Shown here: in pieces, positions 1 through 41,546 of the stretch
Numbering within the stretch: the first letter of the stretch is position 1
Layout: each line of letters begins with the position of its first letter
From: a virus
IMG/VR virus record: IMGVR_UViG_3300031886_000011
Location: 1-41,546 of that record
DNA: 41,546 nucleotides
Reading direction: 5' to 3' (one strand)
Program-made: the position numbers and the translations under genes
The notes under the pieces: generated by a model
Databases searched by the model: none
Told to the model about the DNA's origin: nothing
What the model saw: the letters and a program-made list of their open reading frames with translations, nothing else

Positions 1-252
1 TTCAGGTGTCCGCGTTTTTTCTTCGGGAGCAGCCTCAGAGACATACTCAGCTTCCGCAAGTTGTTTGGTATGCAGCTCATACAATCTTTTAGCTGTCTCT
101 AACTTCGCTTTGTCGCTGTTGCGATTATCTACATGTTTCCTGAATTTTTTAGGAAGCAACTCATAGTAATCCTCCCATGTTTCAGGCTCGGTGGGAGCAG
201 GTTTGGCGAACTCCTCTTTAAGCGCGATATTCCCCTTGGAAATCTCAAGCCA
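1..252. repeat. Terminal direct repeat, left copy
   Basis: These 252 bases are repeated at 41295-41546, the very end of the window. The match is exact apart from seven substitutions clustered at 107, 113, 114, 116, 118, 119 and 125. The repeat lies inside a protein-coding gene and reaches both ends of the window, which is what redundant ends of a circular assembly look like. A true packaged terminal repeat inside a gene would be unusual. I infer a genome of about 41,294 bases. Confidence 0.95.
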
Positions 253-2313
253 CCTCTTTGCCTCAGCTTCGTTCTTCTCTGTTCCGCGCCCATACTGATA
301 CATCTGTGACAGCTCAAACTGAGCATCCTGCACCCCATCCTCAGCCTTGAGCTTCGCGATCCTGAAAGCCCTTTGTTCCTCAGTCTCAATAGGTTGCGGA
401 GTCTTCACAACAACATCCTCAACCTCAGGGGTTTCTGCTAGTGGAGCTTCAGTCTGCGTATAGGTTGATGGAGCAGAAATGTCAGGTGAAGACATCTCAG
501 GTATGCTCTTCACTAACTCAGCCATATGCTCCTCAGTCAGGAATGGAGCCATGACACGAACCTTTCCGCCACCCTTCAGAAGACCAATGCCCTTACCGTC
601 AGGGGCAAGGTTTTCCTCCATCCATTCAAACGCCTTCCTTCGACTTGTCTTTACTCCGTCACCCCGGAAAGCAATCCACCCCTTAGGCTTGCTATGGTCC
701 GGACTCTGATCCTTGTCATAGATTCCTAGTATGATTCCGTCGTTATAAAACTCCTCAGCTAACTCTGCTGATTCCGCTTCAGTTAATTCAAATTGCTCGG
801 CAAACTCTTCAGGTTCTGCATTGTAAATATCGCTGGCAAACTCCTTATATTTGTCCTTCAATACCTGCTCGTTAACCCCCTGATTGACTGCAAGGTAGAA
901 GTAATCCGTGTTGTCGATTTCATCCCAAATCTGCTCAATCGGTATGCCCTGCTCCTGACGCTCCTTTAACTGCTTGGCTAAACCTTCTCGCTGTATTCTG
1001 TCCTGAAGATCAACCTTGCCTTCGCGTCCATATTTCCAAATTTGTCCAACCCCGGCTTGCGCCACATGAGTGGGAATCTCGGCAAAAGCTTCTAGGAGAA
1101 CCTCATTCCACCTGAATTCCTGCCCGGACAATATCTGACCCAAGCCTTCACCCGTCATCCCTAACGCGCCTTGGCCAGCAAGTTCCGTTGCCCATACAGT
1201 GCTTTTCCTCACCGGGACAGCAGCCAATCTTGGAGCTGCTGTGTTCTTGTTCCAAAGAATGTTTCTTCCTCCCCCTGCTATACCAGCCGAAAATGCATCG
1301 AATGCCCCAACGGTTAAGCCGTGTATCATCGCTGTTTTTCTTGCGGAATCCCTTACCTTGGGATCGTTTATGGCAGCTAAAAGAGCTTCCGGGTCTTGGA
1401 TGCTCTTGCCTTCCTTCCCAATCTCATTCTGAATGGAATTCAGGTAGGTTGAAGTAGCTGTAAGCGAATGACTTGTGAGTCCCATCCCGGCGTAAATGCC
1501 TCCGGCGGTTCCCGTTCCAACCCCTATTGGCCCCACAACAAATCCGGTGCCTGCCCCCAAGGCTGCACCTTGGAGTATCTTTCCGGGTTGGTATCTTCCC
1601 TTGGAATCATACCCCCCAAGCACGCCAACACCGATCTGGGCAGAAAGTGATTCAACGGCAGCAGGAAGAACAACGTCAAAAGGGTTTTGCACCAAAATTC
1701 CAAGAGCATCAAGGAACCCATCAGATTCGTAGTATGCCTTGAGGTCTTCGCTTACATGAAGCTTGCCCTTCTCCCTCTCAATCGCAGCAATCTGTCTTGC
1801 TGCATCCATGTTGCCGATCACATCATCCCCGCTTTTATGGAGATCAAAACCGACAAGAAGAGACTGCTTCGCCAACATAGTCCCCCTATCCACGGAGTCC
1901 CCTAAAGTCTGAGCATAGCTTTGCGTCCCGCTTAATACGCTCCTGCCTGCACTTTTAACTGCATCTGTGTAAGCCTCCAAGGCTTCTTTCCCGATGTAAT
2001 CCGGTTCTGCTTTGCGACCAGCCACCCTTTGGACAAACGGCTCATCCCATAGCTCAAACTTCTTGGGTAAATTAATATCAGCGCGAACCTTGTTCTCCAA
2101 TGCATTCAGGTTGCGAACTTGGTCAGCATCAAAGATGACTCCGCTATCAAGGAGGTTAAGTGACTTGGCTCTGTTATGTACCCTAGCTAACCCTGCATCC
2201 ATCTTCAGAAGCTCAGGGTTGGCTGCACCTAAGGCTAAGGCTATTTCCTCATCAGTCTTGTTGCCAAGTTGATGCCAATACTTCCTCCTATACTGATCTA
2301 TTAGTGAAGACAT
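1..2313 (-). CDS. Giant polyvalent/virion protein, N-terminal 771 residues (runs off the left edge)
   Basis: The frame starts with ATG at 2313, four bases after the stop of the 731-residue gene upstream, and stays open to base 1. It joins in frame to the frame ending at 33369 when the window is closed at the terminal repeat, giving about 3,412 residues. Residues ~200-285 are hydrophobic and Gly/Ala rich, like the membrane-active stretches of phage ejection proteins. Residues ~651-692 form one Sel1-like (TPR-type) repeat with the usual AQ, Y-x-x-G-x-G and EA-x-x-W positions. Around these the protein is acidic and Pro/Glu rich. The position, last in the virion operon after two probable internal proteins, suggests a protein injected with the DNA. 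Its size and domain mix match the large polyvalent proteins of phages and conjugative elements. Function is inferred, not shown. Confidence 0.85.
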   Translation of the reverse strand, partial: MSSLIDQYRRKYWHQLGNKTDEEIALALGAANPELLKMDAGLARVHNRAKSLNLLDSGVIFDADQVRNLNALENKVRADINLPKKFELWDEPFVQRVAGRKAEPDYIGKEALEAYTDAVKSAGRSVLSGTQSYAQTLGDSVDRGTMLAKQSLLVGFDLHKSGDDVIGNMDAARQIAAIEREKGKLHVSEDLKAYYESDGFLDALGILVQNPFDVVLPAAVESLSAQIGVGVLGGYDSKGRYQPGKILQGAALGAGTGFVVGPIGVGTGTAGGIYAGMGLTSHSLTATSTYLNSIQNEIGKEGKSIQDPEALLAAINDPKVRDSARKTAMIHGLTVGAFDAFSAGIAGGGRNILWNKNTAAPRLAAVPVRKSTVWATELAGQGALGMTGEGLGQILSGQEFRWNEVLLEAFAEIPTHVAQAGVGQIWKYGREGKVDLQDRIQREGLAKQLKERQEQGIPIEQIWDEIDNTDYFYLAVNQGVNEQVLKDKYKEFASDIYNAEPEEFAEQFELTEAESAELAEEFYNDGIILGIYDKDQSPDHSKPKGWIAFRGDGVKTSRRKAFEWMEENLAPDGKGIGLLKGGGKVRVMAPFLTEEHMAELVKSIPEMSSPDISAPSTYTQTEAPLAETPEVEDVVVKTPQPIETEEQRAFRIAKLKAEDGVQDAQFELSQMYQYGRGTEKNEAEAKRWLEISKGNIALKEEFAKPAPTEPETWEDYYELLPKKFRKHVDNRNSDKAKLETAKRLYELHTKQLAEAEYVSEAAPEEKTRTPE

Positions 2314-2316
2314 TCC

Positions 2317-4512
2317 TTACTTCTTGGTTGGGTCAGGTATGCGTGGTGGCTGTCCATCATCTTCCAATGGCTCCCAATCTGGCTTAATAGGTGGGCGTGG
2401 AGGAGCGTCAGTTGGGTGCCCAAACAAGACTTCTCTCCAGTATTCCCTATCCTCAGGCGACAATTTCTTCATTGCATCCTGAGCAGCTTTCATTGCCTTA
2501 TTCTGTTCCCGGCCTTTCTCCTTCTTAACTTTCTCCTTATCGGATTCCCTATACTGTGAACCAGATGGTCCCGGCTGAAGGAGCTTGACCACGGTTTTCC
2601 ATGCCTCATCCGCAGCTTCTCGTTCCGCAGGTGTTTCTGTTCGGAACCCAAACACATCCAAGCCTTTACTCTTGTTCTCTTTAGCTTGGCGGGTGAAACG
2701 ATTGTAGCTCTTTAAGTCAGATTTATCCTTGCTCTCTTTTTGCTCTTTCTCAAGTTCATCCAAAGTTCTTTTAAGGTCAGGATGCTTTTCATTTTCCTCA
2801 GCAACAAGGGCATCAAGAGTGCGTCCCATAGCGTTAATCGGTTCAGGCGATACCTTGAGTCTCTCAGCAAGCGGGACATCCGGTTTGTGAGATAGGAACG
2901 CCAGCTCGGAAAGAGCATTCGCAGCATCCGGATCAGACTCTGCCCAATCGGCCCAATTTTTTATAATCTGTAATGCCTTCGGAACAACCGGATGAACGTC
3001 CTTCGGAAGGTTTGTTTTAATTGCGGAAACTTGCTGCTTATCACTAAGCTTCTGCCATTCATCTTTAAGCTCCGGTGTAAGAATGTCTTCCCGAATTACG
3101 GGAGCTGTCTTCTGCTCAGGCGTATCAGGAAATGGAGCTTGCCGACGCAACTCTTCTCTTCCCCAATCTATCTCACCTTGTCCCGTCCCTTCCAGCCTTG
3201 CTCGGAACTCTGGCTTGGCGGCCTCAGGTTCTGGCGCAAATGGGTCTTCCAAGGGCATCCCACCGCCCGGAAGCCCTATCCCTCCTGCTTGCTTCCTCTC
3301 TCCACGTCTGGCGTGTGTCTCTTCTCTGTCTTGGGTATCCCAGAAGCCCTTCAGGCTTGGGTCGATAGAGAGAGCAGCATCCTGAGCGGCCTTGTTCGGG
3401 AACGAAGAGTATCTAGCATCAGTTTGGGCACCCGGAAAGCCTGCGGGAGACCGCTTCCGCTCTGTATGCGTTGTTTTGATTTTTATTTCTCCGGCTTTTA
3501 CTCGGGCGTCTGCATTTGGTGGATTGATAAGCTCATTTCCGGATTTGTCTGTGTAAACAGTCGTAGTGTCAGTTGAGATGCCTCCGGTATCTGTCCTAGT
3601 TGAGCTAAGTTTTGCTAAGGCTCCATACTCTTTCACCTTGGCATTCAGGTTTGCTCGTGATAGCTGTGCATTTAATACCAGCCCTTGAACTACGTTGCCT
3701 TCGTGAACCACTACATTCCCGTCAATGTCCAAAAGGTCAGTAGGCTCATACACCCAGATTGAAGAATCCCCCGCCAACATTGCTGGGGAAAGTCCCGGCA
3801 CGGTTTCTGCCAAATGGTAGGCTAATGCCTTTACTCTTATTTCCGCCATTTCTGCAATAGCCTTCTGCTTGAGGGAATCTTTATCCGAAAATTCAGCCGT
3901 TGCTTTCCATGATTCCCACTTGGAGGAAAGCTCCGGATCAGACTTCATTTTGTTCTGCAGAACCATGTCCACTCCGCGAGCCTCAGTCGCATCCAAGGCT
4001 CCACGCCTTTTTGCGATCCACTCAGCCTTCTGGGTGAGAACCTGCCTGATTGCGCTGGCTTCCCTTGGCCGAGTAGATGTGCGACCAGTTGGAGAACCGC
4101 CACGCTTTGGTTCAATTTTTGCCTCATATACGGATAGCTCTTCAAGAAGGGTTTTAACATCAAGTAGGGTTTCAGCCTCCTTAGATTTTTTGTAAAAATT
4201 TAAATACTCCTCCTTCGCCTCCTTCTCCATCTCCATATCAAGCTTTATGTCTTTTATCCCTAACTTAAGCTTTTTGTTCTCCAGCAATCTCTTTTCCTGC
4301 ATTGCATCCTGCTCTTGCTCATATTTAGTTTTGCCCGTCTCATCATCCGTCTGCATCATCTGCTCATGCTGAATACGCGCAGGTTCATTCATCTCCCTAG
4401 TCAGGTCTAGCTTCTCCTGACCCTGCTTCAGTGACTCGGCACCTTGATTGGCGCGTATGATGTTTGAGTGAATACTATTCCAATTCTTTAGTCCTGCTTC
4501 AAATCCAGTCAT
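2317..4512 (-). CDS. Probable internal virion protein, 731 aa, unknown family
   Basis: The start is supported by AGGA eight bases before the ATG. The protein is highly charged: residues ~20-125 are Lys/Glu/Gln rich and should form a long coiled coil, and residues ~530-690 are again Lys/Glu rich helices. The middle (residues ~250-370) looks more globular, with beta-like Val/Thr stretches. The C-terminus is Pro rich. No enzyme motif or signal peptide is visible. It lies between a Gln/Gly-rich probable virion protein and the giant gene, four bases from the latter, the place where short-tailed phages encode internal (ejection) proteins. I do not recognise the family; the role is inferred from position and composition only. 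Confidence 0.75.
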   Translation of the reverse strand: MTGFEAGLKNWNSIHSNIIRANQGAESLKQGQEKLDLTREMNEPARIQHEQMMQTDDETGKTKYEQEQDAMQEKRLLENKKLKLGIKDIKLDMEMEKEAKEEYLNFYKKSKEAETLLDVKTLLEELSVYEAKIEPKRGGSPTGRTSTRPREASAIRQVLTQKAEWIAKRRGALDATEARGVDMVLQNKMKSDPELSSKWESWKATAEFSDKDSLKQKAIAEMAEIRVKALAYHLAETVPGLSPAMLAGDSSIWVYEPTDLLDIDGNVVVHEGNVVQGLVLNAQLSRANLNAKVKEYGALAKLSSTRTDTGGISTDTTTVYTDKSGNELINPPNADARVKAGEIKIKTTHTERKRSPAGFPGAQTDARYSSFPNKAAQDAALSIDPSLKGFWDTQDREETHARRGERKQAGGIGLPGGGMPLEDPFAPEPEAAKPEFRARLEGTGQGEIDWGREELRRQAPFPDTPEQKTAPVIREDILTPELKDEWQKLSDKQQVSAIKTNLPKDVHPVVPKALQIIKNWADWAESDPDAANALSELAFLSHKPDVPLAERLKVSPEPINAMGRTLDALVAEENEKHPDLKRTLDELEKEQKESKDKSDLKSYNRFTRQAKENKSKGLDVFGFRTETPAEREAADEAWKTVVKLLQPGPSGSQYRESDKEKVKKEKGREQNKAMKAAQDAMKKLSPEDREYWREVLFGHPTDAPPRPPIKPDWEPLEDDGQPPRIPDPTKK

Positions 4513-4521
4513 AATTATTTC

Positions 4522-5514
4522 CTATTGATTCGGTGTTCCAAATACAGAATAACCCCTAAACGCCTGACCTACTCCACCCATGAAGCTGCCACCCGCGCTG
4601 AGTGCCCCCCCGATTCCGCCGCCTAATGCAGTCATACCCATACCAGCTATACCGCCGAGTATGTTTCCAAACGGATCACCACCGTGTTGTAGTTGAGCAC
4701 CATATATCTGCCCAGCAGTTCCGTATGTGTTGGCTGCAAACTGTGATCCCATAGCTCCTGCATTCGGGTTCTGTCCCATCCCAAGCTGAAGTGCGCTGGG
4801 CATAAATGGCGCAGCACCCTGCTGTGCTCCTGCTGTCTGCCCGAATTGCGCTGTCTGTGGCTGCCCCACGTAAGCTCTAGCCATATTCATCCGCTGGTTA
4901 AGGAGGTTTCTCCCCATCCCGAATTGCTGGAACATTTCCCCTACAGCAGGAGCATCACCCAACATTGGACCTCCGCGAGCTGCCGATGCCCTGCGGAATG
5001 ATTGCTCTGCAAATCGTTGCTCCTCTTCGCTAAGGGACATACCAGCCTCAAGCTGTTCAAGCGTCTTGCTCGCAAGCTTCTGGCGAACCTCCGCACCAAT
5101 GGGATCAGCCCTCTCAATCTGGGACAAAGCTTCATCCAAGAATTCTCCACCATATTGTTTCTGAATATCCAATGCCATCTCTGCCATTGCATCTGCAGAT
5201 GTTCTCCGTGCCTGCAGGTCTATAACCTGCTGATCTAGATCGCCTATTCCCGTGAAGTCATAGTCTACAGTCCTTCCCCCAACTGTAACTGATCCGGCCC
5301 TGCCCATCTTGGCAGCAGCCTCAACCTGCTTACGCGCAGGAAAGCTTTCAATATCCGTATACACTGCCTCTCGGTTAGCCTCCGCATAATCCGGTGGCGG
5401 GGGAGGATCAGGGGAACCCCCACATCTAGCGTCAGTGGCTGTCCAATAGGCATCTCGGTATGCCCCCACAATTGTCTTGGCCCTTTTCAGGCATTCAAGG
5501 TACTGCTTATTCAT
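4522..5514 (-). CDS. Probable internal virion or tail protein, 330 aa
   Basis: I start this gene at the ATG at 5514 rather than the one at 5532, because AGGAG lies at a good distance from 5514 and that start follows the previous stop (5518-5516) directly. Residues ~1-35 hold several aromatic and Cys residues, followed by a short run of prolines. Residues ~60-180 are helical and Glu/Gln/Arg rich. Residues ~185-330 are low complexity (Gly, Ala, Gln, Met) and end in a Gly-rich hydrophobic stretch. This build recalls small internal virion proteins of short-tailed phages that line the ejection channel. No catalytic motif is visible. The link to ejection is inference from position next to the 731-residue and giant proteins. 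Confidence 0.75.
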   Translation of the reverse strand: MNKQYLECLKRAKTIVGAYRDAYWTATDARCGGSPDPPPPPDYAEANREAVYTDIESFPARKQVEAAAKMGRAGSVTVGGRTVDYDFTGIGDLDQQVIDLQARRTSADAMAEMALDIQKQYGGEFLDEALSQIERADPIGAEVRQKLASKTLEQLEAGMSLSEEEQRFAEQSFRRASAARGGPMLGDAPAVGEMFQQFGMGRNLLNQRMNMARAYVGQPQTAQFGQTAGAQQGAAPFMPSALQLGMGQNPNAGAMGSQFAANTYGTAGQIYGAQLQHGGDPFGNILGGIAGMGMTALGGGIGGALSAGGSFMGGVGQAFRGYSVFGTPNQ

Positions 5515-5515
5515 G

Positions 5516-5941
5516 TTAGATTCTCCTGCCAAGCCTCTCTATAAACTCAGCACTGTACTGTTTCATTCTACCATTTCTCTTTGCCAATAGTTTAAGACTT
5601 CTCCAACCGGGGCACCTCTCAGACAGCTTTTCGACAATAGCTCGTAGTGCCTCCCGGTTTTTGCATATAACGCTTGAGATAAACAAGCAGTCCCCTCCGT
5701 CATTCCATCTCGTCCAATGCGTGTGCAGGTCGTCTTCATCACATCTCCATCCAACTCCAATTCCAACCATGTCACCATCATCCTCAGCGAGGAATACACC
5801 TCTATCTTGGTTGTAATATCCGAGGAATACTTCCAATAGACTGTCCTCCCATCCTCCGAAACATAGCCCTCTGGTGTCATTTCTAACACAGAAATTAACC
5901 ACTTCAGCCAACGGGAATCTCTTAGGTCTACGCTCATTCAT
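5516..5941 (-). CDS. GNAT-like acetyltransferase-fold protein, 141 aa
   Basis: The start codon overlaps the stop of the nozzle gene in a TAATG junction, so translation is probably coupled. The pattern is GNAT-like: a strand with G-V-F-L-A-E, an acidic turn and D-M-V-G-I-G-V-G (residues ~49-64), then C-L-F-I-S-S-V-I before a helix (residues ~85-110), and a final strand/helix with R-N-G-R-M-K-Q-Y. The classical R/Q-x-x-G-x-G/A acetyl-CoA loop is not clear, so the domain may have lost catalysis. Proteins of this shape sit near tail and internal virion genes in many short-tailed phages. The alternative is a structural protein with a related fold. Confidence 0.6.
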   Translation of the reverse strand: MNERRPKRFPLAEVVNFCVRNDTRGLCFGGWEDSLLEVFLGYYNQDRGVFLAEDDGDMVGIGVGWRCDEDDLHTHWTRWNDGGDCLFISSVICKNREALRAIVEKLSERCPGWRSLKLLAKRNGRMKQYSAEFIERLGRRI

Positions 5942-7521
5942 TACCCCAGTTTTTCCAAGGTCATTGAGTTTACAAATGCGCTGGACTTTATGGAACGCAA
6001 ATGCAGTTTTCCGGAACTTGATGCCACCTTAATCTGCATTTCATTAAAGTTGCCTTGAGAGATAAGATTGTATGCCCTTGTCACGGGACTAAGGCTTGGT
6101 AGGGAAAATGGTAAATCAATCGGAAGGTTCACCCCGGTGAATCGCGTGTCAATGTTGCTCGGATGAATGACCTTCTCGGTTTCCGTATCAATTATCGAAC
6201 GCACCTCAACGCAGTGACAACCAGCGGGAGAGTTGGATAGTTCAAACTCTACATTATTGCCAAGCTTAGGGGAAAAGAAGTCGCCAAAGGTTAACCCACG
6301 GGAGATTACATGGGAGCTTATGTCTGTCCCGTTGTCCTGATATGAGGATAAATCCTCACTTGCAGCAGTCTCATAATCAAGCCATGTAAGTATGTTTCCG
6401 GAGTTATCGCCAAACACCAACTTGGGAACCCCGCTGAATGCAGAGATGGTAAATGCCCTTGGCGTCCAGCCCGTCCAATATCCGCTCCAACTTTTTGTGA
6501 CAGTATTAAAGACCAGCACATAGTTTGGGGTGACAGATGAATCCAGAGGAACAGCAAGTATGTATTTGTTATTCCAAAACTTTGCACAAGCTGTCCCAAC
6601 TGCTGACCAATTGATCCTTGCAATTAAATCACCTATTGGTGGGGAAAGGGGTTCAGACACGGAACTCTGTGCGCCAGCCAAGATAGTCCTGACAGTCCTT
6701 ACACCATCCCTAGCCAAGAAGAAAACATCGGCCCCAGCTTGGGCAATCGTCCGGTGAGCCACACATCCGACAGTGTTGTCAATCCGGTGGACATTCCAAT
6801 TTGCGGCAGTAGTCTCAGCAGGGTCGGCAGCTACGACATGGATGCTATGCTCCTTGAATACCAGCAAGTTGTGGTTGTACCAACTGACAATCCCGGTAAT
6901 TGGATCACCCTCTCCGCGACCCACTCTGAAGCTATACGCCGCAGAAGCCCATGTAGTCCCGTCAACAACATCACTAGCAACAACCTCATCGTCATTATCT
7001 GTTGTGTTAGCTGCGAACAATCTGCTGGTATGATTAATAAGGAACTTGCATTTAGGGGGGTTATCTGTTCCGACAGTTCTGTCGCTTCCCAAGTCTGTAA
7101 ATGTGGATGTGCTCAATGAATGAACATTACTGTTACCGCCATCAGTAAAGAAAACCTTATCAAAGAATTGCGTCATCTCCACGTTCGCGGAACTATTCGG
7201 GGTGTAGCCCGACACCGAAGACCAAGAACTGCCCGTGGATTCATATACAACCCCATTGGATACAGCCAGAAGCTTTTCAAGGCTTGGAGTGTCGTAATAC
7301 CCAATCCCTTGGATCGGGTTGGTTAGGGTTGCTCCAACAATCTCAGTTCCCCTCCGGGTGATGATTGCCCCGAACCTATCAATGTCCATGTTCTTGGACT
7401 CAGAATACTGTTCAGGTTTTAGAAGATTTGCCCTGACGTTACTTACCTGCCCACCAACAAATGTACCGCATAGGTCGTAACCAACCGGATCATCTATTCC
7501 ATCATTGAAAAATATGGGCAT
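5941..7521 (-). CDS. Tail nozzle / tail tubular protein B-like (phage stabilisation protein), 526 aa
   Basis: The start is placed at ATG 7521 because it forms a TAATG overlap with the upstream stop. An earlier in-frame ATG at 7545 would force a longer overlap. The protein is rich in beta strands and aromatic residues. It has repeated blade-like segments with G-I-G-Y-Y, L-L-A-V-S-N-G, V-F-F-T-D-G, R-L-F-A-A-N and V-F-F-L-A-R-D-G-V (residues ~70-290), as in the beta-propeller of P22 gp10-like and T7 gp12-like tail proteins. The C-terminal third ends in a beta-sandwich-like region. It lies directly after the adaptor gene, the usual order. The product should sit at the tip of a short tail and contact the fibres. 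Family call by pattern only. Confidence 0.75.
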   Translation of the reverse strand: MPIFFNDGIDDPVGYDLCGTFVGGQVSNVRANLLKPEQYSESKNMDIDRFGAIITRRGTEIVGATLTNPIQGIGYYDTPSLEKLLAVSNGVVYESTGSSWSSVSGYTPNSSANVEMTQFFDKVFFTDGGNSNVHSLSTSTFTDLGSDRTVGTDNPPKCKFLINHTSRLFAANTTDNDDEVVASDVVDGTTWASAAYSFRVGRGEGDPITGIVSWYNHNLLVFKEHSIHVVAADPAETTAANWNVHRIDNTVGCVAHRTIAQAGADVFFLARDGVRTVRTILAGAQSSVSEPLSPPIGDLIARINWSAVGTACAKFWNNKYILAVPLDSSVTPNYVLVFNTVTKSWSGYWTGWTPRAFTISAFSGVPKLVFGDNSGNILTWLDYETAASEDLSSYQDNGTDISSHVISRGLTFGDFFSPKLGNNVEFELSNSPAGCHCVEVRSIIDTETEKVIHPSNIDTRFTGVNLPIDLPFSLPSLSPVTRAYNLISQGNFNEMQIKVASSSGKLHLRSIKSSAFVNSMTLEKLG

Positions 7522-8222
7522 TATATAAAGTCCCCAGCATTCCATTCTCCTGCGACTTGCGGCACAATCCGTGTTACTCTTGCGCTCTGGTGTACGTCCA
7601 AGTCTCTAGCCACAGCCATCTGCCCTGCAGCTTCCTGATACTTGATTTGTGCCTTACCGTATTGTCGCATATGTTCCAAAGTGTCTCCCTCCACGAACGC
7701 CAGCAGTGCGTTTTCAATACCGTTGATTGTCGGCTCCCCGGTATCGGCCATTAATGGCAGCATATCGGTGTCCGTGGAGGATGAGGTTGTCCATGTATTC
7801 CCGTCGGATGTTATCTTTAACTTGCCGAGCACGAGGAGCGATTTCTCTTTGTCCGGCTTCCTTAGCAGCTTTATCTTTGCGTTTCCACTGCTATCCCTTG
7901 GCAGCGTAATAAAGTTTGTAACCGATCCAGCATCATTAAATAGCGTGGGATCAATCTGGAATACAGTCTGATGATCAATTGGGATTATCTCCATGTCATT
8001 CCATCGGGCAGAGACGGGAAAGTCCACGGTACTATTAAGCGTAACGTCCTCAGTATCAACGGCAACAGTGTATGTCGTAGTCCCCAAGGATTGACGCCAT
8101 AAGGCAGAATCCCAAATCATTTCGTAACGTCTGTCTATGAACTTCTTGATAAGGGCGATACTGTCAGTATCAGTCTTCTGAACCTTATCCCCCACGAATT
8201 GTGCCATTGATGCTTTTTTCAT
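7521..8222 (-). CDS. Head-to-tail adaptor / tail tubular protein A-like, 233 aa
   Basis: The start is set at ATG 8222, which follows the upstream stop by two bases. The in-frame ATG at 8282 would overlap the upstream gene by 58 bases. The order of elements fits T7 gp11/P22 gp4-like adaptors: a helical N-terminus with K-K-F-I-D-R-R-Y-E-M-I-W-D (residues ~22-40), a beta-rich middle with Y-T-V-A-V-D and L-P-R-D-S-S-G, and a C-terminal helical pair rich in Ala/Gln (residues ~165-210). The length is typical. It should bind under the portal and connect it to the nozzle encoded next. Confidence 0.65.
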   Translation of the reverse strand: MKKASMAQFVGDKVQKTDTDSIALIKKFIDRRYEMIWDSALWRQSLGTTTYTVAVDTEDVTLNSTVDFPVSARWNDMEIIPIDHQTVFQIDPTLFNDAGSVTNFITLPRDSSGNAKIKLLRKPDKEKSLLVLGKLKITSDGNTWTTSSSTDTDMLPLMADTGEPTINGIENALLAFVEGDTLEHMRQYGKAQIKYQEAAGQMAVARDLDVHQSARVTRIVPQVAGEWNAGDFI

Positions 8223-8224
8223 AA

Positions 8225-9247
8225 TCAATATACCAAAACTACCTTGCCGTCGCTGCCAGAGCCGGCTGCCACGACCGGCCACGAAATGCCTCCCCGTCCA
8301 CCACCGCCAGCATCAAGTATGCCTACTGACCGACCGCCATCACCTGATCTATTGCTATCGCCAGCGTCAGTCGTCGCAATGAACCCCACCTTTCCAGCAA
8401 CTCCAGACTGACCAAATTTAGTGCTTGGAGCGGAACCGCTAGCACCAGCGGCACCGTCACCAGTCCATGCACCCGTGCCTCCGACACCATAATCAGCATT
8501 TACCAGCGTTGAGCCGCCCTCTTTAAAATAAGAAGGTTCTCCGTCGTTTTGTTCATTGTAGGCAGCAGCCGCGCCTCCTGCCCCAACACCGACCGTGTAA
8601 TCAGTCGCGGGAGTTACAGTGAGCAACTCTTGGGCGAAAGAGCCACTGCCACCGCCACCGCCGAAGAATGGTCCACCTGACCCTGCACATTGAGCACCAC
8701 CACCGCCGCTGCCCGTTGCATAAACCCAAACCTTGGTCACACCGGCAGGGCACGTCCAAGTAGTGTCCCCCGTGGATGTGAATTCCACGACGTTTGTGAA
8801 TCCCGCTGCCGCACCGTCGCTTGCAGCAGTAATACGCCCCTGCTGATCCACGGTTATGTTTGCATTGGTGTAGGCATCCGGAGTCACCGCTGTATCCGCC
8901 AGCTTGGCTGCCGTTACATTATCATCAGCAATCTTAACCGTTGTAACTGCATCAGCCTCAATTTCAGCAATTGCAATCGTTCCGCTCGCAGCAGCAGTAA
9001 TCCTGCCCTGAGCGTCAACTGTAATATCAGCCGTGCTATAGGCTCCAGCAGTTACCGCAGTATTTGCCAGCTTATCAACCGTTACCGCATCATCAGCAAT
9101 CTTGACAGATGTGACAGCATCATCAGCCAACTCGGTTGACCCGATTACACCAGCGTTGATTGTTGCACTGTCAATAAATGCATTTAACTTGGTATGATCT
9201 ACGGTTTCCCCGTCAACCCATGTCCGCCCTTTGGTAATGTCCGGCAT
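8225..9247 (-). CDS. Glycine-rich tail fibre/tip protein, 340 aa
   Basis: AGGAG lies seven bases before the ATG. After a short head (T-W-V-D-G-E-T-V-D-H-T-K-L-N, a common fibre start) comes a duplicated unit: each copy has DAVT-VKIADD-VT, KLA-TAVT and ITVD-QGRITAA, in residues ~40-95 and ~97-145, the usual shaft repeats of phage fibres. From ~150 a tip domain begins with T-W-T-C-P-A-G-V-T-K-V-W-V, followed by long Gly runs (residues ~180-330) and a final G-K-V-V-L-V-Y. Gly-rich tips of this type occur in receptor-binding proteins of several phages. Host receptor contact is inferred. Confidence 0.75.
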   Translation of the reverse strand: MPDITKGRTWVDGETVDHTKLNAFIDSATINAGVIGSTELADDAVTSVKIADDAVTVDKLANTAVTAGAYSTADITVDAQGRITAAASGTIAIAEIEADAVTTVKIADDNVTAAKLADTAVTPDAYTNANITVDQQGRITAASDGAAAGFTNVVEFTSTGDTTWTCPAGVTKVWVYATGSGGGGAQCAGSGGPFFGGGGGSGSFAQELLTVTPATDYTVGVGAGGAAAAYNEQNDGEPSYFKEGGSTLVNADYGVGGTGAWTGDGAAGASGSAPSTKFGQSGVAGKVGFIATTDAGDSNRSGDGGRSVGILDAGGGGRGGISWPVVAAGSGSDGKVVLVY

Positions 9248-9250
9248 TTT

Positions 9251-9442
9251 CTACTCCTTTTTCTTGGCTAAGGCAGACCAAATCACACCAGCAATGGTGA
9301 TGACGGCACCAATAGCCATTTCTAGTTCAGCTTCGCCTAAGATGCCCTTGGTTACAAGTGCGCCACCTCCGGCAGTTAATAAATGTCTAACGATACCGTT
9401 AAGCACCGTGTCCTGCGTCTTAGTTAATTTCTTAGTTGTCAT
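9251..9442 (-). CDS. Putative holin, 63 aa
   Basis: A small protein with a Lys/Thr N-terminus, a helix with I-V-R-H-L-L-T-A-G-G-G-A-L-V (residues ~18-31), a membrane-like helix A-I-G-A-V-I-T-I-A-G-V-I-W-S (residues ~43-56) and a charged K-K-K-E tail. The order RH-x-LT-x-x-GG ... G-V-x-WS-x-x-x-K resembles the small Pam3-gp28-type putative holins. The start overlaps the stop of a 37-residue gene as TAATG. It would form lesions in the inner membrane at lysis. No endolysin gene is recognised beside it; a peptidoglycan hydrolase could be hidden in the giant protein. Confidence 0.6.
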   Translation of the reverse strand: MTTKKLTKTQDTVLNGIVRHLLTAGGGALVTKGILGEAELEMAIGAVITIAGVIWSALAKKKE

Positions 9443-9555
9443 TATATGCTTCCCTTCTTTTTCCCTTTCTTGCCCTGATCTTCCTTCTTATTCTTGGCTA
9501 TCCTTGCCTTGGCGGCTTTCCCGGTTTCCCATGAGTATTTTTCTTTTCTTGGCAT
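9442..9555 (-). CDS. Small basic protein, 37 aa
   Basis: The frame starts at ATG 9555 with AGGAG seven bases upstream and ends with TAA at 9444-9442, sharing a base with the start of the putative holin. Its start lies inside the 3' end of the 80-residue gene at 9498-9740. The product is extremely basic, with about 17 Lys/Arg in 37 residues (M-P-R-K-E-K-Y-S-W at the start, K-K-G-K-K-K-G near the end). No domain is recognised. The strong ribosome site and the TAATG junction argue for translation; it may mainly couple holin translation to the upstream gene. Confidence 0.6.
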   Translation of the reverse strand: MPRKEKYSWETGKAAKARIAKNKKEDQGKKGKKKGSI

Positions 9556-9740
9556 TTTTTCTCCTTTGTTTGGGGTGTATCCCTCTCATAAAATGAGAGA
9601 ATCTTTATTCCCGTCCAGATAATAGTTACAACTAAAAGAACAATTTTCAAGATAATCTCTAAATCTGAAAGCGTAGTAACCCCAAGGACAGTTCCATTTA
9701 CTCCCAAGGTTTTCGCAAGTTCTGTTCCCGTTTCGTTCAT
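9498..9740 (-). CDS. Small membrane protein, 80 aa, possible second holin/lysis protein
   Basis: The start overlaps the previous stop as ATGA. Residues ~28-48 (I-I-L-K-I-V-L-L-V-V-T-I-I-W-T) are a clear single membrane helix. The N-terminus is neutral; the C-terminal ~28 residues are Lys/Gln/Pro rich and should face the cytoplasm. It lies between a conserved virion-associated protein and the putative holin, in the place of a lysis cassette. Its last 58 bases overlap the 37-residue gene in another frame. It could be a holin, antiholin or pinholin-like regulator; the sequence does not decide. Confidence 0.55.
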   Translation of the reverse strand: MNETGTELAKTLGVNGTVLGVTTLSDLEIILKIVLLVVTIIWTGIKILSFYERDTPQTKEKKCQEKKNTHGKPGKPPRQG

Positions 9741-10186
9741 TCGCTTGGCATCTCCACTTCATCCCATGTCTGGTCGCTCTCGTTCCATTGATAAAATGCC
9801 TTAGGAACCCCCTCCTCATTCATCTCTACCTCTGGAGGAGGTGTTGGGGGAACCCAATAGCAGGTATCCTCATCCAAACTCCAGCTAGGGAAGGGTTGGG
9901 GCAAATAAAATGCATCACGATCTTCATCGTAGATGTATCCTATTCCTGCATAATTCACTCTGAATGGAACCCCATCATCCTCTTCTCGTGTCTCAGGGTT
10001 ATAGTGCTTGCCGCCGTGAGTGTTGTAGCTGGTTCTTTTCCACAAGGACTGACTGTCTCCCCCCGAATTCAATAAAGCTGAACCAAGCTCTTCAGACTCA
10101 TTTCCATCGGCATCAGTAATGTTGTCAGTAGCCACCGCGACAACGTTCACAACCACGCCTTCTTCAATTTTTGCAAAGTATGACAT
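9737..10186 (-). CDS. Conserved phage tail-associated protein, 149 aa
   Basis: The protein has the pattern Y-F-A-K-I-E ... V-V-N-V-V-A-V near the start, W-K-R-T-S-Y-N-T ... G-K-H-Y in the middle, then F-R-V-N-Y-A-G-I-G-Y-I-Y-D and P-F-P-S-W-S-L-D-E ... C-Y-W-V-P-P. From family knowledge this is a small protein found widely in marine and freshwater phages beside tail fibre genes; its role is unknown, and structural or fibre-related is the usual guess. The acidic, Trp-rich C-terminus (residues ~105-149) resembles fibre-associated carbohydrate-contacting segments. It is four bases downstream of the Gly-rich fibre gene. Confidence 0.65.
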   Translation of the reverse strand: MSYFAKIEEGVVVNVVAVATDNITDADGNESEELGSALLNSGGDSQSLWKRTSYNTHGGKHYNPETREEDDGVPFRVNYAGIGYIYDEDRDAFYLPQPFPSWSLDEDTCYWVPPTPPPEVEMNEEGVPKAFYQWNESDQTWDEVEMPSE

Positions 10187-10189
10187 GGG

Positions 10190-11200
10190 TTAGGGGTCTG
10201 TAAACGTGATGATAGTGTACGACTTAATCTCAAATAGAAAATTAGTGCTGTCAGAATGGTTGACATAATTGGAACCCTCTGACCCTGAAAAAGTAGGTAT
10301 AACCAGATCAGCACTGATGCCGCCGTCATAGACCGGCCATTTAAGTATAACAACCCCCGTTCCGCCATTACCGCCGCGACCATGACTGCCATAGGTAGGA
10401 GCGGTTACATCTCCCCGTCCACCACCACCGCCACCGGTTCCCTTGTTGGCAGCGCCGTACTCACCGTTGCAAGCCGAAGACGGACTAGAAAGGCTCCCGG
10501 TGCCACCATCGCCGCCAACATTGAAAGCACCTCCAGCACCTGCACCTCCAGAGCCGCTGTAGCCGCCGCCGCCACCGCCGCCACCAAACACCCAATTGCC
10601 AAATGTTCCTGAACCGGAGATGTCAGGAGTCCTGCCGGAACCACCGTTGACGGAAGTGCTACTACCACCAGCTCCACCTCCACCTCCACCTCTGTAGGTT
10701 GCCTGAATGCCGGTCCCACTATGGCCATAACTGCCGGAGGACTGATACTTAGACGATGATCCACCACCTGACCCCGTAAAGCCTCCACCACCACCCCCAG
10801 AACCACCGCTGCCGCCAGAATTGCCACCCCATCCGCCCTTGCCGCCACCATTTGTACTGGTATCTGACGTGCTTAGGCCTAATCCCGACAGTTGAGTGGT
10901 GCCACCGACGCTACCGTAATAACCCGTACTAGATGCAAATGTATAATTGTATCCACCGTTGCCACCTGCCCCAATCGTGATAGACATAACTGCCGAACCG
11001 CCGCTATTCATGGGGTATATCGTTTCGTAGAAATACTCACCCCCGCCTCCGCCTCCGGAACCCGTGCCAGCCCAAGCACCAGCACCACCAGCACCACCAG
11101 CCTGAGAGATCATCGACATCCCCATAGTCGGGGTCTGGTAGGTTGGACCACCACCACCACCAGCAGCAGCATAACGATATGGATTGATAATTCCGGCCAT
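10190..11200 (-). CDS. Glycine-rich tail fibre/collar protein, 336 aa
   Basis: The start is placed at ATG 11200, just after the upstream stop (11205-11203); an ATG at 11227 would overlap that gene. The N-terminus M-A-G-I-I-N-P-Y-R-Y-A is a familiar opening of Gly-rich phage tail proteins. Residues ~10-270 are dominated by Gly and Ser with long Gly runs; a beta-rich ending contains G-G-T-G-V-V-I-L-K-W-P (residues ~266-280). The DNA is therefore strongly G+C biased and repetitive, which gives long spurious open frames on the opposite strand. Role: probably receptor-binding tip or collar. It is one of two Gly-rich proteins in this phage (the other at 8225-9247). Confidence 0.7.
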   Translation of the reverse strand: MAGIINPYRYAAAGGGGGPTYQTPTMGMSMISQAGGAGGAGAWAGTGSGGGGGGEYFYETIYPMNSGGSAVMSITIGAGGNGGYNYTFASSTGYYGSVGGTTQLSGLGLSTSDTSTNGGGKGGWGGNSGGSGGSGGGGGGFTGSGGGSSSKYQSSGSYGHSGTGIQATYRGGGGGGAGGSSTSVNGGSGRTPDISGSGTFGNWVFGGGGGGGGYSGSGGAGAGGAFNVGGDGGTGSLSSPSSACNGEYGAANKGTGGGGGGRGDVTAPTYGSHGRGGNGGTGVVILKWPVYDGGISADLVIPTFSGSEGSNYVNHSDSTNFLFEIKSYTIITFTDP

Positions 11201-11202
11201 GA

Positions 11203-11901
11203 TTATGTCCAATAACCGAGTACCCAAAGTTTAAGTCCGGTTGCATCTGACACGTTATTAATATCCACAACAAGAAATCCGTTTGCATCCACAGCCTTGG
11301 ATGCAGCACTGCCGACAAAAACCGTGCTTCCAGCCTTGGTTCCATAGTAGGCACTGCTACCAATCGAAAGGTCAGAAGCAAAAATTGTGGATGCACTACC
11401 GGGGTCAGTGGCGTGGTAGCGTACGTCAATATCAACTCCGCTTGAATCCGACGCAGACAAAGAGGCTTTGACCTCTGTGATCGTCATGTTTCGGGGAACC
11501 AAAAAAGTGATCTGGTCGTCACCCGTGGAGAGGGTTGTTGTCTCGTCTGAAACAGCTACCCCAATCTCTGCTGGTGGCTTGATCTTTTTCTCATCACCAC
11601 CACTCTCGACCATTGCGAGGAAGTCACCGGTGCTCCAACCGCTGGTGTCTGCAGTAGCGTGACCCGTGTCGTCGTCAAGTCCACCCAAGTCCAAGGTGAA
11701 CTCGTTGGCGGACAAGCCTAACCCTGATCCCGCAGTATAGATTGCAGCTCCAATATCAGACAGCACTTCTGAGGTGGTACGGAATTCCAAGTCCGTTCCT
11801 GCTGCATCGCCACGCACATAGTTTAGTGCCGTAATGGTTGAAGGGGTATCCCCCAAGTTTTTAAATGTGCGTCCGGGGTCTGTAGTTCTGTCAAATGCCA
11901 T
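11203..11901 (-). CDS. Virion fibre/decoration protein, 232 aa
   Basis: GGAGG lies eight bases before the ATG, which also overlaps the upstream stop as TAATG. The N-terminal half has fibre-like segments (L-N-Y-V-R-G-D-A-A-G-T-D-L-E-F-R-T, residues ~26-42). The C-terminal half (residues ~115-232) is a beta-sandwich-like module with I-T-F-L-V-P-R-N-M-T-I-T-E-V-K-A-S-L, a pattern seen in capsid or tail decoration proteins of many environmental phages. No enzymatic motif is visible. It lies within a run of small structural genes between the large fibre and the Gly-rich protein. Confidence 0.6.
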   Translation of the reverse strand: MAFDRTTDPGRTFKNLGDTPSTITALNYVRGDAAGTDLEFRTTSEVLSDIGAAIYTAGSGLGLSANEFTLDLGGLDDDTGHATADTSGWSTGDFLAMVESGGDEKKIKPPAEIGVAVSDETTTLSTGDDQITFLVPRNMTITEVKASLSASDSSGVDIDVRYHATDPGSASTIFASDLSIGSSAYYGTKAGSTVFVGSAASKAVDANGFLVVDINNVSDATGLKLWVLGYWT

Positions 11902-12239
11902 TATGATTCCTCCGCTCCAAATATGAAGTAGTTAACTTTGTCTGCTGTAGTAGACTGACCCTTGAGCACTTCGTCAGCTTCCACTACAATCATATGCCCC
12001 AAGGACCACTCAAATGTTTCGTCCGGCTCCAGAGACACATTGAGTATTCGTGCAGTATCAGCAGTGCCGTTAAAAAATACCTCAACAACCTCCGTAGAGC
12101 TGTTCATGTTGTGCAGCACAATTGTCTTAACCAAGCCCGTAACCCCGTCTGGGTCATAGATGTCAGCAGGAGTCCCCGCAACCCCAAGCTGCCACGGTGC
12201 ACTGCCTTCAGTGTTTAATAACTTATGTGTCGTAGCCAT
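11901..12239 (-). CDS. Small beta-rich virion protein, 112 aa
   Basis: The protein carries G-L-V-K-T-I-V-L-H-N, E-V-V-E-V-F-F-N-G-T-A and L-E-P-D-E-T-F-E-W (residues ~35-85). This is the strand pattern of small jelly-roll or Ig-like proteins that decorate phage virions or cap fibres. The start follows the stop of the long fibre gene by three bases and lacks a clear ribosome site, so translation is probably coupled. Its 3' end overlaps the next start as TAATG. Structural role inferred from position and pattern. Confidence 0.6.
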   Translation of the reverse strand: MATTHKLLNTEGSAPWQLGVAGTPADIYDPDGVTGLVKTIVLHNMNSSTEVVEVFFNGTADTARILNVSLEPDETFEWSLGHMIVVEADEVLKGQSTTADKVNYFIFGAEES

Positions 12240-12242
12240 AAT

Positions 12243-14519
12243 TTAAGCGGCATATAGCCAAAGTGTTTTAGCGTCTATTGTTACATCAGTGGAATCTGAA
12301 CCGTCGTCGGCAGCCCGAACCAATTCTCCTGCAAAATTAAGCTTACCTCTTTGGGGGGATATATCGACACCTTCATCCTGAATTGTATGACCTGACCCGC
12401 TGGAGGTTTCCCATGTAGCCAAACCGTTTGCATCAGAGGTTAAAACCTTGTCTGCGCCCTGAGTTCCATCGGTGATCTTTACCTGCCCGTTAATCTCCAA
12501 TTCTGCATCCGGATCAGTTACGCCTATGCCGACGTTTCCGGCATCATCAATTATCATTCGCTCTGAACCAGCAGTGTCGAACCTAATCTTATCCTCATCA
12601 GCAGACTCCTCTACCTGAATCTTAGTGTCGCTATCCGCATCAATTATGCTATCCATTAGCGCAGCATCACGCCATGCAGGATTTCCACTGCTATCTGTTT
12701 TCCAGACCTTACTGTTTTGACCAGAACCTGAAGCAACATAACCTGCTGCAGTGTTAGAGTTTTCTATCCAAGTATCCTCGTCGGTGTCAACCCAAGGCAC
12801 ATTGACAACTGCTTGGTTGCTGCTATTGAACTGAACCCCATAAGTCCTGCTTGCCGTAGCGGATACTGCATTTGCTGCAACACTTTGTTCTGTGTCGTCC
12901 TCTAGTTTCATCAAGCCCAACACTGAACTAGTTGCAGCGTTGTAGGTTGTGTCCGTAACAGTATTGGTTATAGTGACTTCACCGCCAGCTTCTGTAATGT
13001 CAATCCCCGTACCTGCGGTGAATGCCAAGCTCTCCGAATCAGCAAGAGTGTTTCCTCCTGCTGTGATAGTCCTTAAAGAATCAGCAGCCCACTCAAGTAC
13101 ATTCCCGCTTGCTGGAGCCTTTAACACGTATCCGGCCGTGGATGCTCCCTGCGGCAAGCCGTAAGTCCAAAGCTTCCACTTCTGGTCATCAGCGTGGGTG
13201 TCATCATCCGTGAAGGTAAGAACCTGCCCGTTAACATTAGGGGTCTCATCCTTGATTGTCTTGCTTCGCAACTCTATGGCATTGAACCACGGATCATCAT
13301 AATCCTTAACAGCAGCCGTACCTAATCCAAGATTGGTACGGGCAGTCTCAGCATTATTCAGGTCGGACAAATTGTCAGCAATCTCTAGGTAAGGATGGGA
13401 GTGGGTGTCTGACTTCGTTGCAAGCTGATCAAAAATCTTATCTGCACTCCATAGCACAGTTGTGTCCCCATCGCCAGCAGTGTCATCAATAACCCTATGC
13501 TGCGCGGCTACGTAGTTAAGCAAGCTGTCATGGTCGATGGTTGTCTGGTCTATATCTATGTCTACTTCATTGTTGTCCGTATCGTCAGTGATTGTTACCT
13601 TGGTGCTTCCAGCATTAAGCTTCTTAAACTCCAAGTCCAAGCTGGTCTTCTGCTTGAATATCCCAACCCCCGCAGCCCCAACATTGCTTGCCGTATTGGA
13701 CTCACCCTCATCGTTGTCATCAACGTACTTCTTGGTAGCAGGGTGATGGTCTTGGGTTGGCGTGTAGGCTGATGTGTTCGTCACATTGAGGTAAGCACTA
13801 TCGTGATGGTGGTCACCTTCCGCCACCTCCCCGGAAGCCGTCCCCGTATTCTTGGTCGCGGAATCCCCCAAGCCCAAGGTTGTTCTCTGTGCTTCGTTGT
13901 CAGCATCATCAAGCAGGGCACGACCAGCAGCAGTAAAGTCAAATGTTGCTGCCGTGGTGTCAGTGTTAAAATAGAAGCCCTTGTCGGCAAGCTGAGTTAG
14001 TCCAGCTAAATCGTCGAGTATGGCAGACCAGCCCTGAACATGAGAGGCTATTACTAGTCCAAGGTTTGTTCTCGCATCAGCAGCCGTGCTTGCTCCCGTG
14101 CCTCCGTCTGCTACAGCAAGGTCTGTGATTCCGGCAATTGTTCCACCCGTGATTGATACAGCATCAGAATTCTGGGTTGATATGGTTCCTAGCCCATGAA
14201 CGCTATCACCCGTGGCAGCAATGTGAGTGTCAATCTCTGCGTGAGTATTTGTTCCCGTGCCGCTGGTGAGATCGGTATGCCCAAAAGTTATAGTATTACT
14301 TGAAGCATCTATCGTTTTGTTGGTGAGCGTCTGAATTGCAGATGTTCCAACAATATCTCCAGCAGGCTTTGTGACAGACGCAACCGTACCATCCGGGCTA
14401 TCAAGAACCTCAAGGAGTCCGGCATCAAGAATGCTTAATGCCTGCTCGCTGGTTAACTGCCCATCAGGTTGCTGAACTAGGAACGTCGATTGCGGGAACT
14501 TTCTTGATGATTGACTCAT
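12243..14519 (-). CDS. Large tail fibre / stalk protein, 758 aa
   Basis: Start overlaps the previous stop as ATGA. The N-terminal ~30 residues are polar and probably attach to the virion. The shaft carries standard fibre signatures: Q-T-L-T-N-K-T-I-D, I-A-G-I-T-D-L-A-V-A-D-G-G-T-G-A-S-T (residues ~128-146), A-R-T-N-L-G-L twice (near 150 and ~390), and H-H-H-D-S-A-Y with H-H-P-A-T-K-K-Y-V-D-D (residues ~235-270). The distal part has G-N-V-G-I-G-V-T-D-P-D-A-E-L-E-I-N-G, a peptide common before chaperone-like tips, although no peptidase tip is evident here. It should form a trimeric fibre. Confidence 0.8.
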   Translation of the reverse strand: MSQSSRKFPQSTFLVQQPDGQLTSEQALSILDAGLLEVLDSPDGTVASVTKPAGDIVGTSAIQTLTNKTIDASSNTITFGHTDLTSGTGTNTHAEIDTHIAATGDSVHGLGTISTQNSDAVSITGGTIAGITDLAVADGGTGASTAADARTNLGLVIASHVQGWSAILDDLAGLTQLADKGFYFNTDTTAATFDFTAAGRALLDDADNEAQRTTLGLGDSATKNTGTASGEVAEGDHHHDSAYLNVTNTSAYTPTQDHHPATKKYVDDNDEGESNTASNVGAAGVGIFKQKTSLDLEFKKLNAGSTKVTITDDTDNNEVDIDIDQTTIDHDSLLNYVAAQHRVIDDTAGDGDTTVLWSADKIFDQLATKSDTHSHPYLEIADNLSDLNNAETARTNLGLGTAAVKDYDDPWFNAIELRSKTIKDETPNVNGQVLTFTDDDTHADDQKWKLWTYGLPQGASTAGYVLKAPASGNVLEWAADSLRTITAGGNTLADSESLAFTAGTGIDITEAGGEVTITNTVTDTTYNAATSSVLGLMKLEDDTEQSVAANAVSATASRTYGVQFNSSNQAVVNVPWVDTDEDTWIENSNTAAGYVASGSGQNSKVWKTDSSGNPAWRDAALMDSIIDADSDTKIQVEESADEDKIRFDTAGSERMIIDDAGNVGIGVTDPDAELEINGQVKITDGTQGADKVLTSDANGLATWETSSGSGHTIQDEGVDISPQRGKLNFAGELVRAADDGSDSTDVTIDAKTLWLYAA

Positions 14520-14857
14520 ATCATTACCACGGTAAACCAGCAGTCAGCACTGCCAAGGGTTAAAGTTGTGTCAGTGGTCGAGTTGGCGATGTAAAGCCCA
14601 TTGGTAAAATGCATCCCCCTGACGGGTACTTCCATGAAGAAGTTGTCCGCCCCGCTAATAAAGATGGGATGGATGGACGGAGCAGTTCCATTGCTTACCG
14701 ATGCCGCACTGTCAAAGAGCATCACATACTGATCCGAACCCTTGTTCGACCCGTAGAATCCAAGCAGCACCCCGGATACGGACTTCGCCAGTAAGTCATT
14801 ATCCCAAGTAGAGTTTGACAGCCTTGCGCCAATACTCTTCAACTGTCTTACAGCCAT
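14516..14857 (-). CDS. Small virion protein, 113 aa
   Basis: GGGGGAG lies before the ATG at 14857. The protein has about six predicted strands (G-V-L-L-G-F-Y-G, Y-V-M-L-F-D-S-A, I-H-P-I-F-I-S-G, M-E-V-P-V-R-G-M-H-F and C-W-F-T-V-V-M-I). The phrase 'P-V-R-G-M-x-F-x-x-G-L-Y-I-A' is typical of small beta-sandwich decoration or head-fibre proteins of environmental phages. It overlaps the long fibre gene by four bases. The role as capsid decoration or fibre base is an inference from position two genes after the capsid. Confidence 0.6.
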   Translation of the reverse strand: MAVRQLKSIGARLSNSTWDNDLLAKSVSGVLLGFYGSNKGSDQYVMLFDSAASVSNGTAPSIHPIFISGADNFFMEVPVRGMHFTNGLYIANSTTDTTLTLGSADCWFTVVMI

Positions 14858-14860
14858 AAA

Positions 14861-15118
14861 TCAGCTCCCCCAAGCAGCCTTGATTTGTTTCGGTGTATAG
14901 GATGATTTGCGGCGGCTCCCGTTCTCGCACTCATCCTTGTAGTACCCCTTCATCACATTTGTCTTCATGTCAATAGGAGACATAGCTCCGTTCGCAACAA
15001 ATATGGATTGGGGTGCGGTCACTCTCCTAAATCCAGCAGGAGCATTATCTCTCTCGCTGACAGACCTGACCAACTCCACGGCATGACCGTGTTCGTCCTT
15101 GTATACGTAGATTGGCAT
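14861..15118 (-). CDS. FmdB-like small protein without zinc cysteines, 85 aa
   Basis: The N-terminus M-P-I-Y-V-Y-K-D-E-H-G-H-A-V-E-L-V-R-S-V resembles FmdB-type zinc-ribbon proteins (M-P-I-Y-E-Y-x-C-x-x-C-G), but the expected cysteine pair is absent, so it probably does not bind zinc in that way. The C-terminal half is basic (R-R-K-S-S-Y-T-P-K-Q-I-K). It lies directly after the major capsid gene and its hairpin, a place where phages often have a small head protein. No clear ribosome site precedes the ATG. Confidence 0.55.
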   Translation of the reverse strand: MPIYVYKDEHGHAVELVRSVSERDNAPAGFRRVTAPQSIFVANGAMSPIDMKTNVMKGYYKDECENGSRRKSSYTPKQIKAAWGS

Positions 15119-15128
15119 AACGGTAATG

Positions 15129-15152
15129 GGGTAGGGGCCGAAGCCCCCACCC
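15129..15152 (-). terminator. UUCG-capped hairpin after the capsid gene
   Basis: Read on the minus strand, a ten-position stem (one A-C mismatch, nine pairs) closes on the extra-stable loop C(UUCG)G, 17 bases past the capsid stop. There is no run of U afterwards, so it is more likely a partial terminator or an mRNA-stabilising/processing structure that keeps capsid mRNA abundant than a full stop. Confidence 0.6.
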
Positions 15153-15168
15153 GCATTAAAGATTATCC

Positions 15169-16182
15169 TTACGAATAATTTGTTTTACTACGTTGAACAA
15201 CGAAGTAGTTGGAGTTCAGAACCTTAGCAGTCCAGAACACTTTCCAACCGACCGTAACAAGTTGATTTAATGGATCGCTCTTATCGGGGCCATCCGTAAT
15301 CAACACCTGCGGCGACTTCGGTGAATCACCTGCAAGTTGTGGGACACCATATGCATCTCCACCAAGGAAGAAGCTAGTGAACACATTGCCGCCAGAGTTA
15401 TACGTACCCTTGGTTCCGTCATCCTCGATGTAAGGATTCGTATCCTCGATGAATCGAGTTCCGTGGAACGAGCCAACTTCACCCTTATACAACGGCTGTA
15501 CGTCGCTGTACTTGTGGGCTTGCAGCCAATCGTCGTCATTCATCAGGTCACGAGTTACTTGCGGGGGAGCAACACAGACGTATTGTCCGCCAATCTGCGG
15601 TGCGCGATTAATCTTCAGATTAGTCACCGCATCAAGGGCATCCACAGCCGTTACCTTGCCATTGTCGTTAGACAAGGCTGCCAACTCTGCAAATGTATCC
15701 GCAGTGCCAGAATACCGCTTTGTGCGGCTATCCGACTCGTCAGCATCCCCAGTGTTCACAAGTTCGTCACGAACGATTGTGTCCATATGCAATGCTGCAT
15801 CCTCACCATTAGTCTTCGACGCCTGAGACATCATGTTCAGGAGTGAAGTATTGTTGAGGATGTCAGTCATTCCAATGACCTGCCCGTATTGGACTAGCGT
15901 AGCATCCACGTACTCAAGCGTGAGTTCGCGGTACTTGCTTGCTGCCATTGCGGTTCCCTCAGTAAGGGTTTGGATACCCGTGGAACCGTCAAGCGTTGCG
16001 TCTGGCTCACCAAATCGGAAGAACCGAATTGATTTTGCCCCGGCGTTTTTCGGTAAGGGAGCTTGATTTGCAAACTCGGCTTTCCGAAGTGATTGAACTG
16101 CATATTCCAGCAGTTTCTTGCTGAAGTACGTTTGATATTGATCAGCAATTGATGCTGGACTAGTTGAACTTATAACAGCCAT
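15169..16182 (-). CDS. Major capsid protein, N4-gp56 family, 337 aa
   Basis: AGGAGAG stands nine bases before the ATG. The N-terminal arm is followed by Y-F-S-K-K-L-L-E-Y-A, F-A-N-Q-A-P-L-P-K-N-A-G-A-K-S-I-R-F-F-R-F and L-T-E-G-T (residues ~17-80), the usual signature of N4-gp56-type HK97-fold capsid proteins. Residues ~95-150 hold the spine-helix-like M-T-D-I-L-N-N-T ... A-A-L-H-M-D-T-I-V-R-D-E-L. The later part is beta-rich with F-F-L-G-G-D-A-Y-G. The length fits the family. It follows the scaffold gene by 15 bases. It should build the icosahedral head. Confidence 0.85.
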   Translation of the reverse strand: MAVISSTSPASIADQYQTYFSKKLLEYAVQSLRKAEFANQAPLPKNAGAKSIRFFRFGEPDATLDGSTGIQTLTEGTAMAASKYRELTLEYVDATLVQYGQVIGMTDILNNTSLLNMMSQASKTNGEDAALHMDTIVRDELVNTGDADESDSRTKRYSGTADTFAELAALSNDNGKVTAVDALDAVTNLKINRAPQIGGQYVCVAPPQVTRDLMNDDDWLQAHKYSDVQPLYKGEVGSFHGTRFIEDTNPYIEDDGTKGTYNSGGNVFTSFFLGGDAYGVPQLAGDSPKSPQVLITDGPDKSDPLNQLVTVGWKVFWTAKVLNSNYFVVQRSKTNYS

Positions 16183-16197
16183 TATACACTCTCCTCT

Positions 16198-17109
16198 CTA
16201 GGAGGAGCGTGCATCCGCTGCTGCTGCCACTTGCTGTAATCGCTGGAACTGTTCGGTATCCGAAAGTTCTTTAAAGCTCTTATCGCCAGATGGCCCATCA
16301 GACGGTGCAGACCCCCCTATTGATAGTTTCGATTTAAGACTGTCGTTCTCGGCTGAGAGAGCGGCAATCTGTTCCTGAAGCGATGAGCTTTTTTCGACCT
16401 GACCTCTCATGCCAACAATTTCGGCGGCATCTGCAATACCGCGAGAATACGTAGCTAATACGGGCTTCTCAATAATGAGACGCTGTACCTGCTGGTAGAA
16501 CTCGCTGTTCTGATCGTCAAGTTCCGGATAAGTCTTTGCTGACTGCTCGAAGTTTTCCTTCCAAGCAACCTTGAAGCTCTCATCCACATCAGCGGAAAAT
16601 TCCTTCTCAGCGTGGGAACGGACTTGTTCAGCACGTTGCCGTGCCTCCTCAGCCATTTTCAAGTTCCCTTCTTGAGAGTAGCTTTCCGCTACTTCCTCGT
16701 AATCACTTGCAGACAAACCTTTTTCGTCGATGAACTTCTCCTTCGGGCTGGCCTGATTGATGCGTTTCCGCATCTCTGCAAGCTCTTCCCTATCAGAGGC
16801 GTTCCTCTCCTTCTCAAGGTTGATCTTCTGCCAAGCCTTGTTTGCACGAGCTTTGTCCTTGTCGAACTTACTCGTCGCTTCACTTTTCAAAGAACCATCC
16901 TCCCCAGAAACAACGGGTTCCTGAGTCGGTGGAGAATCTGCCATAGGCGGCGGCCCCTCTGGCTCCGGCGGTTCCTGAGTTGGCTCAGGCTCTGCCTTGG
17001 CCCTCTCAGTTTTCATTTCCTCAGCAGACGGAATTTCCGGTTCCGCTGAGTCATGTTCCGCAGCCATTTGTTGAAGCTGCTCCAGCGTCATCTCCTGCTC
17101 TTCTGGCAT
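16198..17109 (-). CDS. Capsid scaffolding protein, 303 aa
   Basis: Directly upstream of the capsid gene. The protein is acidic, Glu/Gln/Pro rich (residues ~20-70 are mostly Pro, Glu and Ala) and then strongly helical and charged, with a predicted coiled coil at ~90-180 and a heptad-like L-Q-E-Q-I-A-A-L-S-A-E-N-D-S-L-K-S-K-L near 245-263. There are no enzyme motifs and no cysteines. This composition and position are typical of phage scaffolds, which guide head assembly and then leave. No clear ribosome site precedes the ATG. Confidence 0.75.
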   Translation of the reverse strand: MPEEQEMTLEQLQQMAAEHDSAEPEIPSAEEMKTERAKAEPEPTQEPPEPEGPPPMADSPPTQEPVVSGEDGSLKSEATSKFDKDKARANKAWQKINLEKERNASDREELAEMRKRINQASPKEKFIDEKGLSASDYEEVAESYSQEGNLKMAEEARQRAEQVRSHAEKEFSADVDESFKVAWKENFEQSAKTYPELDDQNSEFYQQVQRLIIEKPVLATYSRGIADAAEIVGMRGQVEKSSSLQEQIAALSAENDSLKSKLSIGGSAPSDGPSGDKSFKELSDTEQFQRLQQVAAAADARSS

Positions 17110-17175
17110 ACTTTAGTGCATTTTCTCAGCTCAAGTCGCACATCGTCCTGAACTGTAGCTGTATCTATAATCCAT

Positions 17176-17529
17176 TCAACGCCGATACAAATCGTCGAAA
17201 GAGTAAGGGACTCCGTTATCAGAGATGTGTTGGTCGCCCTCGTTGTCCAACTCTCTGTATAGCTGCTTATCAGAAAGTGACTCCACTACCGATATAGCAC
17301 CTCTAAAACCATTAGCAAATCCTGCCTCAAATTCAAGGTTTTTCTTTTTCGAAACACAGTTGGCATTATTCTTTAAAGTCATATTAAGCAGGATTCTCCC
17401 AAACTTCCTACCTGCTCTGGTCTGCATAAAAGCCTCTAAAACCTTAGCATCTTCAGGTTCCCAGCTAGGTTCATCAACCCAATCTATCCGCCGAGAAAAT
17501 GCCCACATTGCCCTTAACTTTCTAAACAT
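17176..17529 (-). CDS. Unknown protein in the head module, 117 aa
   Basis: A very good ribosome site (AGGAGGT, five bases before the ATG) supports the start, which lies inside the 3' end of the HNH gene. The sequence has aromatic/charged stretches, D-E-P-S-W-E-P-E-D-A-K near residue 20, a helical segment with F-A-N-G-F-R-G-A-I-S-V-V-E-S-L (residues ~70-85) and an acidic end. I do not recognise a family. It sits between portal/HNH and scaffold, where small head or portal-associated proteins are common, but no role can be read from the sequence. Confidence 0.6.
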   Translation of the reverse strand: MFRKLRAMWAFSRRIDWVDEPSWEPEDAKVLEAFMQTRAGRKFGRILLNMTLKNNANCVSKKKNLEFEAGFANGFRGAISVVESLSDKQLYRELDNEGDQHISDNGVPYSFDDLYRR

Positions 17530-18026
17530 ATCTTACCTCCTTTGCTCATGTTTTCCTTAGCCCACATAGGTTGCAAATTAGAGAAATGAAAGCAAGTCCT
17601 TACTTCTGCTGGGTTGTTAACATCAAAAGCAGAAACGGGTATCCTATGGTCAATATGCCACTTCTTTCCATAATTGCCCCAAGTCATTCCATCCGTAAAC
17701 TGAACCTCTAGATGCGTCTTCAGGTGTTCCCGTGAACATCCAAGAATTTCCATAGTGGAGTTGCTCTTGCTATTTCCGCGCATGAACCCCCTTAACCTGC
17801 TTCTTAAATTCTGAATCATTCGAGCTTCGTCATTGGTGTGCAACCTTTCCTTATGCTGCTTTATTATCTTATCCTTAAATAAGCTATAGTAAACCTTTTG
17901 CTGTTCACAAATGGTATCGCGGTTTTCTATATAATACTCCCGCTGCCTTTCCCGTATCCTTTTACGATTCTCAGCGTAATACTTTTTATTGTACCGCTTC
18001 TTGGCTTCTCGATTGTTCAGGGACAT
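17514..18026 (-). CDS. HNH endonuclease (homing-type), 170 aa
   Basis: The start is put at ATG 18026 because GGAGG lies seven bases upstream; a longer frame to 18131 runs wholly within the portal gene. The N-terminal ~70 residues are rich in Lys/Arg/Tyr repeats (R-Y-N-K-K-Y-Y, R-Q-R-E-Y-Y), probably DNA-binding. The C-terminal HNH core is K-W-H-I-D-H-R-I-P-V-S-A-F-D, then C-F-H-F-S-N-L-Q-P-M-W-A-K-E-N. Free-standing HNH enzymes of this kind often invade phage structural blocks; a few act in packaging. Its overlap with the portal end (41 bases) and its small size suggest a mobile gene that has settled. Confidence 0.8.
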   Translation of the reverse strand: MSLNNREAKKRYNKKYYAENRKRIRERQREYYIENRDTICEQQKVYYSLFKDKIIKQHKERLHTNDEARMIQNLRSRLRGFMRGNSKSNSTMEILGCSREHLKTHLEVQFTDGMTWGNYGKKWHIDHRIPVSAFDVNNPAEVRTCFHFSNLQPMWAKENMSKGGKICLES

Positions 18027-19857
18027 TTTGCGCCTCCGCATCCTGCCTGCCCTGCAGAAGTCCGCCAGCAGCTTCCGCAATCTGCTTGCGCAGTTGACCA
18101 GCCGCAGACGCATCCTCCTGAGAGTAAGCATTCAGCAATTCGTTTAGTCTCTGAACAATTAGTGCGGATGTGCGTTCCTCAATTGGAATACCATCCGCCA
18201 TCTTCTGCCTTACGTACTGAATCAGTACACCAATCCTTGTCGGATATTCCTCGCCACCCCTTACGGGAACCGGGAACCCTGCCTCCATGATTGAAATATT
18301 ATTAGCCTCCTCAAGCTGCTCCTGCATCTGCCGTATCCCCGGCTCCATCCACATCCTCTTCACAAGGCTTGGATCATCCAGCTCAAGGATTGACCTATCC
18401 AGCTCACCCTGATTGACATATGGCGAACCAACAAACAATTGTTTGCGAGTCATTGCCTGCTGCAGTTTCCTCATGCGGTTCTGACTCTCCGGGCCGCCCT
18501 TCGGCTCAATGACGTAATCCCCGGAGAAGGCATCCGCCTCCACCTCATAAGCATCATCCATATACCGGAACATCAAGTCCTTGGACTTATACTGTAGAAG
18601 AAGGCTCCACGCCTGACGGTATAGGCTTCCGAGTGACATGCGAAAAATCTTGGCCCTTAGGTCATTAGACTCAGCCATTAATCCAGTTATGGCATTGACC
18701 TCCGTTGCTGTCCTTCTGTCACTGCCCTGACCGTATAGCTGATTGGAACCGAAGTCGGGCATCCCGATTCTTTGTTCCGCAATTTGACGGGTAGCATTTA
18801 TTTCCGTATCAAAGCTGACGGGGGGTTGTGCCTGCTGTACGGGAGCAATGCCTATAGGAAGAATTTGTGCGGGGGCCATTCGTATATTGGCTGAGTTGGG
18901 AATCTCCCTTTCCGCCCGGAACATCGGACGGTTGTAAAGAGTCATGGCATCCTGCTTGTCATTCCAAAGTTTACATAGTGATGCTTCATGCGGGGCAATG
19001 ATTTCGCACACCCCACGAGGAGAGTACCAACCCTTGTCCTTTACTTCATACGCAAAATCAACAAATGGAAACTTGCCGTGCTTATAGTCCAGCTCCATCT
19101 GTGGTCGTAAATCCAGATCGGGCACCTCCGGGCAGAATGTACTTATCTTAATCTTCTTACCGTCCCGCTCATACACTTCCCATACAATGATCTTGTCCTC
19201 ATCAGAGTGGTAGGTAATCCCTTCGCGACGGAAGACAACCTGCTCCTTCTTATCAATATTAGCCGACTGAGCCTTTTGGCCCATAAGTTCAGTAAGTACC
19301 CCCTCCTCAAAGAACGGACTGTTCTTAAACGAGTCATGAGTGTATTGCATCACCTGAACAAGTCTGTCCGCATCCTGAAGCTTCTTCGTGGAGTTAGGAA
19401 CCAAAACCATCATCGGATCAATTGAATCAAACTGAACCTGCTTCTTGTCGCTGTCCCAATAAACCTTCATAACGGAACGACCCGCCATCAGGCAATGGTC
19501 GATCCAGCTAAGGGCTTCTGTCATGAAGTTGGTGTTCTCCTTCATCTGATAGTCAAACCATTGTTCCGCCATCATGGTGAGTCCCCCGTCCTGCTGACGC
19601 ATAGGCACAAAGGACGACAGAACGTCCATGCCCGAAATCTGCATAAAGTAAAATGGCTTGAGCCTCTCTATAATCGAGTCAGCCAAGGGGAAGTGAAGGT
19701 CGCTCGCATTAGGCCAAGGCTTGTTCTTTCTCCTTAACCCGTGGTGGCGCATCTCGTACCAGATGCTCTGGCGATGCTCCCAGCGAGTCCTATCCTTTAT
19801 ATCCTTGTGTACCTTGTCTACCAGCCCCAGCCGCTCATTGTCATACCAATCATTCAT
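17986..19857 (-). CDS. Portal protein, 623 aa
   Basis: The arrangement is typical of P22-like portals: W-P-N-A-S-D-L-H-F-P-L-A-D-S-I-I-E-R-L-K-P near residues 48-68, a G-R-S-V-M-K-V-Y-W-D clip-side strand (~125-135), P-M-M-V-L-V-P at ~147, then a long wing, and a Gln/Glu-rich C-terminal tail (~560-623) that may form a barrel or be disordered. It lies between the terminase block and the scaffold/capsid genes. Twelve copies should form the packaging vertex. The 3' end overlaps the HNH gene and the 5' end overlaps the lipoprotein gene by eight bases. Confidence 0.85.
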   Translation of the reverse strand: MNDWYDNERLGLVDKVHKDIKDRTRWEHRQSIWYEMRHHGLRRKNKPWPNASDLHFPLADSIIERLKPFYFMQISGMDVLSSFVPMRQQDGGLTMMAEQWFDYQMKENTNFMTEALSWIDHCLMAGRSVMKVYWDSDKKQVQFDSIDPMMVLVPNSTKKLQDADRLVQVMQYTHDSFKNSPFFEEGVLTELMGQKAQSANIDKKEQVVFRREGITYHSDEDKIIVWEVYERDGKKIKISTFCPEVPDLDLRPQMELDYKHGKFPFVDFAYEVKDKGWYSPRGVCEIIAPHEASLCKLWNDKQDAMTLYNRPMFRAEREIPNSANIRMAPAQILPIGIAPVQQAQPPVSFDTEINATRQIAEQRIGMPDFGSNQLYGQGSDRRTATEVNAITGLMAESNDLRAKIFRMSLGSLYRQAWSLLLQYKSKDLMFRYMDDAYEVEADAFSGDYVIEPKGGPESQNRMRKLQQAMTRKQLFVGSPYVNQGELDRSILELDDPSLVKRMWMEPGIRQMQEQLEEANNISIMEAGFPVPVRGGEEYPTRIGVLIQYVRQKMADGIPIEERTSALIVQRLNELLNAYSQEDASAAGQLRKQIAEAAGGLLQGRQDAEAQNVPEQSRSQEAVQ

Positions 19858-20077
19858 CGTGTGCCCTTATTATGTACTCCAAGTCGTTTATTGAATCCAA
19901 GGCTTCCTTGGCCCATCTCTTTATGTTTCCATCAGCCTCCTTGACATCAGTAAACTCAGGCATCTCCATGAGACGCTTGACGTTCCCCTCAGGAAGTCGG
20001 GTGATTGGCAGCGGGTCAATGCTTCGACAGCTAATCGTCCCCAAGCTCACTGTCAATAATATCAGAAGTTTTCTCAT
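19850..20077 (-). CDS. Lipoprotein, candidate o-spanin (Rz1-like), 75 aa
   Basis: I start at ATG 20077. The N-terminus M-R-K-L-L-I-L-L-T-V-S-L-G-T-I-S-C is a lipoprotein signal with a lipobox-like T-I-S-C, giving a mature chain of ~59 residues beginning at Cys17. The mature part has P-L-P-I-T-R-L-P-E near the start and then a charged helix. The first 47 bases overlap, out of frame, the 3' end of the gene for a small membrane protein (20031-20192). Such an inner-membrane/lipoprotein overlapping pair is the classical Rz/Rz1 spanin layout, and T7 keeps its pair next to the large terminase. It would fuse inner and outer membranes at lysis. Confidence 0.6.
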   Translation of the reverse strand: MRKLLILLTVSLGTISCRSIDPLPITRLPEGNVKRLMEMPEFTDVKEADGNIKRWAKEALDSINDLEYIIRAHDE

Positions 20078-20192
20078 GCAAGTCTGCTGCACTCTGCTCC
20101 TTCTTTTCCTTCTTAGTCGCTGCCCTATTTTGCAGCCACCACAGCAATATGGCGACTCCACTCGCAACCAAACCTATAATTGATTCTGCCAT
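20031..20192 (-). CDS. Small inner-membrane protein, candidate i-spanin, 53 aa
   Basis: The frame runs from ATG 20192 to TAG at 20033-20031. Residues ~4-20 (S-I-I-G-L-V-A-S-G-V-A-I-L-L-W-W-L) form a membrane helix, followed by a Lys/Glu-rich region (residues ~23-40) and an acidic end. The next gene, a lipoprotein, begins inside it in another frame. The topology and overlap fit an Rz-type i-spanin, but the periplasmic part is only ~30 residues, much shorter than lambda Rz, so the pair must reach across the periplasm mainly through the partner, or the assignment is wrong. Confidence 0.55.
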   Translation of the reverse strand: MAESIIGLVASGVAILLWWLQNRAATKKEKKEQSAADLHEKTSDIIDSELGDD

Positions 20193-20207
20193 AATTACAA
20201 CCTAAAA

Positions 20208-20272
20208 GGTGTTGGGCTTTGTTTCAAGTCCCGCCAGAGACTAACGGAAGTCCGAGGTTCTCCCCCGACACC
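20208..20272 (+). ncRNA. Candidate structured RNA element between late genes
   Basis: A nine-pair stem joins 20208-20216 with 20264-20272 and encloses two smaller hairpins (GGGCTT with AAGTCC; GACT with AGTC). Two pairs are G-U only if the plus strand is transcribed; on the minus strand they become A-C mismatches, so the fold favours plus-strand RNA, antisense to the surrounding late genes. A second option pairs AAGGTGT (20206) with ACACCTT (20282). It is not a canonical tRNA. Lies 20 bases before the pentamer element. Confidence 0.35.
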
Positions 20273-20291
20273 ATACGCCCCACACCTTAAA

Positions 20292-20365
20292 TTCTCCGGT
20301 TTCCTCCGTTTCCTCCATTTTTCTCACGCAAGAGTAGAATAGAGTAAACTAGATTAGAATAGATT
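20292..20365. repeat. Pentamer element, copy A (seven AGART-like units)
   Basis: TTCTCCGG and further C-rich pieces lead to CTCACGCA, then seven five-base units at 20331-20365: AGAGT, AGAAT, AGAGT, AAACT, AGATT, AGAAT, AGATT. The same layout recurs at 24964-25028 with cleaner units. The last unit runs into the stop codon of the gene at 20364-20627. No perfect DnaA box lies next to this copy. Likely a protein-binding or replication element. Confidence 0.6.
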
Positions 20366-20627
20366 ATTTCTCCCTGAATCCGAATTTCCATAATAAGCCA
20401 GCAATGTTGGTCGCAGCAGTGTCTACCCATGCCTCAGTAGCATTGGGGTCTTCAGCATGTAATGACTCGTGAATGATAACATCCAGCTTCCGCTTGCCTC
20501 TGAGCTTTGGTGAAATAGTAATACTTCTTTCGGCTTTCTCATCGCAGTCGGAATCCGGAAAAGTGCATAGCCCTTCTATCTCGTCAGTGTAAACATTGTA
20601 TGTTCCGGTGCTGAATTTATGCGTCAT
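20364..20627 (-). CDS. Small HExxH metallopeptidase-like protein, 87 aa
   Basis: GGAGGAG precedes the chosen ATG at 20627, which follows the upstream stop (20631-20629). An earlier in-frame ATG at 20681 would overlap that gene. The protein has C-T-F-P-D-S-D-C, then L-D-V-I-I-H-E-S-L-H-A (residues ~52-62) and a downstream acidic residue in E-A-W-V-D-T-A-A, followed by L-L-W-K-F-G-F. HExxH with a nearby Glu or Asp is the zinc site of zincin peptidases. Small proteins of this kind are common in phages near terminase genes; their substrate is unknown. The fold could also be a SprT-like remnant. Confidence 0.6.
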   Translation of the reverse strand: MTHKFSTGTYNVYTDEIEGLCTFPDSDCDEKAERSITISPKLRGKRKLDVIIHESLHAEDPNATEAWVDTAATNIAGLLWKFGFREK

Positions 20628-20628
20628 G

Positions 20629-20814
20629 TCACTCCTCCAAGTGTACAAGTACCCAAGCCATCCCATCTCCGTCAAGGTCATTCATGCTGGCTGCCTCAAG
20701 CAGCTCATCATACTTGCCCTCAAAAATGCTATTCTTCTCCTTGTAGTAGTAGCTAGTAAGAAATAGGCACCCAATCAGGGAAGCTACCGATGCCCTTAAT
20801 AACGAATCCTTCAT
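20629..20814 (-). CDS. Small membrane-anchored protein, 61 aa
   Basis: Residues ~7-22 (R-A-S-V-A-S-L-I-G-C-L-F-L-T-S-Y) form one membrane helix or uncleaved signal, followed by Y-Y-K-E-K and an acidic region with D-L-D-G-D-G (residues ~45-51). That last motif resembles a calcium-binding loop but is too short to call. No clear ribosome site; the start lies 36 bases after the terminase stop. It belongs to the terminase-portal interval that also holds the spanin-like pair, so a part in lysis is conceivable but unproven. Confidence 0.5.
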   Translation of the reverse strand: MKDSLLRASVASLIGCLFLTSYYYKEKNSIFEGKYDELLEAASMNDLDGDGMAWVLVHLEE

Positions 20815-20850
20815 TGCACATAAACATTGTTCAGTATCCCCTCTGTGTGC

Positions 20851-22329
20851 TTATCCTGCGTCCATCCCCGGAATCCCGTAGTCTGAACCATCCTGACCTT
20901 CCATAAGCTCAAAGATACTCTCCCTCTGCCGAATGGCAACCGAATTCGATAATCCCCCACATGTGATGCACCCCACAAGCGCATCCCCCCTATCCGGAGA
21001 ATCAAGACCTTTGGACTTCATGTCCTGCTTGCTCTCCAACATTAGACGACCTTTACTATTGGTTTTCCCCATTCTAGTGGTTAATTGCTCAATCATGATG
21101 TCGTCCTCAGGTAAAATCACCTCACACTTCTCAATCTTCCTAGCCGACGTATACCACATCTCAGCACCACGGTTCCCATAGTGCCTATCATCATATGCCC
21201 TCTCCCCATTGTTAACCCGATTAACAACCCAGCCACTCTCAGATAAAGCGTCACACATCGGAATCCCCAGCCCTCCAGCATCCGCATATACATTCTCCTG
21301 CTCCAACCCAAACTTCTGAAACTCAATAATAAACCTACCCACACTAGCCATAGTGTCCCTCTCCTTCCAGCATACCATAGGTAGTACCTTGTTCCCCTCC
21401 CGAACACATAATACATTCTCATCACCGCCAGCCGCAAAATCACAGAAAGCAACCTTATCCCCCTTCTTCTCTACCGGAGGATTCTGAAAACAATACTGCA
21501 ACGAGTTATACGGTATAACAAGGTTCTCAGCCCCCAAGTCCATGAACTCCCCAAATATCATGGAACGAACCAACGGATGCTCCTCCCCCCACTTCTCAAA
21601 CTGCTCCTCTATCCAGCTCTTAGGGATGTGAGGGCAATCATACGAAGTAACACTATGCGTCTTCCACAAATGAGCCTCCTTCGTGAAAGCCCTATAAAAC
21701 GCACCCTGCGGACCACCGGGACTGCTCATCACTAAAAGCCTGCTAGGCTGACAACGCTCTATAGCCTCATACACGGGATCACCCACAGTCTTGGCCTCAT
21801 CAACAATCATAAGGAGATTCTCACTCGCCCCCTGCCTATGCCAACCCTCAAACTTACCCGGATCAGTCGTAGAAAAACCAATCGCACGACTCCCATTCTG
21901 ATACTCAATCTGGCTGGCCGTAACACGCCACCCAACCCCCAACCGCGCAGCATACCCCCGAAGACTCGGCCATAACTGATCCTCCACTTGACGCCATACC
22001 CCAGCCGTCGTAACCACCAGACTGCCGGGGAACCTCAGCATGTGCCACAGAACAGCCGCTGCTGCGACCACAGATGTCTTTCCTGAGCCGTTTGCAGCCT
22101 TCATGGCCACACGGCTCTCCTTGAAGTTTAAATCGCTTAGAACGCGAATCTGCCACTCATATGGCTCCAGCCCCAAAAACAGTTCAGGGAAGTTCTCAAG
22201 CCGCATGGCGCGGCTCAGTATCTCTCCCTTAGTTGCTTTCTTCTTAGGAGCTACAGTTTGGCGTATTTCAGCCTCAGTCTCCTTCGATATGACCCCACTT
22301 TTTAGGGGCTTTCTTAGCCTAAGGGCCAT
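20851..22329 (-). CDS. terL: Terminase large subunit, 492 aa
   Basis: The ATPase half has a Walker A motif A-A-N-G-S-G-K-T (residues 79-85 region), Walker B L-L-M-I-V-D-E-A (~172-179) and a coupling-like M-S-S-P-G-G (~201-206). The nuclease half has the acidic residues F-C-D-F-A-A-G-G-D-E (~295-304), Y-A-D-A-G-G-L-G (~348-355) and D-S-P-D-R-G-D-A-L (~443-451). This motor cuts and pumps DNA into the prohead through the portal. Length is normal for the family. It begins five bases after the small-subunit stop. Confidence 0.92.
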   Translation of the reverse strand: MALRLRKPLKSGVISKETEAEIRQTVAPKKKATKGEILSRAMRLENFPELFLGLEPYEWQIRVLSDLNFKESRVAMKAANGSGKTSVVAAAAVLWHMLRFPGSLVVTTAGVWRQVEDQLWPSLRGYAARLGVGWRVTASQIEYQNGSRAIGFSTTDPGKFEGWHRQGASENLLMIVDEAKTVGDPVYEAIERCQPSRLLVMSSPGGPQGAFYRAFTKEAHLWKTHSVTSYDCPHIPKSWIEEQFEKWGEEHPLVRSMIFGEFMDLGAENLVIPYNSLQYCFQNPPVEKKGDKVAFCDFAAGGDENVLCVREGNKVLPMVCWKERDTMASVGRFIIEFQKFGLEQENVYADAGGLGIPMCDALSESGWVVNRVNNGERAYDDRHYGNRGAEMWYTSARKIEKCEVILPEDDIMIEQLTTRMGKTNSKGRLMLESKQDMKSKGLDSPDRGDALVGCITCGGLSNSVAIRQRESIFELMEGQDGSDYGIPGMDAG

Positions 22330-22334
22330 AAAAA

Positions 22335-22781
22335 CTACTCCCGATTTTCCGTGGTGGGTTGATTATACCCTAGGCCGCCTCCGGGGGGTGTACCCCGTTC
22401 CTCTTTTCCGGCTGATAAGGCTGCGAGGAGGGCAGGAGAGACCGTCGTCTGTGTGACATCCGCTGTGATCTCACGTTTGTCTGCCTTATTCCAATGACCG
22501 AAGCGACGTTCAAGGAGTGCTATGGCAATTTTGCCGTCGCGTTGGGCGTGTCGAGTGGCATGATGCAACATTTGATGCTCATGATGTGCGACTGCCTCAT
22601 CCACGGCCATTCGGAGCATCGGATATTTACGCATCCAACCTTCGAGCGTTGGCAATGGAATGCGCAGGAATTTGGCGGCGGATGTGATGTTGAGACCATC
22701 GCGGAGCAGGGCTGAAAGCTCCCCGATCTGATCGTCTGTCATGGGTGGTTTTCGCGTAGATTTGGACTGTTTCAGTGTCAT
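22335..22781 (-). CDS. Terminase small subunit-like DNA-binding protein, 148 aa
   Basis: GGAGG lies eight bases before the ATG at 22781. Residues ~15-54 contain a helix-turn-helix pattern: D-Q-I-G-E-L-S-A-L-L-R-D-G-L ... S-A-A-K-F-L-R-I-P-L-P-T-L-E-G-W. The remainder has a His-rich helix (H-H-E-H-Q-M-L-H-H, ~66-74), a basic helix F-G-H-W-N-K-A-D-K-R-E-I, and a Gly/Pro-rich tail. HTH plus oligomerising helices, directly before terL, is the usual form of TerS, which recognises the packaging start and loads TerL. First gene of the leftward block. Confidence 0.75.
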   Translation of the reverse strand: MTLKQSKSTRKPPMTDDQIGELSALLRDGLNITSAAKFLRIPLPTLEGWMRKYPMLRMAVDEAVAHHEHQMLHHATRHAQRDGKIAIALLERRFGHWNKADKREITADVTQTTVSPALLAALSAGKEERGTPPGGGLGYNQPTTENRE

Positions 22782-22830
22782 AAAATACCTCCAAAAGTTG
22801 GGGAATTTCTCTTACGTATATATTAGTGTA
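22782..22830. promoter_or_regulatory. Divergent intergenic region, likely promoters for late and early blocks
   Basis: Only 49 bases separate the leftward terminase gene from the first rightward gene. The piece is AT rich (TACGTATATATTAG at ~22814), so both blocks may be served from here. I cannot place convincing -35/-10 pairs on either strand; the role rests on gene orientation. Confidence 0.35.
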
Positions 22831-23064
22831 ATGATAGCACAAGTCAATCAATCAACATTGGGTCTTGGCGTTGCCTCGACGAAACAAACCAAAACAAAAA
22901 CAAAACAGCCCAAAGGGCCGACAAAGGCAGAAATAGCCAAAGCAGCCAAGATAGTCAAGCTCGCGGAAGCTCGCGAGCGTGCATCCTTAAAGCGATGCTG
23001 GGACGGTCCGGGCAAGGGCTTCATGGTCAGGGACGAATCCGGTGCATGGCCGGACGGGAAGTAA
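22831..23064 (+). CDS. Small basic protein at the head of the early block, 77 aa
   Basis: The frame is open from upstream, but the first useful ATG clear of the terminase gene is 22831. No ribosome site stands before it. The product is Lys/Thr rich (repeated K-T-K and K-Q near residues 18-27), then an Ala/Lys helix (residues ~32-52) and a small C-terminal piece with C-W-D-G-P-G-K-G-F-M-V-R-D-E-S-G. No family recognised. The basic, helical character would fit nucleic-acid binding, but this is a guess. Confidence 0.5.
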   Translation: MIAQVNQSTLGLGVASTKQTKTKTKQPKGPTKAEIAKAAKIVKLAEARERASLKRCWDGPGKGFMVRDESGAWPDGK

Positions 23065-23090
23065 ATCGACATAAACCAAGCAATTAAGAA

Positions 23091-23213
23091 ATGAATCATA
23101 ATAAACGAACGTGGTATTTTGAACTAATCCTTGCCGCATTAGGTGGCGTAATAATCACGCTGTTAGGCGTTGTCATTCATATGATGATAACGGGTCCAGC
23201 GTGGACGTGGTAA
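23091..23213 (+). CDS. Membrane microprotein, 40 aa
   Basis: ATG 23091 to TAA 23211. A short basic start (M-N-H-N-K-R-T-W-Y) is followed by a clear membrane helix F-E-L-I-L-A-A-L-G-G-V-I-I-T-L-L-G-V-V-I-H (residues ~10-30). The context AAG-AAATG is shared with the next microprotein. Function unknown; early single-helix proteins of phages often act on the host envelope. Confidence 0.5.
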   Translation: MNHNKRTWYFELILAALGGVIITLLGVVIHMMITGPAWTW

Positions 23214-23227
23214 CAAACAGCCAAGAA

Positions 23228-23332
23228 ATGAAAAATAATAAATTCGATTATGATGTAGTCATAGCCATTGCGGGTGTGACTTATACCTTAACTCTATTGC
23301 TGGTAGCCATTATTGCTCTGGCTGTCAGATGA
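23228..23332 (+). CDS. Membrane microprotein, 34 aa
   Basis: ATG 23228 to TGA 23330. Short polar start (M-K-N-N-K-F-D-Y-D), then a single membrane helix V-V-I-A-I-A-G-V-T-Y-T-L-T-L-L-L-V-A-I-I-A-L-A-V. The bases before the start (CCAAGAAATG) mirror those before the 40-residue gene (TTAAGAAATG), and both products share size and layout, so the two may be distant copies. No domain recognised. Confidence 0.5.
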   Translation: MKNNKFDYDVVIAIAGVTYTLTLLLVAIIALAVR

Positions 23333-23342
23333 ACCATCACTC

Positions 23343-23699
23343 AGCCGCTATGCGTAGCGGTTGAATTGGCGGTTTACGTCACGTGAAGGGTACACGATAA
23401 ATCCAACCCAAGGCTGAGAAAGCTGACGGGTTTCGCGGTGGCTCAGTTATCGCTTGGGATACTGAGTGTGGAAAGCAGCGGCCACGGGGCTTAGGTTTCC
23501 CCCATGCAAATATGCACGCGTCCAAGCGTAATTCTAACCCGTTCCTGATTGGGAACGCCATTAGGGGTCAAGTCTGACGATTCGATAGGATACTTTCGAT
23601 GAGGATTTGGCAGCCTAATGGATTTTAGGTTGCCTCAGCGGGTATTCAAATGAGTACCTGCTGCGGCGCATCCTGCGTCAATCAGTGTTAATTCACTGA
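23343..23699 (+). ncRNA. Candidate structured non-coding RNA / long 5' leader
   Basis: No convincing gene fits the 396 bases between the 34-residue gene and 23729. At least six stable hairpins follow each other: 23343-23362 (eight pairs, TGCG loop), 23442-23466 (nine pairs, one bulge), 23540-23557 (six pairs), 23609-23634 (ten pairs, one G-U), 23636-23663 (nine pairs, one G-U) and 23682-23699 (six pairs). CTGAG at 23413 can compete for one arm of the second hairpin. The G-U pairs work on the plus strand. The element ends 29 bases before the next start codon, so it may be a cis leader or a separate RNA. I do not recognise a known class. Confidence 0.5.
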
Positions 23700-23728
23700 A
23701 TAACGAGTAAGAAAAAGGAAAACCTATC

Positions 23729-24424
23729 ATGGCTAAAAACCATAAAAACAGTGGCGATGCGTTGAACACGCTCAAACCAAATCCCAGCATTATCACCGAG
23801 TCAAAGGTGTCGGACGCTGGTATCTTGAAGTCGGAAACATACCGTGCAGCTCTTCAAATTGAAGATGAGCACATTAAGGAGTATGGAAAGCGGTATCCGA
23901 AGGTAACTCAGGAGATGATAGACATCTTCAACCAGAAGATACATTGCTCCACTCCATCCGTACACTCGAAAGTGTTTGGGCCGATCAACCTCGAACACCG
24001 AAAGAACAATCCGTGTGATAAGAACGGAGCGTGGAGGCTCGAAGAGGTCGAAGTGAAACGCAAGTTGTCCACGGGTGAAATCATAACCTACAAAGATGAA
24101 AAGTGGGTGGGCGGAAAGCCGAAGTATACTAATGCTGAGTTGAAACAACTAAGGCAGCTATCGGTAACCGTTATGCAAGAGAAAGCCAAGGGCATCCAGA
24201 TGAAGGATGTCAGCAGGATGGTTAAGAACAATGGCTATGTAATTCACGAAGTTAAGATGACACGTTCCGACATAAGCATGTCTGGCAGTCGTCCGGTTCG
24301 TATTGCAATAGCAGCAGCGAAGAAGAAGAAGGAAGCGGCTGAGGTCAAGAAAGGAGAGGCAGCAATTGCTCACCTTTCCAAGACTGAGGCAGGAAGTAAG
24401 CTGAAGGCTCTTCAAGCTGCGTAG
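23729..24424 (+). CDS. Unknown early protein, 231 aa
   Basis: AAAAAGGAAAACC precedes the ATG. The protein is basic and mostly helical: residues ~36-70 hold an acidic/aromatic helix (E-D-E-H-I-K-E-Y-G-K-R-Y), ~118-160 another with L-K-Q-L-R-Q-L-S-V-T-V-M-Q-E-K, and the C-terminal ~45 residues are Lys/Ala/Glu rich (A-A-A-K-K-K-K-E-A-A-E). No motif points to an enzyme. It sits behind a ~390-base structured leader and is followed by a strong hairpin, so it is probably an independently controlled, well-expressed early gene. Nucleic-acid binding is possible. Confidence 0.6.
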   Translation: MAKNHKNSGDALNTLKPNPSIITESKVSDAGILKSETYRAALQIEDEHIKEYGKRYPKVTQEMIDIFNQKIHCSTPSVHSKVFGPINLEHRKNNPCDKNGAWRLEEVEVKRKLSTGEIITYKDEKWVGGKPKYTNAELKQLRQLSVTVMQEKAKGIQMKDVSRMVKNNGYVIHEVKMTRSDISMSGSRPVRIAIAAAKKKKEAAEVKKGEAAIAHLSKTEAGSKLKALQAA

Positions 24425-24432
24425 TGACGTAA

Positions 24433-24477
24433 GTACAGAACAAGGGGTTGGGTGAAAGCTCGACCCCTTTTCTGTGC
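24433..24477 (+). terminator. Strong hairpin, likely intrinsic terminator
   Basis: Begins nine bases after the stop of the 231-residue gene. ACAGAA-C-AAGGGGT (24435-24448) pairs with ACCCCTTTTCTGT (24463-24475): 13 pairs with one bulged C. Four T follow the C-run but lie within the stem, so termination may be partial. Confidence 0.6.
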
Positions 24478-24516
24478 CTATGAATTGGCACAAACAAACC
24501 TAAGAAAGGAATAATA

Positions 24517-24846
24517 ATGCAAATACCAGATGAAATCTTCAGGGATACTGAAGAAGGAAATGATATGAGCCACATTGAGATACGAACTCCGTTTAAGATT
24601 AATCCTGAAGGGAGAGAGATTGAGCTTGGAATTCGTGTGGATAACGGGCGAGATATGTACGTGTGCGTCTATGTAGATGGAAAGATGGACTTAGAGATAG
24701 ACGACATCGGCTGGTGCTACGTGTCATGCATCGACGTGCTGCATGACTACACTCAATGGGCTATCAGCTTGGCGAAGCTTGACGTGGCATGTGGAGGCGT
24801 GCCGTACCACGAGATAGCGGACAAGGTTACCCGGAGATTGAAATGA
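24517..24846 (+). CDS. Unknown early protein, 109 aa
   Basis: AAAGGAATAATA stands before the ATG. The protein is acidic, with beta-like stretches I-E-L-G-I-R-V-D-N-G-R-D-M-Y-V-C-V-Y-V-D-G-K-M-D (residues ~38-62) and a helix with C-I-D-V-L-H-D-Y-T-Q-W-A (~72-83). Cysteines at ~53, 69, 72 and 93 do not form an obvious metal site. No family recognised. Its stop overlaps the next start as ATGA. Confidence 0.6.
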   Translation: MQIPDEIFRDTEEGNDMSHIEIRTPFKINPEGREIELGIRVDNGRDMYVCVYVDGKMDLEIDDIGWCYVSCIDVLHDYTQWAISLAKLDVACGGVPYHEIADKVTRRLK

Positions 24847-24932
24847 ACCAATACCACAAAATCATGGTGTGGCTCTGCGTAGCCATAGTCTTTCATCTAA
24901 TCATACATCTATATTCTGCTTTTCTCAGTTAA
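24843..24932 (+). CDS. Membrane microprotein, 29 aa
   Basis: Starts in an ATGA overlap with the preceding stop and ends with TAA at 24930. Nearly the whole chain is a membrane helix (I-M-V-W-L-C-V-A-I-V-F-H-L-I-I-H-L-Y). It is one of four single-helix microproteins in the early block. Translational coupling supports expression. Confidence 0.45.
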   Translation: MNQYHKIMVWLCVAIVFHLIIHLYSAFLS

Positions 24933-24940
24933 AATAGGGG

Positions 24941-25028
24941 TTATTCACAGACATAAGTACGTTTTCTCCGGTTTTCTCCGGAAACCTCACGTAAGAATAG
25001 AATAGAATAGAATAGAGTAGAATAGAAT
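24941..25028 (+). other. Candidate replication origin (DnaA box plus pentamer repeat copy B)
   Basis: TTATTCACA at 24941-24949 is a perfect match to the bacterial DnaA box TTATNCACA. It is followed by TTCTCCGG/TTTTCTCCGG (24964-24981), CTCACGTA (24986-24993) and seven perfect-register pentamers, AGAAT four times, AGAGT, then AGAAT twice (24994-25028), ending in an AT-only stretch. Box, GC-rich spacer and AT-rich direct repeats is the layout of a bacterial-type unwinding element. The phage also encodes a DnaA domain IV protein (32001-32456). A promoter or operator role is the alternative; the element sits 25 bases before the next start codon. Confidence 0.55.
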
Positions 25029-25053
25029 ATATATAAGGAAAGAAGGAATAAAA

Positions 25054-25314
25054 ATGGCTAGGAAAAGAGGACATAATAAATCAAGCAACAATAGTGAAGT
25101 TTCACATTATCATGATAACACATATTGGGTGAAGCTGGACAATGGTGAGTGGATTCATGTATCAGCCTCTGAGCATGGTGCGCGAACATTCATGCACGCA
25201 GGGCCAGCAGCAAGCAAGTTATATAAGGAAAAGACGGGCGAAACCTTAGGGTTTTGCGACACCATGCCCGGAGAGCACGGGTGTGACGACATACTAACCT
25301 TCCCAAAAGGATAA
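25054..25314 (+). CDS. Unknown early protein, 86 aa
   Basis: AAGAAGGAATAAAA precedes the ATG. Basic N-terminus (M-A-R-K-R-G-H-N-K), then W-V-K-L-D-N-G-E-W-I-H-V-S-A-S (residues ~25-39) and a C-terminal part with F-C-D-T-M-P-G-E-H-G-C-D-D. No family recognised; the Trp/His-rich middle looks like a small beta domain. It begins the cluster of five tightly packed small genes that ends at 25921 and is the first gene after the candidate origin. Confidence 0.55.
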   Translation: MARKRGHNKSSNNSEVSHYHDNTYWVKLDNGEWIHVSASEHGARTFMHAGPAASKLYKEKTGETLGFCDTMPGEHGCDDILTFPKG

Positions 25315-25316
25315 CA

Positions 25317-25481
25317 ATGGACGCAAGAGACGCAGAGAGACGAGCTGCCGAACAGTTTAAGCCTATCCGGTCATCGGATTGGTTTAAGATACCATTCAAG
25401 GATGCTGATCTTCAGCGATTCCTTGAGGAAATACCAAAAGAAAGAAGAAAGGAGGAAGAGAATGAGCGAAAAGAGAGATGA
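25317..25481 (+). CDS. Small charged protein, 54 aa
   Basis: ATG 25317 lies two bases after the previous stop with AAAGGA upstream. The frame ends at TGA 25479. Composition: Arg/Ala/Glu helix at the start (D-A-R-D-A-E-R-R-A-A-E), a middle W-F-K-I-P-F-K-D-A-D, and a Lys/Arg/Glu-rich tail. Its 3' end overlaps the zinc-ribbon gene by 20 bases, which includes that gene's ribosome site. No family recognised. Confidence 0.5.
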   Translation: MDARDAERRAAEQFKPIRSSDWFKIPFKDADLQRFLEEIPKERRKEEENERKER

Positions 25482-25752
25482 CTTCAAATTCATTGACTCT
25501 GTAATCAAGGCTGCCAAGAACGGTGTTGCGATTGAGCATCTCACCACAATGGCATCGGCTTACTATCACAAGAAGTATTCAACTGACGAGAAGGACGAGA
25601 ACCGTCCTACGTGTGTTAGATGCTTTAAGCCGCTTGAAGGGGCAAGGGAAGACATAGGAACCAGAATGACATGCTATAAATGCCTTGGGCAGATTAGCTT
25701 CTCATTCGCAGAAGAAGAGGAAGACAATGCCGAGCGCAATCAATCGAAATGA
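25462..25752 (+). CDS. Small zinc-ribbon protein, 96 aa
   Basis: The start is placed at ATG 25462 with GGAGGAAGAG upstream. The N-terminal half is helical (F-K-F-I-D-S-V-I-K-A-A-K). A C-V-R-C ... C-Y-K-C pair (residues ~53-56 and ~72-75) forms a four-cysteine zinc ribbon. The C-terminus is acidic (F-A-E-E-E-E-E-D-N). Small zinc-ribbon proteins of phages often bind nucleic acid or host RNA polymerase; neither is shown here. Overlaps both neighbours, so translation is coupled. Confidence 0.6.
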   Translation: MSEKRDDFKFIDSVIKAAKNGVAIEHLTTMASAYYHKKYSTDEKDENRPTCVRCFKPLEGAREDIGTRMTCYKCLGQISFSFAEEEEDNAERNQSK

Positions 25753-25921
25753 AACCAAGAAGCAACTGCTGGCAATGTCGCAGTCCTTTCGTAACGGCAA
25801 GTTCACCCGTGTATCCAAGGCTGCATTGGATGAGCTGGAAGCGAAACATCAAAACAATATGCGTAGCCTAATACGTGGACAGCCGTCCGTGGGGATAACG
25901 GTTAAGCCATTGTTGTTCTAA
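25727..25921 (+). CDS. Small basic protein, 64 aa
   Basis: The start ATG 25727 lies inside the end of the zinc-ribbon gene with AGAGGAAGAC before it. The product is basic and helical (K-K-Q-L-L-A-M-S-Q-S-F-R-N-G-K, residues ~11-25; A-A-L-D-E-L-E-A-K-H-Q-N-N-M-R, ~32-46). No motif recognised. It is the last gene before a 180-base hairpin-rich leader. Confidence 0.5.
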   Translation: MPSAINRNETKKQLLAMSQSFRNGKFTRVSKAALDELEAKHQNNMRSLIRGQPSVGITVKPLLF

Positions 25922-25944
25922 AGTGAGCGGCAAAATACTTTGAC

Positions 25945-26067
25945 GATCATAATTCTGTATTTTTGATCGACAAGCAAGGAGGTGATTCACCAAGGAGAAT
26001 GTCGCCCCTCGCCTATCCTAAGGGGTGGGCGACAAGCGATGTTCACCCATCGAGTGATGGAATGAAC
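25945..26067 (+). promoter_or_regulatory. Hairpin-rich leader of the DUF932 gene
   Basis: Three hairpins precede the gene: 25945-25970 (CGATCA/TGATCG, six pairs), 26001-26033 (GTCGCCC/GGGCGAC, seven pairs) and 26041-26067 (GTTCA-CCATC with GATGG-TGAAC, ten pairs, GAGT loop). AAGGAGGTGATT at 25978 is an almost ideal ribosome site, but no convincing gene follows; a 23-codon frame runs 25999-26070 through the hairpins and could be a leader peptide. TTGACG at 25941 could be a -35 box. Confidence 0.45.
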
Positions 26068-26101
26068 TAGCAGTAAGTTAAAACCTAACAAATAAGAAAC
26101 C

Positions 26102-27082
26102 ATGAGAAGAAGTAAATACAAACAGTCCACCAATCACAACGAACTGTTAAGCTGCGAAGCCAGCTTGGGAGAGTTGCGAACGGATTCAGGTGAAGTCACT
26201 AACAAGGTTAGAGGCATATATGTATCAACTGCCAACGTCCCAAGGAGACTGACGGGCGTATGCGGCAGTGCATACAACACCTACCAATACTCTGATGTGG
26301 ATGCACATGCGGTAAATGCATTGGAGATTGCTGGAGCTGGGAAGTGGGAGCGTAGCTCTTACTTAATCAACGATGGAGAGTCGGCTCGTTTGCGTTACGA
26401 GGTTCTCAATCCGGATTGGAATATCGTCAACCAGAAGGTTGGAGATGATTTCTCTGTCGGGTTGGAGTTCTCAACGGGGCATCAAGGGTATCTCTCTCCC
26501 CAAAGCATAGCTTGTGACGGGTTCATAACAAGGCTGGCGTGTCTTAACGGCATGAAGTCGAACAACAAGATGTTTCGCAGGTCAGTGAAACACTTCAATC
26601 GTGACAAGGTAGACAAGCAGTTGGTTGAGAGCATCAACGATATAGTTCGCAACCTATCGAAGATGGTTGATTGGTTCGTCAGCCTGCATGATGTGAAAAT
26701 CAGCAGGCAGGAGGGAGTGAACGCCTTGAAGCGTATCCAGATGAAGCCATCTGTGCGTAAGAGTATCATTGACGTCTGGCAACAGCCGCACAAATGGAGA
26801 GGCATTGAAGACTCAGCAAATCCAAGCTCAAGGCACCTTGGAAACCTGCTGAATGTCTCGACGCAGGTTACCACGCATGAACATTCCCGTGAGAACATCG
26901 GTCAATCCGAAGTTATATCAGCGCGTGTGTTCGATGAGCTGGTAGCGATGAGCCGGGATCATGAATATCTCGGTGAGATGGTTCAGCCCATAGACAAGAG
27001 GACAAGAGGGGCAAAGGTTGAGGTTCCGGTTGGAGTGAGCCTACCACCGTTGCCATTGCCAACACCTCCAGACATCGGCTAA
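26102..27082 (+). CDS. DUF932-like phage/plasmid protein, 326 aa
   Basis: The middle has F-S-T-G-H-Q-G, then A-C-D-G-F-I-T-R-L-A-C-L-N-G-M (residues ~137-152), and later a basic segment, R-H-L-G-N-L-L-N-V-S-T-Q-V-T-T-H (~243-258). Conserved R-x-x-C-x-N-G-M and the later N-x-x-T-x-x-x-x-H regions are what one expects of the DUF932 family, found in phages, plasmids and some genomic islands; its biochemical role is not known. The C-terminus is Pro rich. It lies between two hairpin arrays, so its expression is probably regulated on its own. Confidence 0.6.
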   Translation: MRRSKYKQSTNHNELLSCEASLGELRTDSGEVTNKVRGIYVSTANVPRRLTGVCGSAYNTYQYSDVDAHAVNALEIAGAGKWERSSYLINDGESARLRYEVLNPDWNIVNQKVGDDFSVGLEFSTGHQGYLSPQSIACDGFITRLACLNGMKSNNKMFRRSVKHFNRDKVDKQLVESINDIVRNLSKMVDWFVSLHDVKISRQEGVNALKRIQMKPSVRKSIIDVWQQPHKWRGIEDSANPSSRHLGNLLNVSTQVTTHEHSRENIGQSEVISARVFDELVAMSRDHEYLGEMVQPIDKRTRGAKVEVPVGVSLPPLPLPTPPDIG

Positions 27083-27090
27083 AGGAAACT

Positions 27091-27227
27091 GGGGAGGCAG
27101 AGGTGGTTGAGGCTACACTCTGCCTCCCCAAGGAGGTGGCACGAAAAAGTGCCATGAGTAAGGTAACGGAAAACCTAATAACCGTTACATCAAGGAAATT
27201 CAGACTTGTTCAAGCATGAACATAAGT
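27091..27227 (+). terminator. Array of four hairpins after the DUF932 gene
   Basis: 27091-27129: twelve perfect pairs (GGGGAGGCAGAG with its complement). 27137-27154: TGGCAC/GTGCCA with a GAAAAA loop. 27163-27188: GTAACGG/CCGTTAC, seven pairs. 27204-27227: ACTTGTTCA with TGAAC-AT-AAGT, nine pairs and a two-base bulge. The first may end transcription of the upstream gene though it lacks a T-run; the rest form the leader of the next gene. Confidence 0.5.
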
Positions 27228-27249
27228 AAACCAAAAGATATAAACAGAG

Positions 27250-28053
27250 ATGAACCTCTTAACGCTAAGAAGCAGCAAACTTCAGAAGAAGGAGCTGGAG
27301 CTGGGCTACATTATCGTGGGTCTCAGCCTGCTTCCTGCAAGGGAAGTGAATAAACACACCGACGAGTTGTCGGGCGTCAACATGTGTCCGTGGCATACCA
27401 ACGGATGCTTTTCAATATGTAACAATTGGTCAGGTCGTGGCCGATTCGATAAGTCCCAAGATGCTAGGGCAAGGAGGACAATCATGCTCAAGGTTGAGCC
27501 TGAGAAGTTCTTTGCCCTGCTGGATGAAGACTTGTATGTAATGAAACGGAGAGCAAAGAAGCGCAGCATGAAGCTCGCTGCTCGCCTGAACATATACTCA
27601 GACTTCAGGTGGGAAGACACTGACATTATGCGTCGGCACCATGACATTCAATTCTACGACTACACCAAGGGCTTGAGCAGGGCACTGAACCCTGACCGCC
27701 CAAGGAACTATCACCTGACATTCAGTCGGTCAGAAACCAACATAGAACACTGCCATAAAGCACTTGAGAATGGAATCAATGTGGCAGTGGTATTCAAGGA
27801 CGAGAAGCCTGCCAGATGGATGGGCCATCGAGTCATTGACGGGGACGCCTATGACCATAGGTTCCTTGATCCAACGGTGTATCGTGGAACTGCGTGTGCG
27901 TTGTATAAGCGCGACGCTCTCGATGCCAGCGATCCGGTGATTGTTGGGTTAACTGAGAAGGCTACCAGCAGGATGGGATCAGACTGTGGCTTTGTCGTTG
28001 ACTACTCAAGTATACGAAAAGAGGAATCCTTAACTGAGCTAATAGCAATATGA
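27250..28053 (+). CDS. Gp88-like phage protein, 267 aa
   Basis: The sequence follows the pattern of the phage Gp88 family: L-G-Y-I-I-V-G-L-S-L-L-P-A-R (residues ~18-31), M-C-P-W-H-T-N-G-C-F-S-I-C-N-N-W-S-G-R-G (~45-64), R-A-R-R-T (~73-77), R-L-N-I-Y-S-D-F-R-W-E (~111-121), F-Y-D-Y-T-K (~134-139), N-Y-H-L-T-F-S-R-S-E (~153-162) and V-I-D-G-D-A-Y-D-H-R-F-L-D-P (~198-211). Three Cys within 11 residues could bind metal. The activity of the family is not established. Weak ribosome site; preceded by hairpins. Confidence 0.7.
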   Translation: MNLLTLRSSKLQKKELELGYIIVGLSLLPAREVNKHTDELSGVNMCPWHTNGCFSICNNWSGRGRFDKSQDARARRTIMLKVEPEKFFALLDEDLYVMKRRAKKRSMKLAARLNIYSDFRWEDTDIMRRHHDIQFYDYTKGLSRALNPDRPRNYHLTFSRSETNIEHCHKALENGINVAVVFKDEKPARWMGHRVIDGDAYDHRFLDPTVYRGTACALYKRDALDASDPVIVGLTEKATSRMGSDCGFVVDYSSIRKEESLTELIAI

Positions 28054-28292
28054 TTAATAAAAATGAATTCATAGCCCCTATAGAGGTTATGTCTCTTGAA
28101 GAGGACGGGGAGTGGGCAGTCGTAACAAAGCTGGGCTTACCCGTAGGACCGAGATTACTGAAGGGTGTATCCCCTCCGGTAATAAACGAATGGGGACCAT
28201 TCGATAACGAAGAAGATGCAGTCAAGTTAAAGGAGCTGCTTAATAGGCACATAGAAACTTGGCCAGCAAAAAAGAAAAGGAGCAGGAAATGA
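28050..28292 (+). CDS. Unknown small protein, 80 aa
   Basis: ATGA overlap with the Gp88-like gene. Contains E-E-D-G-E-W-A-V-V-T-K-L-G-L-P-V-G-P (residues ~17-34), probably a small beta sheet, and an acidic helix F-D-N-E-E-D-A-V-K-L-K-E-L-L (~51-64) before a basic tail K-K-K-R-S-R-K. No family recognised. It is coupled to both neighbours. Confidence 0.55.
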   Translation: MINKNEFIAPIEVMSLEEDGEWAVVTKLGLPVGPRLLKGVSPPVINEWGPFDNEEDAVKLKELLNRHIETWPAKKKRSRK

Positions 28293-28549
28293 AGAAAAAG
28301 AAAGGACAACGCAGGTTCTTCTTCCATTACAACAAACCTGAGTCAGGCAAGAAAGGGAGGAACGTGTTAACCCTGCATTGGAAGGGCAAGTGTCACTTGG
28401 TTAACAAGATCATATGTTATGCACCAACGGAGACACATGATCAGAAGAACCAACCGCGTTGTGTTGTTCGCGGCTGGGCAGCAGAGGTCAATTTCCGTAT
28501 CCTTCGGTTCGCCGGGAGGCGGCATGACACTGCGGTCATATTTGATTGA
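28289..28549 (+). CDS. Small basic protein, 86 aa
   Basis: ATG 28289 overlaps the preceding stop as ATGA and has AGGAGCAGG before it. Strongly basic start (M-K-K-K-K-G-Q-R-R), then strands around V-L-T-L-H-W-K-G-K-C and R-C-V-V-R-G-W-A-A-E-V (residues ~26-35, 57-67). Two or three cysteines, not in a metal-site pattern. Composition would fit a small nucleic-acid-binding beta domain. Unrecognised. Confidence 0.55.
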   Translation: MKKKKGQRRFFFHYNKPESGKKGRNVLTLHWKGKCHLVNKIICYAPTETHDQKNQPRCVVRGWAAEVNFRILRFAGRRHDTAVIFD

Positions 28550-28606
28550 TAATCAGTAGAGATTGACAACAAACCCCTCATGTATTTACACTCAGGAATG
28601 AGTGAG

Positions 28607-28879
28607 ATGAGTGAGGATGAAGAGAGACACCTTGACGGACTTAAATGCCGTATAAGCCAACTGCTTGATGCGAAGTATCGCAAGGGGCAGAAAATTCATG
28701 GCGGCCAGCTTTGGGAGAAGAAGATATTTCCGGAGCTAAGGGACGAAATGACTGACTTCGTTTCGTATGTACTCACATTAGAGGGTCACATACATGAGGC
28801 GAAAGTCATGTGTAATGCTGCCAAGAATGGGGACATACCAAACAGTGAGGCTATAGATAGGGTGCTCGAACTATTATAG
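28607..28879 (+). CDS. MazG-like / DUF5664-like small protein, 90 aa
   Basis: Of three in-frame ATGs (28580, 28598, 28607) the last has AGGA nine bases upstream. Residues ~18-45 read K-Y-R-K-G-Q-K-I-H-G-G-Q-L-W, then E-L-R-D-E-M-T-D-F-V-S-Y-V-L-T-L-E (~46-62). 'G-Q-x-x-H-G-G-x-L-W ... E-x-x-D-x-x-x-Y' is typical of small phage all-alpha pyrophosphohydrolase-type proteins, where acidic residues hold magnesium. The set of acidic ligands here is incomplete by eye, so the activity is uncertain. Confidence 0.45.
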   Translation: MSEDEERHLDGLKCRISQLLDAKYRKGQKIHGGQLWEKKIFPELRDEMTDFVSYVLTLEGHIHEAKVMCNAAKNGDIPNSEAIDRVLELL

Positions 28880-28887
28880 GGGGTAAA

Positions 28888-29370
28888 ATGAAAAGGTTTA
28901 GGGTATCGGAAGAAACCCTTGCCGAAGCCAAGCGGAGAGCAGAGGCATTGCCGCTGCTTAACAACTCGATAAGGGCTGGAAGGGGAGCAATTGTCGGGTA
29001 CTTGGGGGAAGCATTGGTAAGTAAAATATTAAGAGGAGAAATCAAGGATACATTCGATTATGACATCATCTACGGAGACGGAATAAAGGTGGATGTAAAG
29101 ACAAAGCAAAGAACTGTGCCGCCATCATGGTACTACAGTTGCACGGTTGCAAACTTCAACACCAAGCAGAAATGCGATGAGTATGCTTTTGCGAGCGTGC
29201 TCAAGGATCACACCTACGCATGGTATCTTGGTAAGGTAAGAAGGGATGTCTTCTATGAGAAGGCAGTCTTCTATAAGGCGGGACAGCTAGACCCCAATTC
29301 ACCCCCACACAGTCCGTTCCGATTCAGGGCCGACTGTTATAATATGAACATAATGTACCTATCACAATGA
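28888..29370 (+). CDS. PD-(D/E)xK-fold nuclease-like protein, 160 aa
   Basis: GGGGGT precedes the ATG. After a basic helical N-terminus (K-R-R-A-E-A) comes G-Y-L-G-E-A-L-V (residues ~37-44), a possible helix with the catalytic Glu, then F-D-Y-D-I-I-Y-G-D-G-I-K-V-D-V-K-T-K (residues ~56-73). Asp then D-V-K is the D...D-x-K core of restriction-like nucleases. It continues with V-A-N-F-N-T-K-Q-K-C-D-E-Y-A-F-A-S-V-L. Many phages carry such a protein; it may trim recombination intermediates or degrade host DNA. Its stop overlaps the next start. Confidence 0.65.
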   Translation: MKRFRVSEETLAEAKRRAEALPLLNNSIRAGRGAIVGYLGEALVSKILRGEIKDTFDYDIIYGDGIKVDVKTKQRTVPPSWYYSCTVANFNTKQKCDEYAFASVLKDHTYAWYLGKVRRDVFYEKAVFYKAGQLDPNSPPHSPFRFRADCYNMNIMYLSQ

Positions 29371-29543
29371 GTAAGGGAGACGACAACAAGAAACTAAGAA
29401 CGTATCGGTTTAGCCAGACAACTCTGGATAGGCTGGAGGAACTAGCTCTAGCCACGGGCATTAGCCGGACGGCTGTGCTTGAACAACTGATACATGCAGC
29501 GGAGGTAGATGATGAACAGCAGGGAGAAGGGCAAGAGGGGTGA
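29367..29543 (+). CDS. Ribbon-helix-helix (CopG/Arc-type) regulator, 58 aa
   Basis: ATGA overlap with the preceding gene; TGA at 29541. The core is a strand K-L-R-T-Y-R-F-S (residues ~9-16), a helix T-T-L-D-R-L-E-E-L-A-L-A-T (~18-30) and a second helix S-R-T-A-V-L-E-Q-L-I-H-A-A (~33-45), with G-I between: the standard CopG/Arc layout. It would bind DNA as a dimer through the strand and could regulate early genes or bind the pentamer repeats. Its last 32 bases overlap the nuclease gene that follows. Confidence 0.65.
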   Translation: MSKGDDNKKLRTYRFSQTTLDRLEELALATGISRTAVLEQLIHAAEVDDEQQGEGQEG

Positions 29544-29895
29544 GCGTCTGTGGCGTGACTTCCTTAAAAGTTATGGATTGGAAGCCAGACGAGGGCAGCA
29601 ATATTCAGGTGGAGATGATTCACCTGACGTTGTGTGCAAGGAGATGGATGAATGGTTCCACACTGAGGTGAAGTTTGTTGAGAAGCTGAACCTATATGAA
29701 GCACTCCAACAATCTCAAAGGGATTGCGGTGATTGGAGTGAGGAGCGAATCCCAATAGTGGCACATAAGAAATCAAGACAATCATGGATGGTCACAATGG
29801 ATGCGAATAGTTTTATGCAGATGGTATCCTGCTTACTTTCACGAGCGGAAAGCACCGTGATAACCAGACCCACAAAAAACGGGGTCGCAAAATAA
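29512..29895 (+). CDS. Holliday-junction resolvase-like PD-(D/E)xK protein, 127 aa
   Basis: GGAGG before two adjacent ATGs; the second (29512) has the better spacing. G-K-R-G-E-R-L-W-R-D-F-L (residues ~7-18) holds the first Glu, S-P-D-V-V (~36-40) the Asp, and H-T-E-V-K-F-V (~49-55) the E-V-K, together the E...D...ExK core of phage Hjc/RusA-unrelated resolvases and VRR-type nucleases. A later I-P-I-V-A-H-K-K-S-R-Q-S-W-M-V-T fits the family's last strands. It should cut branched DNA made during replication and recombination with the neighbouring Erf protein. Confidence 0.7.
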   Translation: MNSREKGKRGERLWRDFLKSYGLEARRGQQYSGGDDSPDVVCKEMDEWFHTEVKFVEKLNLYEALQQSQRDCGDWSEERIPIVAHKKSRQSWMVTMDANSFMQMVSCLLSRAESTVITRPTKNGVAK

Positions 29896-29901
29896 GGAAA
29901 C

Positions 29902-30465
29902 ATGAAAGAAAAACCTACAAAAGAAGAGGAAGCAAATCAGAAGCCTAATGGTTCTGATGAGCTTATAAGGACAGAGAGTATAATCAAGGTATCAGCCGCC
30001 ATGTGCAAGGCATGGGGCGAGCTGGAATCTGCCAAGGAGAATGCTGACAACCCGTACTTCAAGAGCAAGTACGCACCATTGAAGGAGGTTATAAGGGCAG
30101 CAAAAGCTGTGCTACCAAAGCACGGACTATGCGCTCTTCAACCTACCACCGTGGTGGATGGACAGAAGTACGTGATGACACTCATACTTCATACGTCAGG
30201 TCAATACATTGGCGGGTTGTATCCCATTACTCCCGGCAAGGCTGACCCGCAGGGAGTCGGAAGCGCAGTTACATACTCGCGTCGGTATGGACTATCCTCC
30301 ATGCTGGGCATCGCAAGTGATGATGACGATGACGGAGAGGGTTCTATGGAAAGGTACGAGAAGAAATCCTTCGCGGATAACTCACCCCAAAGAGCCTATA
30401 TGAACAGAAACAAGAACCCAGATGATTTTCTCGGCAAATCCGTCGAGAATGCTAAGGGTGCCTAA
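29902..30465 (+). CDS. erf: Erf-family single-strand annealing protein, 187 aa
   Basis: AAGGAAAC precedes the ATG. The Erf domain is clear: N-P-Y-F-K-S-K-Y-A-P-L-K-E-V-I (residues ~48-62), L-P-K-H-G-L-C-A-L-Q-P (~71-81), Y-V-M-T-L-I-L-H-T-S-G (~92-102), D-P-Q-G-V-G-S-A-V-T-Y-S-R-R-Y-G-L (~114-131) and G-I-A-S-D-D-D-D-D-G-E-G (~136-147). Erf proteins coat and anneal single strands in phage recombination and can circularise genomes. It lies beside a resolvase-like and an exonuclease gene, forming a recombination module. Confidence 0.88.
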   Translation: MKEKPTKEEEANQKPNGSDELIRTESIIKVSAAMCKAWGELESAKENADNPYFKSKYAPLKEVIRAAKAVLPKHGLCALQPTTVVDGQKYVMTLILHTSGQYIGGLYPITPGKADPQGVGSAVTYSRRYGLSSMLGIASDDDDDGEGSMERYEKKSFADNSPQRAYMNRNKNPDDFLGKSVENAKGA

Positions 30466-30476
30466 TGGTGGAAACC

Positions 30477-30512
30477 GGGTGCGCCTCGTGGGTCATAGCA
30501 CGGGGCGCATCC
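30477..30512 (+). other. Fourteen-pair hairpin between erf and the exonuclease
   Basis: GGGTGCGCCTCGTG (30477-30490) pairs along its whole length with 30499-30512 through an eight-base loop; two of the pairs are G-U on the plus strand. No T-run follows, so it is more likely an RNA processing, stabilising or partial-stop element than a full terminator. Confidence 0.6.
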
Positions 30513-30529
30513 AAACCAAAGGAACAATC

Positions 30530-30739
30530 ATGGGAATAACTACATCAGACGCATTCTTTGATCCAAAGCCTGCGGAGGAAGTGAAACATCATCCTACTCA
30601 TCCGCCATCATCCTTTCCTGCAATGAAAGCCTGCCCACGCTATGGGCCGGACAACAAGGGGAGCGATGCTGCGAGCAGGGGGACAGAACTACATGAGCAA
30701 CTCGCTCAGGTTCTGGAGAAACACAATGAAACGACATAA
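30530..30739 (+). CDS. Cas4/RecB-like exonuclease, N-terminal half, 69 aa
   Basis: AAAGGAAC precedes the ATG at 30530. Residues ~22-60 read H-P-T-H-P-P-S-S-F-P-A-M-K-A-C-P-R-Y ... A-A-S-R-G-T-E-L-H-E-Q-L-A, the 'S-x-x-x-x-x-C-P' and 'R-G-T-x-x-H' motifs that open Cas4/RecB-type nucleases. The catalytic Asp and D-x-K are missing because TAA at 30737 and a second TAA at 30746 end the frame. The same frame reopens with the catalytic half at 30818. Either the enzyme works from two chains, or the gene is split or broken by inserted DNA. Confidence 0.6.
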   Translation: MGITTSDAFFDPKPAEEVKHHPTHPPSSFPAMKACPRYGPDNKGSDAASRGTELHEQLAQVLEKHNETT

Positions 30740-30827
30740 GAAAATTAAGCTATACCTAGTGATAGCGGGATCAGCGGCTTGGCTGTATCTCCTTTACTAC
30801 ATAGCTGGAAAGCCAATATGGAAATAG
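30726..30827 (+). CDS. Membrane microprotein inserted in the exonuclease gene, 33 aa
   Basis: ATG 30726 begins 14 bases before the stop of the N-terminal half and the frame ends with TAG at 30825, ten bases after the catalytic half starts. Basic start M-K-R-H-K-K-I-K, then one membrane helix (L-Y-L-V-I-A-G-S-A-A-W-L-Y-L-L-Y-Y-I-A-G), then K-P-I-W-K. The two small overlaps are what translational coupling would need. Function unknown. Confidence 0.5.
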   Translation: MKRHKKIKLYLVIAGSAAWLYLLYYIAGKPIWK

Positions 30828-31654
30828 AACCAGAGGTAATATGGGCGGCCGACTACATCAAGGAAGTAACCAACGGCAAGCCTATAGAGATAGAGACAAA
30901 GGTGGAAGTTAAACGTGGATCAGATGACCTGACATTCGGACATGCTGATGCCTACTGCGATGGTAACCTATTTGACCTCAAGACGGGTCAACACAAGCGT
31001 GATTACGGTCCCCAGATGGCCGTGTACGGGCTTGGAATGATGCAAAGGTATAATCTGCCCAGCATCACAGTCCATCTGCTGTATTCGGCATTCAGGGAAG
31101 TGGACTCATATACCATTACAAGAGAGGAAGCTGAGGCTGAAGTGTACGGGATTGTTGATACGACACAGAATCCCAAAGCATCCCCAAAGCCATGCTCATA
31201 CTGTTCTTGGTGTAAGCATAAGGAGAACTGTAGCGCACTCTCAGGATTGGCGACTACATGCAGTGATGGTCTTGACTTACCCAAGTCAATGGACCTGAGC
31301 AAGGTAACTGACCCGTCAGAGATGGGTAAGTTTAAGGCGATGGCCGACTCCCTGAAGATATGGATTGATGCAGTCAATGCCAAGTCGAAGGAGTTCGATG
31401 ACATCGTTGGATACTACAAGGTCACAAGGAAGGGTAACAAGTCAGTCAAGGATGTATGGGAAGCAGTCAGCGACATAGACATGGAACCCAAGGAGTTTAT
31501 ATCATGTTGCACTGTCTCGTGGCCCAAGCTGGTCAGCAAGTACAGTGAAGTATGGGGTATTTCTAAAGAGCAGGCAGAGGAAAAGTTGTCCGTCCTTCTG
31601 TCAGCTCAGATAAAAGAGGGACACGAAACCAAATACTGGAGGAAAAATGGCTGA
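30818..31654 (+). CDS. Cas4/RecB-like exonuclease, catalytic half, 278 aa
   Basis: I start at ATG 30818, where GGAAAG gives a modest ribosome site. Residues ~32-55 carry T-F-G-H-A-D-A-Y-C-D-G-N-L-F-D-L-K-T-G-Q, the Asp and D-x-K of the PD-(D/E)xK core, followed by Q-M-A-V-Y-G-L-G-M, the usual QxxxY motif. C-S-Y-C-S-W-C ... C (residues ~127-139) gives four Cys like the iron-sulphur or zinc cluster of Cas4-type nucleases. The C-terminal ~120 residues are helical. It should degrade DNA ends to feed annealing by Erf. The N-terminal motifs lie in a separate frame-compatible ORF at 30530-30739. Confidence 0.7.
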   Translation: MEIEPEVIWAADYIKEVTNGKPIEIETKVEVKRGSDDLTFGHADAYCDGNLFDLKTGQHKRDYGPQMAVYGLGMMQRYNLPSITVHLLYSAFREVDSYTITREEAEAEVYGIVDTTQNPKASPKPCSYCSWCKHKENCSALSGLATTCSDGLDLPKSMDLSKVTDPSEMGKFKAMADSLKIWIDAVNAKSKEFDDIVGYYKVTRKGNKSVKDVWEAVSDIDMEPKEFISCCTVSWPKLVSKYSEVWGISKEQAEEKLSVLLSAQIKEGHETKYWRKNG

Positions 31655-31928
31655 AGAAGTCAAGATAAGATACAACAGAGTGAAGGTTGGCGAAGGTGCC
31701 ACCTTTGATAACGAACCCAAGACACCAGCGCATCCCAAGTTCAAGGGAAACATTGAATTTGAGGAGGACATTCCGGCTGGCACACGGCTGGAGGTGTCTA
31801 TATGGGTCAACGAAGCGAAGCAGGACGGCAAGAAGCTGAAGCGGGGGGATAAGTACCTCAAGCTCCATGCTTCCAAGCTCGTTCCTCAAGCTGAAGGAGA
31901 AGCAGTAGAACAAGTAGAAGTGTTTTAG
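31647..31928 (+). CDS. Small beta-rich protein after the exonuclease, possible ssDNA-binding protein, 93 aa
   Basis: GGAGGAAAA before the ATG; the start overlaps the exonuclease end by eight bases. The sequence is strand-rich: R-Y-N-R-V-K-V-G-E-G-A-T-F-D (residues ~8-21), F-K-G-N-I-E-F-E-E-D (~32-41), T-R-L-E-V-S-I-W-V-N-E (~46-56) and Y-L-K-L-H-A-S-K-L (~70-78), with a Lys-rich turn. Strands alternating with aromatics could form an OB fold, and the place in a recombination block fits an SSB, but no diagnostic motif is present. Confidence 0.5.
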   Translation: MAEEVKIRYNRVKVGEGATFDNEPKTPAHPKFKGNIEFEEDIPAGTRLEVSIWVNEAKQDGKKLKRGDKYLKLHASKLVPQAEGEAVEQVEVF

Positions 31929-31948
31929 GAAAACACAGAGACAAACGT

Positions 31949-31982
31949 GGGGGAGTAGGGCATTAGCCTTGCTCCCCCTTTT
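31949..31982 (+). terminator. Intrinsic terminator
   Basis: GGGGGAG (31949-31955) pairs with CTCCCCC (31972-31978), with AGG/CCT extending the stem inside, followed at once by TTTT. Lies 20 bases after the preceding stop and ~19 before the DnaA-like gene. Good form for the plus strand. Confidence 0.75.
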
Positions 31983-32000
31983 CAACCCAAAAGGAGTAAG

Positions 32001-32456
32001 ATGAGATCAAGAAAAGGAAAGCTCGAAAGAGCTATAATCAAACCTGAAAAGGAAATATTGGACAGAGCACTCAATGTCGTGACTGAGTGGTCCGGACTTA
32101 AACCTATGGACATTCTCGGAAGACGAAGGTTCCAGCAGATAGTGGATGCCAGACACTTCTGGTGGATGCTTTGCCTGCGGACGGGAGAGTTCACCTTGAG
32201 CAGACTTGGTGAGCTGGTCGGGCGTGACCACGGTTCAGTGATACACGCCAGAGGCAGGCATGAGAACATGCTTGAGGTTGGTCAACAAATATCTGCCGAC
32301 TTGGCTCGCGCCAACTATAGGAAGAAGTATAATAACGGCACCGTGCGTTACTCAGAAAGCTGGGAGCATCTAGTTACTGAATACAGCAAGGCTAAGTTGC
32401 TTGACACGGAGAAAGGCAGAACCCATGACGAGGAACACACCCACAGTTTGGTATAA
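32001..32456 (+). CDS. DnaA domain IV-like DNA-binding protein, 151 aa
   Basis: AAGGAGTAAG precedes the ATG. Residues ~22-90 match the DNA-binding domain IV of DnaA: V-V-T-E-W-S-G-L-K-P-M-D-I-L-G-R-R-R-F, V-D-A-R-H-F-W-W-M-L-C-L-R and the signature G-R-D-H-G-S-V-I-H-A (residues 74-83; bacterial form G-R-D-H-T-T-V-x-H-A). The AAA+ ATPase and domain I are absent; the remaining ~60 residues are a charged helical tail. It should bind DnaA boxes, either to recruit host DnaA to the phage origin or to compete with it. The next gene, overlapping by 32 bases, is a probable replication initiator. Confidence 0.82.
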   Translation: MRSRKGKLERAIIKPEKEILDRALNVVTEWSGLKPMDILGRRRFQQIVDARHFWWMLCLRTGEFTLSRLGELVGRDHGSVIHARGRHENMLEVGQQISADLARANYRKKYNNGTVRYSESWEHLVTEYSKAKLLDTEKGRTHDEEHTHSLV

Positions 32457-33246
32457 GAATTGTCTATACCAGATGGAAGACCAAGAGATGGTCTGGCTTC
32501 AATGTCAAGATAGTGGGTCGTGTGCTGTATGGGAGTGGCTTAAAGCTGATTGCTGGAAGCGTGGCTCCGCACAGATACGATCCTTGTCCGACATAGAGAA
32601 GGATGGGATTGCCCGGATGCTTGGCATTAACGTAAAGCGTTTCGATAATGTCATATCCATGATGGTTGATGACCTGAAATGGATTGACTCGGACATGAAG
32701 ATACGTAGCTGGGAGAAATGGCAGTCCATCTCCGCGAAGGAGGCAGATGCTGACAGACAGTACGTCAAGTATTGGAAGGATAAGGCAAGGGAGGAAGGTG
32801 ACCCCGAACTCCCGCCTGAACTTCAGGATGATAAATTCCGTATAGCATGGGAGGAGTACCTGAAGTACCGGACAGAGAACAGATGGAAACCCTTAAGGGC
32901 TATGTCAATTGAACGCAAATGGCGGGAGTTGGCTGGCTGGGGTTTGGATGGAGCAATAGAATCCATTGAGCAAACCATAAGGAACGGTTGGCAGGGATTG
33001 TTCGTCCCGCAATCAAGGGTAACCAAGGACAGCAAGGACGGCACAGTCGGCAAGAAGCCATCATTCTGGGAACTGAAGCAGAAGATAACAATGATAGAAG
33101 AAGAAATGAAAGACTTGCGCGGTCGCTACTTCAGTGGACCGCCATCTAGTACATGGGAGAAAAACCAGAAAGGCCAAGAGGCTAAGTCAAGATGGCGTGA
33201 ACTGAAACAAAAGGTAGAAAGACTAAAGTCAGAGTGCATTAACTAA
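32425..33246 (+). CDS. Probable phage replication initiator / helicase-loader-like protein, 273 aa
   Basis: I start at ATG 32425 (AAAGG upstream) inside the DnaA-like gene; a TTG at 32401 in frame is possible. The N-terminal ~95 residues have W-Y-K-N-C-L-Y, then a helical region like a winged-helix (D-I-E-K-D-G-I-A-R-M-L-G-I-N-V-K-R-F-D). Residues ~130-195 read F-R-I-A-W-E-E-Y-L-K-Y-R ... I-E-Q-T-I-R-N-G-W-Q-G-L-F, a phrase common at the end of DnaD/lambda-O-type phage replication proteins. The C-terminus is a coiled coil. It should bind the origin and bring the host helicase; no helicase is encoded. Confidence 0.6.
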   Translation: MTRNTPTVWYKNCLYQMEDQEMVWLQCQDSGSCAVWEWLKADCWKRGSAQIRSLSDIEKDGIARMLGINVKRFDNVISMMVDDLKWIDSDMKIRSWEKWQSISAKEADADRQYVKYWKDKAREEGDPELPPELQDDKFRIAWEEYLKYRTENRWKPLRAMSIERKWRELAGWGLDGAIESIEQTIRNGWQGLFVPQSRVTKDSKDGTVGKKPSFWELKQKITMIEEEMKDLRGRYFSGPPSSTWEKNQKGQEAKSRWRELKQKVERLKSECIN

Positions 33247-33257
33247 ATTAAGCAGGT

Positions 33258-33284
33258 AACCCTCGTGGGTGGAGTCGGGTTTTT
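33258..33284 (+). terminator. Terminator of the early block
   Basis: AACCC (33258-33262) pairs with GGGTT (33277-33281), ending in a T-run; a smaller ACCC-TCGT-GGGT stem can form inside. It follows the last plus-strand gene by 11 bases in the 122-base convergent gap. The rest of this gap (to 33368) shows no gene; T-rich stretches there have no clear hairpin for the minus strand. Confidence 0.6.
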
Positions 33285-33368
33285 GTTATTATTTCCCAAC
33301 TCATCATCTTGGAAAGGGTTCACGGGTCAAGGCGGATTTTTTCTTGTCGCGCCCTCTAGCTCGGCCTG

Positions 33369-36300
33369 CTACCTAAACAGTTCCATCAGTCTAGCCTTGT
33401 CCAGCCTATACATGTGTGCCTCTACATCCTTGGTTAAAATTGGACCACCCTTCTTTTCCGGATTAGCCATGTATGCCCAATAAGCATCCCTTTCCTCTCT
33501 ATCCATCCTGCCTAAAGCACTCATCAGATACCTTGCCCTAGTCACGGTATCTTTACTCTTCAGAAATTTCTCATCATTGCTTAAATCCAATTCTTTAAAC
33601 TTCTTAATTATGGCTTTGCTTATCAAGTCCCTCTCGTAGGTATCCTCTATATTGCTAATAAGTAAGTTTGCCTTCCTTGCTCGATCTATGGGGTCAAGAC
33701 CCCTTGTTTCCTTCATGAACCCATTAACAATTCTACTTCTATTTAACGATTCCAGATCAGACTGCTGCTGAAACTTATGCATCTCCTCAATGTTCTCGCT
33801 TGGGGCAATAAATTGTGAGCGGAACAACCTCTTGCCAATGGCAGACAGAACGGGTGTTGACCTTAGGGCTGAACGATCCTTGTCTTCCGGGGCTGGAATG
33901 AATTGCGATACCAGCCCAGCAGAGAGTCCGTTGACACCGTGTTGCCATAACAGTGGTGACCCACCAATGGTCCGCCCTATCCATCTGTAGAACTCCGGTG
34001 TGCTATCATAGTATTGCTCCACATCAGGCACCCCCTTCAGGTCTCTGCGAACAATGTCTGCGTGGTAGTGCATGTTTCTACCCGTTGCTAGTTCCAATGG
34101 GGTCTTGAGTATCGGGTTAAGACCGGACCCTATACTCTCAATTCTTTCCAGTATATTCAGGTCAAGCCCACCTTCCTTGGTGGAAATGTTTATTGGAGAC
34201 ATACCCTCAGCAAGGTTGGCAACCAAATGCTGAACAGCTTTCGGGTCTTTCGCATAAGCCAAGTCGAGAAGATGCTCGATTGACCGTGAGAATAGTCCGG
34301 CAGTTTCGCGTCTTGGTATCCTTATATAGTCTCTGGTCTTCTCCTCAGTGTAAGGATTGATGAAGAAACTATCCATCGGGATATGATAATAATGATCTAA
34401 GTCCTTCTGGCTAACCTTCCTTATATCTTCCTCATATTCTTCCTCGTGATTCTTTTTCCACAGCAGGATGGTTGGTATGCCAACAAATATGGACATCCTT
34501 GTCCATGCCTTCATTGCTTCCGCAGGGTCTTTTGCTGGGTTCAATCTCTGGATGTCAGATTCAACTCCCTGAACACGGGCATTGTAGAACATGAATATCA
34601 GGTTGAGATACTGCTTCTCGGTCATCTTACCCATCCGGGCAAAGTCCGGTGAACCCGCATACCTGCGAACCTCAAGGGCAAGGTTGCTCATCCTCTTCCG
34701 TATCTCCTGCTCAATGGCAGCCTTATCAGGACCAGCCTCAAGCTTGTCGGACTTCTCCCTTAACTCAGTAACCCCCTCAAAGTCCAGCCCACGCTGGAAC
34801 CCCTGAAGCTTCGCTACATATTCAAAAAGTTTACCAATTGTGTTCAGCTCGCTAAGACCTTTCGATACCTTTGCAAAGAACTTATCTTTCTGCCCACGGA
34901 ATCCGGTGCGAAGCTCAGTCTTGATTTCGTTTGGAGTGCCTTGCTCAAGGAAGTCAGCAATGGTTGCCCCAGCAGCCCTGCTGTTAATAAAGTCATTCGC
35001 CAACAGTTCCATGTCAGCGTCAAACCTTGGGCTTATCTTGCTGAAGATAGCATGGGAAGTCCTTGGATAGTTTATCTTAAAGCTGGCTGCAAATGCGCGA
35101 AGCATCGCAGACATATAACCCAAGCCCAATGTCTTTGTGTCCCTGAGGCCGGGAGCATACTTGCTTAACGTAAGCAGCCTTTGCTGGTCAACTACTAGGT
35201 TGCCAATCTGGAAGAATATGTTCGCACCAACTGCTCCCATCTTAAAGAGTCCCCCGAACTTGGTCATCAGCTTAACCATCGCATGGTCACTGCGACTGTC
35301 ATACTTGAGTGCATCAGCAATGCTTTCCTCAACCAAGAAGCTGCGCTTCAATCCGTTCTCGTAAAGCTCAACCTTCCCGTAGCCTTTAGGGATGACCTTC
35401 TTCCCGGTAATAATCTGACCCTTCAGGCGTGCAATCTCCTGATGAAGTATTGCAATTTCTGAATCCTTTATTCCCGGCAGGAGTTCTTCATCCGCCTCTA
35501 TCTCTTTTATCCTATTCTTGTTTACCTCTATAAAGCTCTCGCGGTTTTCGTTCCAAGCCTGAATTCCGCCCTCAGCAGGTTCAGCCTCATTGGAGTAAGG
35601 GGTGATATACTTGCCTTCAGTATCCAAGTCAGCAAGCCCCATGATTAACTTCCCGAACTTGTTGTGTTCAGCGAAATGTATGGAGTCGTGAATCTTCTGC
35701 TGCGCGGCAGCCACCAGCGGCATGATGGTGAAGTCTTCATTGGTTATTCCCGTTACATAATTGAGAAGGTTTTCGTCATTGTTATTGAAGTATTCGGTTA
35801 TAAAGAATGGAGCATAGAAGTCGCTAGACCTCTTGATGTGTGCATATGTGACGGGATCTACCCTCCCAGCCTCAACCAGATGCCATAGGGCTTCGTCAAG
35901 GTGCTTGGCGTATATCTTCGACGCATCCTCATGTCTCTTGGTCTGCTTGGAGCCAACCTTCTTCTCTAGAATCTGGGACAATTTTGTAATCTTATGAACA
36001 TCAAATCCGGCAATCGACTTGTTGTTGACTGCAAGTGTTATGTATTCCATTCGCTCCTGACTATCCAGCCTGCCCCATCCGCTTTCAGTTAACCCTTCGA
36101 TCTTGCCGTCTGCGGTGAGTGTTACCCCCATCTTTGCCCTAAGGGCTACCAGCCTGCTGTCTATCTCCTTCTGCTTTAACAGCCTTGATTGGGCTGACAA
36201 AAGGAATAGGTAATGCTCAAAGTCCTTCACCCTCTGGTTAACACTGTCCTTATTCAGCCCGAACCAAGGGCCACGGAACCATTTATCGGGAGCAATGACC

Positions 36301-39300
36301 TTGACTATATCCTCAAAGAAATTCTTCATTGTTTCATTGGCTATCTGGGTTGCACCAGCACGAAGGTCAAATTCCTTCTCAATGTTCTCCTGCGAAACTT
36401 CCGGGGTAGCAGTCTTGCCTTCCTGAATATTCGCTGCCATAGCTCCAATCGTTCTGCCCTTGCTGATTGTTGCAGCGTAAGTCTCATTCCAGATACGTCT
36501 CCATTTCTTTATATTAAATAATCCTTCTTCCCCTTCCCTGACTTCTTCTAATGGAAGTTCCTGAACCCGCTCACCCTCCTTGAGTAGCTTTTGCTCACTC
36601 TCCGTTAAGGCTTCAGGTGGAGTCTCAGGAACCTCAGCCTCCTTCACCCCTTCTGCGGAGTCCTTCTTCTTGGAGTAGATTGGGTCTTCCAAAATGTTAC
36701 CCGCTGGCTGTGCCCAGTCTTCGTCTTCAGGCATCACGGTTGTGTCCACCACTAAGAGGTTTTCATGGATTGAGTAGGCGGTGGAATCATGTATTTCCTT
36801 GTCATACCTGCCCTCTTTGATTAAGGACAGCCATCCACGCATGATGCGTTGCCCCGTATCAGTGATAGCCGACGGATCAGAAGCTCCTTCGGAGTATGCT
36901 TCTACTAACGCATGTGTCTCCGAGATGGCATGGTCAAGTGCCGTCAGGCTTCCAACATTAATTTTCAATTTGGTCAAGTATTCCTTCATCAAGGATACGA
37001 ATGCGTCCCAAGCAGTCGTTAGTTTTCCGTCCCACTTAATTCGTGTTGCATTAAGGAACTGACGGAACTCAGCGTTCTGCATAGTGGCAGCAGCCAACTC
37101 GTGAACATTTTGAAGTTCGTAATTGAATCCCACGCCGTGGTTCTCAGTTTCTGATCCAGCGTATGCGTAATCCACGGCCCCATCCGTAAATTCAACCCTA
37201 GTTCCTGCTGCTGCTTCCCTTAGGACATTCAAGAACTTGCTGTATCTCTTGAAGGCGGCTTTCGTCTCATGCCTTGAAAATTCTTGCCATTGCAGGGACT
37301 TAAACGTAATTGCGTGCCACATCTCGTGATTAAGGGCTTCATAGGCATCCAATACGTTCTGGTCGGGTTCAATTACAATTTGACCACGATCGTAATACCC
37401 CCTAGCACGAGATTGATTTTTACCTACAGTCATACCCTTCATGTCAAGAAAGTGAACCCTGATGTTCGCATCCTTCAACGCCTTAAGCAGTATCTTGTTC
37501 TGCTCAAATAGCCCCCTAAGGTTTGAGTCTTCAATCCCATCTTGCTTGAGTTCCCGATAAGCCATTTCCCTTAACGCTATCTCGGCTGACTCCAGATTAA
37601 GTGAACCATCCACATTCCCATCCCTTATCTCATCAGCAATAGTCCAACCCTGATAGACACCCCTGCTATCAAATTCTTTTTCAGTGAGAGTTCTCTTTAT
37701 CTTTATTATCTTTGAGTCGTCAGTCAGTCCCTCCGTGCTGTCATCTGCGATGGAGTCCCAATAGGCTCCCTTCCTCTTGCCCCTTGAGGCTCCCTTCTTC
37801 TTACCCCTTGACATTGCGATCCGTACGTCTTCCCTGCTAATGTCGTGACTCTTGGTTACACCATCCATGTAAACCTCAAGCTCATCACGAAGAGAAACCA
37901 TCAGGCTGGTCAGGTTGCTTTTAGAGAATGGATTAGGAGTCCCGAATTTTTCGCTCTCAAAGTATTCAGACTCAATGCCTCTATGCTTCGGAAAGTAACT
38001 CTCCATCGCTTCGTTGGCATCAAGCTTAATGTAATGGACGCCATGCTTATCTTGGCGTCTATTGTTATGTTCCCTTACTGCTTTCTTGACATCCTTCTCG
38101 ATGAGGTTTGTGTCATACCGTTTTCCCCTCTTTCCTTCTTCCTTTTTAATGCGCCTCAACCTAGCCCTTATTTCCATAATCGCACGCTCAACCTTATCCC
38201 TCTGTTCGCGAAGATTCTTAACATGCTCTTGAGTTACATCCGCCTGCTTCTCTACCGGAACATACTGATCTGCTCTGGCAAAGGGCTGTTTATGTATGTC
38301 CCGTGTAGCATAAATTCCCTTCTGTGCTGGTCCAGCATTGTCCGGCCCTTTGTATAAAGGTGGATGCTTCGACCCGATCTTCCTGCCCTTATCGGCGTCG
38401 AACCTTTCCCCATGAATCTCCATCCAATCATTGACCTCTGCCTCCGTCATTGGCCGCCACACAGCATTGGGGTCTTGTGGAGTCCATACGATACTTCTAC
38501 GAATTACCTTTCGTGGCCTGCTGCCAATAACCTTGCCGAACTTATCGTACGTAAGGATTATCTTCGGCTTTCCTTTCGGGGCATAAACCTCAAGCTCCGC
38601 TTCAAGGAGGCGCAACTCCCGGCTTAATGTCTTTTCCCTATCAACCAAGCTTCTGCTCTTTGCGTTTTGGGTTTCCTCCCTATAGGCAAAGTTGGTTGCG
38701 TGATCTACAAGTATGGAACTTATATCATGGTACAATGCTTCAGAAGAAGTGTCTGTATCTGCAAGCTTGCCCATATCGAGAGCTTTGGACCCAAGAACTA
38801 TATTCCTCACTCCATCCTCAAATCCGGAAAGTGCCCTCAGTAACCGAGCTTGAGCAACCATCTTGTTTATGATGTTGCTATCCTTGGATGCATTCGGTCT
38901 GGCATCCCAAATGGGATCAAGCTTCTGGTCTACAGCCTCAACCAAGCCTCCGGTGCTAGTCTCTTCATGAACCCTAGTCTGCCACCCCGTTCTTGTGCGA
39001 CTTTCAAACCTATCCAAGCCCAAGCCCTTACGCATGTTATCAATGAAACGATGCAACATTCTCCGGTATGCGACTTTGGTAAAGTTTAGCCCAGCCTCTG
39101 CCCCACCCTCTTCGTAAATTTCACCAAGTTCCACTCGAACATCTTGGTAGGCATCAGTAGCCCACTCCATTGCCATTCCTATATCCTTTGAAGCAGACTT
39201 CCGCATATAAAGGAACTGACCATCCTTATCATACATGGCAAGCTGGCTGAGTGAGCGATATGCCATGCTGATTGCGTTTCTCCTCAGCTTCTCAAGCCAA

Positions 39301-41546
39301 GAAGGATAACCCTGAAGCTCAGTTCCCTCGGATGGTTCAGTCACCCTGCTACGGCCCTCAATGTTGTTCACCCATCTGGTTCGTTCGGGAACAAGGATCG
39401 GATTCTCAGGGGTTCCTATATTAGCATCCTCCGAGTTCTCAAGGTTAAGCCCCATCGCTCTTTCAGCTTCAGTCGGAGTCAGGGATAAAACATTCTCGAT
39501 GCCGCCCCTCTTCTTTGAGCCTGATATTTCTTGGCTTTCATCCTTGTTCAAATCCCTTGCGCGAGTCTCGCTATCCAAGGCACCAGTAACGTCTGCCAAG
39601 TCGTGCTCTACAATCAGTAGCTGTTTCTCAAGCCACTTCTTCGCTTCGGCATCTGGCTTCCTTTTTAGCTGCAGCTCTATTCTTTTCTTTCTAGCCACTA
39701 ACCCGCGATACACGGATATTCTTGAACGAACATTTTCTGTTGGGGAAACCATCTCCAACTCCAGCCCCACCTCTTCTACGGACTTAGCCTTATCGTACTT
39801 CTCGTTAACACGATCAATCTCAAGCTGAAGCTTCTCTGCTGTATCAATCTCCTCAGGCAGTGGAGCCTCTAGGGATTCAATCTGAGATTCAATAATACTT
39901 AATTGGCGGGTTAGGTGTTCTCGTGTTCCGGGTTCCCCCTTTGACACTTTAACCTCGCCGCCTGCAAGCCTCTCCGTAACCTCAGCAATAGGTTCGGCCC
40001 CCTTAACGGGTTCGGCAGCCTCTTCGGTTGCCATAAATTCCCCAGCCTGCTTCTTGGATACCTTTGGAAGATTGCTAATCCTAGCCCTTAAATCATCAGC
40101 CTTAGCCTTTAGCGAAAGGACCGTCTCAATCTCCTTAGGTGCAGGCAGGGCTTTAAAGAAGTCATCCTGCTGCAACCCTTCGTACCGCTTTCTCTTACGG
40201 CTGAAGGGTATGCCGCCCTCAATGGTGTCGCCCTCGCCAAAGCTCTCACTGATACCTAAGTCATCTTCAAGTTGAGGGTATTTTGCCTTTGATGCTGCAA
40301 CGTGTTTCAGCATCGGGGAACGTGTTTTGTCTTTGCGTAACGAATTTAGTATCTTTTTATCAGTGGAACGATTGACTCTCGCTTGATACGCTTCTTCTGA
40401 TTCTTTAGTGATTTGAAGGTGTCCGTACCCGTCATCTTCCTCAATGAGAGACTTTTTCCCGACATGGGCATCCCTTAATGCCGCAATTTCGGCTAAACTC
40501 AACTCCTTAACGTCAGGCAAGGCGTCTAATGCTTTGTTGAGTTTCCTTGATAATGAGGCAGGGATGCGATTGTGAAACCCTACGTCACCAAACGCGTGTA
40601 TGCCAGCCAATCCCTCTGCCTCATTCAGCAGCCTGCCTGCCTCAATATATTTTTGTTGCAACCCGGAATCCAGTAATGCGAACTCATCAAATGCTGCCTT
40701 ATGTATCTCCCTCCATTTTAGAAATTCCTCTTTAGAGCCGGGATATTTCTCTTGGAATAACTCAGCAGAAAGTCCATCCGAAGATCGCTTTCTCTTACGG
40801 CTGAAGGGTATGTTATCGTCTAAGGGTGGCTCGTATGCGGGTTCCTCTGCAGGAGTAGCCTCAGGCTCTGCCTTTGCCGCCTCCTCCTTCCTCTTAGCGA
40901 AGGCGGCTTCGTCTTTTCCTCTTTCATTAAAAACGACAACTTTGAGCTTGGGCACGTTCACAAGCTTGCCGTCTTTGGATATTTTGGCAGAAGTTTGACC
41001 GGCGATGACCGCGTGCTCTTTGTCTGTTTTCCTTAGATGTGAATTCTCCTCAGTGGCGTTTTTAAATTCTGCGTTGGCGGTCATAGTATCGATATGATAC
41101 TTGCCTACCATATCCTCGAATTCATATCCTTCCTCTTCAGCCTGCTTAATAATCTCGTTTATTTCGTCCCGAAACTCGTCACTCGTGAATTTAAATCTAG
41201 GATTCTTCGTTAGGAGAAATGCGTGGGACAGCCTTTCTAAGCCTTCGCTCTGATTGAGTTGGGTACGCGCCGCCTTCTCATGGTTTTTAATCCGTTCAGG
41301 TGTCCGCGTTTTTTCTTCGGGAGCAGCCTCAGAGACATACTCAGCTTCCGCAAGTTGTTTGGTATGCAGCTCATACAATCTTTTAGCTGTCTCTAACTTC
41401 CCTTTGGGGGTTCTGCGACTATCTACATGTTTCCTGAATTTTTTAGGAAGCAACTCATAGTAATCCTCCCATGTTTCAGGCTCGGTGGGAGCAGGTTTGG
41501 CGAACTCCTCTTTAAGCGCGATATTCCCCTTGGAAATCTCAAGCCA
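33369..41546 (-). CDS. Giant polyvalent/virion protein, C-terminal ~2,725 residues (runs off the right edge)
   Basis: The frame is open through the right end and continues in the frame at 1-2313; the true start is at 2313. In the ~3,412-residue product, residues ~932 and ~1132 hold identical I-P-F-S-R-K-R-K-R linkers, and P-I-Y-S-K-K-K lies near 2308. H-E-M-W-H (residues ~2094-2098, bases 37314-37328) with a later N-V-H-E-L-A is a zincin-type zinc site. Between lie long charged helices. The C-terminal ~1,000 residues, with G-A-N-I-F-F-Q-I-G-N-L and helical repeats, resemble the LPD38 domain of large polyvalent proteins. Such proteins are thought to enter the cell with the DNA and act on host defences or the envelope; that role is inferred. 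Confidence 0.8.
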   Translation of the reverse strand, partial: WLEISKGNIALKEEFAKPAPTEPETWEDYYELLPKKFRKHVDSRRTPKGKLETAKRLYELHTKQLAEAEYVSEAAPEEKTRTPERIKNHEKAARTQLNQSEGLERLSHAFLLTKNPRFKFTSDEFRDEINEIIKQAEEEGYEFEDMVGKYHIDTMTANAEFKNATEENSHLRKTDKEHAVIAGQTSAKISKDGKLVNVPKLKVVVFNERGKDEAAFAKRKEEAAKAEPEATPAEEPAYEPPLDDNIPFSRKRKRSSDGLSAELFQEKYPGSKEEFLKWREIHKAAFDEFALLDSGLQQKYIEAGRLLNEAEGLAGIHAFGDVGFHNRIPASLSRKLNKALDALPDVKELSLAEIAALRDAHVGKKSLIEEDDGYGHLQITKESEEAYQARVNRSTDKKILNSLRKDKTRSPMLKHVAASKAKYPQLEDDLGISESFGEGDTIEGGIPFSRKRKRYEGLQQDDFFKALPAPKEIETVLSLKAKADDLRARISNLPKVSKKQAGEFMATEEAAEPVKGAEPIAEVTERLAGGEVKVSKGEPGTREHLTRQLSIIESQIESLEAPLPEEIDTAEKLQLEIDRVNEKYDKAKSVEEVGLELEMVSPTENVRSRISVYRGLVARKKRIELQLKRKPDAEAKKWLEKQLLIVEHDLADVTGALDSETRARDLNKDESQEISGSKKRGGIENVLSLTPTEAERAMGLNLENSEDANIGTPENPILVPERTRWVNNIEGRSRVTEPSEGTELQGYPSWLEKLRRNAISMAYRSLSQLAMYDKDGQFLYMRKSASKDIGMAMEWATDAYQDVRVELGEIYEEGGAEAGLNFTKVAYRRMLHRFIDNMRKGLGLDRFESRTRTGWQTRVHEETSTGGLVEAVDQKLDPIWDARPNASKDSNIINKMVAQARLLRALSGFEDGVRNIVLGSKALDMGKLADTDTSSEALYHDISSILVDHATNFAYREETQNAKSRSLVDREKTLSRELRLLEAELEVYAPKGKPKIILTYDKFGKVIGSRPRKVIRRSIVWTPQDPNAVWRPMTEAEVNDWMEIHGERFDADKGRKIGSKHPPLYKGPDNAGPAQKGIYATRDIHKQPFARADQYVPVEKQADVTQEHVKNLREQRDKVERAIMEIRARLRRIKKEEGKRGKRYDTNLIEKDVKKAVREHNNRRQDKHGVHYIKLDANEAMESYFPKHRGIESEYFESEKFGTPNPFSKSNLTSLMVSLRDELEVYMDGVTKSHDISREDVRIAMSRGKKKGASRGKRKGAYWDSIADDSTEGLTDDSKIIKIKRTLTEKEFDSRGVYQGWTIADEIRDGNVDGSLNLESAEIALREMAYRELKQDGIEDSNLRGLFEQNKILLKALKDANIRVHFLDMKGMTVGKNQSRARGYYDRGQIVIEPDQNVLDAYEALNHEMWHAITFKSLQWQEFSRHETKAAFKRYSKFLNVLREAAAGTRVEFTDGAVDYAYAGSETENHGVGFNYELQNVHELAAATMQNAEFRQFLNATRIKWDGKLTTAWDAFVSLMKEYLTKLKINVGSLTALDHAISETHALVEAYSEGASDPSAITDTGQRIMRGWLSLIKEGRYDKEIHDSTAYSIHENLLVVDTTVMPEDEDWAQPAGNILEDPIYSKKKDSAEGVKEAEVPETPPEALTESEQKLLKEGERVQELPLEEVREGEEGLFNIKKWRRIWNETYAATISKGRTIGAMAANIQEGKTATPEVSQENIEKEFDLRAGATQIANETMKNFFEDIVKVIAPDKWFRGPWFGLNKDSVNQRVKDFEHYLFLLSAQSRLLKQKEIDSRLVALRAKMGVTLTADGKIEGLTESGWGRLDSQERMEYITLAVNNKSIAGFDVHKITKLSQILEKKVGSKQTKRHEDASKIYAKHLDEALWHLVEAGRVDPVTYAHIKRSSDFYAPFFITEYFNNNDENLLNYVTGITNEDFTIMPLVAAAQQKIHDSIHFAEHNKFGKLIMGLADLDTEGKYITPYSNEAEPAEGGIQAWNENRESFIEVNKNRIKEIEADEELLPGIKDSEIAILHQEIARLKGQIITGKKVIPKGYGKVELYENGLKRSFLVEESIADALKYDSRSDHAMVKLMTKFGGLFKMGAVGANIFFQIGNLVVDQQRLLTLSKYAPGLRDTKTLGLGYMSAMLRAFAASFKINYPRTSHAIFSKISPRFDADMELLANDFINSRAAGATIADFLEQGTPNEIKTELRTGFRGQKDKFFAKVSKGLSELNTIGKLFEYVAKLQGFQRGLDFEGVTELREKSDKLEAGPDKAAIEQEIRKRMSNLALEVRRYAGSPDFARMGKMTEKQYLNLIFMFYNARVQGVESDIQRLNPAKDPAEAMKAWTRMSIFVGIPTILLWKKNHEEEYEEDIRKVSQKDLDHYYHIPMDSFFINPYTEEKTRDYIRIPRRETAGLFSRSIEHLLDLAYAKDPKAVQHLVANLAEGMSPINISTKEGGLDLNILERIESIGSGLNPILKTPLELATGRNMHYHADIVRRDLKGVPDVEQYYDSTPEFYRWIGRTIGGSPLLWQHGVNGLSAGLVSQFIPAPEDKDRSALRSTPVLSAIGKRLFRSQFIAPSENIEEMHKFQQQSDLESLNRSRIVNGFMKETRGLDPIDRARKANLLISNIEDTYERDLISKAIIKKFKELDLSNDEKFLKSKDTVTRARYLMSALGRMDREERDAYWAYMANPEKKGGPILTKDVEAHMYRLDKARLMELFR
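40186..40212 (-). repeat. Linker repeat, copy 2 (encodes IPFSRKRKR)
   Basis: 27 bases identical to 40786-40812, exactly 600 bases (200 codons) away and in the same frame. DNA identity, not just protein identity, suggests recent duplication or strong constraint. Confidence 0.9.
40786..40812 (-). repeat. Linker repeat, copy 1 (encodes IPFSRKRKR)
   Basis: Identical to 40186-40212. Both copies follow Pro/acidic linker sequence and precede a new helical segment, as expected of a domain boundary or cleavage site in a polyvalent protein. Confidence 0.9.
41295..41546. repeat. Terminal direct repeat, right copy
   Basis: Matches 1-252 except at 41401, 41407, 41408, 41410, 41412, 41413 and 41419. Both copies stay open in the giant gene. 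See the left copy. Confidence 0.95.

Follow-up and report, generated by a model that had tools for sequence, protein, structure and literature searches.

The window, by which we mean the whole stretch of viral DNA analysed here (41,546 nucleotides, IMG/VR record IMGVR_UViG_3300031886_000011), carries in its rightward early region a short composite of repeats, designated copy B. The following features lie at this locus.

24636 to 24644, minus strand: perfect DnaA box TTATCCACA, within the ORF 24517-24846
24844 to 24933, plus strand: short hydrophobic ORF of 29 amino acids (MNQYHKIMVWLCVAIVFHLIIHLYSAFLS), directly before copy B, within the ORF 24789-24932 and conserved in the relative L003
24941 to 24949, plus strand: perfect DnaA box TTATTCACA, with the CTCAC motif of copy B following 45 bp downstream
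24962 to 24990, plus strand: phased motifs of copy B, CTCC at 24966 and 24976 and CTCAC at 24986, in exact 10-bp register
24994 to 25028, plus strand: pentamer array of copy B, seven AGAAT units (one AGAGT), conserved among relatives
25029 to 25036, plus strand: A/T-only end of copy B, which together with the pentamers forms the weakest 60-bp duplex of the genome (0.00% of windows weaker)

The initial annotation had described a perfect DnaA box, the sequence CTCACGTA, seven in-register AGAAT pentamers and an AT-only stretch. All of these are present, with CTCACGTA at 24986-24993, AGAGT as the fifth pentamer and only A and T up to position 25036. The pentamer array goes beyond chance, since 12 near-matches to (AGAAT)3 occur in the window against 1.56 expected and none of 100 shuffles reached this number. 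The spacer between box and CTCACGTA had been taken to be GC-rich, but 16 of its 36 bases (24950-24985) are G or C (44%), which is below the window mean of about 48%. It contains the two CTCC motifs that are in register with CTCAC and had been overlooked. Likewise, the box was thought to be rare and the only one of its kind; however, the second perfect box lies nearby on the minus strand, and shuffled windows hold 1.23 such boxes on average, two or more being found in 32 of 100 shuffles.

When the window was searched with its own copy B region, a second copy of the whole composite (copy A) was found at about 20294-20367 on the plus strand. It lies past the terminase genes, which separate it from copy B, and between the ORFs 19850-20167 and 20364-20681, both on the minus strand.

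20208 to 20286, minus strand: conserved structured RNA element beside copy A, with covariation
20294 to 20327, plus strand: phased motifs of copy A, CTCC at 20294, 20304 and 20313 and CTCAC at 20323
20331 to 20367, plus strand: degenerate pentamer array of copy A, ending in ATTAT, at the stop codon of the ORF 20364-20681 (minus strand)

Both copies share a common layout, in which CTCC recurs every 10 bp (9-10 bp in copy A of the window), CTCAC follows one turn on, and about seven to nine AGAAT-like pentamers come next, followed by ATTAT or TATAT. In the consensus of the aligned copies, CTC is found at relative positions 2-3, 12, 22 and 32. The conserved feature is larger than a DnaA box with pentamers and consists of phased CTCC/CTCAC motifs, pentamers and an AT-rich end. 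The second copy changes a model with a single origin into a two-site system.

A search with a degenerate pattern revealed 24 stretches in about 20 IMG/VR viral contigs, and the element was absent from 257 Gb of bacterial and archaeal genomes searched with the same pattern. Nine records span both positions (the window, G003, G004, G015, G016, G017, G019, G021 and G022), each with exactly two copies in one orientation, 4.1-5.3 kb apart. With a leave-one-out weight matrix, that is, one built without the record under test, the two sites scored 67-115 bits in these nine records and the third best at most 0.3. Identical ends were observed in G019 (99 bases) and G022 (119 bases), as expected for circularly closed contigs. 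The window itself has a terminal direct repeat of 252 bp (1-252 and 41295-41546, 97% identical, with all seven mismatches between 107 and 125), which is either real or an assembly overlap with local errors.

Gene order is kept as well: portal, lipoprotein, copy A, F21, large terminase, small terminase and the early genes with copy B, and after it F14, RHH, PDDEXK, ERF, exonuclease, F16, DnaA_C, the O-like initiator and a giant LPD38 protein. Copies A and B point one way, although the flanking genes are on the plus strand at B and on the minus strand at A. No named phage relatives were found by DNA, and the nearest terminases are those of Akkermansia phages (39%). Relatives with a terminase of about 58% identity, such as G009 (58%, no element by weight matrix), encode a DnaA_C protein yet lack the element; hence, the presence of DnaA_C alone does not predict it. 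The RHH protein, the initiator and the element occur together, a pattern inseparable from shared ancestry.

Ranked by nearest-neighbour energies in nine out of nine records, the 60-bp window at the pentamers of copy B is the weakest or lies within 0.01% of the weakest. Copy A is among the weakest 0.01-0.6% of 60-bp windows in these records (0.11% weaker in the window). The low stability of copy B is the look expected of a DNA unwinding element, a look that AT-rich promoters share. In a tandem-repeat listing, A and B were the only arrays at the same place across the element-bearing records. In an iteron scan, which as a control recovered the four annotated iterons of lambda at the right base, the initiator genes and the F3 and F4 regions of eight records gave no array exceeding background. 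Thus, no conserved repeat arrays other than A and B were seen, and a lambda-type origin with iterons inside the initiator gene was discarded.

GC skew, also considered as a test for an origin, changes with gene direction and lends no support: the signal looked for near 25 kb did not appear, only the change of gene direction at about 22.8 kb being visible. The coding-sense GC3 skew of the minus-strand genes on either side of B is at odds with, or at best neutral to, the sign commonly associated with a bidirectional origin at this place; on one side, a single giant gene makes up most of the comparison.

At least 17 distinct phage sequences share the structured RNA next to copy A. Its 10-bp outer helix shows covariation, and the G-U pairs counted in this helix number 23 for the minus strand versus 1 for the plus strand. 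The GAGA loop of its hairpin can pair with an invariant TCTCT, likely forming a pseudoknot, and the element holds an invariant CTTGAAACA(A/G)AG. No Rfam family matched. The RNA sits in the leader of an operon of a small TM gene, the lipoprotein and the portal, and is plausibly a leader regulator.

Downstream of copy B, the window encodes a set of replication and recombination proteins.

29367 to 29543, plus strand: 58-amino-acid RHH (CopG-like) homologue, candidate binder of the phased repeats
29509 to 29895, plus strand: PDDEXK nuclease, weakly Hjc-like (PDDEXK_15 1.5e-5, just under the cut-off; Hjc 0.086)
29902 to 30465, plus strand: ERF single-strand annealing protein
30779 to 31654, plus strand: exonuclease (phrog_69, DUF2800)
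32001 to 32456, plus strand: DnaA domain IV protein (Bac_DnaA_C; Pfam PF08299, 40.4 bits; PDB 1j1v, E 2.6e-5), conserved in relatives
32401 to 33246, plus strand: O-like replication initiator or replisome organizer (phrog_678 'replication initiation O-like', best 6.3e-6)

The earlier statement that the phage has no visible polymerase or helicase, but a DnaA domain IV protein and a probable initiator, agrees with the protein scans: no replicative helicase (DnaB), primase or polymerase matched among the scanned proteins, a set that covers part of the small ORFs, and no full-length DnaA was found in the phage. The DnaA domain IV protein is present in all records holding that region. When the relatives are aligned, its RDH signature has an invariant D and H, and nine out of ten sequences have Gly at the next position, where E. 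coli DnaA has Thr. In E. coli DnaA this Thr contacts the DnaA box; the exchange for Gly may reflect an altered specificity of the phage protein. The initiator likewise occurs in all records holding the region, and nine out of nine family members match phrog_678; its AlphaFold model (mean pLDDT 71) gave no significant PDB match. The 58-amino-acid protein has relatives in every record holding the region, four of which match Pfam RHH_1. RHH proteins commonly bind helically phased repeats.

The exonuclease family is represented by one ORF in G003 and L003 and by a pair of neighbouring ORFs in the window, G004, G015, G016, G019, G021 and G022; those of the window (30422-30739 and 30779-31654) are either two genes or the result of a frameshift. 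The conserved F21 protein between copy A and the terminase (20364-20681, minus strand) has no Pfam match and contains IIHESLHAE, an HExxH motif of the kind typical for metalloproteases. The protein with the LPD38 domain comprises 2694 amino acids in the window (33369-41453, minus strand) and up to 3627 in relatives.

The site had initially been read as a single origin, at which host DnaA would bind TTATTCACA and load DnaB, with the pentamers acting as unwinding element. The origin-like part of this model stands, in view of the conservation, the weak duplex and the initiator genes, and the comparison with relatives bore out the pentamers; the part centred on the DnaA box does not. The aligned box is found in the window, L003 and L004 only, with one mismatch in L013 (TTACTCACA), and is absent in L007/G003, G019, G021, G015, G016, L062, L065 and further relatives in which the composite is retained. 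Consequently, the box does not belong to the conserved core. In favour of DnaA are the short distance between box and CTCAC and the enrichment of boxes near copy B: in 13 records (360 kb), six out of ten perfect boxes lie within 350 bp of copy B, a radius picked after the hits were seen, compared to 0.30 expected from local shuffles. Some are common by descent (the window and L003 share one, G004 and G017 another), and with each shared box counted once, four out of eight lie near copy B (binomial, about 4e-5). This clustering suggests that host DnaA may assist. However, no perfect box was found near copy A in the 13 records, each genome has a second copy that lacks a box, and the units of 5 bp do not correspond to the 3-nt DnaA-trios, a reading that was rejected. 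Judging from the sequences, DnaA boxes are attracted to copy B yet lie outside the conserved element as an optional neighbour, and a single DnaA-driven origin appears quite improbable.

Unlikely, too, is a role in transcription control, in which CTCC and CTCAC would be operators (e.g. for the RHH protein, encoded beside the recombination genes) and the TAGAAT repeats with the AT-rich DNA a promoter, B serving early and A late genes. Such a role would fit the position of B, which in the window, G003 and L003 is closely followed by an ORF, as well as the resemblance of TAGAAT to TATAAT, since CTCAC and TAGAAT of copy B are readable as weak -35 and -10 boxes; AT-rich intergenic DNA is common in promoters as well. 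It is difficult to reconcile with the single orientation of both copies between genes of opposite direction, with the variable gap of about 20 to about 280 nt between B and the start codon that follows, and with the early plus-strand genes that exist upstream of B too. Very improbable is a site for DNA packaging or partition, with the small terminase (22335-22781) or the RHH protein as its binder. Phased repeats are used in partition sites to which RHH proteins bind, and the two copies flank the terminase genes; but two sites 4-5 kb apart are unusual for pac, no ParA or ParM matched among the scanned proteins, and neither function accounts for B being the weakest duplex of each genome.

We consider it probable that A and B constitute a paired replication-origin element, akin to oriL/oriR of SPP1 or ori/crr of P4, that uses host DnaB and polymerase. 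The element has two copies, is conserved and uniformly oriented, has a low duplex stability and is accompanied by initiator and recombination genes; we infer from this a binder, its binding and melting of the DNA, origin activity and a division of labour between A and B. The CTCC/CTCAC motifs, phased with the helix, would be bound by a phage initiator. The O-like protein (32401-33246) is the most likely candidate, and either the DnaA domain IV protein (32001-32456) or the RHH protein (29367-29543) may take part. The bound initiator would melt the adjoining AGAAT/AT-rich array, and host DnaB, primase and polymerase would then be recruited. Copy B, with its early region, weakest duplex and nearby DnaA boxes, would be the likelier start site, and host DnaA may help in the box-bearing lineages. 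Copy A in the late region could be a second origin, a looping partner (similar to crr of P4) or an initiator-bound fork barrier. As a barrier it would feed the ERF/exonuclease/PDDEXK recombination set and lead to concatemers, as proposed for oriR of SPP1.

The Bacillus phage SPP1 has two origins composed of direct repeats and an AT-rich unwinding element (PMC6316719), and it has been proposed that forks stall at the initiator occupying its oriR, which would set off the synthesis of concatemers (PMC6316719, PMC3485210). Likened by description only, oriL and oriR resemble A and B as two distant sites of similar organisation, with repeats and unwinding element (PMC6316719, PMC3485210). SPP1 has a dedicated origin-binding replisome organizer, for which the O-like protein (so assigned by PHROGs in nine out of nine members) is the candidate counterpart here, and its genome encodes an exonuclease, an annealing protein and a Holliday junction resolvase, where we find an exonuclease, ERF and a PDDEXK nuclease. 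In contrast, oriL of SPP1 lies inside the initiator gene, whereas the initiator genes here contain no iteron array; the SPP1 sites are about 13 kb apart, compared to 4.1-5.3 kb; and SPP1 encodes its own helicase and loader, none of which were found among the proteins scanned here. The spacing is similar to that of P4, in which crr (4291-4590) and ori (9086-9809, GenBank annotation) are about 4.5-5 kb apart. However, P4 supplies an alpha primase of its own for replication (annotated 'DNA primase'), whereas no primase or helicase matched among the proteins scanned here. The type 1 repeats of P4 are 8 nt long and occur in both orientations. The A/B system would work like those of SPP1 and P4, without being a member of either kind. 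By analogy, A and B as proposed would also resemble the lambda origin, where repeats are bound by an O-type initiator and host DnaB is recruited; the four iterons of lambda lie inside gene O, whereas the element described here is 7-12 kb from the initiator gene and has two copies. With bacterial oriC, the window shares a DnaA box near an AT-rich element and the coding capacity for DnaA domain IV. An oriC-like DnaA origin is nevertheless improbable, the box not being conserved at the site in relatives, the units being pentamers instead of DnaA-trios and a full-length DnaA not being found.

A more far-reaching proposal, which we regard as doubtful, is that of a new class of obligatorily paired phage origins, in which initiator-bound CTCC/CTCAC motifs, one to each helical turn, would act on a pentamer array that unwinds, the O-like initiator would work jointly with the stand-alone DnaA domain IV protein, and the late-operon copy by the structured RNA would be a theta-to-sigma switch. 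Origins of uncultured phages are seldom located, and this element can be scanned for from sequence alone. Strictly two-copy and strongly conserved, it would provide a predicted start site for a marine phage group whose replisome genes were looked for and not found, and it would be a natural setting to ask why some phages carry two initiator sites. Since the sites are paired and DnaA domain IV is a separate protein, a theta-to-sigma switch and the dependence on host DnaA are directly testable with purified parts.

The loose pattern TCTCC-N5-TCTCC-N5-ACTC also occurs in linkers of replication-initiator genes of the unrelated phages L139, L206 and L225. L139 has no protein similarity to this group, and its repeats lie in the linker of a replication initiation gene beside dnaB. 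Among 65 non-redundant ORFs covered by matches to the loose pattern, replication-initiation families were the most frequent (two members each); the linker matches account for 3 of the 65 ORFs, the first of them having been seen before the count was made, and include L225 through another family than L139 and L206. The parallel with the motifs of A and B is suggestive only. TCTCC repeats at 10-bp spacing, or (GGAGA)n, were observed in the replication-initiator genes of L139 (3699-3760), L206 (6483), L225 (minus strand) and L137 (11205, no PHROG match), encoding GEERSGEER-like linkers in L137, L206 and L225, and may possibly represent internal origins in these four phages.
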